Part shown: piece after piece, positions 1 through 45,988 of the stretch
Numbering within the stretch: the first letter of the stretch is position 1
Layout of the letters: each line of letters starts with the position of its first letter
DNA from: a virus
IMG/VR virus record: IMGVR_UViG_3300004460_000078
Coordinates: 1,139-47,126 of that record
DNA length: 45,988 nucleotides
Strand: one strand, 5' to 3'
Made by a program: the position numbers and the translations under genes
The notes under the pieces: generated by a model
Told to the model about the DNA's origin: nothing
Databases searched by the model: none
Seen by the model: the letters and a program-made list of their open reading frames with translations, nothing else

Positions 1-683
1 GCGTTAAATGGTGTACCTGACCATATAACCTTACGCTTATTGGGATGCAATGCATAGTCAATAGCGGAATATACGGTATTTTCCACATTTTCAATAATAG
101 TTGGCGATCGAGCATCTTCATCACTGATAAGGTCATCCAATATGGCCAGCTGAGGCCGTGTGTTGAGCTCCACAGTACCACGTACGCCTGTCTTGGCTCC
201 GTGACCCGTCACAACGAACTCCTTACCTTGGGCGTTCTTAAAGTACCACCGGATGTCAGTAAACTTCGCCACTTCTAAATATTTAACTAAGAACTCGCTT
301 TGTTGGCATCTACGCTCTAATCGTAAGCGCATCTTTTTAACACCGTTCTCAATGCTATCCGATACATATAGCGCATAGTCTACTTCCCCGAATCCGGGAA
401 TAGATCCATACACAGCGATGTATAGAAATAGGTATTCACCAAAAATAGTAGTCTTAGCTAAACCTCGAGAACACATATTAGCGATGTTCTCTTTTTTGCC
501 CCAGATATTATCTAGCATCTGGTAGTGAATCACTGGTGTCTTGTTTTCTTCGCCCCGCTCACCGTTAACTAACTTGATAAACGATACGAACTCTAGTGCA
601 AACTCACTAGGTACATAGTTAGGATCTGGCGCATAACTTATATCATTGAGCCATTCATCTACGAGCTTCTTAATCAAAGCCAT
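1..683 (-). CDS. Terminase large subunit, N-terminal part (runs off left edge)
   Basis: The frame is open from an ATG at 683 to the window edge (227 codons seen). It is the ATPase half of a phage packaging motor. Residues 71-79 read CSRGLAKTT, a terminase-type Walker A with Lys77. Residues 179-184 LAILDD form the Walker B, and SGTPFN at about 222-227 is the coupling motif at the end of the ATPase domain. The nuclease domain lies outside the window. The start overlaps the upstream small gene by 14 nt, so it is the distal gene of the overlapping packaging operon. In N4-type phages the large terminase is in this late, leftward block. The motifs are seen directly; the family assignment is confident, and assignment to the N4 lineage follows from context. 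Confidence 0.88.
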   Translation of the reverse strand, partial: MALIKKLVDEWLNDISYAPDPNYVPSEFALEFVSFIKLVNGERGEENKTPVIHYQMLDNIWGKKENIANMCSRGLAKTTIFGEYLFLYIAVYGSIPGFGEVDYALYVSDSIENGVKKMRLRLERRCQQSEFLVKYLEVAKFTDIRWYFKNAQGKEFVVTGHGAKTGVRGTVELNTRPQLAILDDLISDEDARSPTIIENVENTVYSAIDYALHPNKRKVIWSGTPFN

Positions 684-876
684 CAATTAATCCTTTGTCG
701 TCATCATCTAGGCTATCAAACCCAATATCGCGATCTAAGAAGCTAACACAGCTCTCATACCGGCCAGTGATTGTAGTCTTGCCGTCTTCAGCGTTAGTAC
801 ACTCACCACGCATGCCGGCACTATCACCAAGCCACCAGATACAGTTTTGGCACATTTCTTCATTTGGGTTAGCCAT
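670..876 (-). CDS. Small four-cysteine protein, probable metal binder
   Basis: A 68-aa protein sits between the FabZ-like gene and the large terminase and overlaps both (8 nt and 14 nt). It has Cys9-x2-Cys12, Cys26 and Cys43, with Trp14-Trp15 directly after the first pair, and an acidic tail rich in Asp. The spacing Cys-x2-Cys-x13-Cys-x16-Cys is nearly the same as in the 69-aa protein encoded at 18965-19174 (Cys-x2-Cys-x16-Cys-x16-Cys), and both carry a CxNCxxW start, so they are probable paralogues. The pattern could hold zinc or an iron-sulfur cluster; the sequence does not decide which. The function is unknown. The overlap suggests translational coupling with packaging genes. Confidence 0.75.
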   Translation of the reverse strand: MANPNEEMCQNCIWWLGDSAGMRGECTNAEDGKTTITGRYESCVSFLDRDIGFDSLDDDDKGLIDGFD

Positions 877-1297
877 GAGAGCTCGCTTTCATAATTGATA
901 ATACTGCTTCAGTTACTACAACACCATCAACTATAGCCTGTCCAATAAATTTAATCATCCGACTATTTTTAAAAAGCACATTTACTTCTAGAATTAGCTG
1001 ATCCCCGGGGACTACAGGTTTTCTTAACTTAGCGTTATCGATAGCCATTAGATACATATCCTCACCAGGATCCGTGTCAGGCATATCTAAGAAGGCACTA
1101 GCCTGAGCTAAAGCATCTAGTACCAATACTCCTGGCATAACTGGGTTACCTGGGAAGTGACCTTGAAAGAATGGCTCATTAATCGTTACATTCTTAAGTG
1201 CTCGTACCGACATATCACTCGACTCTAATACGCGATCTACCAGTAAACAAGGATACCTATGCGCCAGTCTAGCCATAATAAGCGAAATATTATTCAT
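869..1297 (-). CDS. fabZ: FabZ-like (3R)-hydroxyacyl-ACP dehydratase
   Basis: This 142-aa protein matches the whole length of bacterial FabZ (about 140-150 aa), the hot-dog-fold enzyme that removes water from 3-hydroxyacyl-ACP in fatty-acid elongation. Family signatures are visible in order: AHRYPCLLVDRV at 12-23, INEPFFQGHFPG at 39-50 with the catalytic His47, NPVMPGVLVLDALAQAS at 51-67, RKPVVPGDQ at 92-100 and IVDGVVVTEA at 122-131. The residue that is Glu in FabZ (Glu68 of E. coli) is Asp61 here; Asp is the residue used in the sister enzyme FabA. The gene overlaps the small-terminase-like gene upstream by 8 nt and the four-Cys gene downstream by 8 nt, so it is part of the late packaging operon and not a loosely inserted cassette. 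It is an auxiliary metabolic gene by homology; activity in the phage is inferred. Confidence 0.88.
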   Translation of the reverse strand: MNNISLIMARLAHRYPCLLVDRVLESSDMSVRALKNVTINEPFFQGHFPGNPVMPGVLVLDALAQASAFLDMPDTDPGEDMYLMAIDNAKLRKPVVPGDQLILEVNVLFKNSRMIKFIGQAIVDGVVVTEAVLSIMKASSHG

Positions 1298-2051
1298 CTT
1301 CTATCACCGAATACTCAGTCTCCACTATATCAACCTTCTTTGCTACGATGTCACTATGGGCGGCCTCTTGAGCACTCATCTGCCCGTTCATAATCATCTT
1401 CATTTGCTGTTGAGCTAGTGCCCTAGTAGTAGCTCGCAGGTCTTCCACTACATCATTACTATAAGCTACCTCTACCTCGAGCTTACTAGACTCAGGCGCC
1501 TTAAGGTTAGTCATGAGGCTCTCAGCTGCCTTCTGACGCACCATTTCTGACTTGGCGTTTACCATTAGGTCAGCCTGAGTGTTGATAGCACTCTGGTAGA
1601 TCCCTGCATTGAGAATATGCGTAGGAACCATAGTTTGTTCCAGGATCTTCACAACTAAGGCATTCTTGCCATAATTGTCCGCAAAGCTAGCAATCTGAGA
1701 CGCACTTGTCCCTGTCGCTACTAAATTTTGATATCTATCTGGGAATACTTTACTGTAAGCAGTAGAAGACTTATCTCCCATCATCTTTAGAGATACGTAC
1801 TTCACTGCATTCACATAAGCCGCTAATGAATATTTACCCTTAGTTAGTACGCTAGCATAAGATAACACATTATCTCGGTAGACTCTTCGGATCTCCGACT
1901 CAGGCTCCGAGTTAACTAATTCAACAATCTCATCAGTAATATGCTTCCTGAATCGTTTATCTGGTACAGCTCCCGCCAACATCTCCTTAGTAATATGATC
2001 TGTTGTCTCAAGATCTACCTCAGTATCCTTAAGGTTAGCTAAATCACCCAT
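1290..2051 (-). CDS. Probable terminase small subunit
   Basis: A 253-aa, mostly helical soluble protein lies two genes upstream of the large terminase. Residues around 70-100 (KGKYSLAAYVNAVKYVSLKM, then SKVFPDRYQ) resemble the helical DNA-recognition and assembly region seen in small terminases of podophages. The C-terminal third is rich in Gln, Ala and acidic residues, as expected for an oligomerising tail. Position is the main argument: in N4-type phages the gene near the large terminase at the end of the late block is the small subunit. The start ATG at 2051 overlaps the upstream gene by 8 nt. It could instead be an unrelated virion or packaging protein; I see no catalytic motif. Confidence 0.5.
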   Translation of the reverse strand: MGDLANLKDTEVDLETTDHITKEMLAGAVPDKRFRKHITDEIVELVNSEPESEIRRVYRDNVLSYASVLTKGKYSLAAYVNAVKYVSLKMMGDKSSTAYSKVFPDRYQNLVATGTSASQIASFADNYGKNALVVKILEQTMVPTHILNAGIYQSAINTQADLMVNAKSEMVRQKAAESLMTNLKAPESSKLEVEVAYSNDVVEDLRATTRALAQQQMKMIMNGQMSAQEAAHSDIVAKKVDIVETEYSVIEDE

Positions 2052-2358
2052 TTACTAATTCTTCCCATTGTTTCCTCAGTCGTGCTTTAACACTATCATC
2101 AACAAAACACTCTTCCGGAGATACCATCCAAGTATGCCTAGTTAACCTGGCTAACACCCGGTTGTCTACCAATTCAGTCCAGTATTTGTCCCAAGTACGG
2201 CGATCTCGCTTACCCTTGAACTCCTTAATGAACTGACTCTTGTTTACCACGTTATCCTTACTCATAAACCACCATAACGGCAGTAATATTGAGCATGCAC
2301 CAGTAGATAGCCTACTCTGTACCGTAGAGTCGCTATTTACCCACATAGTCTTATTCAT
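2044..2358 (-). CDS. Winged-helix-like protein B (tandem pair)
   Basis: The chosen start is the ATG at 2358, which forms an ATGA overlap with the stop of the upstream gene and gives 104 aa. An upstream in-frame ATG at 2391 would lie deep inside that gene. The segment from about residue 24 (ILLPLWWFMSKDNVVNKSQF) through ARLTRHTWMVSPEECFVDD aligns by eye with the neighbouring gene's VLLKFMFLANRYNIIRG to YMINPSVLFNGD. The conserved end (aromatic-Met-x-x-Pro-x-x-x-Phe-x-x-Asp) is the wing and strand typical of RepL-like winged-helix proteins. This copy is more diverged than its neighbour. It may bind DNA as a regulator or a packaging-site factor; the function is unknown. Confidence 0.65.
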   Translation of the reverse strand: MNKTMWVNSDSTVQSRLSTGACSILLPLWWFMSKDNVVNKSQFIKEFKGKRDRRTWDKYWTELVDNRVLARLTRHTWMVSPEECFVDDSVKARLRKQWEELVNG

Positions 2359-2693
2359 TTGCTGGACGCCTGCAATGTCTGAGTATCCCACATGTGTTTC
2401 ACCACATAGAACTGTTTATCATCCCCATTGAACAGCACACTAGGATTAATCATATACTCACGCTTAGTATATTTCCTAATTAAGTCATCCTTCTTCAAGG
2501 CTCTGACTCCATGCGTAAAATCCCACCTACTAACTCCCATCTTATCTATAAGTTGATCTGGAGTTCCCCTTATGATATTATATCTATTAGCTAAGAACAT
2601 AAATTTAAGCAGCACAGTTCCGGCCGCATTCACCATAGGAATACCCCGAATACGTTCTGCCTCCTTACTATCCGTCACTAGCTTATTAAACAT
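2355..2693 (-). CDS. Winged-helix-like (RepL-type) protein A
   Basis: A 112-aa protein. Residues about 27-90 show the layout of a winged helix: hydrophobic first helix VLLKFMFLANRY, a helix-turn-helix TPDQLIDKMGVSRWDFTHGV, then KDDLIRKYTKREYMINPSVLF as the wing. The ending YMINPxxxF is common in plasmid RepL and related initiator or MarR-like folds. It begins with a TAATG one-base overlap to the upstream gene and ends in an ATGA overlap with its tandem relative. A DNA-binding regulatory or packaging role is inferred; replication initiation by this protein is possible but not supported by position in the late operon. Confidence 0.65.
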   Translation of the reverse strand: MFNKLVTDSKEAERIRGIPMVNAAGTVLLKFMFLANRYNIIRGTPDQLIDKMGVSRWDFTHGVRALKKDDLIRKYTKREYMINPSVLFNGDDKQFYVVKHMWDTQTLQASSK

Positions 2694-2905
2694 TAGTCTT
2701 CCCCTAGACCCTTATTAGCCAACATCTCATAAAATGCTACACCTTCACTAACCTGAGCTATATCTCTAATCAGCGTTAACGCAGTTTTATACTTAGCATT
2801 TTGATCTATAAGATCCTGGATCTGCTGTGAGGTGTGCAGCATTACTCTATTACGAGCACACTTACACACCTCACAATTACAGGTTATACAACGATTATTA
2901 ATCAA
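2693..2905 (-). CDS. Small protein with N-terminal cysteine cluster
   Basis: A 70-aa protein whose first 16 residues hold five cysteines (RCITCNCEVCKC), followed by a helical region of about 50 residues. The cluster could bind zinc, but five closely packed cysteines do not match a standard ribbon that I recognise. The start at 2905 overlaps the upstream gene by 8 nt and the stop shares one base with the next start, so it is translated as part of the leftward packaging operon. Function unknown. Confidence 0.65.
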   Translation of the reverse strand: MINNRCITCNCEVCKCARNRVMLHTSQQIQDLIDQNAKYKTALTLIRDIAQVSEGVAFYEMLANKGLGED

Positions 2906-3128
2906 GCTTCTGGCTCTTCTTAGTGACCTTCTTAGCTTCAGGCTTAGCTACGGCTTTGTCTTCCACCTTAGCCACGTCCACTTTAATTTCGTCCTTAACC
3001 TTAACAGCATCTGCTGACACTTTAGCCGGATGATTGTTACCTGAATTATAACTCCTAGCTGGAGCGCCTGAACGCGTATGAACATTGATACCTGTTTCCT
3101 TTGATCGTTCGAATGGTGTTTTAGCCAT
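2898..3128 (-). CDS. Small Lys-rich protein, first gene of packaging operon
   Basis: A 76-aa protein with a polar N-terminal half and a low-complexity C-terminal half built from repeated Lys, Val, Ala, Glu and Asp (for example KVEDKAVAKPEAKKVTKKSQ). It is the first gene of the leftward operon that ends in the large terminase. A clear Shine-Dalgarno (AAGGAAA) lies about 8 nt before the ATG at 3128. The tail looks like a disordered, charged segment that could bind nucleic acid or another protein. No family is recognised. Confidence 0.65.
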   Translation of the reverse strand: MAKTPFERSKETGINVHTRSGAPARSYNSGNNHPAKVSADAVKVKDEIKVDVAKVEDKAVAKPEAKKVTKKSQKLD

Positions 3129-3332
3129 AGTATTATTTCCTTATATTTGATCTAAAAGATAACCCATATATACGTAGTTACCTACAAATAGCAACATTAA
3201 ACTGCGTTTAGAGTAATATAACTAACTAAACAGCCCGTTTAATATGGTATACCGTACTGTAATTCGGCTAACCCTTTGTATTACTTATATAAAATCTTCT
3301 TAAGAAAGAAGCGTCCGATGGACTCCCGCTAC

Positions 3333-3376
3333 GGGCTCCGCCCTTCGCGCTCATCCATCGTCCTTGGGCTCCGCCT
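3333..3376 (+). repeat. Two GGGCTCCGCC mini-hairpins
   Basis: Copies at 3333-3342 and 3366-3375 each form GGGC or GGC, loop TCC, then GCC(C). The core GCTCCGC is what I recall for the non-template strand of N4 early promoters (template core GCGGAGC). They may be promoter-like hairpins, or simply part of the larger inverted repeat that surrounds the first copy. Confidence 0.45.
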
Positions 3377-3462
3377 CCTCCACATATATATTATATTATT
3401 ATTATATAATATAGCGCCATGGCTCATATTCCTTTGAGCCGCACTTCCCCTACGGGAAAGTA

Positions 3463-3508
3463 CGCCACTCCGATTATTCTCTCGCGAGAATAATCGCTTG
3501 GTGTGGCG
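3463..3508. repeat. Long perfect hairpin with outer stem
   Basis: An 11-bp perfect stem (CGATTATTCTC at 3471-3481, GAGAATAATCG at 3486-3496) closes a TCGC tetraloop. A second stem, CGCCAC (3463-3468) with GTGGCG (3503-3508), encloses it. No T-run follows on either strand, so it does not look like a simple intrinsic terminator. It lies 33 nt before the first promoter hairpin and could be a genome-end or packaging signal, or a vRNAP signal. Confidence 0.6.
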
Positions 3509-3540
3509 CACCTAATTATAATTATAATAAATTACCTTAA

Positions 3541-3569
3541 CTAATAAGTTCGCTAAAGCGAACACAGTA
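3541..3569 (+). promoter_or_regulatory. Putative vRNAP early promoter 1 (hairpin type)
   Basis: CTAATAA is followed by a hairpin GTTCGC-TAAA-GCGAAC (3548-3563), two bases, then AGTA. Predicted +1 is A3566, by analogy with N4, where the hairpin loop lies about 11 bases upstream of the start. It is the weakest of the four in the +1 element (AG in place of GG). Confidence 0.6.
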
Positions 3570-3721
3570 TTAGTCAGATAGGGTTAGGGAAAGAGTACTA
3601 GTTGCGAATGATTAGCAACAAAACTTAAGGCTAATTTTTCATTCTAGGTATGGGTGTAGTACTAACCAGCTGGACCATCCCAGCTGAAACCCACCCCCCC
3701 ATCAAACTACCCTAACGTCCC

Positions 3722-3750
3722 TTACACAATGGGCTAAAGCCCATCAGGTA
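3722..3750 (+). promoter_or_regulatory. Putative vRNAP early promoter 2 (hairpin type)
   Basis: Hairpin ATGGGC-TAAA-GCCCAT (3729-3744) is followed by CA and GGTA; predicted +1 is G3747. It lies 38 bases upstream of the 51-aa gene start at 3785. The upstream heptamer (TTACACA) differs from the CTAATAR of the other three. Confidence 0.65.
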
Positions 3751-3784
3751 CTTACCATAACTCTAACCTATATAGGATAATACT

Positions 3785-3940
3785 ATGAAAACAATTAACA
3801 TGATCGCTGATACTGTCCAACAGTTCCTAGGCATGATCCAAAACTTCGTATCCGCAGGCAATGAAGTCTCCCTCATTACCCTCGATGCTATGAAGCAAGC
3901 TCGCGAACAGGCAGCTGCCGAGTTCGAATCTGCTAAGTAA
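3785..3940 (+). CDS. Small early protein, 51 aa
   Basis: An ATG at 3785 opens a 51-codon frame ending in TAA at 3938-3940. AGGA lies about 8 nt upstream. The product begins MKTINMIADTVQQFLGMIQN and ends in a charged helix (AREQAAAEFESAK). It is flanked by a putative early promoter (3722-3750) and an intrinsic terminator (3942-3970), so it forms a complete one-gene transcription unit. This is the most leftward rightward-facing gene, matching the position of the first small early genes in N4. Small phage proteins expressed first often act on the host, but no family is recognised and the function is unknown. Confidence 0.7.
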   Translation: MKTINMIADTVQQFLGMIQNFVSAGNEVSLITLDAMKQAREQAAAEFESAK

Positions 3941-3941
3941 T

Positions 3942-3970
3942 ACTAGGGGCCTTCGGGTCCCTAGTCTTTT
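3942..3970 (+). terminator. Intrinsic terminator after the 51-aa gene
   Basis: A 10-bp stem ACTAGGGGCC/GGTCCCTAGT (one G-T wobble) with a TTCG tetraloop is followed by TCTTTT. It starts 2 nt after the stop codon. Confidence 0.85.
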
Positions 3971-4109
3971 AATACACACAACAACAAGCACACACAACAC
4001 TCACAGAGAGAGAGTGTAAGAGAGGTATGTAAATACTAACTTTACTAACAATCACTATAACAACTATCACTACTAGTATACTGTACTACACTTAAGAGTA
4101 TAACTATAG
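3971..4109. other. Low-complexity non-coding stretch
   Basis: An AC-rich run with GAGAGAGAG at about 4006-4014 is followed by AT-rich sequence. A 6-bp inverted repeat ACACTC/GAGTGT (3997-4002, 4012-4017) is present. I see no gene. Confidence 0.5.
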
Positions 4110-4138
4110 CTAATAGCCTCGCTAAAGCGAGTCAGGTA
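4110..4138 (+). promoter_or_regulatory. Putative vRNAP early promoter 3 (hairpin type)
   Basis: CTAATAG is followed by hairpin CTCGC-TAAA-GCGAG (4118-4131) and then by CA and GGTA; predicted +1 is G4135. The 190 bases downstream hold no convincing gene (a 25-codon frame at 4160 lacks a ribosome site), so its RNA probably continues into the 4397 gene. Confidence 0.65.
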
Positions 4139-4331
4139 TAGTTAGGTTAGTCCTTTGGATATGACTGTAAAACTCCTACTATATCCTCTTAAGCCTAGGC
4201 AGCTTACTAGTACCGTAGCACCGTATGTCACCGGTTAGGTCATACCGAACAGATAGGTATGTACTGAAATTACTCTGCTCTGCTCAGCCTACAGGCACTG
4301 AGTACTTAGGTTACCAAGTCCTGTATCCTAA
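4139..4331. other. Non-coding leader between promoters 3 and 4
   Basis: It contains a 6-bp hairpin CATACC/GGTATG at about 4241-4261. No gene is supported. Confidence 0.4.
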
Positions 4332-4360
4332 CTAATAAACCCGCTAAAGCGGGTCTGGTA
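4332..4360 (+). promoter_or_regulatory. Putative vRNAP early promoter 4 (hairpin type)
   Basis: CTAATAA is followed by hairpin ACCCGC-TAAA-GCGGGT (4339-4354) and then by CT and GGTA; predicted +1 is G4357. It sits 40 bases before the ATG at 4397, a good distance for a promoter with its own leader. Confidence 0.7.
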
Positions 4361-4396
4361 ATATTACCATTAACCATGACAATTGGAGAATTAACC

Positions 4397-4807
4397 ATGG
4401 CGCTTACAAAGAATAACGAGAACAAGTTCACTAAATCTAACCAGGTTTCTAAGGATAAGTTTATCCTTGGTTCAAGTGAATGCTACTTCGAGCCAGCGCA
4501 AGCTTACAATGGTGTACTGACACCAGAGAAGCTCGCTAAGATGTTGCTAAACCAGAGCACTGTTGATGGTGTTAGCTGCGTTATCGGTGAGACCGGTGGC
4601 GAGGGTAAATCCCTTAAACTTACGTACTTCCGTAAGCACAGTAATGGTGAGACCGTTACTGAAGAAGTTCAGCATGTTGGGTTGATCACTGCGTCTGACT
4701 ATAAGATGCAGCTTGGCGAGGCTCATATTGCTGAGATCCAGAATCATGTTCGTAATGAACAGATTGTTAAGCGTACCGATGCTAAGTCAGTATTGGATAT
4801 GTTCTAA
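4397..4807 (+). CDS. Early protein of unknown function, 136 aa
   Basis: The chosen start is ATG 4397 because GGAG lies 9 nt upstream; an in-frame ATG at 4376 has no ribosome site. The protein starts MALTKNNENKFTKSNQVSKD, is soluble and mixed alpha/beta, and has no motif I recognise. It ends in SVLDMF. It is the first larger gene downstream of the four early-promoter hairpins and so is probably among the first and most strongly transcribed genes. The strong Shine-Dalgarno supports high expression. It is followed by the structured non-coding region 4808-5137. Confidence 0.75.
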   Translation: MALTKNNENKFTKSNQVSKDKFILGSSECYFEPAQAYNGVLTPEKLAKMLLNQSTVDGVSCVIGETGGEGKSLKLTYFRKHSNGETVTEEVQHVGLITASDYKMQLGEAHIAEIQNHVRNEQIVKRTDAKSVLDMF

Positions 4808-5137
4808 GAGCTAACGGGAGGGAGCTTAGGCTTTCTCCCTATTTAGAGGAGCAGTGAGAGGTGGCGCTCACTGTTCTGCTAAGTATACCAATCCCTGCAG
4901 GATAGGAGAAGGGCTTCATAACCCATGAACTACTGAGGCTGTCTAAGACAGGCCAAAGTTCACTCTCCGGCACCTACCTGAATTGAGCTGCTCACTAGAG
5001 TATTACCGGGCTCACGGAACCACAGGTAGGTGTCTTACTTGCATGATATAAAGTGCATGAGGCGAAGACGGCATGCGTATGGTGGCTAACCTAGCCTTAG
5101 GTCACCTTCCTATTCATATAACTAAGGAGTTAACCTA
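4808..5137 (+). ncRNA. Structured intergenic region, candidate phage RNA
   Basis: 330 bases without a gene hold a dense series of inverted repeats. They are AGGGAG/CTCCCT (4819-4824, 4835-4840) followed by ATTT; CAGTGAG/CTCACTG (4852-4858, 4867-4873); TGAACT/AGTTCA (4926-4931, 4957-4962) enclosing a GGCTGTC-TAA-GACAGGCC hairpin; a perfect 10-bp pair CACCTACCTG/CAGGTAGGTG (4971-4980, 5023-5032) enclosing GAGC/GCTC; GCATG/CATGC (5055-5059, 5072-5076); and GGTG-CTAA/TTAG-CACC (5081-5106). The nested arrangement suggests a folded RNA and not stray hairpins. The first hairpin might terminate early transcripts. No known RNA family is recognised; it is not a canonical tRNA. Confidence 0.5.
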
Positions 5138-5314
5138 ATGAAACATTCATTAAAGAAGTATACCACGCGTGATCTTAAGATTGCGTTTGACTCACCTAAC
5201 TTCTCCATTGAGGAGACTGTTGCCATTGAAGTCGAATACCTACGGCGTTTAGATCTTGCTAACGCCGCAACGCACGAAGCTGTTGAAATGGTTCGCATTC
5301 ACAACCTACCTTAG
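5138..5314 (+). CDS. Small early protein, 58 aa
   Basis: An ATG at 5138 with a strong AAGGAG site about 9 nt upstream opens 58 codons to TAG at 5312-5314. The product begins MKHSLKKYTTRDLKIAFDSP and has a charged helical C-terminal half (EYLRRLDLANAATHEAVEMV). No signal peptide or membrane segment is present. It follows directly after the structured region and precedes two small membrane proteins, with a 12-nt gap to the next gene. Function unknown. Confidence 0.7.
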   Translation: MKHSLKKYTTRDLKIAFDSPNFSIEETVAIEVEYLRRLDLANAATHEAVEMVRIHNLP

Positions 5315-5326
5315 AAGGAACATGAC

Positions 5327-5530
5327 ATGAAAATCGCATTATCAATCTCTATCGCTATTGGTTTAGTTATCCTGCTTCAAGCTGCGATAACCTTAACAGT
5401 AGGTATACCGGAAGACTACCTGCACCAAGGCTACCTTGGATTAGCACTGCTAGTTGCAGCCATGGTAGGCGTAGTTTTATCATCTCTCGCTCTGTATGAC
5501 ATTATCATGAGAGATGCCATCCATGAATAG
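5327..5530 (+). CDS. Small membrane protein, two TM segments
   Basis: A 67-aa protein. Residues about 3-26 (ALSISIAIGLVILLQAAITL) and 36-60 (YLGLALLVAAMVGVVLSSLA) are hydrophobic helices separated by a short polar loop (PEDYLHQG). An AAGGAA site lies about 9 nt before the ATG. The stop overlaps the next membrane-protein gene by 8 nt, so the two are probably made together. A holin-type role is possible from the topology alone, but the early position argues for a host-membrane or exclusion role instead. No family is recognised. Confidence 0.7.
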   Translation: MKIALSISIAIGLVILLQAAITLTVGIPEDYLHQGYLGLALLVAAMVGVVLSSLALYDIIMRDAIHE

Positions 5531-5690
5531 GATTATGCCAGTACTAACGTGGTTCGCTGGCCTATGTGCCATCGTAGTCACTCTTACATTGTTAATGGCA
5601 TTTATGGCCTATGACACTGTACTCACCGACTACCAGGAGTGTATCGCTGGCGGTCAAGGCATCCACTGTCCTATGGACGAAACAAAGTAA
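5523..5690 (+). CDS. Small single-TM protein
   Basis: An ATG at 5523 gives 55 aa, overlapping the preceding membrane gene by 8 nt. Residues about 7-30 (VLTWFAGLCAIVVTLTLLMA) form one hydrophobic segment. The C-terminal domain has two cysteines (Cys40 and Cys49), which could form a disulfide if exported. An intrinsic terminator begins 6 nt after the stop, closing this early unit. Overlap and shared membrane character suggest a pair with the upstream gene. Function unknown. Confidence 0.65.
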   Translation: MNRIMPVLTWFAGLCAIVVTLTLLMAFMAYDTVLTDYQECIAGGQGIHCPMDETK

Positions 5691-5695
5691 GTACT

Positions 5696-5718
5696 GAGGA
5701 ACCTGAGGGTTCCTCTTT
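5696..5718 (+). terminator. Intrinsic terminator
   Basis: Perfect 8-bp stem GAGGAACC/GGTTCCTC with loop TGAG, followed by TTT, immediately after the 55-aa gene. Confidence 0.8.
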
Positions 5719-5747
5719 ACTTGGTAATAGATAGTGAGGCGATTTTT

Positions 5748-5966
5748 ATGGTTACAGTCATTCAATCCCGCAATAAAAACCCTAATCCAAAGGCCTTGAA
5801 GCAAAAGATCAAAGACATTCAGATGTACTCCTTAGACAGTGCAAGCATACAAATGCCTCTCCAACGGAGAAAGCGTGTTGTAGCGCTGCCTGTTGTTAAA
5901 GCTACTAAGGATAAACGAGCTAAGGTTAAAGCTGCTCGTAAAGCTAATCGTAAACGTAAATCATAA
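5748..5966 (+). CDS. Small strongly basic protein
   Basis: ATG 5748 is chosen over an in-frame TTG at 5721 because GAGG lies about 9 nt upstream of the ATG; this gives 72 aa. The C-terminal third is almost entirely Lys, Arg and Ala (KDKRAKVKAARKANRKRKS), typical of nucleic-acid-binding tails. There is no folded motif I recognise. It may bind DNA or RNA or target the host transcription machinery. It opens a run of small genes (5748-6967) that lead to the RNA polymerase gene. Confidence 0.7.
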   Translation: MVTVIQSRNKNPNPKALKQKIKDIQMYSLDSASIQMPLQRRKRVVALPVVKATKDKRAKVKAARKANRKRKS

Positions 5967-5978
5967 GGAGATAGTGAC

Positions 5979-6254
5979 ATGCCAACCAAAGCCCAACTCG
6001 AACAGCAAATACGTACATTGAGTGACCAGCTCGTAAATGCAAATAACGCATTATCCCAACAAGAGAAAGTTACAGAGCACTGCTACAATGAGCTGGACGA
6101 GCGCAATACTGAGATACTCGAGCTCGAGAATCGTATTAAGAGCGAAGCTGACAAATTCGCACAAGTTAACAAGGAATCTACGCAATTGCTGCATGAAGCG
6201 CGTATGCTAGCTAATGCATACATGAATGTTATCCGGGAAATATCCTGCGGTTAG
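5979..6254 (+). CDS. Small coiled-coil protein
   Basis: A 91-aa protein preceded by AAGGAG. Residues about 1-75 are one long amphipathic helix with regular hydrophobic spacing and many Gln, Glu and Asn (AQLEQQIRTLSDQLVNANNA, then ELDERNTEILELENRIKSEA), consistent with a parallel coiled coil. It probably works as an oligomer or partner protein. No family is recognised. The next gene starts 8 nt later. Confidence 0.75.
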   Translation: MPTKAQLEQQIRTLSDQLVNANNALSQQEKVTEHCYNELDERNTEILELENRIKSEADKFAQVNKESTQLLHEARMLANAYMNVIREISCG

Positions 6255-6262
6255 GAGGTACT

Positions 6263-6598
6263 ATGTCTACAGAAGCCAACCAATGTCCTACTTGTAAAAG
6301 TCAGGACATACGTACATTAAAGACCACAGAGCGCAATCAGTACTACAACTGCAATAACTGTCATGTTGGGTACTGGTTGCCTCTCCACAAAGCTCTAAAG
6401 CCTACTCAGGTAGATCCTGTACTCTTTTGTGACGCAGCAACTATGGCTGGTAAAATCAATAAACCCTTAACATGTGATGAATGTGGAAGCCCTTCCATGT
6501 ATATCGCTAGTGTATTAATGGAAAGACAGTCTGTTATCTTAAAGTGTGTCGATTGTGGCCATGCCCAGGAAGACAGCTTAGACGAGGTACTATCATGA
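6263..6598 (+). CDS. Double zinc-ribbon protein
   Basis: A 111-aa protein with two zinc-ribbon units. The first has CPTC at about 8-11 and CNNC at about 30-33; the second has CDEC at about 72-75 and CVDC at about 95-98. Zinc ribbons of this kind bind nucleic acid or protein partners, including RNA polymerases. GGAGG lies 6-8 nt before the ATG, and the stop overlaps the next start in ATGA. The early position just upstream of the phage RNA polymerase would suit a transcription accessory factor, which is inference only. Confidence 0.8.
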   Translation: MSTEANQCPTCKSQDIRTLKTTERNQYYNCNNCHVGYWLPLHKALKPTQVDPVLFCDAATMAGKINKPLTCDECGSPSMYIASVLMERQSVILKCVDCGHAQEDSLDEVLS

Positions 6599-6789
6599 TA
6601 TCATATGACTCGATTGTTGCCCTAGCCCGTTTGGTTACGGCATTCGATAACTATGAGGATAACGTTGGATTCCCTGAATTCAATCTTCCTCACGAAGAGC
6701 TAGCTCATACTCAACTAGAGAATGCTATATCCCACGCTAGGGATATCGTTGAGGAGGCTAAATTATCTAATAAAAAACCCCAACCCTGA
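6595..6789 (+). CDS. Small acidic protein, 64 aa
   Basis: The ATG at 6595 forms an ATGA overlap with the zinc-ribbon gene's stop, which fixes the start (a longer frame from 6544 would run through that gene). The product is acidic and helical (MISYDSIVALARLVTAFDNY, then EELAHTQLENAISHARDIVE) with a short Lys- and Pro-containing tail. Function unknown; translation is probably coupled to the upstream gene. Confidence 0.65.
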   Translation: MISYDSIVALARLVTAFDNYEDNVGFPEFNLPHEELAHTQLENAISHARDIVEEAKLSNKKPQP

Positions 6790-6802
6790 GGAGTATAGCT
6801 AC

Positions 6803-6967
6803 ATGCATAAATCTATTGAGAATATTCTAAACAAGAAGAAACCAGAACCTGAACTACTTATCCAAGATTGCACTACATGCCAGCACAGTACCGATAACTT
6901 CGGTAGATGTATGGGGTGTGATGATTGTGACGCAGACACTTTCGACGGGTGGGAAGCCCTAACTTAA
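6803..6967 (+). CDS. Small cysteine-rich protein, 54 aa
   Basis: The start at ATG 6803 is supported by GAGGAG about 10 nt upstream and leaves 54 aa. The second half has DCTTC and CMGCDDC, a Cys-x2-Cys-x8-Cys-x2-Cys-x2-Cys array suited to one zinc ion, and ends in an acidic segment with Trp. The N-terminal third is Lys-rich. It is the last gene before the RNA polymerase gene, about 100 nt away. Function unknown. Confidence 0.65.
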   Translation: MHKSIENILNKKKPEPELLIQDCTTCQHSTDNFGRCMGCDDCDADTFDGWEALT

Positions 6968-7071
6968 CATAAGCCTTATACATTTTATCTGGCTGCACCT
7001 AATCATAAGATAATGGGGAAAAGTTTGCCAATTTTTCCTCAGTCTTTTCATATACATAAAGGAAGATCGTG

Positions 7072-8808
7072 ATGACTGAACTAGATCAGTATGCCTTAGA
7101 GATGTCTTGGTCCACACGGGCCAGTGACGCAATCATTATCGAAGCCATTCATGGGGAAATCCCTATGAATATCGAGATGCCTATCCGAGAAGAAATCGCT
7201 GATCTGAATACCGGTACGGTAGAGGATACAGAGATATACGTTAAGTTCTTGTCTCTTATCTTAAAAGAACGGGCTCCTAAGCCTATCCAGGCGATCGCTA
7301 CCCAGATGGGACATCTGGCTGGAGCATTTAAGTCCACTGATGCTTTCTTATGGGGATTACTCCTCGTAAAGAACTGTAAAGACATGGGCCTCTATTCGCT
7401 ACAACAAGTAGAAGAAGAGTGGTACGTGATTCCTAGCTTCTCTTTAGATAAGAAAACTATACAAAAGCTAGATAAGCTACAGTATCTGCCACCTATGCAA
7501 GTTCAGCCTAAGAACTGGACTAACAATACTAATGGCGGATGGCTATGGGAGTCTAAGCACCTAGTACTAGGTACGCGGTTTACTAAGCATGATAAGCCAC
7601 TGGCTTATGATGTTATTAATAAACTCCAAAGCATTGCTTGGGAGATTGATACAGAAACTTACCTACTCGAGAAAGATACTAACCGTAACCTCAAGAAAAA
7701 GCAGTTCCTACGGGTTGTCCACGAATATGTGGATAAGCCGTTTCACTTTGTATGGAGATACGACTCCCGTGGGAGATCTTACTCTTCGGGCTATGACTTA
7801 AATTTACAAAGTAATGAATATGGCAAAGCCTTACTTAGCTTACATAAGAAAGAAAAGATTACCAGAATGGATAATCTCCTTGTCGCTATTGCTGGTCATG
7901 CCGGCAAAGACAAACTTACCTGGGAAGATCGTATCAGCTGGGCTGTAGGCCAAGATCCTGAAACGATCGAGTGGGAAGAACCTACCCTAGGCCGTAAGGC
8001 TATCAGAGCTTACCGAGATGCTATGGACGGCCGTAAGTCCGGCTATGTAATGACCCTTGATGCTACAGCATCAGGCATTCAAATCATGGCAGCTCTATCT
8101 GGCTGCAAAAAAACAGCTAAATGGGTTAATATGATTGACCCAGATGTACGCTATGATGTGTATAACGAAGTTACTGCACGGATGAATACTAAGCTGGATA
8201 CCCCAGTAAACCGTAAGGTAATCAAACAATGCGTCATGACCCACATGTATAACTCTAAGGCGACTCCAGAGGCATTATTGTCCGAGGAAGCGCTTGAGGT
8301 GTTCTATGACGTCATGGATGGAATGCTCCCAGGAGCTGATGACGTACTACAAACGATCAATGACTGCTGGAATACAGAGGCTGACCACCATACGTGGACT
8401 ATGCCTGATGGGCATACTGTGTACATCCCAGTAGTTGAAGGAACCTCTGCAACCTATCGTGACCAAGACTTAGGGGATATTTCGCTAAGATACTATGAGC
8501 AGCGACCTTCAGAAAACTACAGATCCCTAGCACCTAATGTATGCCACGCTATTGATGGCTACCTTGCTAGAGAAATGATCAGACGATGCGATTTCCAATT
8601 AAGTCATATCCATGACTGCTTCGCATTTAGCCCGGATCACCTACAGTCAGTAGCTGATACCTACCGAGCTATTATGTCTGAGATTTCTTCAGGAAATCTA
8701 TTTCAGGACATTCTTCGCCAGCTATCAGGAAACCCGCTTCTTGAAGTAGTAAAGTATTCCAATGATCTAGATCAATGTATTCTGGATAGTAGTTATATGC
8801 TATCCTGA
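7072..8808 (+). CDS. Single-chain T7-like RNA polymerase (N4 RNAPII type)
   Basis: The 578-aa protein carries all catalytic motifs of single-subunit phage RNA polymerases. DSRGR at 231-235 is the DxxGR motif. Motif A is MTLDATASG with Asp330. Motif B has Arg381, Lys385 and Tyr393 at exactly the T7 spacing. Motif C is HDCF with Asp515. T7 RNAP is 883 aa; this one is compact and lacks an obvious T7-type promoter-recognition domain. In N4, the middle-gene polymerase is a heterodimer of 269- and 404-aa subunits; here both halves are in one reading frame. It would transcribe middle (replication) genes downstream. ATG 7072 is chosen over GTG 7069; AAGGAAG lies about 7 nt upstream. A strong terminator follows the gene. 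Confidence 0.9.
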   Translation: MTELDQYALEMSWSTRASDAIIIEAIHGEIPMNIEMPIREEIADLNTGTVEDTEIYVKFLSLILKERAPKPIQAIATQMGHLAGAFKSTDAFLWGLLLVKNCKDMGLYSLQQVEEEWYVIPSFSLDKKTIQKLDKLQYLPPMQVQPKNWTNNTNGGWLWESKHLVLGTRFTKHDKPLAYDVINKLQSIAWEIDTETYLLEKDTNRNLKKKQFLRVVHEYVDKPFHFVWRYDSRGRSYSSGYDLNLQSNEYGKALLSLHKKEKITRMDNLLVAIAGHAGKDKLTWEDRISWAVGQDPETIEWEEPTLGRKAIRAYRDAMDGRKSGYVMTLDATASGIQIMAALSGCKKTAKWVNMIDPDVRYDVYNEVTARMNTKLDTPVNRKVIKQCVMTHMYNSKATPEALLSEEALEVFYDVMDGMLPGADDVLQTINDCWNTEADHHTWTMPDGHTVYIPVVEGTSATYRDQDLGDISLRYYEQRPSENYRSLAPNVCHAIDGYLAREMIRRCDFQLSHIHDCFAFSPDHLQSVADTYRAIMSEISSGNLFQDILRQLSGNPLLEVVKYSNDLDQCILDSSYMLS

Positions 8809-8813
8809 CACCG

Positions 8814-8830
8814 TGTTCGCTTCGCGGACA
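8814..8830. repeat. Small hairpin after the RNA polymerase gene
   Basis: TGTTCGC, loop TTC, GCGGACA (one T-G pair). It lies 5 nt after the stop codon and just upstream of the strong terminator. Its role is unclear; the three-base loop resembles N4-type vRNAP hairpins, but no GGTA element follows at the spacing seen at 3541-4360. Confidence 0.4.
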
Positions 8831-8852
8831 TTACCTCCCTGGTAAAAACTTG

Positions 8853-8883
8853 GGCCTCTCCTTCGGGAGGGGCCTCTTTTTTT
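8853..8883 (+). terminator. Strong intrinsic terminator after RNA polymerase gene
   Basis: A 9-bp stem GGCCTCTCC/GGAGGGGCC (one T-G pair) with a TTCG tetraloop is followed by TC and a run of T. It separates the early RNA polymerase unit from the next genes. Confidence 0.9.
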
Positions 8884-8959
8884 ACCTAAGGTTAAACACC
8901 ATACTTAAGATTACGGTGTTGAGGAGACTAAACCACACTAATTTCTTAGGAGCCATTCA

Positions 8960-9151
8960 ATGGCGTTATTTGTAGTAAATTCCTGCGACATGAACGGGTG
9001 TTTATATTGGCGTATGGGCGACAACTGCGCCAAAGATGGGATGTGCATACAGACCACGATAGAGCTCTACACCCAATTACATGATGCCCATAACTGCCAA
9101 ATTCGGCAACAAATGAATGAGTACCGATTAGAACACGCACTGGAGAGTTAA
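8960..9151 (+). CDS. Small Cys-containing protein, 63 aa
   Basis: A 63-aa protein with cysteines at 9, 14, 23, 29 and 46 and no membrane segment; spacing does not match a standard ribbon. TTAGGAG lies about 9 nt before the ATG. It is the first gene after the strong terminator, so a new (probably middle) promoter should lie between 8884 and 8959. There, a 6-bp inverted repeat AACACC/GGTGTT (8895-8900, 8915-8920) is the only structure I see. The next gene begins 1 nt after the stop. Function unknown. Confidence 0.65.
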   Translation: MALFVVNSCDMNGCLYWRMGDNCAKDGMCIQTTIELYTQLHDAHNCQIRQQMNEYRLEHALES

Positions 9152-9152
9152 C

Positions 9153-9791
9153 ATGAGAATATCTGAATATAATAAAGGTTGTATACGTCATAGAATCTTA
9201 GATGATTTATACGAGAAAACATTAAACGAGTTATTTAAGCGCCAACAGAAGGTAGCGAAAGACGCATTTAATTACGCTGTTGCCCCTTATCTTGAAACCC
9301 TTAACTCCCTACCAGATGGGCTCGTACCTCGAGTTCAGAGCGCGCAAGTACACATTAAGTATAAATCCCCTGTCGAAGTGCATCCTGAATTTGATAACGT
9401 CAATGAGCACTGGCGCTGTAGTTTTGACACTCCCCAAATAGGATTCGTAGATACTGAGCAATATTCGTATGGTCGCGTTACCCCACACCCAGTCTCACTA
9501 GATCCTCGACAATACGAAGAAACTGCAGAGCTACTTAATGAGCTTATAGCGATTAGAGCTGAGAAGGGTAAGTTGACTCAATATCTGCGAGAGACAATGA
9601 ACAAGTTTTCTGGTTCGTTGCAGCTGAGGAAAGTGTGGCCTGATACACTACATAAATATTTACCGGCTGAACCAGCCAAGACACCTAAGGCCACTATTAC
9701 CAAGCCTGCGAGGAAAAAAGCTCCTGAGCTGGCCGTAGCACCAATTAATCTTAAAGCTCGCTTAACCACTAACCTACTTGAGGATTCTTAA
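9153..9791 (+). CDS. Unknown protein, possibly Nmad5-like
   Basis: A 212-aa protein. The first 60 residues are helical with many Arg, Lys and Glu, then LNSLPDGLVP leads into a beta-rich middle and a second helical segment (about 128-155). The C-terminal 45 residues are Pro-, Lys- and Ala-rich and probably disordered. The order long helix, short 'LP-x-G' turn, beta region resembles phage proteins annotated as nucleotide-modification-associated domain 5; this is recalled similarity, not proof. It lies directly upstream of the MoxR-like ATPase, whose start falls 1 nt after this stop. Confidence 0.6.
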   Translation: MRISEYNKGCIRHRILDDLYEKTLNELFKRQQKVAKDAFNYAVAPYLETLNSLPDGLVPRVQSAQVHIKYKSPVEVHPEFDNVNEHWRCSFDTPQIGFVDTEQYSYGRVTPHPVSLDPRQYEETAELLNELIAIRAEKGKLTQYLRETMNKFSGSLQLRKVWPDTLHKYLPAEPAKTPKATITKPARKKAPELAVAPINLKARLTTNLLEDS

Positions 9792-9792
9792 C

Positions 9793-10851
9793 ATGTTTGA
9801 CGTTAACGCTACAGAACTACGTGAGTGCCTAGTTGCAGACCTCAAAGTAGGTATTACTTCGATGGTGACATCTAGCCCAGGTATGGGCAAATCCGATATT
9901 TTTCGCTCTATAGCTAGAGAATTTCGCTTGCTTGTTATTGATCTACGGGTTTCCCAATGTGAGCCTGTAGATATGCAAGGTTTTCCTGATGTGATCGATG
10001 GCCGGATGACTTTCCGTACTCCGGAGTACTTTCCTCTAGAGAACGACCCATTGCCACTAATGCCTGAAGAAATGTGGAAAGATAAAGACGTACCTCAGTA
10101 CTATGAAGGCTGGCTATTGTTCCTGGATGAGTTTAACTCAGGCAGTAAACAAACTGAAGCAGCTGCATATAAGCTAATCCTAGATCGTGAAGTATATAAG
10201 TATAAGCTTCACCCACGCTGTCGTATTGTGGCCGCTGGTAATCTGGTCACAGACCGAGCTATCGCCAACCCACAAAGCACAGCAACAACATCACGGATGA
10301 CTCATTATCGTCTACGTAATGATTCCAAAATCTGGCTAGATTGGGCAAACGAGAATGAGATTGATCACCGCATCATCTCATTAATTAAGTTTAAGCCTGA
10401 TCTACTACATCAATTCCGCCATGATTCAGCTGAGCTAACATTCCCATGTCCTCGTACTTGGGCATTCGCTTCTACAATTGTGAAGCCGCTCCCTGAGATC
10501 ACAAACCTAACTAAAATCAGGCTTGCCGGCACAGTCGGTGAAGGCGCAGCTGTAGAATTTGATACATACGCTAAGATCTATAAGAGCCTGCCTACTATTG
10601 AGCAGATCCTTGAAGATCCCCGAGCAGGATGGAAAGTACCATCTGAGCCTAGTGAGCTATTCGCTATCACTACTATGCTTGCTCACAACATTACAGAACA
10701 GAATGCCGATAAGATCATTACGGCAACTAACCGCATCCCGCTAGAGATGCAAGTCCTGACCTTTAAGGATATCTATAAGAGAGCTCCTAAGCTAAAGAAA
10801 CATCCGCTGATTAAACAGTGGATCGCAGAAAACGCATCTAATATGTTCTAG
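9793..10851 (+). CDS. MoxR-type AAA+ ATPase
   Basis: The start at ATG 9793 (GAGG about 9 nt upstream) is preferred to TTG 9778, giving 352 aa. Walker A is SSPGMGKSD with Lys33, Walker B is LLFLDEFNSG with Asp112-Glu113, and AAGN near 152-155 fits sensor 1. The family acts as a chaperone-like remodelling ATPase, usually with a VWA-domain partner encoded next to it, exactly as seen here with the gene at 10901. N4-type phages carry this pair between the RNA polymerase and DNA polymerase genes. The target in the phage cycle is not known. Confidence 0.85.
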   Translation: MFDVNATELRECLVADLKVGITSMVTSSPGMGKSDIFRSIAREFRLLVIDLRVSQCEPVDMQGFPDVIDGRMTFRTPEYFPLENDPLPLMPEEMWKDKDVPQYYEGWLLFLDEFNSGSKQTEAAAYKLILDREVYKYKLHPRCRIVAAGNLVTDRAIANPQSTATTSRMTHYRLRNDSKIWLDWANENEIDHRIISLIKFKPDLLHQFRHDSAELTFPCPRTWAFASTIVKPLPEITNLTKIRLAGTVGEGAAVEFDTYAKIYKSLPTIEQILEDPRAGWKVPSEPSELFAITTMLAHNITEQNADKIITATNRIPLEMQVLTFKDIYKRAPKLKKHPLIKQWIAENASNMF

Positions 10852-10900
10852 TGGCCTATCCCACCAAATTGTATTCTGGTTTGATAATTAGGAGCTTATT

Positions 10901-12013
10901 ATGGATATTGAGTCCAAACTACTAAAAGCTAAGATTGAGATTATGACTAGATCAGTCTTTATCTCTACTATCTGCTTGAGTGTTAAACATACCATCCGAG
11001 ATGACATACCTACTGCTCAGACCAATGGCCTGTCTATACAATATGGCGCAGATTTTATTAAAGACATGGCGCCACTGCAGCTCGCAGGCCTAATGGCACA
11101 TGAGTGCTGGCATATTGCTTTTCAGCATTTACCACGCCGAGGAGATCGTGACCCGTATCTATGGAATGTCGCTGGTGACTATGTCATTAATAACATGCTC
11201 GTAACCGCAGGATTCGAGCTCCCAGAAGGTGGACTACTAGATCCAAAGTATGACACGACCTGGTCTACAGATATGATCTACGAAGAGCTAGTTAAAGATC
11301 CTCCCGATATCGATCCCGATTCTGTTATGTTAGATCTAGTAGATGAGCCTGGTGATGGCTCAGCTGCGGACAAGCAAGCTGCCTCCAATAGAGCACAACA
11401 AATTGTGGACATCCTAGTTAAGGCCCAAACCCATTCAAAGATGGCTGGCAAAGAAGCTGGAGAAATTCCAGGAGAAATTGACCAAGTTATCGATAAGCTA
11501 CTTAATCCTATTATCCCTTGGCCGATACGTCTTCAACGTTTCCTCAATGCTCGTAATCGAGATGAGTACTCATGGAACCGTAAAAACAGACGATATCGTA
11601 CATACATGCCTAGCTTGTTTAGTCATGGGTTAGGTCATCTGACTTGGGCCATGGATACCAGCGGCAGCCAAGATGATGAAGATACCCGTAGAACCCTTAC
11701 AGAGATTAAATCAGTCCAAGACATGCTGCGACCAGAGAAACTAACAATATTAGATTGTGACTCCGTAATCCATAACGTATATGAAGTCGATAGCAATACA
11801 GACATCCTATCCCTGAAATTTTCTGGGGGAGGGGGCACAAGCTTCGGCCCAGTATTGGATTACGTATCAGAACACCCAACTGATGCTCTTGTGTATTTCA
11901 CAGATTTACATGGAAATCTGGATATGCCACCGGTAGATTACCCTGTCTTATGGATATGTAACTCTGACCATGCGCCTGCACCATTTGGTGAAACTATTTA
12001 CGTTGACCCCTAG
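10901..12013 (+). CDS. VWA-domain protein with zincin-like HExxH motif
   Basis: A 370-aa protein in two parts. The N-terminal half has AHECWHIAFQH, an HExxH motif with His67, Glu68 and His71, as in the 'VWA-like metallopeptidase' proteins. The C-terminal half is a VWA fold: MDTSGS with Asp252 is the metal-ion-dependent adhesion site, followed by SGGGGTSFGPVLDY and YFTDLHGN as later MIDAS elements. It pairs with the upstream MoxR-like ATPase, 49 nt away, and is followed 8 nt later by the DNA polymerase gene. Whether the HExxH site is active is not shown. Substrate unknown. Confidence 0.85.
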   Translation: MDIESKLLKAKIEIMTRSVFISTICLSVKHTIRDDIPTAQTNGLSIQYGADFIKDMAPLQLAGLMAHECWHIAFQHLPRRGDRDPYLWNVAGDYVINNMLVTAGFELPEGGLLDPKYDTTWSTDMIYEELVKDPPDIDPDSVMLDLVDEPGDGSAADKQAASNRAQQIVDILVKAQTHSKMAGKEAGEIPGEIDQVIDKLLNPIIPWPIRLQRFLNARNRDEYSWNRKNRRYRTYMPSLFSHGLGHLTWAMDTSGSQDDEDTRRTLTEIKSVQDMLRPEKLTILDCDSVIHNVYEVDSNTDILSLKFSGGGGTSFGPVLDYVSEHPTDALVYFTDLHGNLDMPPVDYPVLWICNSDHAPAPFGETIYVDP

Positions 12014-12021
12014 AGGTACTT

Positions 12022-14490
12022 ATGACCCAAATTACGACTGTAATCCTGGTAAAAGAAGATGCCCAAGACCAAGCATCCATCAGAGAGCATTATTTGCAGC
12101 CACTGGCTGATAACGGAATTCCTATGAATTCTGTACACGTATTGCCTCTGCTATATAATACCTCATCCAAAGTTTACGCTAAGACAGCAAAGGCTTATTT
12201 AAATAAGCTGATCAACAAGATCCCAGAACACACTGTTAATCTGCTAATCGCAGACAGTAATTACTTTAAGTATATTACTAAGCTACAAAAGGTAAGTGCA
12301 TCCTATGGAACAATTGTTCCTGGAGGCTATACAGGCTATGAGCACTTAAATTGTATATATGTGCCTAACTATAAGTCCTTATTTAAGCAGCCAGAGAACA
12401 GAGATCTAATCACTATTGCTATCAAGACACTGGCCGGCACAAACAGTACTGTTCGCATCGACTCTGCAGAGTTTGGGTTTGCCTATGGCTCCGATCGTGA
12501 ATTGCTAGACTCACTGTACCAATACCCAGAGCTAGCTGTTGATATCGAGACTTCTGGCCTTGGCTTAGATAGTGACATTCTGTCAATCGCCTTTGCATGG
12601 ACTGAGCATGATGGAATCGCTATAGATTTAGCTATTAACGGATCCTACTACACCAAGAAGTTTCTAGAAACTTACCGAGGCAATATCATATTCCATAATG
12701 GCCTATTTGATGCCAAGTTGCTTATCCGCCAATGGTGGATGGAAACTAAAACAGATTACGCCGGCATGATTCATGGCGCCTTACAGTTTAAGCGAGCCCA
12801 TGACACCATGCTATTAGCTTATCTAGCTAAGAATGCGACAACCAATGTATCTCTTAGTCTAAAAGACACTGCCCTCGAATATGTAGGTAACTACGCAATT
12901 GAGATTGAGGATGCTGGGAAGTATTCTAAGAAAGAACTACTCGAGTATAACTTAATCGATGCACTTGGTACTTTTTACCTATGGAATAAGTACCAAGCTG
13001 AAGTGTCCTCTGAGACCTATCAAGTAATATTCCAGCCTAGTATATACCCACTACTGAAGATGATGCTCACAGGTCTTCCAATTGACACTGATCGAGCTAA
13101 TGAAGTAGATCGCATATTCGAGGTTCAAGCTAAAGTACTCGAGGAGCAGATTCAGCTGAATCCGTATGTCAAAGAGTTTAATGACCTGTTTCGTGTAGAA
13201 GAATGCCTTAAGGCCAATGCTAAGCTTAAAACGAAAGTTAAGCCAATTGAGGAATTCGATCATATTAACTTTAACCCAGGTAGCGGTACTCAGCTGGCCA
13301 AACTACTATTTGAGCAGTTAAAGCTACCTATCCTAGAGACCACTAAGACAGGACAGCCTGCTACAGGCGGAGCAGTCTTAAAAGACCTAACTAACCACAC
13401 TACAGATCAAGATATCCTAGACCTATTGTCACAGACTCAGGAACTATCAGATGTCTTGAAGATTAAGAACACCTTTATTAAACCATTCCTTCAAGAACCT
13501 GGTTGGGTACATGGTAACCTTAAGCTCGGTGGGACGCAGTCTGGCCGCCTATCCAGTAACAACCCGAACCTTACTAATCTTCCCGCACATGGGAAGATGG
13601 GCAAGATAGTGAAAAGTTGTGTTAAGGCTCCTCCCGGATGGCTATTCTGTGGTGCTGATTTCAGCGCCTTGGAAGAACGTATCGGGGCTATCTTAAGCCA
13701 AGATCCTAACCGAGTAAAAGTCTATACTGATGGCTTTGATGGGCACTCTATGAGAGCTTATAAGTACTTTGCAGATCAAATGCCTGACATCGATCCAGAT
13801 GACGTTGATAGCATTAACTCCATTGAGCATAAGTACCCAAAGCTACGTAGAAAATCTAAGGGCCCGACATTTGCACTACAGTATCTCGGCACTTGGCATA
13901 CACTGCATAAACGTGGTGGCTTTCCTGTAGATCAAGCTCATCAGATCGAGGATGCATATCACGATTTGTATAAAGTCTCTGGCGAGTTTAACAAAATAAA
14001 CCAAAACTTCATGGAGAAGCATGGGTATGTGGAATGTGCCTTTGGCCTTAAGCTCAGGACTCCTATTGTAGGACAAACTATCTTAGGTAACTCTAAGACT
14101 CCTTACGAAGCTGAAGCTGAAGTACGCAGCGCCAACAATGCTGTAACCCAATCCTGGGGCATGCTGCTCAATAGAGCTATGATTGCCACAAATGAGCGCA
14201 TCGAAGCGAATGGATATGGCACTAGTATTTTACCAATTAATATGATTCACGATGCTGGGTACTTCTTAGTTAAAGATGACCCAGCGACAATCCAATTTTT
14301 GAACAACACACTGATTGAAGAAATGGAATGGAATGACCATCCATTAATTAAATCAGATGATGTGCCTATGCGAGCTTCTCTCGAGATCGGACAATCTTGG
14401 GCTGAGCTATTCACCCTACCAAATCATGCGACTATTAAGGAAATTGAAGATGTCCTTCACACTATCCCAAGATCAGCAGAAAGCACTTGA
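12022..14490 (+). CDS. Family A DNA polymerase with 3'-5' exonuclease
   Basis: The 822-aa replicative polymerase has an N-terminal segment of about 150 aa without recognised motifs, then a proofreading domain and a polymerase domain. Exo I is DIETSG (Asp174, Glu176), Exo II is HNGLFDAK (Asp230) and Exo III is YNLID (Tyr309, Asp313). Polymerase motif A is ADFSALEER (Asp546), motif B is KGPTFALQY (Lys613, Phe617, Tyr621) and motif C is IHDAG (Asp744). All metal-binding and catalytic residues are present. There is no 5'-3' exonuclease domain. Tyr621 at the end of motif B is the position that affects ddNTP discrimination in T7 and Taq. The next gene overlaps it by 41 nt. It corresponds to the N4 DNA polymerase in context. 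Confidence 0.93.
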   Translation: MTQITTVILVKEDAQDQASIREHYLQPLADNGIPMNSVHVLPLLYNTSSKVYAKTAKAYLNKLINKIPEHTVNLLIADSNYFKYITKLQKVSASYGTIVPGGYTGYEHLNCIYVPNYKSLFKQPENRDLITIAIKTLAGTNSTVRIDSAEFGFAYGSDRELLDSLYQYPELAVDIETSGLGLDSDILSIAFAWTEHDGIAIDLAINGSYYTKKFLETYRGNIIFHNGLFDAKLLIRQWWMETKTDYAGMIHGALQFKRAHDTMLLAYLAKNATTNVSLSLKDTALEYVGNYAIEIEDAGKYSKKELLEYNLIDALGTFYLWNKYQAEVSSETYQVIFQPSIYPLLKMMLTGLPIDTDRANEVDRIFEVQAKVLEEQIQLNPYVKEFNDLFRVEECLKANAKLKTKVKPIEEFDHINFNPGSGTQLAKLLFEQLKLPILETTKTGQPATGGAVLKDLTNHTTDQDILDLLSQTQELSDVLKIKNTFIKPFLQEPGWVHGNLKLGGTQSGRLSSNNPNLTNLPAHGKMGKIVKSCVKAPPGWLFCGADFSALEERIGAILSQDPNRVKVYTDGFDGHSMRAYKYFADQMPDIDPDDVDSINSIEHKYPKLRRKSKGPTFALQYLGTWHTLHKRGGFPVDQAHQIEDAYHDLYKVSGEFNKINQNFMEKHGYVECAFGLKLRTPIVGQTILGNSKTPYEAEAEVRSANNAVTQSWGMLLNRAMIATNERIEANGYGTSILPINMIHDAGYFLVKDDPATIQFLNNTLIEEMEWNDHPLIKSDDVPMRASLEIGQSWAELFTLPNHATIKEIEDVLHTIPRSAEST

Positions 14491-15745
14491 TGGTATCTGC
14501 GATCTATTTTTTAACTGCGCTCCAACAATTCACTCCGTTGCTGTACTAACTGGCTCTGCCGGCACCGGCAAGACAACGGTAGTTAACGACCTACTACGTC
14601 GTATTAAAGCCCAAAGCGGCCATACTGTTGTACTCTGCGCCTCAACTCATCGTGCTGGCCAGGTATTATCTGATGTTGTTGGCGCTGAAGTGGTTACCGC
14701 CCACTCAGCATTTAAGCTGAAGCCGGGAGTAACTCGCTATGGCAAACAAGTCCTAAATCCTGGTGGCGCATGCAAGATCCCTCACGGATCGATCGTCATC
14801 ATTGATGAGAGCTCTATGATTGGGGATCAATTCTTACGGGCTATTACAGACATTGTTACCAAACGAGCTCTTAAGTTACTCTTCGTTGGTGACCCCTATC
14901 AATTAGCTCCTCCTAAAGATAAGTGCAGCTTATTCGATGGATCTATTCCTACGTTTACGCTCACCCAAGTACACCGCCAAGCGGCAGGTAATCCTATTCT
15001 AGCGAAAGCTATGGAATTTCGGGACTTTATCCAAGGCATGGTTCCAACGGAACCAACCTTAATTACAGAGCTAGATAGTAATGGACATGGTATACATGTG
15101 CTGCCACACGCTGAATTTGTTCAAAGTTTCGTTAAGAAGTATGTGGATTACGATCCAAGTACGGTAGTGGATGTACCTATGTGTACGTACACTAACGAAT
15201 CAGCAATTAACTATAACAACCTCATTCGCAAAGCTACTTTCTTCCTGGATGGGACTATTGAGCCCTACTACATTGGAGAACGTTTCGTATCTAACAGCAT
15301 CGTCCAAGAAGCTGAAAAGACAATACTCGCCAATAATGAAATTGTTGAGATTGTAGAATACGAGCTTAATTCTCTACATGGGATTCCTGGGTATTTCCTA
15401 ACCGTTAATGGCCAATTCCCTCTATGGAAAGGTGGCTCAACTCGTAAGAAAGTATTCGCTCCGCTGAGCCTTAGTGCAGCAAGCGTAGTACTGGACCAAT
15501 TAAAAAAGACCGCTATCCAAGCTAAGAATAAAGCTGCTTGGGTGGAGTATTATATGGTGCTAAACTCTATGGCCGATTTACGACCTCCGTTTGCCGGCAC
15601 TACTCATAAAGCTCAAGGTGGTACCTTCTCAGCTGTATTTGTAGACCAACAAAATATCCGGAAATGTCACGATCCGATGACGAGAGCACGACTTATGTAC
15701 GTTGCTCTCACCAGGGCTCGGACGAATGCTTACTTTAACTCATAG
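14450..15745 (+). CDS. Dda-like SF1B DNA helicase
   Basis: The start at ATG 14450 (product begins MSFTLSQDQQKALDG) lies inside the end of the DNA polymerase gene and has an AAGGA site upstream; it gives 431 aa, close to T4 Dda (439 aa). Longer upstream frames would add unrelated sequence. Motif I is GSAGTGKTT (Lys41), motif II is IIDESSM (Asp119, Glu120), motif III is VGDPYQLAPP, followed by QVHRQ, THKAQGGTF (motif V) and YVALTRAR (motif VI). This is a complete RecD/Dda-class 5'-3' helicase, probably assisting the replication fork. It is distinct from the helicase domain in the 1700-aa virion protein. Confidence 0.9.
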   Translation: MSFTLSQDQQKALDGICDLFFNCAPTIHSVAVLTGSAGTGKTTVVNDLLRRIKAQSGHTVVLCASTHRAGQVLSDVVGAEVVTAHSAFKLKPGVTRYGKQVLNPGGACKIPHGSIVIIDESSMIGDQFLRAITDIVTKRALKLLFVGDPYQLAPPKDKCSLFDGSIPTFTLTQVHRQAAGNPILAKAMEFRDFIQGMVPTEPTLITELDSNGHGIHVLPHAEFVQSFVKKYVDYDPSTVVDVPMCTYTNESAINYNNLIRKATFFLDGTIEPYYIGERFVSNSIVQEAEKTILANNEIVEIVEYELNSLHGIPGYFLTVNGQFPLWKGGSTRKKVFAPLSLSAASVVLDQLKKTAIQAKNKAAWVEYYMVLNSMADLRPPFAGTTHKAQGGTFSAVFVDQQNIRKCHDPMTRARLMYVALTRARTNAYFNS

Positions 15746-15756
15746 GAACTATCTTC

Positions 15757-16740
15757 ATGGCTTACGAATATACCAATACTCACAATGTCTCATTAGCACT
15801 TGCTGTCTTCTTGATGTACGATTCGTATGATTACGATGACCGCCCTAACTCAGTTAGTGCTACAGGCATTATCCGTTCTTTGCGCCAGCTAGTGCTAATG
15901 CAGCAAAACAAAGGCTTGGAGAAGAAAGTAGATATCGCAGACTTAGTGGCTTCACGTATGGGCTCAGCTATCCACGATGGCTGTGAGCTTGCCTGGTCAG
16001 ATACCAATAACGTACATCGTGCGTTAGCTGCTCTAGGTGCTTCAGATGAAGCTATCAAGAAAGTGAAGATCAATCCTACTGAGCTAAAGCCAGGAGATAT
16101 TCCCGTCTATATCGAGCAACGCGCAGAGCGTGAGCTAGGTAAATGGATCGTCACTGGTAAATATGACATCGTTCTCGATGGAACTCTTAACGATTATAAG
16201 TCTACCAGTGTATGGACATATATTTATGACTCCAACTCCGAGAACTACAGCAAGCAGGGTAGTATCTATAAGTTCCTAAACCCTGAGAAGATCACTAGTG
16301 ACTACATCAACATTAACTACATCTTCACAGACTGGTCAGCTACTAAAGCCCGCCAGGATCCTAAGTATCCTCAACAGCGAGTACTTACAAAACCATACCC
16401 ACTATGGTCTGTAGAAGAGACTACGGCATGGTTAACAAGTAAGCTCGAGCAGTTAGAAGCATTGGTCGATCAGCCTCAGGAAACACTGCCTGAGTGTAAT
16501 GATGATGAGCTATGGGCCAGTGAAACGGTCTATAAATACTTTAAAAACCCAGCTAAGACTGAACGAGCTACAAAAAACTTTACTACAATGGATGAAGCTA
16601 TGGTTCGTTGTGCTACGGACGGTAATGTCGGCGTAATTAAAACAGTGCCTGGTGAAGTAAAAGCATGTCGTTACTGCCCGGTGGTCAACGTATGCCAACA
16701 AGCTGATCGGATGCTAGCATCAGGTCGGTTAACGTTATAA
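15757..16740 (+). CDS. Cas4/RecB-like PD-(D/E)xK nuclease
   Basis: A 327-aa protein. The nuclease core reads GKYDIV with Asp137, then DYKS with Asp146 and Lys148, followed by a Gln at about 167 (YSKQGSIYKF), the layout of RecB-family nucleases. Near the C-terminus Cys304-x2-Cys307-x5-Cys313 (CRYCPVVNVC) resembles the cysteine cluster of Cas4 and AddB, which hold an iron-sulfur cluster; a fourth cysteine about 20 residues earlier may complete it. It lies between the helicase and primase genes, in agreement with a role in DNA end processing or replication. The exact activity is not shown by sequence. Confidence 0.8.
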   Translation: MAYEYTNTHNVSLALAVFLMYDSYDYDDRPNSVSATGIIRSLRQLVLMQQNKGLEKKVDIADLVASRMGSAIHDGCELAWSDTNNVHRALAALGASDEAIKKVKINPTELKPGDIPVYIEQRAERELGKWIVTGKYDIVLDGTLNDYKSTSVWTYIYDSNSENYSKQGSIYKFLNPEKITSDYININYIFTDWSATKARQDPKYPQQRVLTKPYPLWSVEETTAWLTSKLEQLEALVDQPQETLPECNDDELWASETVYKYFKNPAKTERATKNFTTMDEAMVRCATDGNVGVIKTVPGEVKACRYCPVVNVCQQADRMLASGRLTL

Positions 16741-16802
16741 TTACGTTAGAGCCATCCTTAAGGCACATCTTTGCCTGTTAATGTTAAATGGAGAATCCCC
16801 TC

Positions 16803-18956
16803 GTGAAAAAGTATCACCCATTCTCTGAGAAGATTGTCGATATCTTAGTTCGCAAAGTGAATAATGATAATCGGCATTTCTTCCGGATCCTCGTCGCCTA
16901 TTATTTATCTAAAGTAGCATCTATGATGCGCTGTAACATCCAAACTAACGACAGGGATGTCATACCTGTTAACACCTATGTGCTTAACCTCATGATATCA
17001 GGCACTGGTAAGGGCCATTCCACCAATATCTTAGAGCGTGAGTTCGTAGCTCACTTTAAGAAGCCTTATCTCGATAAGGTATTTCCTCGTCAGGCAGAAG
17101 TGCATTTAGCAACTCTAGCTGATGAGAAGGCTAAGAACCGTATTGGTACTAACCAGACAGTTCTATCCTTCCCTGAAGAAGCGGCCGTACAGCTGGACAA
17201 GTTCCAAGCTCACTTCGACCGCCTAGGGGAACTAGCATTTAGCTTTGATAGTGGCACAGCTCCAGCTGTTAAACAAATGCGTGAGAAACTCCTATTGGCT
17301 GGCGCTGGTTCAATGAACCTGGAGCTAGACGAAGTAGGCTCCAATATGGGCAGCAATGTCGAGGTCTTGAATACTTTCCTAGAATTGTATGATATTGGCC
17401 TCATTAAGCAGAAACTCATTAAGAATACGATGGAGAATATTCGCTCAGAAGAACTTCCTGGCAATACTCCTACTAACCTTATGATGTTCGGTACTCCAAC
17501 TAAGCTATTAGATGGCGGCCGTACTGAAGAAGAGTTTAAGCAGTTCCTGGAGACAGGCTATGCAAGACGGTTATTGTTTGGATACACTATCCAGACTCAC
17601 CGGAAAAAGCATAACACTGCGGAAGAACGGTATGACCAAATGGTAGACAAAACCTTGGCTGCCGATATGAAAGCTATTCAACAGCGGTTTGCTAACTACG
17701 CATCGATGCCATTCAACCCAATACTTAAAGTATCTAAAGAGAACTCGATTTACCTAATTAAGTATCAGATCCGCTGTGAAGAAGCTGCAGACGATATGAA
17801 AGAGCATATGTCTGTTCACAAAGCAGAGCTCATGCATCGGTACTACAAAGCACTCAAATTAGCTGGAGCTTACGCATTTGCTGATAACTCTTCAGAGATC
17901 ACTAAGGAGCATCTAGACTACGCAATTAGCCTCGTAGAGGACTCAGGTGAAGCATTCCATGAGATCATGCGTAAACAGGGCCCATACGAGCGCCTAGCGC
18001 ACTACCTAGCGGACTGTTCCCTAGAAGTGACCCAACATGAGCTAATTGAAGAGCTGCCCTTCTACAAGGGCTCAGAGGTTCAGAGACGAGACCTCATGAC
18101 GTTAGCTATGTCCTATGGATATAAGAACAACATCATTATCAAGAAGCGATCGGTAGATGCCATTGAATTCTTCTCTGGTGAGACGCTGATTGAGACTGAT
18201 CTAGGGCAATTGTGTGTAGGTGTGAGCACCGATATCACTCATGGATACACAGCTCAGCATCCTCCGTTTGACCAAATCTACAAGCTCACAACTGCAAAGG
18301 ATTACCATTATACAGCGCATGCGTATGTAAATGGACACCGCAAAGGTGAGAATGCCATCCCAGGTTTCAATCTAGTTATCCTGGATTGTGATGGTGACGT
18401 GCGATTATCTACAGTTAAAGTTCTTTTGGAAGACTATAAGTTTATGGTCTCAACTACCAAGAGGCATACCAGAGAAACTAACAGGTTCAGGCTGATACTT
18501 CCCTTATCTCATAGGGTTAAGTTGACGCCTCAAGAGTATTCACGCTTCATGTCTAATGTCTTCGAGTGGCTGCCATTCCCAGTGGATGAAGCGGCTAAGG
18601 ACATCGCACGGAAGTGGGCTACGCACCCTGGGCAATACGAGTATAACGATGGTCAGCTATTAGACGCGACTATGTTTATACCTGAGACGAAGAGATCTGA
18701 TGAAACTAAGGCCCAAATTACAACGCAAGGCGTTAACAATATTGAGCGGTGGTTCATTACTCATACGTCTACTGGCAATCGTGCCACTCATCTGTACCGT
18801 TACGGGATGGTCTTAATTGACGCAGGCGTCCAATTAGGAGAAATAGTAGAGAAGCTTGAAGTTATGAATGCTTCACTCGAATCTCCATTACCAGAAGACC
18901 AATTCCGCAACAGTACGGTGACTTCTATTAGTAAAGAGTTCCGTAGTAGGAATTAG
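16803..18956 (+). CDS. Fused ATPase and archaeo-eukaryotic-type primase
   Basis: GTG 16803 is the preferred start because GGAG lies 9 nt upstream; the ATG at 16788 has no ribosome site. The product is 717 aa. The N-terminal part has a P-loop ISGTGKGHS with Lys70, similar to DUF3987-type helicases. The C-terminal part shows an AEP-primase-like site: LDCDGD (Asp528, Asp530, Asp532), STTKRH with His555 and RFRLILPL. The gene sits between a nuclease and the Sak4-like ATPase, inside the replication block, matching the primase-type gene of N4. The ATPase-then-primase order is the reverse of common primase-helicase fusions. Primase assignment is good; helicase activity is inferred from the P-loop. 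Confidence 0.75.
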   Translation: MKKYHPFSEKIVDILVRKVNNDNRHFFRILVAYYLSKVASMMRCNIQTNDRDVIPVNTYVLNLMISGTGKGHSTNILEREFVAHFKKPYLDKVFPRQAEVHLATLADEKAKNRIGTNQTVLSFPEEAAVQLDKFQAHFDRLGELAFSFDSGTAPAVKQMREKLLLAGAGSMNLELDEVGSNMGSNVEVLNTFLELYDIGLIKQKLIKNTMENIRSEELPGNTPTNLMMFGTPTKLLDGGRTEEEFKQFLETGYARRLLFGYTIQTHRKKHNTAEERYDQMVDKTLAADMKAIQQRFANYASMPFNPILKVSKENSIYLIKYQIRCEEAADDMKEHMSVHKAELMHRYYKALKLAGAYAFADNSSEITKEHLDYAISLVEDSGEAFHEIMRKQGPYERLAHYLADCSLEVTQHELIEELPFYKGSEVQRRDLMTLAMSYGYKNNIIIKKRSVDAIEFFSGETLIETDLGQLCVGVSTDITHGYTAQHPPFDQIYKLTTAKDYHYTAHAYVNGHRKGENAIPGFNLVILDCDGDVRLSTVKVLLEDYKFMVSTTKRHTRETNRFRLILPLSHRVKLTPQEYSRFMSNVFEWLPFPVDEAAKDIARKWATHPGQYEYNDGQLLDATMFIPETKRSDETKAQITTQGVNNIERWFITHTSTGNRATHLYRYGMVLIDAGVQLGEIVEKLEVMNASLESPLPEDQFRNSTVTSISKEFRSRN

Positions 18957-18964
18957 GAGAACCC

Positions 18965-19174
18965 ATGGCTTCACACAGATTCTGTAAAAACTGCCACTTA
19001 TGGCAAAACACTCTATTCTCTTTCGCTACCGGGAATGGCAATTGTGCCTTATTCACGGGTAGCACTGAGCTAACAACAACGCCTGAGACAGAGTGCCCGC
19101 TAGACTGGACATTTATACGTTCTAAAGGCGAATGGGATACGGTTAAAGAAAACCGTGATAACCCCAAATCTTAA
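18965..19174 (+). CDS. Small four-cysteine protein, paralogue of 670-876
   Basis: A 69-aa protein preceded by TTAGGAG. Cys7-x2-Cys10, Cys27 and Cys44 form a likely metal site; FCKNCHLW matches the CxNCxxW start of the protein encoded at 670-876, and the last spacing (x16) is identical. Small phage proteins with this layout are common but uncharacterised. It lies 8 nt after the primase and 14 nt before the Sak4-like ATPase, so it may be an accessory replication protein. Function unknown. Confidence 0.7.
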   Translation: MASHRFCKNCHLWQNTLFSFATGNGNCALFTGSTELTTTPETECPLDWTFIRSKGEWDTVKENRDNPKS

Positions 19175-19188
19175 CTAAGGACACTAAT

Positions 19189-19923
19189 ATGCCCACAAAT
19201 GATCATTTAATCCTGATCTCTGGTAAGTCCGCAACTGGTAAATCAGCCAGTTTGCGGGATATCGTCGATCAGCCTGGGGTAATCTACCTCAACTGCGAGA
19301 ATGGTAAGAAGTTGCCATTTAAGAATGCCTTTAAATCGTTAACCATTACCGATCCTGCTCAGATTTACCAAGCATTTTCTGAAGCTGAGAAGGAACACAT
19401 GGCAGGGGTGCATACTATTGTCATCGATACTCTCACGTATATGATGGATATGTATGAAAGTACTAAAGTCATTGGTGCGGCTAATGGCCAGCAAGCGTGG
19501 GGCAATTACGCTCAGTTCTTTAAAGTGCTAATGTCCCAAGTTGTAGCTAAATCTACGAAAAACGTTATCTTCTTAGGTCACACTGCTGACATCCAGAATG
19601 AAGCTGAGATGGTTATGGAAACTATGGTGAAAGTCAAAGGTTCCTTGATGAATAATGGTATTGAGAGTTTCTTCACTAATGTTATCTCTACGAAGAAGAT
19701 CCCACTGCCTAAATTAACCGAACAGTTAGCTAGTTCTCCTATGCTAACAATTACGGATGAAGACGAGATTAACGGCTTTAAATATGTCTTCCAGACTCGC
19801 TTAACTAAAGAGACTGTGAATGAGCGTATACGTGCGCCTATGGGCATGTGGGAGGTCAACGAGACATATATCGATAATAATACTCAATTCGTTATCGATC
19901 GATTGCACGAGTACTATAGTTAG
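19189..19923 (+). CDS. Sak4-like RecA-fold ATPase
   Basis: A 244-aa protein with Walker A ISGKSATGKSAS (Lys18), Walker B TIVIDTLTY (Asp80) and VIFLGHTAD at about 125-133, the RecA-core order of phage Sak4-type single-strand annealing ATPases. In other phages Sak4 proteins work with an SSB in recombination, and here an SSB-like gene is two genes downstream. An AAGGA site lies 7-8 nt upstream of the ATG. It ends the first replication unit; a 300-nt structured non-coding region follows. Confidence 0.8.
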   Translation: MPTNDHLILISGKSATGKSASLRDIVDQPGVIYLNCENGKKLPFKNAFKSLTITDPAQIYQAFSEAEKEHMAGVHTIVIDTLTYMMDMYESTKVIGAANGQQAWGNYAQFFKVLMSQVVAKSTKNVIFLGHTADIQNEAEMVMETMVKVKGSLMNNGIESFFTNVISTKKIPLPKLTEQLASSPMLTITDEDEINGFKYVFQTRLTKETVNERIRAPMGMWEVNETYIDNNTQFVIDRLHEYYS

Positions 19924-20223
19924 GTTAGTGTTTTGTGGCATTGGTACAGCATTATCAGAGCCACGTTAAACTTATCTAATGCAGGGTAGGACTTTAGTGG
20001 CCTATCTTATGGGGCGCTTCCTAACTGAAGGGCCTGCCTGAACTGAAGTGTTCTAAAATACTAGTCCTCTCCGGACGTTGGCGGCAAACTGCGAATGGAG
20101 AGGCATTTATTTACTCTTTGGGTGGCGGTGAGTGTACTCAAATACATATAGCCGGGTTATAGCTCCCTCTGGCCCAGGCTCCACTGCCACCCGAAGCTCT
20201 TCTCTTACATGAAAGGTCTTACT
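19924..20223 (+). ncRNA. Second structured intergenic region, candidate phage RNA
   Basis: About 300 bases without a gene show several strong stems. They are GTGGC/GCCAC (19935-19939, 19960-19964), GGTAGG/CCTATC (19985-19990, 20001-20006, one wobble), CCTCTCC/GGAGAGG (20066-20072, 20097-20103) and GGGTGGC/GCCACCC (20120-20126, 20186-20192). A direct repeat AACTGAAG occurs at 20023 and 20041. The last stem spans 73 bases with a 7-bp outer helix, tRNA-like in size, but it lacks a T-arm and anticodon arm. The region may be a regulatory leader or a small RNA; no family is recognised. Confidence 0.45.
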
Positions 20224-20430
20224 ATGGCACTGAGCGAAAAAGAAAAACTAATTGGTAAAATGGTACATGCATCAACGGCTGTCGGAATCCTAGTAGTCCG
20301 AGAAATCGCAGCGGAAGCCCGATCACGGCAACCTGGTATGACGCTAAAGCAGTTTATGACTGTGCTCGATCAATACGAAACCCGAGCTAAACGGCAGATG
20401 CAGGATGACGATGTCATAATTAACCTTTAG
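20224..20430 (+). CDS. Small protein, 68 aa
   Basis: ATG 20224 is preferred to ATG 20209 because AAAGG lies 7 nt upstream. The product is helical and charged (MALSEKEKLIGKMVHASTAV, then FMTVLDQYETRAKRQMQDDD). No motif is recognised. It follows the structured region and precedes another small gene by 8 nt. Function unknown. Confidence 0.65.
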   Translation: MALSEKEKLIGKMVHASTAVGILVVREIAAEARSRQPGMTLKQFMTVLDQYETRAKRQMQDDDVIINL

Positions 20431-20438
20431 GATCTCCG

Positions 20439-20633
20439 ATGATTTTAGAAGACGTTAGTATCCAAGATGCAGACGATCCAGATGAGGAAATAGTTATGGT
20501 ATTCCACTTTGACCAAGGAACCTTAGCATTTGAATGCCCAATTGCAGCTACGCATGACGAAGTCATCGCAGCTATGAGAGCTTTCTTAGATACAGCTGAA
20601 GGCATTCTTAAGAGCCAAACTACCTTCCACTAA
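20439..20633 (+). CDS. Small acidic protein, 64 aa
   Basis: A 64-aa acidic protein (MILEDVSIQDADDPDEEIVM, then PIAATHDEVIAAMRAFLDTA), probably a short beta hairpin followed by a helix. AGGA lies about 6 nt before the ATG. It precedes the sigma70-like promoter and the SSB gene. A DNA-mimic or partner role would fit the acidity but there is no direct evidence. Confidence 0.6.
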   Translation: MILEDVSIQDADDPDEEIVMVFHFDQGTLAFECPIAATHDEVIAAMRAFLDTAEGILKSQTTFH

Positions 20634-20665
20634 CTATAAATATAGCTATCAACGGTGACATTGTA

Positions 20666-20674
20666 TGGTATAAT
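20666..20674 (+). promoter_or_regulatory. Extended -10 (sigma70-like) promoter for the SSB gene
   Basis: TGGTATAAT matches the extended -10 consensus TGnTATAAT perfectly; no good -35 is seen, as is usual for this class. The SSB start is 36 nt downstream. It would let host RNA polymerase express SSB independently of the phage polymerases. Confidence 0.6.
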
Positions 20675-20710
20675 GATCGCCCTTTAACTCCCAGAACATA
20701 AGGAATAAAT

Positions 20711-21451
20711 ATGACAGATACATGGGAACTACCTCCGTCAGTTGAAACACAATCCATTGAACGAGTCGGCGGCTCTTTCGCTTGGGAGTCTGGTGTATAC
20801 GATGCTGTTGTCAGCATGGCATACCTAGATCAATCCAAAGGTGGAGCTGTGAGCTTGAACGTTATCCTCAAGAATGCCCAAGGCAAAGAGCTGAAGGAAT
20901 CTATGTGGATTAAGTCAGGCGATAAGAAAGGCAATAAGACGTACTATACCGATAAAGATGGTAAAGATCGTCCGTTGCCAGGTTACTCAGTAGCTAACTC
21001 GCTCTGTGTATCCGCTATGGGTAAGAGCTTGGCAGACGCCATGAAGACACCTGAAAAGAAAATCGTTAACATCTACAACTATGAGCAGTCTAAGGAAGTT
21101 CCTACTGAACGTCCGGTACTGGTCGAGCTAATCAATAAGCCAGTTAAAGTTGCTGTCCATCAGATCTTGGAAAACAAGAACGTTAAAGATGACAGCGGCA
21201 ATTATGTGCCAGGTCCAGATACTCGTACAGTTAACGAGTTTAAGTTCTTTGGTAACACAGCTGGTTTAACTGCCGAAGAGATCCTCGCAGAGGGTGAGGC
21301 TGTTATGTTCGATAAATGGGCCGCAAAGAATACCGGCACAGTTATCGATAAGACAGTCAAGAAAGATAACGCTGCTACTTCAGCTGCGTCTATTATGGGT
21401 GCGTCTGCAGCTACCGACGATACTGCTACTACAGGATCGTTGTTCGGCTAA
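20711..21451 (+). CDS. Probable single-stranded DNA-binding protein (N4 gp45 type)
   Basis: A 246-aa protein with a beta-rich N-terminal domain (about 20-110) rich in aromatic and basic residues and GDKKGNKTYYTDKDGKDRPL, as expected for OB-fold ssDNA binding, and a flexible Ala/Thr/Asp tail ending TTGSLFG. Position and size agree with the N4 SSB, which in N4 is needed for replication and recombination and also activates host sigma70 polymerase at late promoters through its C-terminus. AAGGAA lies 7-8 nt before the ATG, and an extended -10 promoter lies upstream. The stop overlaps the RuvC-like start (TAATG). Assignment is by context and composition; no single diagnostic motif exists. Confidence 0.65.
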   Translation: MTDTWELPPSVETQSIERVGGSFAWESGVYDAVVSMAYLDQSKGGAVSLNVILKNAQGKELKESMWIKSGDKKGNKTYYTDKDGKDRPLPGYSVANSLCVSAMGKSLADAMKTPEKKIVNIYNYEQSKEVPTERPVLVELINKPVKVAVHQILENKNVKDDSGNYVPGPDTRTVNEFKFFGNTAGLTAEEILAEGEAVMFDKWAAKNTGTVIDKTVKKDNAATSAASIMGASAATDDTATTGSLFG

Positions 21452-21912
21452 TGCGCGTCTGCGGGATTGACCCCGGCAACTATGGAGCCGTGTGTGTGAT
21501 AGATTCAACGGATCTATCCTCACCGGCTCTATTGGATTTCCATCGTTCATCTACCTATGACATCGCCAACTGGATTCATTCCCAGTCAGTTGATGTCGTA
21601 TGGGTAGAGGAGCTTCATTCGATATACCAAGTCACAGCCAAGGCTAACTTTGGTTTGGGACGAAGTGTAGGAACTGCTTTAACTATAGCTGAAATCATCA
21701 ACAAAGGTCTTAAGCCTAGACTAATTAAGCCTAAAGCTTGGCAGAAATTTGTAGGAGTTACTGCTAAAGGCAAAGCTATTAAAAATGATGTTGCTGCACT
21801 AGCAACCAAACTGTACCCACTTGCAGATCTCCATGGTCCAAAGGGCGGCCTGAAAGACGGAAGATCAGATGCCTTAATGATTGCTCATTATGGCCTTCAC
21901 CATACTCCATAA
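21451..21912 (+). CDS. RuvC-like Holliday junction resolvase
   Basis: A 153-aa protein with an RNase H fold active site: GIDPG with Asp7, WVEELHS with Glu53, and KDGRSDAL with Asp136 and Asp140. Length matches bacterial RuvC (about 170 aa) and phage resolvases. It would cut branched replication intermediates before packaging. The start is coupled to the SSB stop by a one-base overlap (TAATG). Confidence 0.85.
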   Translation: MRVCGIDPGNYGAVCVIDSTDLSSPALLDFHRSSTYDIANWIHSQSVDVVWVEELHSIYQVTAKANFGLGRSVGTALTIAEIINKGLKPRLIKPKAWQKFVGVTAKGKAIKNDVAALATKLYPLADLHGPKGGLKDGRSDALMIAHYGLHHTP

Positions 21913-21922
21913 GGAATTTGTC

Positions 21923-22567
21923 ATGAAAATCGAAATTGACATCGATATTGAAGAAATTGTACGCGAGGAAGTTCGTACGTACATCAAAGAGAACCTCATC
22001 ATCAATAATATCTCAGGCAACGTGCATACTGCAGCAACCGCCTCTGGTGTTACTGTACGTGCATCTGCAGAGAATAAAGCATCTGTTAAATCAGAATCTT
22101 CTGCTAAGGCCGACACTGAAGAAGAAATTCAGTGGGAGTACGCACCTAAGTTTGGCAGTCGCCGTAATAAGGTAGAAATTGCCTTGCATGAGAAAGAGCT
22201 GGCTGCCGGTCGCTTACTTACACCAGAAGAAAAGGGTGTACTTGAAGCTGACATGGAAATGTCTGAAGAGCGCCAATTGAAAGCTAAAGAAGATGCTCGT
22301 AAAAAAGCTCGCATCGACGAGATTACAGCTGCTGGCTTAGCTGCAGCTGATAAAGAACTAGCTGAAGAAGCGGCTGCTGCTGAATCTGCAGAGGATGAAG
22401 ACTCTGACACTGTAGAAGACGAAAGAGACGGTAGTGAGCTATTCCTAGAAGGAGAAACTACCTCTGAGGACAATGACAGTGCCGAAGATACTGTCATGCC
22501 TGGTGAGGAAACTCACGAGATTCCTAAAACGGAGAAGCTAGATAATCTAGATTCACTGTTCGCATGA
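21923..22567 (+). CDS. Acidic protein with disordered tail, 214 aa
   Basis: ATG 21923 is preceded by AAGGAA. The N-terminal 75 residues are alpha/beta with alternating charges (MKIEIDIDIEEIVREEVRTY), then a Lys/Glu-rich helix (about 85-150), then a strongly acidic Ala/Glu/Asp/Ser tail. The C-terminus reads LDNLDSLFA, sharing SLF plus a small residue with the SSB tail. It ends in an ATGA overlap with the next gene. It could be an SSB partner or a DNA mimic; the function is unknown. Confidence 0.65.
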   Translation: MKIEIDIDIEEIVREEVRTYIKENLIINNISGNVHTAATASGVTVRASAENKASVKSESSAKADTEEEIQWEYAPKFGSRRNKVEIALHEKELAAGRLLTPEEKGVLEADMEMSEERQLKAKEDARKKARIDEITAAGLAAADKELAEEAAAAESAEDEDSDTVEDERDGSELFLEGETTSEDNDSAEDTVMPGEETHEIPKTEKLDNLDSLFA

Positions 22568-22752
22568 AAGACTTCCTAACAACGGCGAAAGCATTAGTAA
22601 TCACTCTCGGGTGCTTGCTAATTGCGATCCCCTTATTTGTTGGGGTCATGTGGCTTACACCGATTGTCGTCATAGCGGCAATCGGTGGCTGCCTCTTTAT
22701 TATCATCAAAATCTTACTTCACGAAACTCCGGACTCTCCCTCAGATCCTTAA
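22564..22752 (+). CDS. Small two-TM membrane protein
   Basis: A 62-aa protein with hydrophobic segments at about 9-31 and 32-51 (VITLGCLLIAIPLFVGVMWL, TPIVVIAAIGGCLFIIIKIL) and a short polar tail. It begins in an ATGA overlap with the upstream gene and is the last rightward gene. Its stop codon overlaps the last 4 nt of the convergent vRNAP gene. A holin-like role is possible by topology only. Confidence 0.65.
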   Translation: MKDFLTTAKALVITLGCLLIAIPLFVGVMWLTPIVVIAAIGGCLFIIIKILLHETPDSPSDP

Positions 22753-25700
22753 TCAAAAGGGGAGATATCCAAAGCATTCTCAAGACCGTGTATAGTCGTA
22801 GCTGAATCAAATAATTCATCCTGTTGGAAGAGATGAGGTAACAAGTCGCCTACAAACACTGAACCATTAATGTTAGCTAAAGTATCTAATCCTGTAACAG
22901 ATTGAAGCCCTGCAGCTGTCATAACCATAGTTGGAGACTTCTGGATCATGCTTGCAGCAGATCTTGTGTTCCGTAGCTTATATGACAGGAACGCAGTGAA
23001 CCCCAATGAGTTTATAGTCTCCAGCCATGGATGCATGTTCTCATCAAACAGAACGAAAGCATCAATTGACTCTTGTAATGCTACGTCAAACGATTGCCCT
23101 TTTACGTCAACTGCGTGACTAATCATTGCATATCGGCTCAAGAAGTCAGTCAACTGTACTACTTCTTTATGCTTCCGATACACAAAGCTACTCTTAGCTA
23201 AAACAATGTTCTTAGCAATATCAGTTACTAGTTCCGGAACCTTATCCGAGTACTTCGTGATCCGCTCTGCCTGTAGTACTTTCTGTGTACGATCTATAAA
23301 GCCTTCTGTTGATGCTGTGTTCACATCCTCAACAATCAATGAGTTCAGGCCTACTGAGCTCATAAGATGCACTGGGTTACGCTCAATCTCAGCTCCCAAT
23401 GCTGCTTTCTGCCGCTCAAGTGCTGCCTTCTGCGCACCTGTAGCTAGCTGTATCTTATGGTGAACATCGCGGTACAGCTGCGTATCCGCTTCATAGCGCT
23501 TATACGCCTTATATCCCTCAGCCATTTTAGTTACTGCGTATCGTGGGGATATTTTACGAATTCCCAACTGGTAGATATTACTTACCATGTTATTGATAAG
23601 AACCATCAACGTAGCCATAACAACACGTTCCATACCAAACGCCATCACCTGACGTACGCTGTAATGGAACTTTTTCATAAAGGCCCTTAGAGGAGCTAAT
23701 AGCTCTCCCTGTATACCCGGGATGTTGCTCATGTCCTTCGCAGTGTACCCAAATACCTTATAAATCACTGCATCACGTACTTTAAACTCACCGTTGAGTG
23801 AATACTGCTGCATATACTCTTTTACTTCTTCAGGTAACTTCAGGTACTTCTCGTAATGCTCCCCTTCAGGATCCAGTATGTTAATAAACTTTCCTTTGTA
23901 GCTTGGCTCTAAGCCAACCCACTCATCGACCAATAAGTCAATCGTACGTTTATCAGCATCTACTGTGTTTTTCTTACTAATGTAAGATGAGTTCATATTC
24001 GCGAATACATTTTGATACTCAAGATCAGGCTCAAATATAGTCTCTACATTATAGGCATCCATAATGATGCGATAATCTACAATATTGTTATTCTCATCGC
24101 GAATAGGACGAAGCTTCTGATCAGGAATTTCCTTCCCCTCTTTAGCTAACTTACGCTGATCCTTACGTACTTCATTAACCTTGCGGCGGATCGCCAAGTA
24201 ATCTGGCACACCCTTACTATCTTGGAATGCTTTATCTTTAGCTAGTATCTCACTCAAAGAAGTACCACTATGGTGCTTACCTGTTGTAGATAGGATACCA
24301 GATACGTGTCTAATCTCTGGAGACCATTTAGCTACAAACATGTGGGTATGAGCCTGTGGTACATTAGGAATTTTGCCTAACTTGTAAGGTAGCGTGAACC
24401 CTTCACGAGCCATTTGCTTTGTGTCAGCTAAAGTCCCAGTCTTCACATCAGTCAGATTATCAATCTTATCTACAGTCCAACCCTTCTGCATCTGCGTCGG
24501 ATTACCACTAAATAGATCTCTACGGGATACATTTACATACGCTCTATGGGCTTCCAACATATACTGGAATGCGTTCTCCTTAGGATCAGCTTTCATTTCA
24601 GCTTCCATTAGGGAATTAACCATAGCTAAATCTGAAGTCTGGTGCTCCTGGAGAGCCGTTAATGTAGCAATCGCATCCAGGCGCCGCACGTTATCAGTAG
24701 TTGTCTGCTCAGAAGTTAGAAAGCTCTGAGCGATACTATGAACGTTAAAATGTGCATCAGGTAGTTTAGACACCTGAGTCACCAAGAACTGTCCTAATTC
24801 CTCTGTATAGCGGATAGCGTCACTATTGCCTTTAAAGCCTGTAGCCTTAATGAGCTTAGCCTTCTCACGTTTAATAAGGTCCGGAGAATTAAGCAACATA
24901 CGAATTTGCGCAGGATTATATCCAGCGCTTAGTAGGCTACTTAGGTCACTTTTATAGACTACTCGAGTTATAGCCTGACGAGCCTTGAGAGTAATCTCCT
25001 CTGGCTTAGTAGCTTTCCACGACCCTTCCAATCTGAAGATCGCATCTCTAGCTACTTGCTGGTAGAGCTTACCGATATTCACTTTAGTAAATAGTAATGC
25101 CTTTACCAAATCTGCTGTTAAGGCGCCTCCGCCCATCTCATCAAAGATGTGCTTCATAACATCGCCCATGCTGGCATAGGCTGCCATCGTAGCCGTCTGG
25201 CGACCTGCTCCCTCACCTATGGCTACAATGCCGCCACCGATCACTGCATTCGAGAATCGGCTAGCTATGTTTCCAGGGTTAGAGCTAATTGCTTGCTGTA
25301 CCCTATCTTGAACAAATTTACGGATCTTTGAGTCTGCTGCATTAATGTACTTGCCTGACACATTCTCAATACTATCTAACTTGCTTTCGTGACCAGACTG
25401 TATCTCTATCAACTGAGCTGCGATAGCTACCATTTCTTCATATGAGTTAGTAGATTTGCGCTTATTAATAGCCCGAAGGAATTGATCTAAAATCACATCA
25501 ACAATGTGCTGCAGCTGAGCTAAGAACCCATCACCGCGCTCCGGCCGGCGACTGTCGAATGTCTTCAACGCTTTGATCACTGCTTCATTCGTAACAGCAT
25601 AAGCCAGGAATTCCTCTGGCACATTACGTGCTTCCGGGCCAAACAAATAATTATACTGTTTCTTAGCCAGGGCTATTTCAGCTGGTGTAGAATTAGCTAA

Positions 25701-28700
25701 GCTATCACTCAAGAATACTTTGTAGCCGCCCATCTTATCTATAGCTTTACGAGCATTATTTCTGACTCTACGAATCTGCTCCCCAATCAGTTTATTATCT
25801 GCGATCGCTGTGACAGTGAGAGCATGCAGTAGTTCGTGAACATATGTCTCCTGTGGAGAGTACTCATTACGAGCTCCTGGGACATCACGGCTCAGTGATA
25901 CCGTTACACGCTTGTCTGCAGCATCGTAGTTGCCTTGTGTCATTCCATCGATCTGCTCTAGTGTTAACTTGAGCTTCGATACGTGATCCATACCTTTAGC
26001 TAATACATCCATGATGCGGGATAGAGACTCATTATGAGCATCCATCGCTGCTTGACTTGGGTAGTACTTACGAGACAGGTTCTGGAATTTCTTAAATAGC
26101 CTTTTGACACTATCTTTGGTTATGTCTTTAGCAAATACTGTCTGCGGGTTTTCTCTCCGCTGATTATCCAAGGTCCCAAAAGTTAAGTCTTCGACAAAAC
26201 TCCTCATTGCCTTATCCGCAATGGTCGTCTCGGCTGTAAAGTTTGTTGGCTTAGCGTACTTACGTAACTCAGTGCGTAAGTTCTCGAGCATTACCTCGTA
26301 CGCTGCAGATCCCATCTCTTGGATGTACTCATCTGTCTTAGACGTATTGTTATCTGAGCCATTCAGCATATCCTTCAACAGACCCATAACTTGGTTCTGA
26401 GTTAGACCCTCATCTTTGAACCGCTGCTTCATTTCTTTAAGACGAGCATCAATAATTTTGTTATCACCTTCAGCTAAGCCTAGATATTCAAATGCTCCTT
26501 CGTTGGTATACCCCTGTAATACCGCTAAACCATCATCAGTACCCAAGCGCTGTAACAATGCGTCGTACTTGGCTCTCAAAGCTGGAGTAATTACTTTGGT
26601 GCTAACCTCAGGCGAACTAAAGAATATCTTTAGCTTATGCACATTAAGACTAGCTTTGACTGCCGCAATCCTACTATCTACTGACAATCCTGCATCAGGG
26701 TTAGTCACTGCCATATCCTGCGCAAACAACTGGCTAGTCCCAATACCACCTTTTTCCTCGATAAGTCCTTCTAGATCTTCTTTTACCGCTACACTTCTAT
26801 CAGCTGCTGCGTCTACTACTCCTACTAGTGCAGCGAATGTTAGCGGCGGCTTATCAAAACGAAATGTATTGATGTATGCATCTCTCTTAAGCCTAGTGTT
26901 AATAGCCAATAACATAGCTTTACCTTCGGCAGTTTCCGTAATCCCTTCACCGCCTCCCAGTGCTTTAGTAGCTGCAATCATTGCATGCATCTGGTTACGC
27001 ATGATGTCAGATATGTTTGTTTCACGACCATACTTGAGGTAATCCGTGTTGTACTTCTCAGAGAACTGCATAAGTACTTCTGGGCGACCAAACACCGCAT
27101 CGTACAGCGGCAGTACCTCAGGATGCTTTTCCAAGGACAGCGACAGTAAAGACGCGTCCATATTAATAATACCACGAATCAATGCACTCACACCTGGCGT
27201 AGTAAATTCCCTATTTCTTGGTTGGTTAGTACGCTCAACTGCCTTATACGGATCATTGGAAGACAGGTCTTTAGTGAATGATGATACCCGATTAGCATCA
27301 GCTGCATCCCGAACACCTACGCGCTTACTGAGATCAATAAACGAATCTACAGTAGCGTCATTAAGAGGCCCTTTATATTGGGGAAGCCACTGCTTCAAGT
27401 TACCTTTAACAAGCTCAAGAATTTCTACTTCTGTTAAGGATCCTGTCCTACCTAAGTCCTTTAACTTTTTTGCATAAGCCGCTTCGTAATGTTCCATGAA
27501 AATAGAATGCATTATCTCTGCAGCCTGAACTACGCCTTCACGTAATTCCTTTGTATCTCCAAGCATGGCGTTTAGGCCAATGCTGAAGCGAGGCTCAATT
27601 ACCGCTGAGATAGCAACCACTAACGGGCCCTCTTCAAAGGTAAAGTTCTGTGCCATACCCATCTTCAGACGATTGCCTAACTGATCAAGCGATCGGTCCA
27701 TACGTGGGTTACTATGAATAACCTTTAGATGAGCAATAAATGTATCAATGTCTGCTTTGCCTTCTGGCGTAGATCTATTAGCCTGTAATTCACCCATAGT
27801 TTGGTACAGGTGAGTGATGATATTTCTAGCTACGCCTTGAGCAATTGCTTGGACACCACCGCCATACAAGAAAATCATAAATGGGTACTTAACTAAGTCC
27901 CTAGCTTCTGGATCCGCAAGATCTGGAAACACTGCATTCAAAGATTTGGACCGGGTATCATACGTTTCACGTAACTGCTCTACCCGATCTTCTTTCCAAA
28001 ACCGCTCAACGGTGTAGTAGTCTGCTGCTGCATCTACACTCCGAGACTCAGGAGCTTGGACTTTAGACCCTAAATCAAGATAGGCATCCGTGTGTACGTC
28101 TTCCTGTTCATAGATACCACTAACTAAGTGAATCCTGCCTTCAGGATCCCTAGCTAAGTAAGTGCCTGTCTGGTTTAGGTGCTTCTCAAGATCTTCCGGA
28201 GTGTTGAACGAAGGAAACTGGAGAATGTTAATAGCAAAGCCATTGGAGATACCATCAATCTCAAGCGGTATATCCGACTTAAACGCATTCTTAAACGATG
28301 ACGCTGGCTTCCCATCAGCCATATGCTGAGCCCATGCCTTACTGTATTTATCGTATTTAGCTAAGCCTAACAGCCCGGTGATCAACGAGATATCTGTTCC
28401 TTTGAATGGGCTATTGCTCGCAGTCTTTAATTTCATTAAGACCTTCGCGAATGCATCTACATCTAAGTTCTCCGCAGTCAGTAACTTGACTGCAGCTTGC
28501 ACATCCGGATGAGCCGTATATTCATCAAATGTCCGGTTAATGTCTACCGGAGTCTTTTTGTCGATCTTATAGCCTAAGTTAAACATCACAGCATACTTGA
28601 ACATATGAATGTTATCTTTGGTGTACGTCGTAGTTCCTTTAGGCTTAACCATGTGCCGCATGAAGTGACTGTTCTGGGCGTTAATAAGGCCTACCTGCAT

Positions 28701-30992
28701 AATACGATGCTGGTTCATCAGCTTATATTTATAATAGAAACTAGTTAACCAGCCTTCATTGCGAGCTCGGAGCACTTCCTCTAGAGCTTGAATTTTATCC
28801 TTATTTGATGCTTCAATCGCATCTGCGTGAATCTTGATATCGCTTGCGCTCATAGACTTCACATTCATAGTAGCATGCAGCACACTCTTATGCTGCTCTG
28901 CTAGCTGCGCTACGATACTCAATGCGTCAGCTTCGCCCCACTCCACATTCTGGAGTGCCTTCAGCGTTCTACCAAGCTGTTTAGGTACATCACCAAATGA
29001 GTTGCGGATACTACGAACTGTTTGTTTAGCTGGACTCTGTAATGGCTGACTAGCATTTTCTAGCTCGACGCCACCACTGAGAACAGCGGTTGCTGCATTA
29101 TGCGCCAACACCTCAATCTTATTGGTCCGGGTTTGTGTAGTAAATTTAATATGGTTATAGCTTTGTTTATGTTCGAAGTTACGACCACTTTCGTCTGCGT
29201 TACCGAAGTCCCAGACCTTAGTTTGGATAGTTAAATTCGCGACATTACTGTCAGTAACACCAGCATCCTGATTCAAAATCTCGATTGCTATCGCACCTAA
29301 TGAAATGTTCAACCCTTCAGTGAAGGCCGATAATTCTGAGCTTTGTGGAGATACTCCCAAAATACCTTTAATTAACGTTCCAACATCTTGAACGGCATAA
29401 CGGTAATCAATACCTAGGCCGTCCATCTCACGAGCATCTACATCACTTACATATGCCCGCTGATCCCCATACATAAACAGAGCTCTGTCCTTACGCGTAA
29501 GGAGTGGGTTATCAGACGGATTCTGTATACGCCAACTATCTGCAGCAACCATCATTGCAAATACAGCTTGTGGAGGAAGTTCTCCTGCAGTTTGTGGGTT
29601 CTGTTCACTAAACCGCTCAAGGAGTCGTTGAGGCTTACGCAAACCTGGCGTATCTGAACGACCTTCCATAGCTTTCTCAATAGGCACTCGTAGCTGCTGA
29701 TACGCAGCATTGTACTCTACGTACCTATTAGCTAACGTATTGGCCATCTTGGGCTCAACGCCAATGCTAGCCAATGCATTTACAAACGGTTCCAGTTGCT
29801 CAGGCGAGCTATCTTTAGGAAAGATATGTGACGGGATATTGAATACACCGTTACGGCTTTTAGTGATCTTAATGAGATCATTGATCGTTTTATTAGCGAA
29901 TGCTACCCCAGACTTTACACTAGACACTAGCTGACGAAACCCTCCTTCACCTAAGAAGTTAGCCTCTTTGCTAGGCGCTGCCGGTATCTTCGCAACCTTG
30001 ATATTAGATGATGCCGAAGTCTGCTTCGGTAACATACCCATCTGCCGTAGTGCATCTATATTAGCTCGAGCTTCTATCTCAATAGCACTATCAGCTAACA
30101 TCTCATTAGTTAAGTCTTCGAATCCATACTTCTTGGCGATAGTTTGGCTAAGCTTACTACGGTAATTTTTACTATCTAAAGGGTGGCTGACATGACTACG
30201 TTCATGCTCTAACACAAATTCTTGTATTTGTTCTGGCGTCATCTGGTTAATCAGATCGACTAGCTCTACACCATGCTCATCTCGCATGTAGGCTGTTACT
30301 GCAGCCTTCTGCTTAGATGATGGCTCATGCCCATCTAAGTACTCGAGTAGCTCTTCTTGAGTAATATCTTTTTTAATGACAATGCCTGAAGGAGTAGAGC
30401 GAGCTAATGCCCCATCAAGAATACTATTGTCGCCATCTACATACTTAACTGACTCTCGTTGTCCATTCGTAATAGTAACTACTAACCCATTATTCTCCGC
30501 TTCCTTAACCATGTTAGCAGTGCCACGGCTAGTGCCATCCCAGCCAGCTAAAAGGTGTGTACCCAGTTTAGCCATCTGAGCATTACCATTCTTATTCCCG
30601 TCTGCCGGCATAGCAATCACTGGGATGCCCAATTCAGCAGCTAATGCTTCACCATACTGGTCTACACCACTAGCAGTTCCAGAAATAATAGCTACATCAT
30701 CAATAGACTTCCCTCTAAGGAATCTATTGAGCTCATACCTAATGGCGTCTAGATTCTCAAAGTCACGACTACCAGCAATAATCAAGCGATATGGACGGTC
30801 TTTAGGAGCCGTAGGCTTCTCTACTTTGAGCTGCTTACGGAGCTCTTCCATTTCAGATAATACAATATCTCTATGCGCCTGGAGTGCATTCATTTCTCCG
30901 CCCATATCTCGAGCTAATGTATTAAACTTCTTGCGATCCTCGACGGAGAGCCGCTGCGTATTCATACATACTGCGAGACTTTTCTTGGCCAT
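22749..30992 (-). CDS. Giant virion RNA polymerase (vRNAP) with SLOG and zincin-like motifs
   Basis: A 2747-aa polyprotein-like virion enzyme, equivalent to the N4 vRNAP (about 3500 aa) that is ejected and transcribes early genes from hairpin promoters. Residues 66-175 form a SLOG/DUF2493 domain (GSRDF at 74, SGTASGVD at 104, WDGTSRGT at 151). HERSH (His263, Glu264, His267) is a zincin-like motif. The polymerase core follows: DxxGR-like region with Arg763 (NQHRIMQV), motif A IDGISNG with Asp913, motif B with Arg1031, Lys1035 and Tyr1043 at exact T7 spacing, and motif C PLYDAVFG with Asp1298. HELLH (His1719, Glu1720, His1723) is a second zincin-like motif. A hydrophobic stretch lies near 2450. 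The AAAAAGG site lies inside the small upstream frame at 30999-31127. Confidence 0.92.
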   Translation of the reverse strand: MAKKSLAVCMNTQRLSVEDRKKFNTLARDMGGEMNALQAHRDIVLSEMEELRKQLKVEKPTAPKDRPYRLIIAGSRDFENLDAIRYELNRFLRGKSIDDVAIISGTASGVDQYGEALAAELGIPVIAMPADGNKNGNAQMAKLGTHLLAGWDGTSRGTANMVKEAENNGLVVTITNGQRESVKYVDGDNSILDGALARSTPSGIVIKKDITQEELLEYLDGHEPSSKQKAAVTAYMRDEHGVELVDLINQMTPEQIQEFVLEHERSHVSHPLDSKNYRSKLSQTIAKKYGFEDLTNEMLADSAIEIEARANIDALRQMGMLPKQTSASSNIKVAKIPAAPSKEANFLGEGGFRQLVSSVKSGVAFANKTINDLIKITKSRNGVFNIPSHIFPKDSSPEQLEPFVNALASIGVEPKMANTLANRYVEYNAAYQQLRVPIEKAMEGRSDTPGLRKPQRLLERFSEQNPQTAGELPPQAVFAMMVAADSWRIQNPSDNPLLTRKDRALFMYGDQRAYVSDVDAREMDGLGIDYRYAVQDVGTLIKGILGVSPQSSELSAFTEGLNISLGAIAIEILNQDAGVTDSNVANLTIQTKVWDFGNADESGRNFEHKQSYNHIKFTTQTRTNKIEVLAHNAATAVLSGGVELENASQPLQSPAKQTVRSIRNSFGDVPKQLGRTLKALQNVEWGEADALSIVAQLAEQHKSVLHATMNVKSMSASDIKIHADAIEASNKDKIQALEEVLRARNEGWLTSFYYKYKLMNQHRIMQVGLINAQNSHFMRHMVKPKGTTTYTKDNIHMFKYAVMFNLGYKIDKKTPVDINRTFDEYTAHPDVQAAVKLLTAENLDVDAFAKVLMKLKTASNSPFKGTDISLITGLLGLAKYDKYSKAWAQHMADGKPASSFKNAFKSDIPLEIDGISNGFAINILQFPSFNTPEDLEKHLNQTGTYLARDPEGRIHLVSGIYEQEDVHTDAYLDLGSKVQAPESRSVDAAADYYTVERFWKEDRVEQLRETYDTRSKSLNAVFPDLADPEARDLVKYPFMIFLYGGGVQAIAQGVARNIITHLYQTMGELQANRSTPEGKADIDTFIAHLKVIHSNPRMDRSLDQLGNRLKMGMAQNFTFEEGPLVVAISAVIEPRFSIGLNAMLGDTKELREGVVQAAEIMHSIFMEHYEAAYAKKLKDLGRTGSLTEVEILELVKGNLKQWLPQYKGPLNDATVDSFIDLSKRVGVRDAADANRVSSFTKDLSSNDPYKAVERTNQPRNREFTTPGVSALIRGIINMDASLLSLSLEKHPEVLPLYDAVFGRPEVLMQFSEKYNTDYLKYGRETNISDIMRNQMHAMIAATKALGGGEGITETAEGKAMLLAINTRLKRDAYINTFRFDKPPLTFAALVGVVDAAADRSVAVKEDLEGLIEEKGGIGTSQLFAQDMAVTNPDAGLSVDSRIAAVKASLNVHKLKIFFSSPEVSTKVITPALRAKYDALLQRLGTDDGLAVLQGYTNEGAFEYLGLAEGDNKIIDARLKEMKQRFKDEGLTQNQVMGLLKDMLNGSDNNTSKTDEYIQEMGSAAYEVMLENLRTELRKYAKPTNFTAETTIADKAMRSFVEDLTFGTLDNQRRENPQTVFAKDITKDSVKRLFKKFQNLSRKYYPSQAAMDAHNESLSRIMDVLAKGMDHVSKLKLTLEQIDGMTQGNYDAADKRVTVSLSRDVPGARNEYSPQETYVHELLHALTVTAIADNKLIGEQIRRVRNNARKAIDKMGGYKVFLSDSLANSTPAEIALAKKQYNYLFGPEARNVPEEFLAYAVTNEAVIKALKTFDSRRPERGDGFLAQLQHIVDVILDQFLRAINKRKSTNSYEEMVAIAAQLIEIQSGHESKLDSIENVSGKYINAADSKIRKFVQDRVQQAISSNPGNIASRFSNAVIGGGIVAIGEGAGRQTATMAAYASMGDVMKHIFDEMGGGALTADLVKALLFTKVNIGKLYQQVARDAIFRLEGSWKATKPEEITLKARQAITRVVYKSDLSSLLSAGYNPAQIRMLLNSPDLIKREKAKLIKATGFKGNSDAIRYTEELGQFLVTQVSKLPDAHFNVHSIAQSFLTSEQTTTDNVRRLDAIATLTALQEHQTSDLAMVNSLMEAEMKADPKENAFQYMLEAHRAYVNVSRRDLFSGNPTQMQKGWTVDKIDNLTDVKTGTLADTKQMAREGFTLPYKLGKIPNVPQAHTHMFVAKWSPEIRHVSGILSTTGKHHSGTSLSEILAKDKAFQDSKGVPDYLAIRRKVNEVRKDQRKLAKEGKEIPDQKLRPIRDENNNIVDYRIIMDAYNVETIFEPDLEYQNVFANMNSSYISKKNTVDADKRTIDLLVDEWVGLEPSYKGKFINILDPEGEHYEKYLKLPEEVKEYMQQYSLNGEFKVRDAVIYKVFGYTAKDMSNIPGIQGELLAPLRAFMKKFHYSVRQVMAFGMERVVMATLMVLINNMVSNIYQLGIRKISPRYAVTKMAEGYKAYKRYEADTQLYRDVHHKIQLATGAQKAALERQKAALGAEIERNPVHLMSSVGLNSLIVEDVNTASTEGFIDRTQKVLQAERITKYSDKVPELVTDIAKNIVLAKSSFVYRKHKEVVQLTDFLSRYAMISHAVDVKGQSFDVALQESIDAFVLFDENMHPWLETINSLGFTAFLSYKLRNTRSAASMIQKSPTMVMTAAGLQSVTGLDTLANINGSVFVGDLLPHLFQQDELFDSATTIHGLENALDISPFD

Positions 30993-30998
30993 GAAGTG

Positions 30999-31127
30999 CT
31001 ACCTTTTTAAAAACATTGTAATCATCTGCATCAAGATTTCATCTTCTTGATCTATGTCTTTCAAATATACTGTATGTTTCGTAGATAAGTCACGGAATCC
31101 TTTTAACGGAACTGCCTTATCCCACAC
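30999..31127 (-). CDS. Possible small gene between the 1700-aa and vRNAP genes, 42 aa
   Basis: A GTG at 31127 overlaps the end of the 1700-aa gene by 11 nt and opens 42 codons to a TAG at 30999-31001, 6 nt before the vRNAP start. The product begins MWDKAVPLKGFRDLSTKHTV and ends KDIDQEDEILMQMITMFLKR; its composition is protein-like and it fills the only gap in this operon. There is no clear ribosome site, so coupling to the upstream stop would be needed. It may simply be the leader of the vRNAP gene. Low certainty. Confidence 0.4.
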   Translation of the reverse strand: MWDKAVPLKGFRDLSTKHTVYLKDIDQEDEILMQMITMFLKR

Positions 31128-34100
31128 AATCGATTAAGTCTTCGACCATCTTCAATTCGGTCGATAAAGCATCCCATTGCTCTTTAGCATTAACTGTCAC
31201 AGTTGTACCATCATCGTTGTACACTTCAACCTCCTGAGACTGCCATGCCGCGTCTGTATCCATAGGGTCAGTAGTCAGCTCTTTCAGTAACGCCTTCTGC
31301 TTACGTAATACTGCGTTACGAGCTAATGTGACCTTACGTTGATCTCGAGCACTCTCTGCTTCGTTTACAGCCTTAGGAGGCTTAACATTAATGTCTTGGG
31401 CTGCGTAATCAATGTTTTCAAATATCTCATCATTCACTTTAGCATTGAGTTTATCGTGATGTATCACCAGCTTGTCTGTAGGCCGGCTCAAGGCGACATA
31501 CATCGCTTGGTAATGATTCTTAGCTGCTGCATCACCAGACCACGCCAGCATGCTATTTAGGCTCTCCTCAGCTACGTATACATTACGATAGGTAGATCCT
31601 TGAGACTTCCAGGCTGTGATCGCCATAGCTGGGTGAAAATCCATATTACCTAATTTACTAGCTAATGTATTTGCATCTTTAAATGCCGTATACGCACTGG
31701 CAGATTTCTCATCCTTAGCTTTAGCAAAGGCGCTGGCTACTGCTTCAGTTAATGTAACTTCCTGTTCGTTCCCGAATTGATCCCGATAAGTAGTGTTTCC
31801 ATTTTGGTTCTTAAACTTAAGATCATCTGTAATCACAGGAATCTCAGTCTCGATAATCTCTTTACTAATCAAGTCCATGAGCTTAACCGTTCGATACGGT
31901 ATTGTGACTCCCTGGAAGTTTAACGTTGGTGGGGACTTTTCATCAAATGGCATGATCTCAACAATTTGGTATTCGCTCGCATTACCAATAGATTGCTCTG
32001 GCGTCACATCAACTGACGTATACGACATTAAGATGTCGCCTACCGCTGGAACTCCATACTCACGTTTGTCGCCATACATTTCTTCAAACAATACGCGGTT
32101 AAGATTATACACAGATTCCATAGCTGTATTAACGCCAGTAATTTTGCCATCACGATCTCGGAAAAATTTCTTCTTCTCGTTGTTGGCTACTACCAATCTG
32201 GTGCCATATCGATTAGCGGCGTAGTCCTTAAGAAACCCTTCAATCATTGCGTCTCCGTTGTTCGCAAAGATCACTCCAGCATTGCGTACCGCATCAAATA
32301 CATTTGACCGGATGTCACTAGGAATCAAACCAGCTCGCTGTATAGCTGCCGGGATGTTCTTCCAAGCATTAGTTCCTTTACGAATCTCGCGAGCAGCCAT
32401 TGCAATTTTACGTCGTAGGTCACTAGGGCTATCTAGCACAGCTGTATAGCGGCGTCCTAGTTCTAGGATAGGAGAAGTTCCGACTTGACGCTGTGGCTTT
32501 AATAGGCGGATACGGTTTGAGTATGGGCTATTCTCTGCGTCATTGAACACTGGGCTATTAGCTTGCCCACCAAACTCCACACCCTTAACCGCATTCTTAT
32601 CAAATGTAGTCGATCTGATTGGTGGCAACTGGGCTGAGTCACCTAAGAAGAGTACTTTAACTCCAGCATCTGCAGCAGACTTGCTAATGATATTGAGTAT
32701 CTCTTCTCCCAGCATAGAAGCTTCATCAATAACTAATAGCTTCTTCCCTGCTAGAACCACTTCCTTGTTTTCACTAATAACATTTTCGTCCGCTACATTC
32801 GGAGACTCAGGAGGTCGTAGTCCTAATGCGCTCCATATAGTAGCGGTATCATTAGTTTCCAGAGCCTGAGCTAGAATTGCAGCTGCCTTATTAGTTGCTG
32901 CAGTATACTCAACCTGAGCACTCGTGATGTTCTTAGCATTCTCGATAATCTTCTTAAGGATCGTAGTCTTACCAGTACCACCACGTCCTTCTAATACAAA
33001 ATTAGTGCTGCTAGGATTTGCATCATCTAGCCAAGCACCAATCTCATCAATCGCTTTACGCTGCTCAGCGTTAGCATACCCCTCTGTACCAGCAACTAAG
33101 TACTTATCTTCTCGAACAACATCATCTTCAAGATTAGCAAAGTCTTCTTCCGAGGTAACAGCTAATGGCCAGGATTCTGTCATCAGTTTTGTAAACTTAT
33201 CGAAGTTTGCTCGCTTACGAGCTTCTTCGTACCAATACTGTAGATACGGCCGTATTTCGGCAGACTTCATGTCATCAACCATAACCTCAATGAAATCTAC
33301 AAACTTATGGCTACCAGCCTCAATATGGTAGACAGCCAACTCAACCCCTGCAGCTAATGCTTTAGGGTCCACACCACTATTAAACTGCCCGCCTAAGGCA
33401 GCCTTACGGAGGATCTCCCGTGCTTTATCAGCTCGACTTTGTGTTACTAGCTTATTTTCTGTACCGTATTCAGCAGACTTCTTTGTAGGAGCCGGCTCAG
33501 GCACTTCTACTTGTTCTGCTACGGCTACTTCTTCTTCGACTGCTGTCTCTGTAGGAGTCTCTGCTGGTTGACTTGCTTCTGGAGTATCTTGTACTCCGCT
33601 ATCTTCCGTTTCATTAACAGCAGGCTGTGCAGTAGTGCCTTCCGGTGGTCCGGAACGGGCATCCAAATCTTCCTCACCCAATGTAGTATCACTATCAGGC
33701 TCAGCTGCTGGAGTAACGTCTTCGCTGGGCTGAACGGATTCATTGTTACCGGGCTCCAAGTTATCTAAAATATTTAGCTCAGTATCACCAATCTCATCGA
33801 CTAATACATTATCACCTTCAGTACTGGCATCAGCAAATTCTTGAGAGGCTTTAGCCTTACCCTTAGCTGAAGTTCCTACTGCCTTGGCATATGACGTGTT
33901 CTTATGGTTCTCCGCCAAGGATAGCATCTGAGCCCCATACTCAGCTTCAGTGCTAATTGCGTTAGCTAAGTTAGACGATGTGCTATCAATTTTTAGTACG
34001 TATTCTTTATTATTCCTGGCCTCAGTAAACTCAGCCTCAGTCATAGTGACTGGAGTATACGTCATATCACGAGGAGCATTCTTCCCAGGTGTCTTACGCT

Positions 34101-36219
34101 TACCTCTTAAATACACTGGTTTACCATCTGCCGATGATTTAATGAGCGCACTAGACACAGCTTCTGACTTAGCCTGCATGTTCGCTACATGCACTTTCAT
34201 CTTACCTAGCGTAGTCTTAATACTCTGGGCGCCTTGTGTAGCTTTACGAGCCCCACTAGCAACCTGAGCAGTTACTGAGTTAATCTCATTGAAGTAAGTA
34301 TTCATACCTGTCCAACGATCAGAGGATCCATTAATGACTTCTTGATCTACATCAGACATAGACTTGCCAACAGTAGCATCAGAAGCTTTAAGCTGTTCCT
34401 GTAAGCGCTTTGTTTCTTGCAGTCCTTTAATATGCTCAACATCAGCTGACTCAGTAGCATTATCTAATTCTGTAGTTAATACCTCGTCTGGCACTTCGGT
34501 ATCTAAGATACCTAAAGGCTTATCTTTTGCCACAGATTCAACACTATCATCACCGGCAGTCTTATTAAACTCAGTAATTAATTCATCAAGCTTAGCCTTA
34601 CGCCGAGCCTCTTGAGCTGGCTCTAACGCACGAGACTTAAGCGCCTTAATCTTCGAACTAGCATCTCCAGGATTAGCAGGATCTAAGACAATAGCGTCTA
34701 ACTGCGCATCTAAGTCCTCATCCGTAATAGCACTAGTATCAATCTCAGCTTCTTCAACCGGGTCAACAGGAGCTGGTTCTTCTGGTGCTAGTTCAGGCTT
34801 AACTCTAGCCGGCAACTCATCGTAAGCTGCTTGTGCTGTAGCTCTATCCTCATCAGAGATGGTAGGATCTGCTAACTGCTCTCTCAGTGTATCTGCCCGA
34901 GTGCCTGCTGTGAATGCTGCAGGAGCCTTAAACGCTGCTCTAGCTGTCTTCAATGCTGCTCTGCCCGCGACCATACCGGCGATACCGCCAGGAGTACCCA
35001 TGGCCTCCGCAAGTGCATCATAAGCTACTTGGTCCCAATCATCTACTTCACCTTTGGCAGCCATCTGTTCTGATACAGATGTGAGTCCGCCAGATAATCC
35101 TTCACCTGCTAATGCAGCTGCCGGACGCGCTACACCATTAATGAGTGCTTTACCTGTTAGGGAATTCGCAAACTTACCTGGCAACCCTGCAGTTGCTTTA
35201 GCAGCTACTTTAGTAGCCCAGTCTAATCTAGCTATTGGAATTGCCTTAACCGCAGCCATATCACCAAACTTCTCAGCAACGGTAGCTGCAGCTGACCATA
35301 TACGAATACGATCGGCTTCTTCCAGAGTAGGATCTCGACCCTCTACTTTTTTAAATTCGGCAATCGCTTGGTTGCCCTTACCGACAGCTAAGGATGTTAA
35401 TACTGCCGCTTGAGTAATAGGACCGCCTGCAGTAAACGCAATCATATACGGGATACTATCAATACCCTGCTCTGCAAAGGTACCAAAATCATTTGTAGCC
35501 GCGTTCCACGCTGCAGATAGGATACCGTCATTCTCTGCAATAACTTTAAAAGCAGCTTGCACCGCTACCTGATCTTTTCGATTTACAGGAATTTTTTCTT
35601 TAACACTTTTACCAAATGCATCAATGGCGTCAAGCTGTGCATTATTTTTCTGTACTTCTTCGTAATCTTTTTCAAGATTTTGGTATATGCCAGATTTCCG
35701 AAACTCTTCATTTTCAACAGCAAACTCGGGATCTGTCTGCATGGCCATAAATTTTTCAATATCAGCAGTCTGCGGACGATCCCTAATTCGTCCGTAGTTA
35801 TTGCCTTTCGTGACTTCTTCAAGAATCTGAAACCCTGCAAACGCCGAAGCACCTTGTACGCCTAAGTCTACACTTGTTTGCCCAAAAGCATTACGGCGAT
35901 TGCCTAACCACGAAGTAGGAGCTCCTTCAGCAATAGCCCGTTGATCCTCGTCTACATAAGCCCGAAATGATTCTGCCTCAGCTTCACCTAAGTCGGAGTT
36001 GTATCGCCCTTGAGCATCTACAAATGAATACGTACCATCACGGTGTTTACTAAGTCCTGTATCAGTCTGTTCTATAACCGGATTAGGATTAGCTTCAACT
36101 GGCGAATTTTGTTGCTGTACCCAGCGATCAATGCCTGTTGCGACTTCTCCAGCAGCAGACATTTTTGCACCAGCTACAGCCTCTTTAGCAGACAATAACT
36201 TGCTTACAAATTGACTCAC
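31117..36219 (-). CDS. 1700-aa virion ejection protein with SF1B helicase domain
   Basis: The first 430 residues are helical and Ala/Gly-rich with a hydrophobic patch (DSIPYMIAFTAGGPITQAAV), as in internal virion proteins that are ejected. A middle segment is acidic and Pro/Glu-rich, probably a flexible linker. From about 950 a small helical domain precedes a complete RecD/Dda-class helicase: motif I GRGGTGKTT (Lys1084), motif II VIDEASM (Asp1165, Glu1166), motif III LGDSAQLPP (Asp1194), motif V AWKSQGSTY and motif VI VALSRPTD (Arg1579). The gene lies directly upstream of vRNAP in the virion operon, so it is very likely packaged and ejected with it. Virion location is inferred from position; helicase motifs are seen directly. 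Confidence 0.85.
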   Translation of the reverse strand: MSQFVSKLLSAKEAVAGAKMSAAGEVATGIDRWVQQQNSPVEANPNPVIEQTDTGLSKHRDGTYSFVDAQGRYNSDLGEAEAESFRAYVDEDQRAIAEGAPTSWLGNRRNAFGQTSVDLGVQGASAFAGFQILEEVTKGNNYGRIRDRPQTADIEKFMAMQTDPEFAVENEEFRKSGIYQNLEKDYEEVQKNNAQLDAIDAFGKSVKEKIPVNRKDQVAVQAAFKVIAENDGILSAAWNAATNDFGTFAEQGIDSIPYMIAFTAGGPITQAAVLTSLAVGKGNQAIAEFKKVEGRDPTLEEADRIRIWSAAATVAEKFGDMAAVKAIPIARLDWATKVAAKATAGLPGKFANSLTGKALINGVARPAAALAGEGLSGGLTSVSEQMAAKGEVDDWDQVAYDALAEAMGTPGGIAGMVAGRAALKTARAAFKAPAAFTAGTRADTLREQLADPTISDEDRATAQAAYDELPARVKPELAPEEPAPVDPVEEAEIDTSAITDEDLDAQLDAIVLDPANPGDASSKIKALKSRALEPAQEARRKAKLDELITEFNKTAGDDSVESVAKDKPLGILDTEVPDEVLTTELDNATESADVEHIKGLQETKRLQEQLKASDATVGKSMSDVDQEVINGSSDRWTGMNTYFNEINSVTAQVASGARKATQGAQSIKTTLGKMKVHVANMQAKSEAVSSALIKSSADGKPVYLRGKRKTPGKNAPRDMTYTPVTMTEAEFTEARNNKEYVLKIDSTSSNLANAISTEAEYGAQMLSLAENHKNTSYAKAVGTSAKGKAKASQEFADASTEGDNVLVDEIGDTELNILDNLEPGNNESVQPSEDVTPAAEPDSDTTLGEEDLDARSGPPEGTTAQPAVNETEDSGVQDTPEASQPAETPTETAVEEEVAVAEQVEVPEPAPTKKSAEYGTENKLVTQSRADKAREILRKAALGGQFNSGVDPKALAAGVELAVYHIEAGSHKFVDFIEVMVDDMKSAEIRPYLQYWYEEARKRANFDKFTKLMTESWPLAVTSEEDFANLEDDVVREDKYLVAGTEGYANAEQRKAIDEIGAWLDDANPSSTNFVLEGRGGTGKTTILKKIIENAKNITSAQVEYTAATNKAAAILAQALETNDTATIWSALGLRPPESPNVADENVISENKEVVLAGKKLLVIDEASMLGEEILNIISKSAADAGVKVLFLGDSAQLPPIRSTTFDKNAVKGVEFGGQANSPVFNDAENSPYSNRIRLLKPQRQVGTSPILELGRRYTAVLDSPSDLRRKIAMAAREIRKGTNAWKNIPAAIQRAGLIPSDIRSNVFDAVRNAGVIFANNGDAMIEGFLKDYAANRYGTRLVVANNEKKKFFRDRDGKITGVNTAMESVYNLNRVLFEEMYGDKREYGVPAVGDILMSYTSVDVTPEQSIGNASEYQIVEIMPFDEKSPPTLNFQGVTIPYRTVKLMDLISKEIIETEIPVITDDLKFKNQNGNTTYRDQFGNEQEVTLTEAVASAFAKAKDEKSASAYTAFKDANTLASKLGNMDFHPAMAITAWKSQGSTYRNVYVAEESLNSMLAWSGDAAAKNHYQAMYVALSRPTDKLVIHHDKLNAKVNDEIFENIDYAAQDINVKPPKAVNEAESARDQRKVTLARNAVLRKQKALLKELTTDPMDTDAAWQSQEVEVYNDDGTTVTVNAKEQWDALSTELKMVEDLIDCVG

Positions 36220-36234
36220 GGCGTAGCCTTTCTA

Positions 36235-37764
36235 TTATTTGACTAAGATTAAGTCTCTAAGTGCCGCTCTCTCACTCGCAGACGACACATCAATACTATC
36301 CCAATCAATACTTTCACCATCGAGTTTTGCCTGTGTATCTGAGTAGCCGAACCATGATTTATCAACATGCGAACTACCTAATAGACGCATTACTCCCTTT
36401 GCGATATCCGCAGGCTCTTTGTATTCAGGCATAGCCGTTTGAATTTTATCCCAAATAGCACTAATGTCGGTAGTCAAGTCTGCATCATCAATAGCTGTAG
36501 CGTCAAATCCAGGGCCACCTTCCGTGCGAATAAACTCTCGCACTAGGTTTATTAGTCCCTGCCGATTCGGAGTTTCATCAATCCTTGCATTCCAACTTGC
36601 TGATTCAACTGCCTCTGTAACTCGTGCTTTATCGGCTCCAGTTAGGATCTCATCTTTTAACTTAGCTACACGAGAAACACGCGAAAAGTTAGGTAACTCT
36701 GACATTGTTTCTTTAGTCAGTCGCTCAACCTGCTTATCATTAAGTGCTGGATTAGCTGCTGCAATGTCTGCCGCCACTGTACGCGCAAACGTACTCACTT
36801 CACTGGCCGTAGGATCTTGCAGTACAGGATTACCATATTGATCTATTTTAGCAGACCCATTCGGAAGTAAAACAGGTCTAGAAGACATGCTTGTAAAGGC
36901 CGTAGTATAGCGTGGGAATGCTACACCAATATCCGTTGGCGTCAGACGACTACTGGTATTATTAATCTCTTTATTAATTTCCTGTTGTTGAATTGGATTA
37001 ATGGTTAGATTATTCGCCCGGGCATTATTTATGATACCATTCAAATGATTGTACCGATCTACGGTATTCGTAATTCGGCTAGCGGCTGAAAGTTCCGTGT
37101 TAACTAACCGTTCAGCTCCAAGGGTGCGAGTACGCTCATCCTGCGACTGCCCCCACTCTATCATAGCATTACCAAAACGTTGAGTTTGCTGGTTGGACAA
37201 TGTATTTGCCCGGGTATTAGAATCTTGCGAATTTGCTAATGAAACCTGCCCCTGCTTTAGACGAGTAGGATTATTCTTTTCATTAAACTCATTCGCTTGA
37301 CGTAATCCTGTTAACTGCTCTGTTAAGCGATCAATCTCTAACTCGTCTTCTTCTTCTTGAACAACCCGGCGAGTTTTATCGTAGTCGCGCTGCTCTACTG
37401 TAGCTGCTTGGTTTTCTACTGCAAAGCCGTATCTACCTTTGTCCCTAGCTTCAGCATTAACGCGAAAGTCCTGATTCTGTGCATCAGTAACTGCAGTGTT
37501 AACTTGATCCATCTGTAAGAACGCTTGGCTAGCTGCCTCTACTGCAGCACTCCGCTCTTCATCACTTCCCATTGCATTGAGCTCAGCAATGAAACTTTCT
37601 GTCTCTCGATCTGCGTAGTCATTAGCACCTTCTTGAATAGCATCACCGAAGCCACCAATAGAGTTACCCAGGTTTTCACCTGATCTAGCTAACGCATTAA
37701 GAGCACCTGTACCGTCAGGAGCTGCAACATTCCGCCATGTAATGGGAGTAATTGAGCGAGCCAT
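36235..37764 (-). CDS. Internal virion protein, coiled-coil, 509 aa
   Basis: A 509-aa protein with a Gly/Ala/Asn-rich N-terminal 60 residues and long helical regions. Residues about 125-200 are highly charged with Glu, Arg and Gln (RRVVQEEEDELEIDRLTEQL), a probable coiled coil. No enzyme motif is present. It lies between the helicase-bearing ejection protein and a small internal-virion-type protein, 15 and 11 nt from them. By position it corresponds to the N4 virion proteins encoded next to vRNAP, some of which are ejected. Family not recognised by motif. Confidence 0.7.
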   Translation of the reverse strand: MARSITPITWRNVAAPDGTGALNALARSGENLGNSIGGFGDAIQEGANDYADRETESFIAELNAMGSDEERSAAVEAASQAFLQMDQVNTAVTDAQNQDFRVNAEARDKGRYGFAVENQAATVEQRDYDKTRRVVQEEEDELEIDRLTEQLTGLRQANEFNEKNNPTRLKQGQVSLANSQDSNTRANTLSNQQTQRFGNAMIEWGQSQDERTRTLGAERLVNTELSAASRITNTVDRYNHLNGIINNARANNLTINPIQQQEINKEINNTSSRLTPTDIGVAFPRYTTAFTSMSSRPVLLPNGSAKIDQYGNPVLQDPTASEVSTFARTVAADIAAANPALNDKQVERLTKETMSELPNFSRVSRVAKLKDEILTGADKARVTEAVESASWNARIDETPNRQGLINLVREFIRTEGGPGFDATAIDDADLTTDISAIWDKIQTAMPEYKEPADIAKGVMRLLGSSHVDKSWFGYSDTQAKLDGESIDWDSIDVSSASERAALRDLILVK

Positions 37765-37775
37765 GAGTACCTACC

Positions 37776-38237
37776 TTAAGAGCCAATAGTCTTTAAGCGA
37801 CTGAAATCCGGATTAGCATTAGTTTGTTGAATGAAGTTCTGTCGGTCACGGATATTGTTATTCACTTGTGTGACGTTATCTTGATAGGCTTTCTGCTGCA
37901 TCTCGTAGTTCCTATCAAACGCTTCACGCTGGAAACCTAACTGTTCTTTAGCTAAGCCAATGCCTTTAAGGGCTGCCCAACCAGAGGCTAGCTTACCTAG
38001 GCCACCGAGACCTGAGCCAATCATGTTAAACGTACCCAAGTTAAGCCCGAAGCCATTATTCTGCTTAGGCATCTGAATACCCAGCTGCTTCATGTTACTC
38101 AGAGATAGCGGAGGAGCTTGATATGAAGGAGGCGCACCACCAATAGCCGAGTTACTGGCATTCCCCCATAAGTTAAAGTTTTCGTCATCAGGGTTATTTC
38201 TATAAAAAGTCATATCTGCGATACCAGGTTCGGCCAT
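37776..38237 (-). CDS. Small internal virion protein, 153 aa
   Basis: A 153-aa protein. The N-terminal half is Asn-, Gly- and Pro-rich and probably disordered; a hydrophobic Gly-rich segment follows (MIGSGLGGLGKLASGWAALK, about 72-91). The C-terminal third is a Gln/Asn-rich helix with aromatic and Arg residues (LGFQREAFDRNYEMQQKAYQ). This layout (glycine-rich patch, then an FxxxAFxxNYxxQ-type helix) is common in small internal or ejected virion proteins of podophages. Ribosome site AAGGAG is clear. Exact role unknown. Confidence 0.7.
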   Translation of the reverse strand: MAEPGIADMTFYRNNPDDENFNLWGNASNSAIGGAPPSYQAPPLSLSNMKQLGIQMPKQNNGFGLNLGTFNMIGSGLGGLGKLASGWAALKGIGLAKEQLGFQREAFDRNYEMQQKAYQDNVTQVNNNIRDRQNFIQQTNANPDFSRLKTIGS

Positions 38238-38292
38238 AGTATTCTCCTTAATAATAATTGTTGATGTTAAGCTGTTTACCTTAAAATGTCTA

Positions 38293-41028
38293 TCAATATC
38301 CTATACCCCAACCTAGAGGATCAGATACTTTCTGCTGATAGTACACATCGTATTCTGAATCTACTTCCAATACTGCAGTTAAGTTCTCCATATAGCTGTA
38401 CATGTGTTCAGCTAATGTAGGATGGCTAAATGCTCTAACAGATACTTGAGTTAGCAAGCTAGCCATCTGCTGTGCGTTCTCTTGAGTTCCAAATAGCCCT
38501 TCTTGTAGTTCTCTAAGAGCTGTCTCTTTGTTGGTGAGATCTAATAACCGCTGGCTATTTGCAGCTTTAAGGTCTTGATAGTCGCCTTGCAGGTCATCTA
38601 TGCGATCTTGTGATCTAGCTTCTATTACACTGCCACCAAATTCAATAGCAGCCATAGCTGCACCGAATGTATCCATTGGGCCCCAATCGCTAAAGAATGC
38701 AGATGGGTCAAAAGCAGTAATATGAGAGAAGTCCACAGTGAAACTACCACTAATACTACTGTACCCGAACGCACTGCCTACAGCCATTCCAGCAATAGCA
38801 CCAAGTAATTGACCTACTGGGCTATCTCCAAACACTGCGGTAATAGCTAACTTAACAAGCTGTGACACTGCCACTTGAACTAATATGTTTAATGCTGTAG
38901 CGCCCCAAGCAATCATAGCTGGAGCTGCAATATGTCCCGCTGTGTACACAACTCCAGGCAATATACTTCCTGCACCACTCCATGCCGGAGGGAAATACCA
39001 AGCAATAACAATGATAATAACAATAATAATAATAGCTACAATAGCTGCAAATAAGCTCGGTCTTTGGACAATTACCTCGTAATGCGCAATATACATAGAG
39101 GCGTGAGCGCCAACTAAGAATAACTGAGTTACTTCTTTATTTGGTAAGTCTGCAATAAAGTTATGGATAAATGGCGCCATGAGGTCATCACGGTTCCCTA
39201 AGTTGAACTTTACCATTTTAAACTTACCACTCTCTCCATCTACCACTCTTAGTGACCCAATGGGAGCTGTCATTGTGTAGGCTTCTAGACCTTCAGGAGT
39301 AACGTGGTAATAAGTTATGCTCTGGCCCGCTGTAGTCTCTTCTGAGGCTTGTTCTACGTGCCTAAGTACACCAGATCCATTGTTCTCATAAACTAGGTCA
39401 CCAGTAAGAAACACTAGTTCACTTACCGTACCATCGGCGTCTTCAAGCACAGGGCTAGGGTTGTTATACGCCATCCGGGTGGTAACTTGCAGCCAGTTAG
39501 CTGCTTCAGTGGTAGTAGTTCCTGAATTAGGAACTCCCGAACCATCTAAGAATGCTTGTACTTCTGCTAAGTCATCCGCCTGATAACCTACGTTATACGT
39601 ACCTTTGCCGGAGGATACGTAATAGTTATAGCGAAGAATACCGTCACTATCGAACTTAGATAGATCTGAATAGTAATACCCGTTTTCTTCACTGCCTGAG
39701 TCTGCATCAATATCCTCTAAGGGCGTAAACTCATACGACAGGTAAGACCACTGGAATAAGTACTTATAGTCATCAGTTGTAATGATAATGTTATTCTGGG
39801 GCTTATCATCCCCAGGTGGGGATGCATCGTATATGCCTTTAGTAACGCCTTGCGCTGGAAATAAATTCTCACACATATTGTAGAGATAAGACATTCCTAC
39901 TTGAGTTGTGTCCCACAACCGAACTCCAAAGTTAACGTATACATGATCTAAGTCTCCAGCTTCAGGAGCCTGAGGATCATTCTTGATCGCATCTAATAAC
40001 TCCTCGAGATCTAGGCTTACTAAGTCACCGAGCTCATCAATCTTAATTACTTCATCCGCTGGTCTACTGGTGTAATCAACATTATTAAGCCTAAGAGGAA
40101 TAGCAGGAATAGCCTTTAACACTGTTGCATCTATATTGATTTGGTTAACTGGGTTATCTAGATCTGGGTAAGTACCAGTACCAACTAAGTAGATAAACGA
40201 GTATGTCACCAATGGTGCGCTATCTAAATAGTAGGAAGTAACATAATGAAGCCCTAGGGGTTTACTAGGTATCGTATAAGGGAGTGTCGTATACGTATCT
40301 GTCGTATCAAACACATCTACTGAGTAGTTATCTGGCCCGGAGTTATACACGATCGTAGCAAGATCAATAGGTAATGCCATATTGCCGGTCAAGTTATCCG
40401 CAACACCCACATAGTCATTAATGGTAATAGTTAAGTTAGGTGAAGTACCGCCAGTCACTACGGTATCTGTGCCACTACCTGCTGTTGTGAATTCATTCAC
40501 AATCTCTAATACAGTCTTATCTTCGAAGCTATAGCCTTTGTTCTCTTGCAACCAATACTCTATCCAATCTGTTTGCTTCAAAGCTCGAGTATACGCATGC
40601 TCAATTGTGCATGGCACTCCTTCTAAAGTAAGTAAGACTGCAGTAAGTTCATCATAGTCAGGATAAGTAATATACGACTCAATGTCAGGGAACCCTTCGA
40701 TATAATTCCCGTCTTCAATATAGTCCATAAAGTTCTGGATATCGCCCTTATACTCACGAAACGTAGCTGAGTATACCAGCTCTTGAGCTATGTCTTGATT
40801 GCCTAAGACAGTTTCCTTAACCAGCTCAGAGAGTGGGTTAAGATTGTCTACATCGTTAAATAATGGGAGATTATAAACTTCAAAATATTCAATAACCTGA
40901 GTCGTCTCTTTAAACCCAAGTAGGGTCATAATGAGCTCAATGATTACTTCAACAATCTGAACTACTATCTCAACAACAGCGACAATAACATCAACTATAG
41001 CCCCAATGATATTTGCGATAAATCCCAT
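38293..41028 (-). CDS. Large virion protein with membrane-active segments, 911 aa
   Basis: The first 38 residues are strongly hydrophobic with few charges (MGFIANIIGAIVDVIVAVVE), a second segment near 655-680 is a long Ile/Val run (AIVAIIIIVIIIVIAWYF), and residues about 685-760 are Ala/Gly-rich and hydrophobic. Between these are beta-rich domains with many Asp and Thr. There is no signal-peptide cleavage site or enzyme motif that I recognise. Position in the virion operon and the hydrophobic segments suggest a protein that inserts into or crosses the host envelope during genome entry. It could alternatively be a tail or portal-associated structural protein. Confidence 0.7.
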   Translation of the reverse strand: MGFIANIIGAIVDVIVAVVEIVVQIVEVIIELIMTLLGFKETTQVIEYFEVYNLPLFNDVDNLNPLSELVKETVLGNQDIAQELVYSATFREYKGDIQNFMDYIEDGNYIEGFPDIESYITYPDYDELTAVLLTLEGVPCTIEHAYTRALKQTDWIEYWLQENKGYSFEDKTVLEIVNEFTTAGSGTDTVVTGGTSPNLTITINDYVGVADNLTGNMALPIDLATIVYNSGPDNYSVDVFDTTDTYTTLPYTIPSKPLGLHYVTSYYLDSAPLVTYSFIYLVGTGTYPDLDNPVNQINIDATVLKAIPAIPLRLNNVDYTSRPADEVIKIDELGDLVSLDLEELLDAIKNDPQAPEAGDLDHVYVNFGVRLWDTTQVGMSYLYNMCENLFPAQGVTKGIYDASPPGDDKPQNNIIITTDDYKYLFQWSYLSYEFTPLEDIDADSGSEENGYYYSDLSKFDSDGILRYNYYVSSGKGTYNVGYQADDLAEVQAFLDGSGVPNSGTTTTEAANWLQVTTRMAYNNPSPVLEDADGTVSELVFLTGDLVYENNGSGVLRHVEQASEETTAGQSITYYHVTPEGLEAYTMTAPIGSLRVVDGESGKFKMVKFNLGNRDDLMAPFIHNFIADLPNKEVTQLFLVGAHASMYIAHYEVIVQRPSLFAAIVAIIIIVIIIVIAWYFPPAWSGAGSILPGVVYTAGHIAAPAMIAWGATALNILVQVAVSQLVKLAITAVFGDSPVGQLLGAIAGMAVGSAFGYSSISGSFTVDFSHITAFDPSAFFSDWGPMDTFGAAMAAIEFGGSVIEARSQDRIDDLQGDYQDLKAANSQRLLDLTNKETALRELQEGLFGTQENAQQMASLLTQVSVRAFSHPTLAEHMYSYMENLTAVLEVDSEYDVYYQQKVSDPLGWGIGY

Positions 41029-41043
41029 AGGGCTATAGCCTTA

Positions 41044-41571
41044 TTATACTGGTGCAGCATTCTCAATCTGCGTGTTGATGTTACCAACACCAGTTTCGTT
41101 AATAGCGGTGATACCAGTAGCAGCAACACCTGCAGTAGAGATGTTGATACTCCAAGCATCCAGTAGAGTTTTCAGATACTTCTGATTTGCGTTCCACTGG
41201 AAGCCCTTAGCCTGCTCTGCATACAAGGTCTGTTGACGACCCATGATACTTGCTGCATCTGCCGCTATCATCGTAGTTTGGTTAGTCTGAGCATACTCAG
41301 TAATAGCTTTCTGCTCTAAGAGAGCTATCTCAGCATTAGTCTTTTCCTGACCAATACCATAAGCCACTGCTTGTGCCACAGTTGCCTGTAGAGCTCCCAG
41401 GTAAACAGTTGCATAATCTGTACCAGTAATCCTACCTAGCTTGTATTGAGCATCCAGGTGCAGGTTTACGGTCTCCATCAACTTATCGAAGACACCATCT
41501 CCGGTAACTACATAATTACCATCTGTTGTAGTGGCAACATTACTCGTTAGATTTGCAATTGTTAAAGTCAT
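41044..41571 (-). CDS. Virion structural protein, 175 aa
   Basis: A 175-aa helical protein rich in Ala, Thr and Gln (EKTNAEIALLEQKAITEYAQ, then QTLYAEQAKGFQWNANQKYL). The 'EKTxAEIALLxQK ... ALYxxQAxGFxxxAxQK' arrangement recurs in small structural proteins of many tailed phages, generally encoded between capsid and tail or ejection genes as here. It starts 8 nt after the preceding gene's stop. Exact position in the particle is not evident. Confidence 0.7.
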   Translation of the reverse strand: MTLTIANLTSNVATTTDGNYVVTGDGVFDKLMETVNLHLDAQYKLGRITGTDYATVYLGALQATVAQAVAYGIGQEKTNAEIALLEQKAITEYAQTNQTTMIAADAASIMGRQQTLYAEQAKGFQWNANQKYLKTLLDAWSINISTAGVAATGITAINETGVGNINTQIENAAPV

Positions 41572-41579
41572 GGTACTAG

Positions 41580-42164
41580 TTACCCTTTAGCTTGTTGTGC
41601 TGCAGCTAAACGTTCCATATCAGCTGGTGTCAACGGAGGCAGGATCTGGACATTAAACTTTTTAGTTAAATAAGCTTCTAGAACCTTCTCTCCATTAGGT
41701 GCTGTAACAGTACGAAACTTTTGCATCTGTGCAGCTTCGATCTGATCAATAATGATCTGTGGCACATACCAACCATCATCAACATTAAACGGTACATACT
41801 TTTTAATCATACGGCCGTTGTTAACTGACGAGCTACCAACTGTGAAGATTAACCCATTGTGTGAGCTCATGAGCGGGTCATTAGGACTAACTACAATACG
41901 CTGCATACGCAATGCGCGTTGTTCTTTAGTTAGCTTCTTGACGTGTTGTTCTGGCGTCAGCCGTGTTACTGTAGCACTAAGAGCTTTTAGATCTTTGTCT
42001 TCAGCAACTTCAACGTTATAGGTGCCGGCGATAACATCCTTAAGCGTAGACTTAAGCTTCTCTGACCCGGTCTTATGGTGCAGCGTAATACCGTGTGCTT
42101 CCAATTCAGCCCGGATATCAGCGTCTTCCATTGTATCAACATTCATTTCGGTATTTCCGTCCAT
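41580..42164 (-). CDS. Virion-operon protein, 194 aa
   Basis: A 194-aa protein. Residues 1-60 form a SAP- or HeH-like helical motif (DADIRAELEAHGITLHHKTG), often found as DNA-binding or capsid-head modules. The middle is basic (KLTKEQRALRMQR) and the rest alpha/beta (YVPFNVDDGWYVPQIIIDQI). It is the first gene after the terminator downstream of the capsid gene, so it may need its own promoter or read-through. Head-associated role inferred from position. Confidence 0.65.
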   Translation of the reverse strand: MDGNTEMNVDTMEDADIRAELEAHGITLHHKTGSEKLKSTLKDVIAGTYNVEVAEDKDLKALSATVTRLTPEQHVKKLTKEQRALRMQRIVVSPNDPLMSSHNGLIFTVGSSSVNNGRMIKKYVPFNVDDGWYVPQIIIDQIEAAQMQKFRTVTAPNGEKVLEAYLTKKFNVQILPPLTPADMERLAAAQQAKG

Positions 42165-42186
42165 CTTATGAGTCCTTAACTACATT

Positions 42187-42227
42187 AAAAAAGGAAGTCC
42201 CCCAGGAGTGCTTTACCACTCCCAGGG
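42187..42227 (-). terminator. Intrinsic terminator after the capsid gene
   Basis: On the minus strand an 11-bp stem with wobble pairs (CCCTGGGAGTG/CACTCCTGGGG, loop 6) is followed by GACTTCC and a run of six to seven T. It would reduce transcription from the capsid gene into the downstream virion genes, and so help set high capsid levels. Confidence 0.8.
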
Positions 42228-42242
42228 AACCGGGGATAACAA

Positions 42243-43535
42243 TTAGACAGCTACGAGAGCAGTCCAAATAATACCAAGACGCTCAGGGCGTAGAGCCATG
42301 AAGCCATAGTACCATTTGATGGAGTAGAACCCTACTTCACCGTACGGATCATCAAGCGAGGCAATCTCTTTACCTGGCTTCTTGTGATTAACCGTGAACT
42401 TAACCGACTTACCGTCAGTCTGGAAACCAACCGTAGTAAAGGCACCGTCACCAACAACAAGCATTGGATAGATGTCTGCACCATTCTGGCCGTTACCAGC
42501 AGTATCAGCAGCAGAAGCACCGCCACCTTCGTCAAACTGCATTTCTGGAACAACGATAATACGGAACTGGTCAATTGAACCAATCTCACCGTTCATTGTG
42601 TTTCCTGCGTCTGCATACTTCTCAACTGAGACGAATGCAGGAGCACTATGCAAGTCAACCATGGCTTTAAGTACTGGGATCAGCTCTGAACCCACATACA
42701 TAACACGTCCACCGTTAATAGTCTTCGTATCAACCATACGTGAACCAGCGATAACCTTTGTTTGCTTCGGCGTCTTGTTGTTGTCGAGAGCAATCGAAAG
42801 GTTCATCAAGTCCGTGTATGTCACGACTTCATCAACAGTCAGCTTAGTTGTGCCACCCATGAAGTAGGCAGTACCGTTAGCTGAAGCGTTAGTAAGCAAG
42901 TCAGCCTGGAGTTCTGATTCTGTTAGCTCGTTCGCGCCAACAAGAGCCTCTTCAGTAATGTGCATAAGCAATTCTGAATCTGAATCAAAGTCCATGGATT
43001 CTTGAGTGTACTCAGTGAAGAAACCGCGCTTATAGAGGTCGCCTTCGATCTGAATACGTGTGAAACCAACACGGTTAACACGACCACCATTCTCAGTCAA
43101 AGCTGGGATCTTGGAGGTAATAGTACCCGTATCTTTAGATGAGCCGTAAAGGTTCTGATCGTTGATAGCGACTTCACCACCAGCACCAGCAGCCGTAACA
43201 GCAGCGCCTTCGTTAGCATAGTTAGTGTTCTGCAGAACGCCAGAAGCGTTCCAAGCAGACCACGTACCAGCAACGAGTGCAGTACCAGCAGCATCGATAC
43301 CTTGATCACCTGTGTTACGAACATCAAGCAATGGAACATAAACGTCTTGCTTAATCTTCTTACCCATGTGCTTAGGCATTGCGCGTACATCAGCCAAAGG
43401 CATGAAGTACTGCATGTCGCGAACAGCAATGATCGCTTTCTTGTAGTAGTAGTCGGTCCGCGCCTGCGGGCCTACTGTGGATGCCGTACCGCTAGCAGTG
43501 CTAGAGGGAGCATTATACATAGTTTCGTTAGCCAT
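42243..43535 (-). CDS. Major capsid protein
   Basis: A 430-aa protein, close in size to the N4 capsid protein (about 400 aa). The N-terminus is Ser/Thr/Gly-rich, then [20 protein letters not shown] and [20 protein letters not shown]. Typical of HK97-fold capsids, the middle has alternating helices and strands ([20 protein letters not shown], then [20 protein letters not shown]). A terminator directly follows the gene, consistent with a highly expressed capsid unit, and a scaffold-like gene precedes it. AGGA lies about 9 nt before the ATG. Order scaffold-capsid agrees with N4-type phages. Confidence 0.85.
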
Positions 43536-43563
43536 GTTCTTGTCCTGTCTTCAAAGGTTAAGA

Positions 43564-44712
43564 TTACCGGCCAGCATACTTTTTCATAAACTCTTCATCA
43601 GATAACCCCAAAAAGTTGTCATCTGATGTCTTCGTCTCTGTCTTCGTCTGCTTAACCGGGGCTACGGCTTTACGCTTCTTATTGCGCTCTGCAGTAGCTG
43701 TCGATGTGTCTTCAGTCTCACTCGATACTATGGAAGACTTGGAAGCAGGGGCCTGAGATTTGAATTGACCTGTATTATGCATATGCTCAGCAATCTGCCG
43801 ATACGCTTCTACATCAGAAATGCCAGCTAGTTTACCTAGCGTCTTTTCCTGCTGCAGTACTGTATTGACTTGATCAAATACACCAGAGCTCATGTGACCA
43901 TCGATGATACTAATAATTTCGGGCTGATCTGAAATAGTGGCCTTACTTCCAGCATCCCATTCCTTAGTTAGTACATCAATCGTACGCGTAAACGTTGGAC
44001 TGTCTTTGATCTCATCAAGCACTGTATCCAGGTTATATTCTTTATCCGTTACCGAATAATCTTTTGGCCTGTACTCTTCCGAGCTATCCGTATCAATATC
44101 TAAAGGATCTAACCCGCTATCCTTCATTAGCTTAGCAACTGCCTTAGGATCGTTCTTAGATAGATCGATCAAATTATGCAACTTAGCTTCATCAAGAAGA
44201 CCGTTATTTTCCAACATTTTAATAATCTTCAGATTAGGCTTCAGTTGAGCCATCTTCTTCTGATAGTTGGCGCCCATTTGCATGAGCCTAACAATGTCTT
44301 CAGGATCCTTAACCTGCATGTCAGTGCCATTGGCTTTGAAAGGTTGCGTCACCTTTTTATATGCACTTTCGTAATCGGTCTCTGTGGTTTCCTGGGTATC
44401 CCCATCTGTGTCCGGCGAGTCTGTCTTACTAGTATCAAGAGATTCTGCGTCATCGTCAGGATCTGAAGTTTCTAACTCCGGCTGAGTATCCTCATCCGGT
44501 TGGCTTACTTCTTCAGACTCTTCCTTTGCAACAGTTTGCTCCTGTGCTTCACTATCCAGTTCAGATTCCTCTGAACCGCCTACGTCCTCAGAGGTTTGAT
44601 CCTCTGAGGGCATTACTTCATCCGCAGTATCGGGCGATCCTTCATCAGGATACCCAAGCGGGTATTGATTCATGAACTCTTCATCTGAGAGTTCTAGTGC
44701 TGTTTCAGCCAT
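43564..44712 (-). CDS. Scaffold-like acidic protein with duplicated end motif
   Basis: A 382-aa protein. The first 130 residues are strongly acidic and Ser/Thr/Glu-rich, followed by a helical region (about 135-300) and a Lys/Thr-rich tail. The motif LSDEEFM occurs at residues 8-14 and again at 370-376, near both termini. The acidic, helical and flexible make-up and the position directly upstream of the capsid gene match a scaffolding protein; the terminal motif could be the capsid-binding element. Its start overlaps the upstream gene by 8 nt. A tape-measure role is less likely given length and composition. Confidence 0.75.
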   Translation of the reverse strand: MAETALELSDEEFMNQYPLGYPDEGSPDTADEVMPSEDQTSEDVGGSEESELDSEAQEQTVAKEESEEVSQPDEDTQPELETSDPDDDAESLDTSKTDSPDTDGDTQETTETDYESAYKKVTQPFKANGTDMQVKDPEDIVRLMQMGANYQKKMAQLKPNLKIIKMLENNGLLDEAKLHNLIDLSKNDPKAVAKLMKDSGLDPLDIDTDSSEEYRPKDYSVTDKEYNLDTVLDEIKDSPTFTRTIDVLTKEWDAGSKATISDQPEIISIIDGHMSSGVFDQVNTVLQQEKTLGKLAGISDVEAYRQIAEHMHNTGQFKSQAPASKSSIVSSETEDTSTATAERNKKRKAVAPVKQTKTETKTSDDNFLGLSDEEFMKKYAGR

Positions 44713-45040
44713 TAGTGGCTTCCTCCGCTAAGATATCTTCACGAGTTGTCTCGTGGTCTTCTAGCGCTTGTTCCATCTCGTTACCACGGCGAACTACCAT
44801 AGAAAAATAGTTAGACAACCCACCAACACCCATGATCATAGAATCTACCTTAGCCATGTACTCAGGTGCGAGATCAGAGCTCTTAGCCATTACCAGGCGA
44901 GCTGCTTCCTCTTTAAAAAATCCCTCTTCAATAACATCCTTAAACAATTTGTTAGCCTGCAGTTTAAGATATGCGTCACGTAATTTAATCATCTCACGAG
45001 CCATATTAATTTGGATTTCTACTTCCTCTAGATCAGTCAT
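44705..45040 (-). CDS. Small virion-operon protein, 111 aa
   Basis: A 111-aa helical protein (IQINMAREMIKLRDAYLKLQ, then EEGFFKEEAARLVMAKSSDL) with acidic ends. It lies between the portal and the scaffold-like gene, 30 nt from the first and overlapping the second by 8 nt. AAGGA lies about 8 nt before the ATG. N4-type phages carry a gene of this size at this place. No motif identifies its function. Confidence 0.65.
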   Translation of the reverse strand: MTDLEEVEIQINMAREMIKLRDAYLKLQANKLFKDVIEEGFFKEEAARLVMAKSSDLAPEYMAKVDSMIMGVGGLSNYFSMVVRRGNEMEQALEDHETTREDILAEEATNG

Positions 45041-45070
45041 GATACGTCCTTATGTAGTGTTTAGGTTAAA

Positions 45071-45988
45071 TTAGTTACTCTTACCTAGCGCGTCCATAGC
45101 CTTGCTGTCAAGATTAGCTAAGCGATCGAACTCTTTAGCTTCCATCGCTCTACGGTGTTTATCTTCCTCTGCCTGCTGTTCTCTAGCCGACGAGACACCT
45201 GCTTCTTTCTCAACAAAGTCTAAATCATCTTGATCAGCCTTACTATGGAGATTACGTGCTTTAGCTTGTTCAGTCTCAGTCTTCGCTGTTTTAAGCTGTA
45301 CATCAATCGCGTTCTCTTGACCCTTAGCTTGCTCATTAACAATCTGTGCTTCGAGTAGTGCCAGACGTAGCTCTTGTTCACGTACAGCTGCAGGATCGGG
45401 CTGCTGCTGATATTCTTCAATCTTCTTAGCTAAATCAGGCATTTTACGTAATTTAGCTATATCTGCCAGTACCATCTTACTCATGTCTGCCGGCATGCTA
45501 TTACCCATAGTCTGCAGCATGAAGGCTAATTCACTAGCCTTCTGTTCATCGGCTTCAGCTGTGGAGATATTAAGCTTAATGTCATATTTGCCACCTAGAT
45601 CATTACGATCAATGGCTACTAACTCGTCATTAGTTACCCGGATAATCTCTGTATCTTCTAAGAATTCAGCATTCATAGAGATAATCTTACGACCTATCTT
45701 ATTAAGTCCATTAGATAATCTACGTAATATGCCCAGTTCACGCTTAGATGTAGCATCGAGCGCAGAGCGAATACCTGTAGCAGTCGTGCCTAGAGCCTGA
45801 CCTGAGATACCCTGAGTAAACGCCTTAACACCTGTGAGTGCCTCGGCGTCGTTATTCTGCATGTTAAGCACTTCAAGCGCTGATCTAGGGATCTCTGGGT
45901 ATGTCTCCATATAGAATGCTTGTCGTGGGTCAATCTGGCTGTTGAACTTATAATCTTCACCCCGCTCATACTTCCTGGCGTTAGTTAC
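45071..45988 (-). CDS. Portal protein, C-terminal part (runs off right edge)
   Basis: The frame is open to the right window edge, so only the last 305 codons are seen; an internal ATG at 45910 is not the real start. Residues near the beginning (QIDPRQAFYMETYPEIPRSA) and the stretch GVKAFTQGISGQALGTTATGIRSALDATSKRELGILRRLSNGLNKI resemble the stem and clip region of podophage portals. The C-terminal 110 residues are Gln/Glu/Ala-rich coiled coil. In N4 the portal gene precedes the small gene, scaffold and capsid in the same order. N-terminal domain is outside the window. Confidence 0.8.
   Translation of the reverse strand, partial: VTNARKYERGEDYKFNSQIDPRQAFYMETYPEIPRSALEVLNMQNNDAEALTGVKAFTQGISGQALGTTATGIRSALDATSKRELGILRRLSNGLNKIGRKIISMNAEFLEDTEIIRVTNDELVAIDRNDLGGKYDIKLNISTAEADEQKASELAFMLQTMGNSMPADMSKMVLADIAKLRKMPDLAKKIEEYQQQPDPAAVREQELRLALLEAQIVNEQAKGQENAIDVQLKTAKTETEQAKARNLHSKADQDDLDFVEKEAGVSSAREQQAEEDKHRRAMEAKEFDRLANLDSKAMDALGKSN

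Follow-up and report, generated by a model that had tools for sequence, protein, structure and literature searches.

Four TAAA-loop DNA hairpins are very likely early promoters of an N4-like phage, and loop sequences differ between its relatives

Analysis of a 45,988-nucleotide stretch of the virus record IMGVR_UViG_3300004460_000078 (positions 1,139 to 47,126 of the record; here called the window) revealed four hairpins at the left genome end, between a leftward gene block (1-3128) and the rightward early genes and in the same direction as the latter. The phage is N4-like, yet distant from the cultured N4-like phages. The predicted hairpin promoters, all on the plus strand, are GTTCGC-TAAA-GCGAAC at 3548..3563 (promoter 1), ATGGGC-TAAA-GCCCAT at 3729..3744 (promoter 2), CTCGC-TAAA-GCGAG at 4118..4131 (promoter 3), and ACCCGC-TAAA-GCGGGT at 4339..4354 (promoter 4). 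All four have perfect stems of 5 to 6 bp with unrelated arms around an identical GC-TAAA-GC core. Each site folds as DNA on either strand, within -3.6 to -6.0 kcal/mol (-4.7, -4.8, -3.6, and -6.0 kcal/mol for promoters 1 to 4, respectively). Numbered from the first base 3' of the loop, positions 9 to 12 hold a predicted plus-strand initiation box, which reads AGTA for promoter 1 (3566..3569) and GGTA for promoters 2 (3747..3750), 3 (4135..4138), and 4 (4357..4360). The predicted starts are A3566 (or G3567), G3747 (or G3748), G4135 (or G4136), and G4357 (or G4358). Position 10 is G at all four sites, and the motif CTAATAR is found upstream of promoters 1, 3, and 4.

The initial annotation of this locus had described hairpins with a common core and differing stems at 3548, 3729, 4117, and 4339, each followed at a fixed spacing by RGTA (three times GGTA) and three of them preceded by CTAATAR. 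These claims held, except that the third hairpin starts at 4118; the earlier start at 4117 included a C/T mismatch. The annotation had also placed the G of GGTA 12 bases past the first A of the loop. This was only partly confirmed, as a distance of 12 lands on the second G (3748 and its equivalents), and the proposed starts at 3566, 3747, 4135, and 4357 are the R of RGTA, one base before that point.

The sequence GCTAAAGC occurs in 11 copies in the window, compared to 2.7 expected by chance, and only these four hairpins join it to a stem of 5 bp or longer and to a correctly spaced RG. No further copy of the hairpin was found in the remainder of the 54,836-base record. When the whole window was shuffled 100 times and scanned under the same rule, the largest family of hairpins sharing a core had two members, compared to the four observed. 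When only 3129-4800 was shuffled (5000 times), two members were reached once and four never. The four-hairpin family is thus real and beyond chance.

The landmark CCTAACGTCCCTTACACA (3711..3728, plus strand) is positioned directly 5' of promoter 2, which is syntenic with the landmark promoter of relatives and with P1 of N4. An early open reading frame (ORF) of 51 aa (3785..3940, plus strand) lies 41 bases 3' of promoter 2, and an intrinsic-terminator-like site at the end of this ORF (3942..3965, plus strand) closes the promoter 2 unit. Just 3' of promoter 4 lies an early ORF of 143 aa (4376..4807, plus strand), whose likelier start is the ATG at 4398, preceded by GGAG; with the protein as a search query, only the near-identical contig matched. 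A search for sigma-70-like -35/-10 sites gave two weak sites against 4.4 expected, which is no excess over chance. Upstream of promoter 2, an element at 3634-3690 (TTTTTCATTCTAGGTA...GTACTAAC, followed by a C-rich tract) is kept in nearly all relatives, and the left end of N4 likewise has a C tract before P1. This element is possibly part of the genome end.

The window encodes a single-chain N4 RNAPII-like RNA polymerase (middle RNAP) of 579 aa (7069..8808, plus strand; phrog_2051, E 4e-94; phrog_2166, E 6e-42), and no hairpin was found directly 5' of its gene in the window. Nearly all phages carrying a virion RNA polymerase (vRNAP) have a two-subunit RNAPII (PMC4496689); the single 579-aa chain of the window clade departs from this rule. 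The vRNAP itself, the predicted hairpin recognizer, has 2747 aa and is encoded on the minus strand (22749..30992; phrog_2206, E 4e-178), with the RNAP core at about residues 345 to 1440. Its residues R763, D913, R1031, K1035, Y1043, and D1298 align with all six catalytic residues of N4 vRNAP, and its motif EIDGISNG fits ExDGxxxG (pattern from PMC10654107). An AlphaFold (AF2) model of the RNAP core was of low confidence (pLDDT 46.7); its sole significant fold match in the PDB was N4 vRNAP (E 9e-5). No reliable alignment was obtained for the N4 contact residues K114, R119, W129, D901, and R904, which lie in a region unalignable even among known schitoviruses. In relatives, vRNAP is a single chain of about 4200 to 4800 aa. 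In the window, it is split by a 124-base gap into the 2747-aa part, which opens with a SLOG (YAcAr) domain, and a 1700-aa protein (31117..36219, minus strand), which matches the N-terminal part of the relatives' vRNAP and carries an AAA_30/PIF1-like helicase domain. The N-terminal vRNAP part of relative L062 has a 2OG-Fe(II) oxygenase domain instead.

The same scan was applied to the N4 genome as a positive control. It revealed hairpins at 95 (GTTGC-TTC-GCAAC), 564, and 4553 (the latter two with TCC loops), corresponding to P1, P2, and P3, all three with G at position 10 and P3 directly before RNAP1. Their number and locations agree with the published P1 to P3 (PMC4496689), and the hairpin that the scan found for P1 is also present in the P1 oligonucleotide shown in PMC12633501. 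The window resembles N4 (Schitoviridae) in having hairpins oriented rightward at the left genome end, GC loop-closing pairs, a variable complementary stem within the 5 to 7 bp of N4-type hairpins, a vRNAP gene in the genome, and a G start box 9 to 10 bases after the loop, a near-identical ruler. GC flanks the loop on both sides at all four window sites, which gives the loop-closing C:G pair and the template -8G of an N4-type promoter. In several relatives, the last hairpin is positioned about 80 to 125 nt 5' of the RNAPII gene, like P3 of N4. The loop differs, however. N4 promoters require a three-base loop with a template 5'G and 3'A and a purine at -11 (PMC4496689), whereas the window loop TAAA (template TTTA) has four bases, with 5'T, 3'A, and no central purine, and so does not meet the N4 rule. 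In N4, the start base is a G eight nucleotides 3' of -8, which is position 10 counted from the loop. All four window sites have this G, but the conserved G of the clade begins one base earlier, at position 9. The window also has four copies with a different upstream sequence. The window sites meet the testable features of N4-type early promoters except for the loop; the vRNAP-dependent, rifampicin-resistant initiation that also defines this class is a prediction here.

Hairpin promoters in the early regions of the N4-like phages LUZ7, LIT1, and PEV2 and of Pectobacterium CB1-like phages were likewise predicted from sequence (PMC3715699, PMC6027278). Three-base loops are described for them (with a central purine in the CB1-like phages), and neither a four-base loop nor phage-specific switching is described. 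Promoters of T7-type single-subunit RNAPs are read by a related polymerase family with a corresponding specificity loop and intercalating hairpin (PMC4496689), but they consist of double-stranded linear sequence without a DNA hairpin.

Relatives were gathered with an RNAPII profile built from four relatives, which yielded 30 loci. The same architecture was found in the syntenic early region of 19 related uncultured contigs, with 1 to 7 hairpins each. Nearly every locus spanning this region has the landmark, in the form aaacgatcTTTTACACA, 5' of a hairpin, and more hairpins with the same core follow downstream in the same phage; at L014 4479, the landmark is present with no clear hairpin after it. 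A first broad list of hairpins consisted mostly of chance hits, and only families with a common loop core and the single landmark sites (L030 and L035) were kept. The curated set comprised 72 sites from 21 phages including N4, of which 69 belong to the uncultured clade. Among these 69, G occupies position 9 in 68, and either G or A is found at position 10. The sites were initially selected by a purine/G filter on positions 9 and 10; a repeat search by the core alone gave the same pattern. A strict G at position 10 was dropped as a criterion, G9 being the most constant base in the clade. The phage of L012 (L082, minus strand, near 4800) has one hairpin at the landmark, GCCC-TGAT-GGGC, and GG occupies positions 9 and 10; no second copy was found in this phage, so its loop class is uncertain.

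Covariation of the stems was strong and register specific. At the four-base-loop sites (n = 18), 92.6% of stem positions were paired, with a covariation value of 0.753 compared to 0.148 for shuffled and 0.04 to 0.279 for slid arms. At the three-base-loop sites (n = 24), pairing reached 93.3%, with 0.849 compared to 0.199 for shuffled and at most 0.216 for slid arms. Mismatches at stem position 5 were C.A in 16 cases and G.T in 3; a C.A mismatch corresponds to a G-T wobble in the template. Over all positions the counts were 21 and 11, and position 4 showed the opposite bias (1 and 7). In L015 (6029, 6440, and 7039), all three sites have a TCC loop with a flanking C/A mismatch, a T-G wobble on the template strand, which hints at function of the hairpin on that strand.

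Comparison of the loops revealed TAAA (window and L021), TATC, TGAA, TGCC, TTC, TCC, TAC, CTT, AAC, and GTC in the clade; three-base N4-type TCC/TTC loops occur in L024, L031, and L006. A table of ten phages by seven cores was nearly diagonal: each phage had its own core at all its sites (3 to 7) and lacked the others, with a single TGCC match in L013 as the sole off-diagonal entry. Each phage thus uses one loop at essentially all sites, and loops differ between phages. Relatives L023 and L024, with DNA about 85% identical (80 to 93% in blocks), differ by TAC to TCC at five of five matched promoters, with A or C, respectively, at the loop centre, while the flanks are almost unchanged at two of the five; the vRNAP genes of this pair are absent from the two contigs. 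In the RNAPII tree, TCC falls inside the TAC clade. A parallel change of the same base at five promoters requires a trans-acting reader of the loop-centre base; N4 vRNAP contacts the loop-centre position -11 (PMC4496689), the base changed in this pair. The same tree joins the window to L013 (TATC; support 81/83) and L021 (TAAA) to the TAC/TCC group (94/96). Since the two TAAA phages stand on separate branches, the TAAA loop probably arose twice.

Stem length also differs with the loop. Stems of 2 to 4 bp, several with mismatches, are found where the template loop is GAA (L017 and L019), and stems of mostly 4 to 7 bp where the loop is TAAA, TGAA, TATC, or CTT. GCGAAGC is an unusually stable DNA mini-hairpin. 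A T-A pair closing a TTTA loop has been described for a DNA hairpin; our literature search gave no confirmation of this. The pattern could reflect a need for hairpin stability, which is an inference. Simple scanning of six cultured schitoviruses other than N4 revealed no clear family with four-base loops. Cultured Vibrio phage 1.097.O (L077 282, 1217, 1950, and 2757) has four early-region hairpins CAC-TAC-GTG, mostly followed by AAGA-like boxes, which may represent an unreported TAC-loop promoter family. No paper on loop switching was found in the literature searched, which is weak evidence, as most subscription papers were not covered; promoters and hairpins go unmentioned in a survey of uncultured N4-like phages from 2023.

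Alternatively, the single-chain RNAPII or a DNA-binding regulator of the phage, rather than vRNAP, might use the hairpins as promoters or operators. The RNAPII gene is present, its recognition signals in the clade are unknown, and a loop common within one phage proves only that some trans-acting factor exists. However, several relatives have a hairpin about 100 nt 5' of the RNAPII gene, like N4 P3, and this gene needs expression before RNAPII exists; moreover, N4 vRNAP promoters have matching geometry and GC closing pairs. This explanation is very unlikely. The same holds for the hairpins acting as RNA, as attenuators, processing sites, or terminators in crossing transcripts. They form stable stem-loops, and one scored as terminator-like on the minus strand, but this function would leave the downstream G box at a fixed distance unexplained, the plus strand has no U tract, and loop identity is kept while the stems vary. 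The mismatches at position 5, mostly of the template-strand wobble type, also argue against it, though those at position 4 do not. Recent duplication of a functionless repeat or mobile element could account for the CTAATAR shared upstream of three window copies, yet the arms are wholly different and still complementary, with covariation over 42 sites, and the hairpins are kept in 19 other contigs and switch in concert. Duplication is contradicted by the covariation tests and all but excluded.

The four hairpins are therefore very likely early promoters for the phage's own virion-encapsidated RNA polymerase (probability about 0.88), a reading without transcript or binding data. It is favored over the rivals mainly because hairpins precede the RNAPII gene in several relatives and the N4 geometry is reproduced. 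The hairpins with their fixed spacing, covariation, conservation, and synteny, the vRNAP gene with its catalytic residues, the within-phage uniformity of the loop, and its concerted switching are shown. Against this reading stand the unmet N4 loop rules of TTTA, the one-base shift, the absence of a window hairpin before RNAPII, and the lack of a clear hairpin in L014. By inference, the target of the injected vRNAP would be the hairpin on the template strand (GC-TTTA-GC), extruded once the DNA is supercoiled or single stranded, as in N4, and the enzyme would read the loop and adjacent GC pairs. Rightward early-gene transcription would begin at the R or G of the RGTA box, 9 to 10 bases after the loop, a prediction accurate to about one base. 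The loop would serve as a specificity key, one per phage, that switches between phages, presumably along with vRNAP.

With respect to the initial annotation, the claim that stems covary while loop and spacing stay fixed held, and the covariation search in related phages gave a strong signal. Its proposal of vRNAP early promoters was supported by every computational test that could be run, with transcription still inferred. The N4 loop, given there as TCC, is TTC in P1 and TCC in P2 and P3. The suggestion of a distinct specificity class held but was too modest, as the clade has at least ten loop classes.

In a bolder reading, the loop is a phage-specific code with fast turnover, including changes between three and four bases, that is replaced at all early promoters with a matching change of vRNAP. 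We lean only slightly toward this reading, and the responsible vRNAP residues are not shown. If it is true, four-base template loops of the TTTA type would present the hairpin in a second way, incompatible with N4. The four-base TAAA loop and phage-specific loop switching are likely new compared to known N4-type promoters, within the literature searched. N4 vRNAP is the textbook DNA-hairpin-reading polymerase, with rules that rest on one phage; the clade offers a natural series of loop classes on one scaffold. The near-isogenic pair L023 (TAC) and L024 (TCC) and the two separate TAAA lineages make the evolution of hairpin specificity directly testable, and the same series makes the joint change of several promoters at once testable. 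Synthetic biology could draw orthogonal hairpin/polymerase pairs from it, and the early regions of uncultured N4-like phages can be annotated by the simple sequence signature that it provides.

Follow-up and report, generated by a model that had tools for sequence, protein, structure and literature searches.

N4-type phages package an RNA polymerase in the virion and start infection with it. To our knowledge, functional RNAs have rarely been reported from these phages, and none is named in the limited literature covered here. Their early genes are read by the injected polymerase from DNA-hairpin promoters, which in N4-like phages are reported to combine a 5–7-bp stem and a 3-nt loop with a central purine in the template strand (PMC4496689, PMC3715699). 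The stretch of DNA analyzed here (45,988 nt, hereafter the window) comes from a 54.8-kb IMG/VR virus record. It encodes a giant virion RNA polymerase (vRNAP), an RNAP2-like polymerase (7069–8808) and an N4-like DNA polymerase with ~40% identity to those of known N4-like phages; because these genes are present, the phage, which is uncultured, is assigned to the N4 type. Behind an early gene, g143, the window holds a 330-nt gene-free region (4808–5137) that probably works early on at the RNA level, as a control element or an effector (Table 1).

Table 1. Coordinates of features in the window and of conserved RNA modules in related contigs (contig handle before the coordinates)
Feature	Position	Strand	Details
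Promoter-like DNA hairpin, candidate 1	3548–3563	+	GTTCGC-TAAA-GCGAAC; perfect 6-bp stem, TAAA loop; putative, by N4 analogy
Promoter-like DNA hairpin, candidate 2	3729–3744	+	ATGGGC-TAAA-GCCCAT; ahead of 51-aa ORF; putative
Promoter-like DNA hairpin, candidate 3	4118–4131	+	CTCGC-TAAA-GCGAG; putative
Promoter-like DNA hairpin, candidate 4	4339–4354	+	ACCCGC-TAAA-GCGGGT; directly ahead of g143; putative
g143, early protein	4376–4807	+	143 aa from ATG 4376 or 136 aa from ATG 4397
H1, 10-bp hairpin	4816–4839	+	GGGAGGGAGC-UUAG-GCUUUCUCCC; 8 nt behind g143 stop; z −3.49, 1/1000
H2, imperfect 7+11-bp hairpin	4840–4885	+	abuts H1 without linker; z −5.27, 0/1000
H4, three-way junction	4905–4968	+	GGAGA/UCUCC closes two hairpins; z −2.47, 13/1000 (4904–4968)
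H5, 12-pair helix	4969–5034	+	42-nt loop with inner stems; z −3.88, 2/1000 (4967–5036)
Unremarkable remainder	5035–5137	+	includes ribosome site AAGGAG of next gene; z +0.33 for 5037–5137
58-aa ORF, next operon gene	5138–5314	+	
Terminator-like hairpin	5696–5715	+	8 bp then TTTACTT; putative
Giant vRNAP gene	22749–30992	−	2747 aa; phrog_2206, E 4.3e-178
Module B, full-length	L015 3829–3930; L023 1890–1996; L034 3768–3891; L038 3560–3673; L047 6916–7020; L049 388–284 (−); L043 6099–6201		
Module B, short variants	L054 3331–3364; L055 3369–3402		
Module A	L028 3285–3428; L023 2700–2843; L054 3417–3560; L043 6230–6355; L015 3961–4085; L026 483–620		

The called gene upstream of the region runs to 4807 and the one downstream begins at 5138, and no ORF led by an SD sequence, no tRNA and no tmRNA was found between them; a hidden ORF was rejected for want of an SD-led frame. 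Rfam searches at gathering and relaxed thresholds, which included GOLLD, ROOL, ToxI, CRISPR-repeat and riboswitch families, returned no match, and membership in a known RNA family was rejected on that ground. The region has a minimum free energy of −120 kcal/mol. Against dinucleotide shuffles it reached z −3.54, with none of 100 shuffles folding as well, and an independent repeat gave z −3.31 (1/400); its antisense folded less well (z −2.43 and −2.05 in two runs). The gene-free status and the dense hairpins proposed in a first-pass annotation of this DNA are thus both borne out. So is its perfect 10-bp helix closing a 42-nt loop, which lies in H5 and pairs CACCTACCTG (4971–4980) exactly with CAGGTAGGTG (5023–5032), a kind of helix found in 2.4% of shuffles. 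Within the 330 nt, the signal lies in 4816–5034, and the last ~100 nt are ordinary, with no structure beyond chance against shuffles in 5037–5137. H1 and H2 together (4814–4887) gave z −6.18 (0/1000 shuffles), a value that, like those of H4 and H5, is optimistic because the sub-domain borders were picked after folding.

Structure is not limited to the gene-free region and does not start at 4808. Strong folding extends upstream into the coding region of g143, which reached z −3.9 when compared with 60 synonymous-codon shuffles, and 4360–5137 (778 nt) folded as one piece gave z −6.58. Comparable values against codon shuffles were observed for g143 coding sequences of two relatives (−5.7 for L038 4802–5182 and −5.3 for L023 4414–4788, beside −3.9 for window positions 4397–4807); the copies of L004, L033 and L025 showed no excess folding against synonymous-codon shuffles. 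Genome-wide folding lies somewhat above codon-shuffle expectation (mean z −1.4), so that z near −3 taken alone is moderate evidence. Most of this clade has structured early gaps (84 gaps, a list that includes at least one missed gene; mean z −3.3), and 4808–5137 is therefore not exceptional among them. The most extreme gap (L033 3623–4266, z −10.8) was set aside because called ORFs of L026 and L025 align with it; it appears to be a missed gene and not an RNA.

The annotation had also placed the region just downstream of the strongest putative early promoters. A sigma-70 scan yielded fewer sites than expected by chance, and four N4-type hairpins upstream, starting at 3548, 3729, 4118 and 4339, are better candidates for that role. 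All four have 5–6-bp stems, the loop TAAA and flanks in common, and relatives show 3-nt-loop forms (GGC-TMC-GCC). Short perfect hairpins are abundant in 3101–7100, with 25 found versus 8.7 in shuffles (maximum 13). By analogy with N4, the TAAA-loop hairpins are candidate vRNAP early promoters. The early unit containing 4808–5137 would span from ~4355 to the terminator-like hairpin at 5696–5715, which probably marks its end. Within 4808–5137 itself, no internal promoter or processing signs were found. H1 is a G+C-rich hairpin behind a coding region, as intrinsic terminators have, and no T-run stands right after either stem, H1 being followed by TATTTAGAG and H2 by TATACC.

Other noncoding features of the window were recorded alongside. 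A gene-free region between divergent genes (3129–3784) belongs to a similarity cluster of 24 contigs and holds an 11-bp palindrome (3471–3496) and a TTCTAGGTAYNNNNTCAGTACTAA-like repeat motif that recurs several times in L004; it may serve in replication or early control. Behind the RNAP2-like gene (8852–8875) stands a very strong terminator hairpin, GGGCCTCTCC-TTCG-GGAGGGGCCT, followed by CTTTTTTT. A further gene-free stretch on the plus strand (19924–20208) is strongly folded too (z −4.0, 0/200), and a search for a homologue of it found none. The comparable middle region of some relatives (L018, L025) carries tRNAs and a conserved block, AACCGACTGCCAAGAGCCC...GGCAGAGGTT.

Relatives were gathered by an ATPase scan that gave 28 loci, most of them different relatives whose RNAP is 56–68% identical to that of the window, with one at 42%. 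The sole homologue of 4808–5137 is one identical contig, with no difference over 17.9 kb. Neither blastn against phage and plasmid records, nor nhmmer and blastn against all fetched relatives, nor a covariance model (CM) search returned another, and the H5 helix pattern had no match in comparable context among viral and genome contigs. A Limnohabitans match to that pattern was set aside; it spans 81 nt without the window's loop, looks like chance and probably lies inside a coding region. The flanking genes differ in how far they can be followed. Homologues of g143 occur in ~15 related contigs, diverged to 19–36% identity with the window's copy; g143 had no match in Pfam or PHROG at useful scores and none in a fold search (model mean pLDDT 75). 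The 58-aa ORF has no homologue among the relatives.

The site behind g143 can be compared by position. Of 17 g143 copies, 14 are followed by 80 nt that fold with z < −2; the mean z is −3.85, and the window's copy, at z −5.68, is among the clade's strong post-g143 hairpins. In six relatives (L023, L026, L033, L034, L035 and L038) a T-run stands behind this hairpin, which in several relatives looks like a terminator. Strong folding is missing from three copies: that of L004, which has a small gene next to g143, and those of L054 and L055, in which a covarying RNA module, B, together with module A or with blocks C/D, lies right behind the g143 stop; these elements are also present in further early gaps of related contigs. 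A structured element is thus kept at the site. H1/H2 occupy the slot of the relatives' hairpin, and to take them for the hairpin that the clade usually has behind g143 is simpler than to see a distinct RNA species in them.

Module B is a short double-pseudoknot RNA with a ACGCCTGAGCATGCGTGAAACTGCTC core. Its two pseudoknot helices are 100% paired in all 81 cells across nine sequences, two pairs of the first helix are changed on both sides in compensatory fashion, and sliding the helix partners as a control abolishes the pairing. Six loci add an upstream hairpin; its loop base-pairs with downstream sequence, and here too compensatory change is seen. In five of these six the module lies 66–194 nt behind a promoter-like hairpin. 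A nearly invariant block, GGTTCWAATGYACTGCTTCTAAGGCGTTTAGTCCGGGCAGGCATCCTCCTGAACCAC, was seen adjoining module B (L034 3876–3966, L047 6845–6925, L048 5950–6050). Module A, the RAATCCGAT domain, forms an 8-bp stem with several compensated pairs and the invariant loop AATCCGAT, flanked by GATGCRAGC/GCCCAAG. In L023 and L028 it sits inside gene-free regions of 680–800 nt that hold further conserved blocks; blocks C, D and a 3′ part are common to L028, L023, L029 and L055. Rfam at gathering thresholds reported nothing but tRNAs in 15 relatives, the 796-nt gap of L028 had no Rfam match down to E 1, and module A had none. Module B was found in neither Rfam nor INPHARED, where the search gave no convincing relative. 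Judged by their paired changes, modules A and B are conserved, previously undescribed predicted structured RNAs of this clade, and they are a more novel result than the window's own element. That element was rejected as a copy of either. The module A model (CM R2) scored at best 4.5 bits (E 1.8, in 3100–7100) versus 92–153 in members, the module B model (CM R1) at best 6.8 bits versus 84–104, and the module B motif was absent from the window with up to 3 mismatches allowed.

These findings lead us to a reading that we hold slightly more probable than its negation, in which 4808–5137 is an untranslated RNA of an early operon, with H1/H2 as the clade's post-g143 3′-end hairpin and 4905–5034 as a lineage-specific structured insert. 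The injected vRNAP would transcribe the region at the start of infection from one or more of the putative hairpin promoters in 3548–4354. H1 and H2 may shield the g143 message at its 3′ end or set where that end lies, and are probably a stabilizer or a leaky terminator; as no T-run follows, they would give at most partial termination, and the polymerase would read on to the 58-aa gene. The insert would sit where relatives have structured RNA modules of other kinds, and it probably acts as RNA. The best case for function of the window's version is that the content of the slot varies yet stays structured, a case of position, not of sequence. Of the original proposal of a new phage RNA, part survives: the excess structure, mainly on the sense strand, the placement in an early unit, a site structured in nearly all relatives and, at that site in two relatives, RNA elements with compensatory changes. 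What finds no support is a distinct RNA species, since the sequence has no homologue besides the identical contig and no internal promoter or processing signs.

Several other explanations were weighed. The region, especially 4905–5034, might yield a stable small RNA of its own that is produced very early and acts in trans, for example as a counter-defence decoy or mimic, after the fashion of RNA anti-CRISPRs or RNA antitoxin mimics, or as a regulator of phage or host mRNAs. Dense, self-contained folding with little linker and the early position would suit such a molecule, conserved modules are swapped in and out of the post-g143 slot in relatives as effectors would be, and phage RNA anti-CRISPRs provide a precedent (PMC10651486). 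We nevertheless regard it as unlikely, given that 4808–5137 has no promoter or terminator of its own around it, no CRISPR-repeat, ToxI or other Rfam match and no homologue. It is a tentative thought, too, and an unlikely one, that the slot works as a cassette of which 4808–5137 is one allele: N4-type relatives would exchange structured RNA modules (pseudoknots, junctions, hairpin arrays) behind g143, have the injected polymerase transcribe them as infection starts, and employ them as RNA effectors, for example in anti-defence. If the region were instead a cis-acting leader of the gene at 5138 (a riboswitch, thermosensor or translational control), its place ahead of that gene's ribosome site and a three-way junction resembling leader architectures would be accounted for; however, structure is weakest in the 100 nt adjoining the ribosome site, no riboswitch family matches and the downstream gene is not conserved, which leaves this the least probable of the explanations.

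Strong folding could also be a bulk property selected in early transcripts, coding and noncoding alike, in that self-folding RNA would leave the single-stranded template of vRNAP more easily. The N4 enzyme forms RNA:DNA hybrids and its template recycling needs host SSB (PMC4496689), the g143 coding region is strongly folded too, and plus-strand genes fold more on the sense strand (−1.9/−1.8 versus −1.1), which late genes do not. Yet the excess is modest in most early genes, middle genes with another polymerase give similar values, g143 is unfolded in L004, L033 and L025, and 5037–5137 is unstructured; we consider a bulk effect improbable. Nor do we give much credence to the idea that the region has no function and is what remains of a gene or RNA since lost, with hairpins arising from chance and composition. 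The region is without demonstrable conservation, and its whole-region z of about −3.3 comes from a genome scanned for odd regions and with an elevated folding background, but the H1+H2 value (z −6.2, 0/1000 shuffles) and a post-g143 slot structured in 14/17 copies speak against it. The window belongs to a clade of uncultured N4-type phages that fills its early region with structured RNA and includes at least two RNA families with compensatory changes, absent from Rfam, in an apparently exchangeable slot. If the modules act as RNA, they would represent a new set of earliest-stage phage functions with concrete sequences to test.

Compared with described systems, the locus shares with intrinsic terminators and 3′-end stabilizing hairpins a stable hairpin 8 nt past the stop, where relatives add a T-run; it differs in that neither H1 nor H2 is followed by a T-run, H1 is directly joined by another long hairpin and ~150 nt of further structure follow. 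GOLLD and ROOL are likewise structured noncoding RNAs of phage or environmental genomes and are large, whereas the window's element has only ~220 structured nt and no Rfam match. RNA anti-CRISPRs (Racr) are also short phage hairpin RNAs near early or accessory genes; the window has no above-threshold Rfam match to CRISPR repeats and no repeat-like unit. With N4 early units the window has in common a vRNAP gene, N4-like polymerases and short stem-loops ahead of early genes, although its putative promoters carry four-base TAAA loops on 5–6-bp stems in contrast to the 3-nt loops of N4-like phages. Modules A and B of the clade have no sequence or CM match in the window's element, but they share its place: in L054 and L055, B joined by A or C/D stands at exactly this position behind g143.
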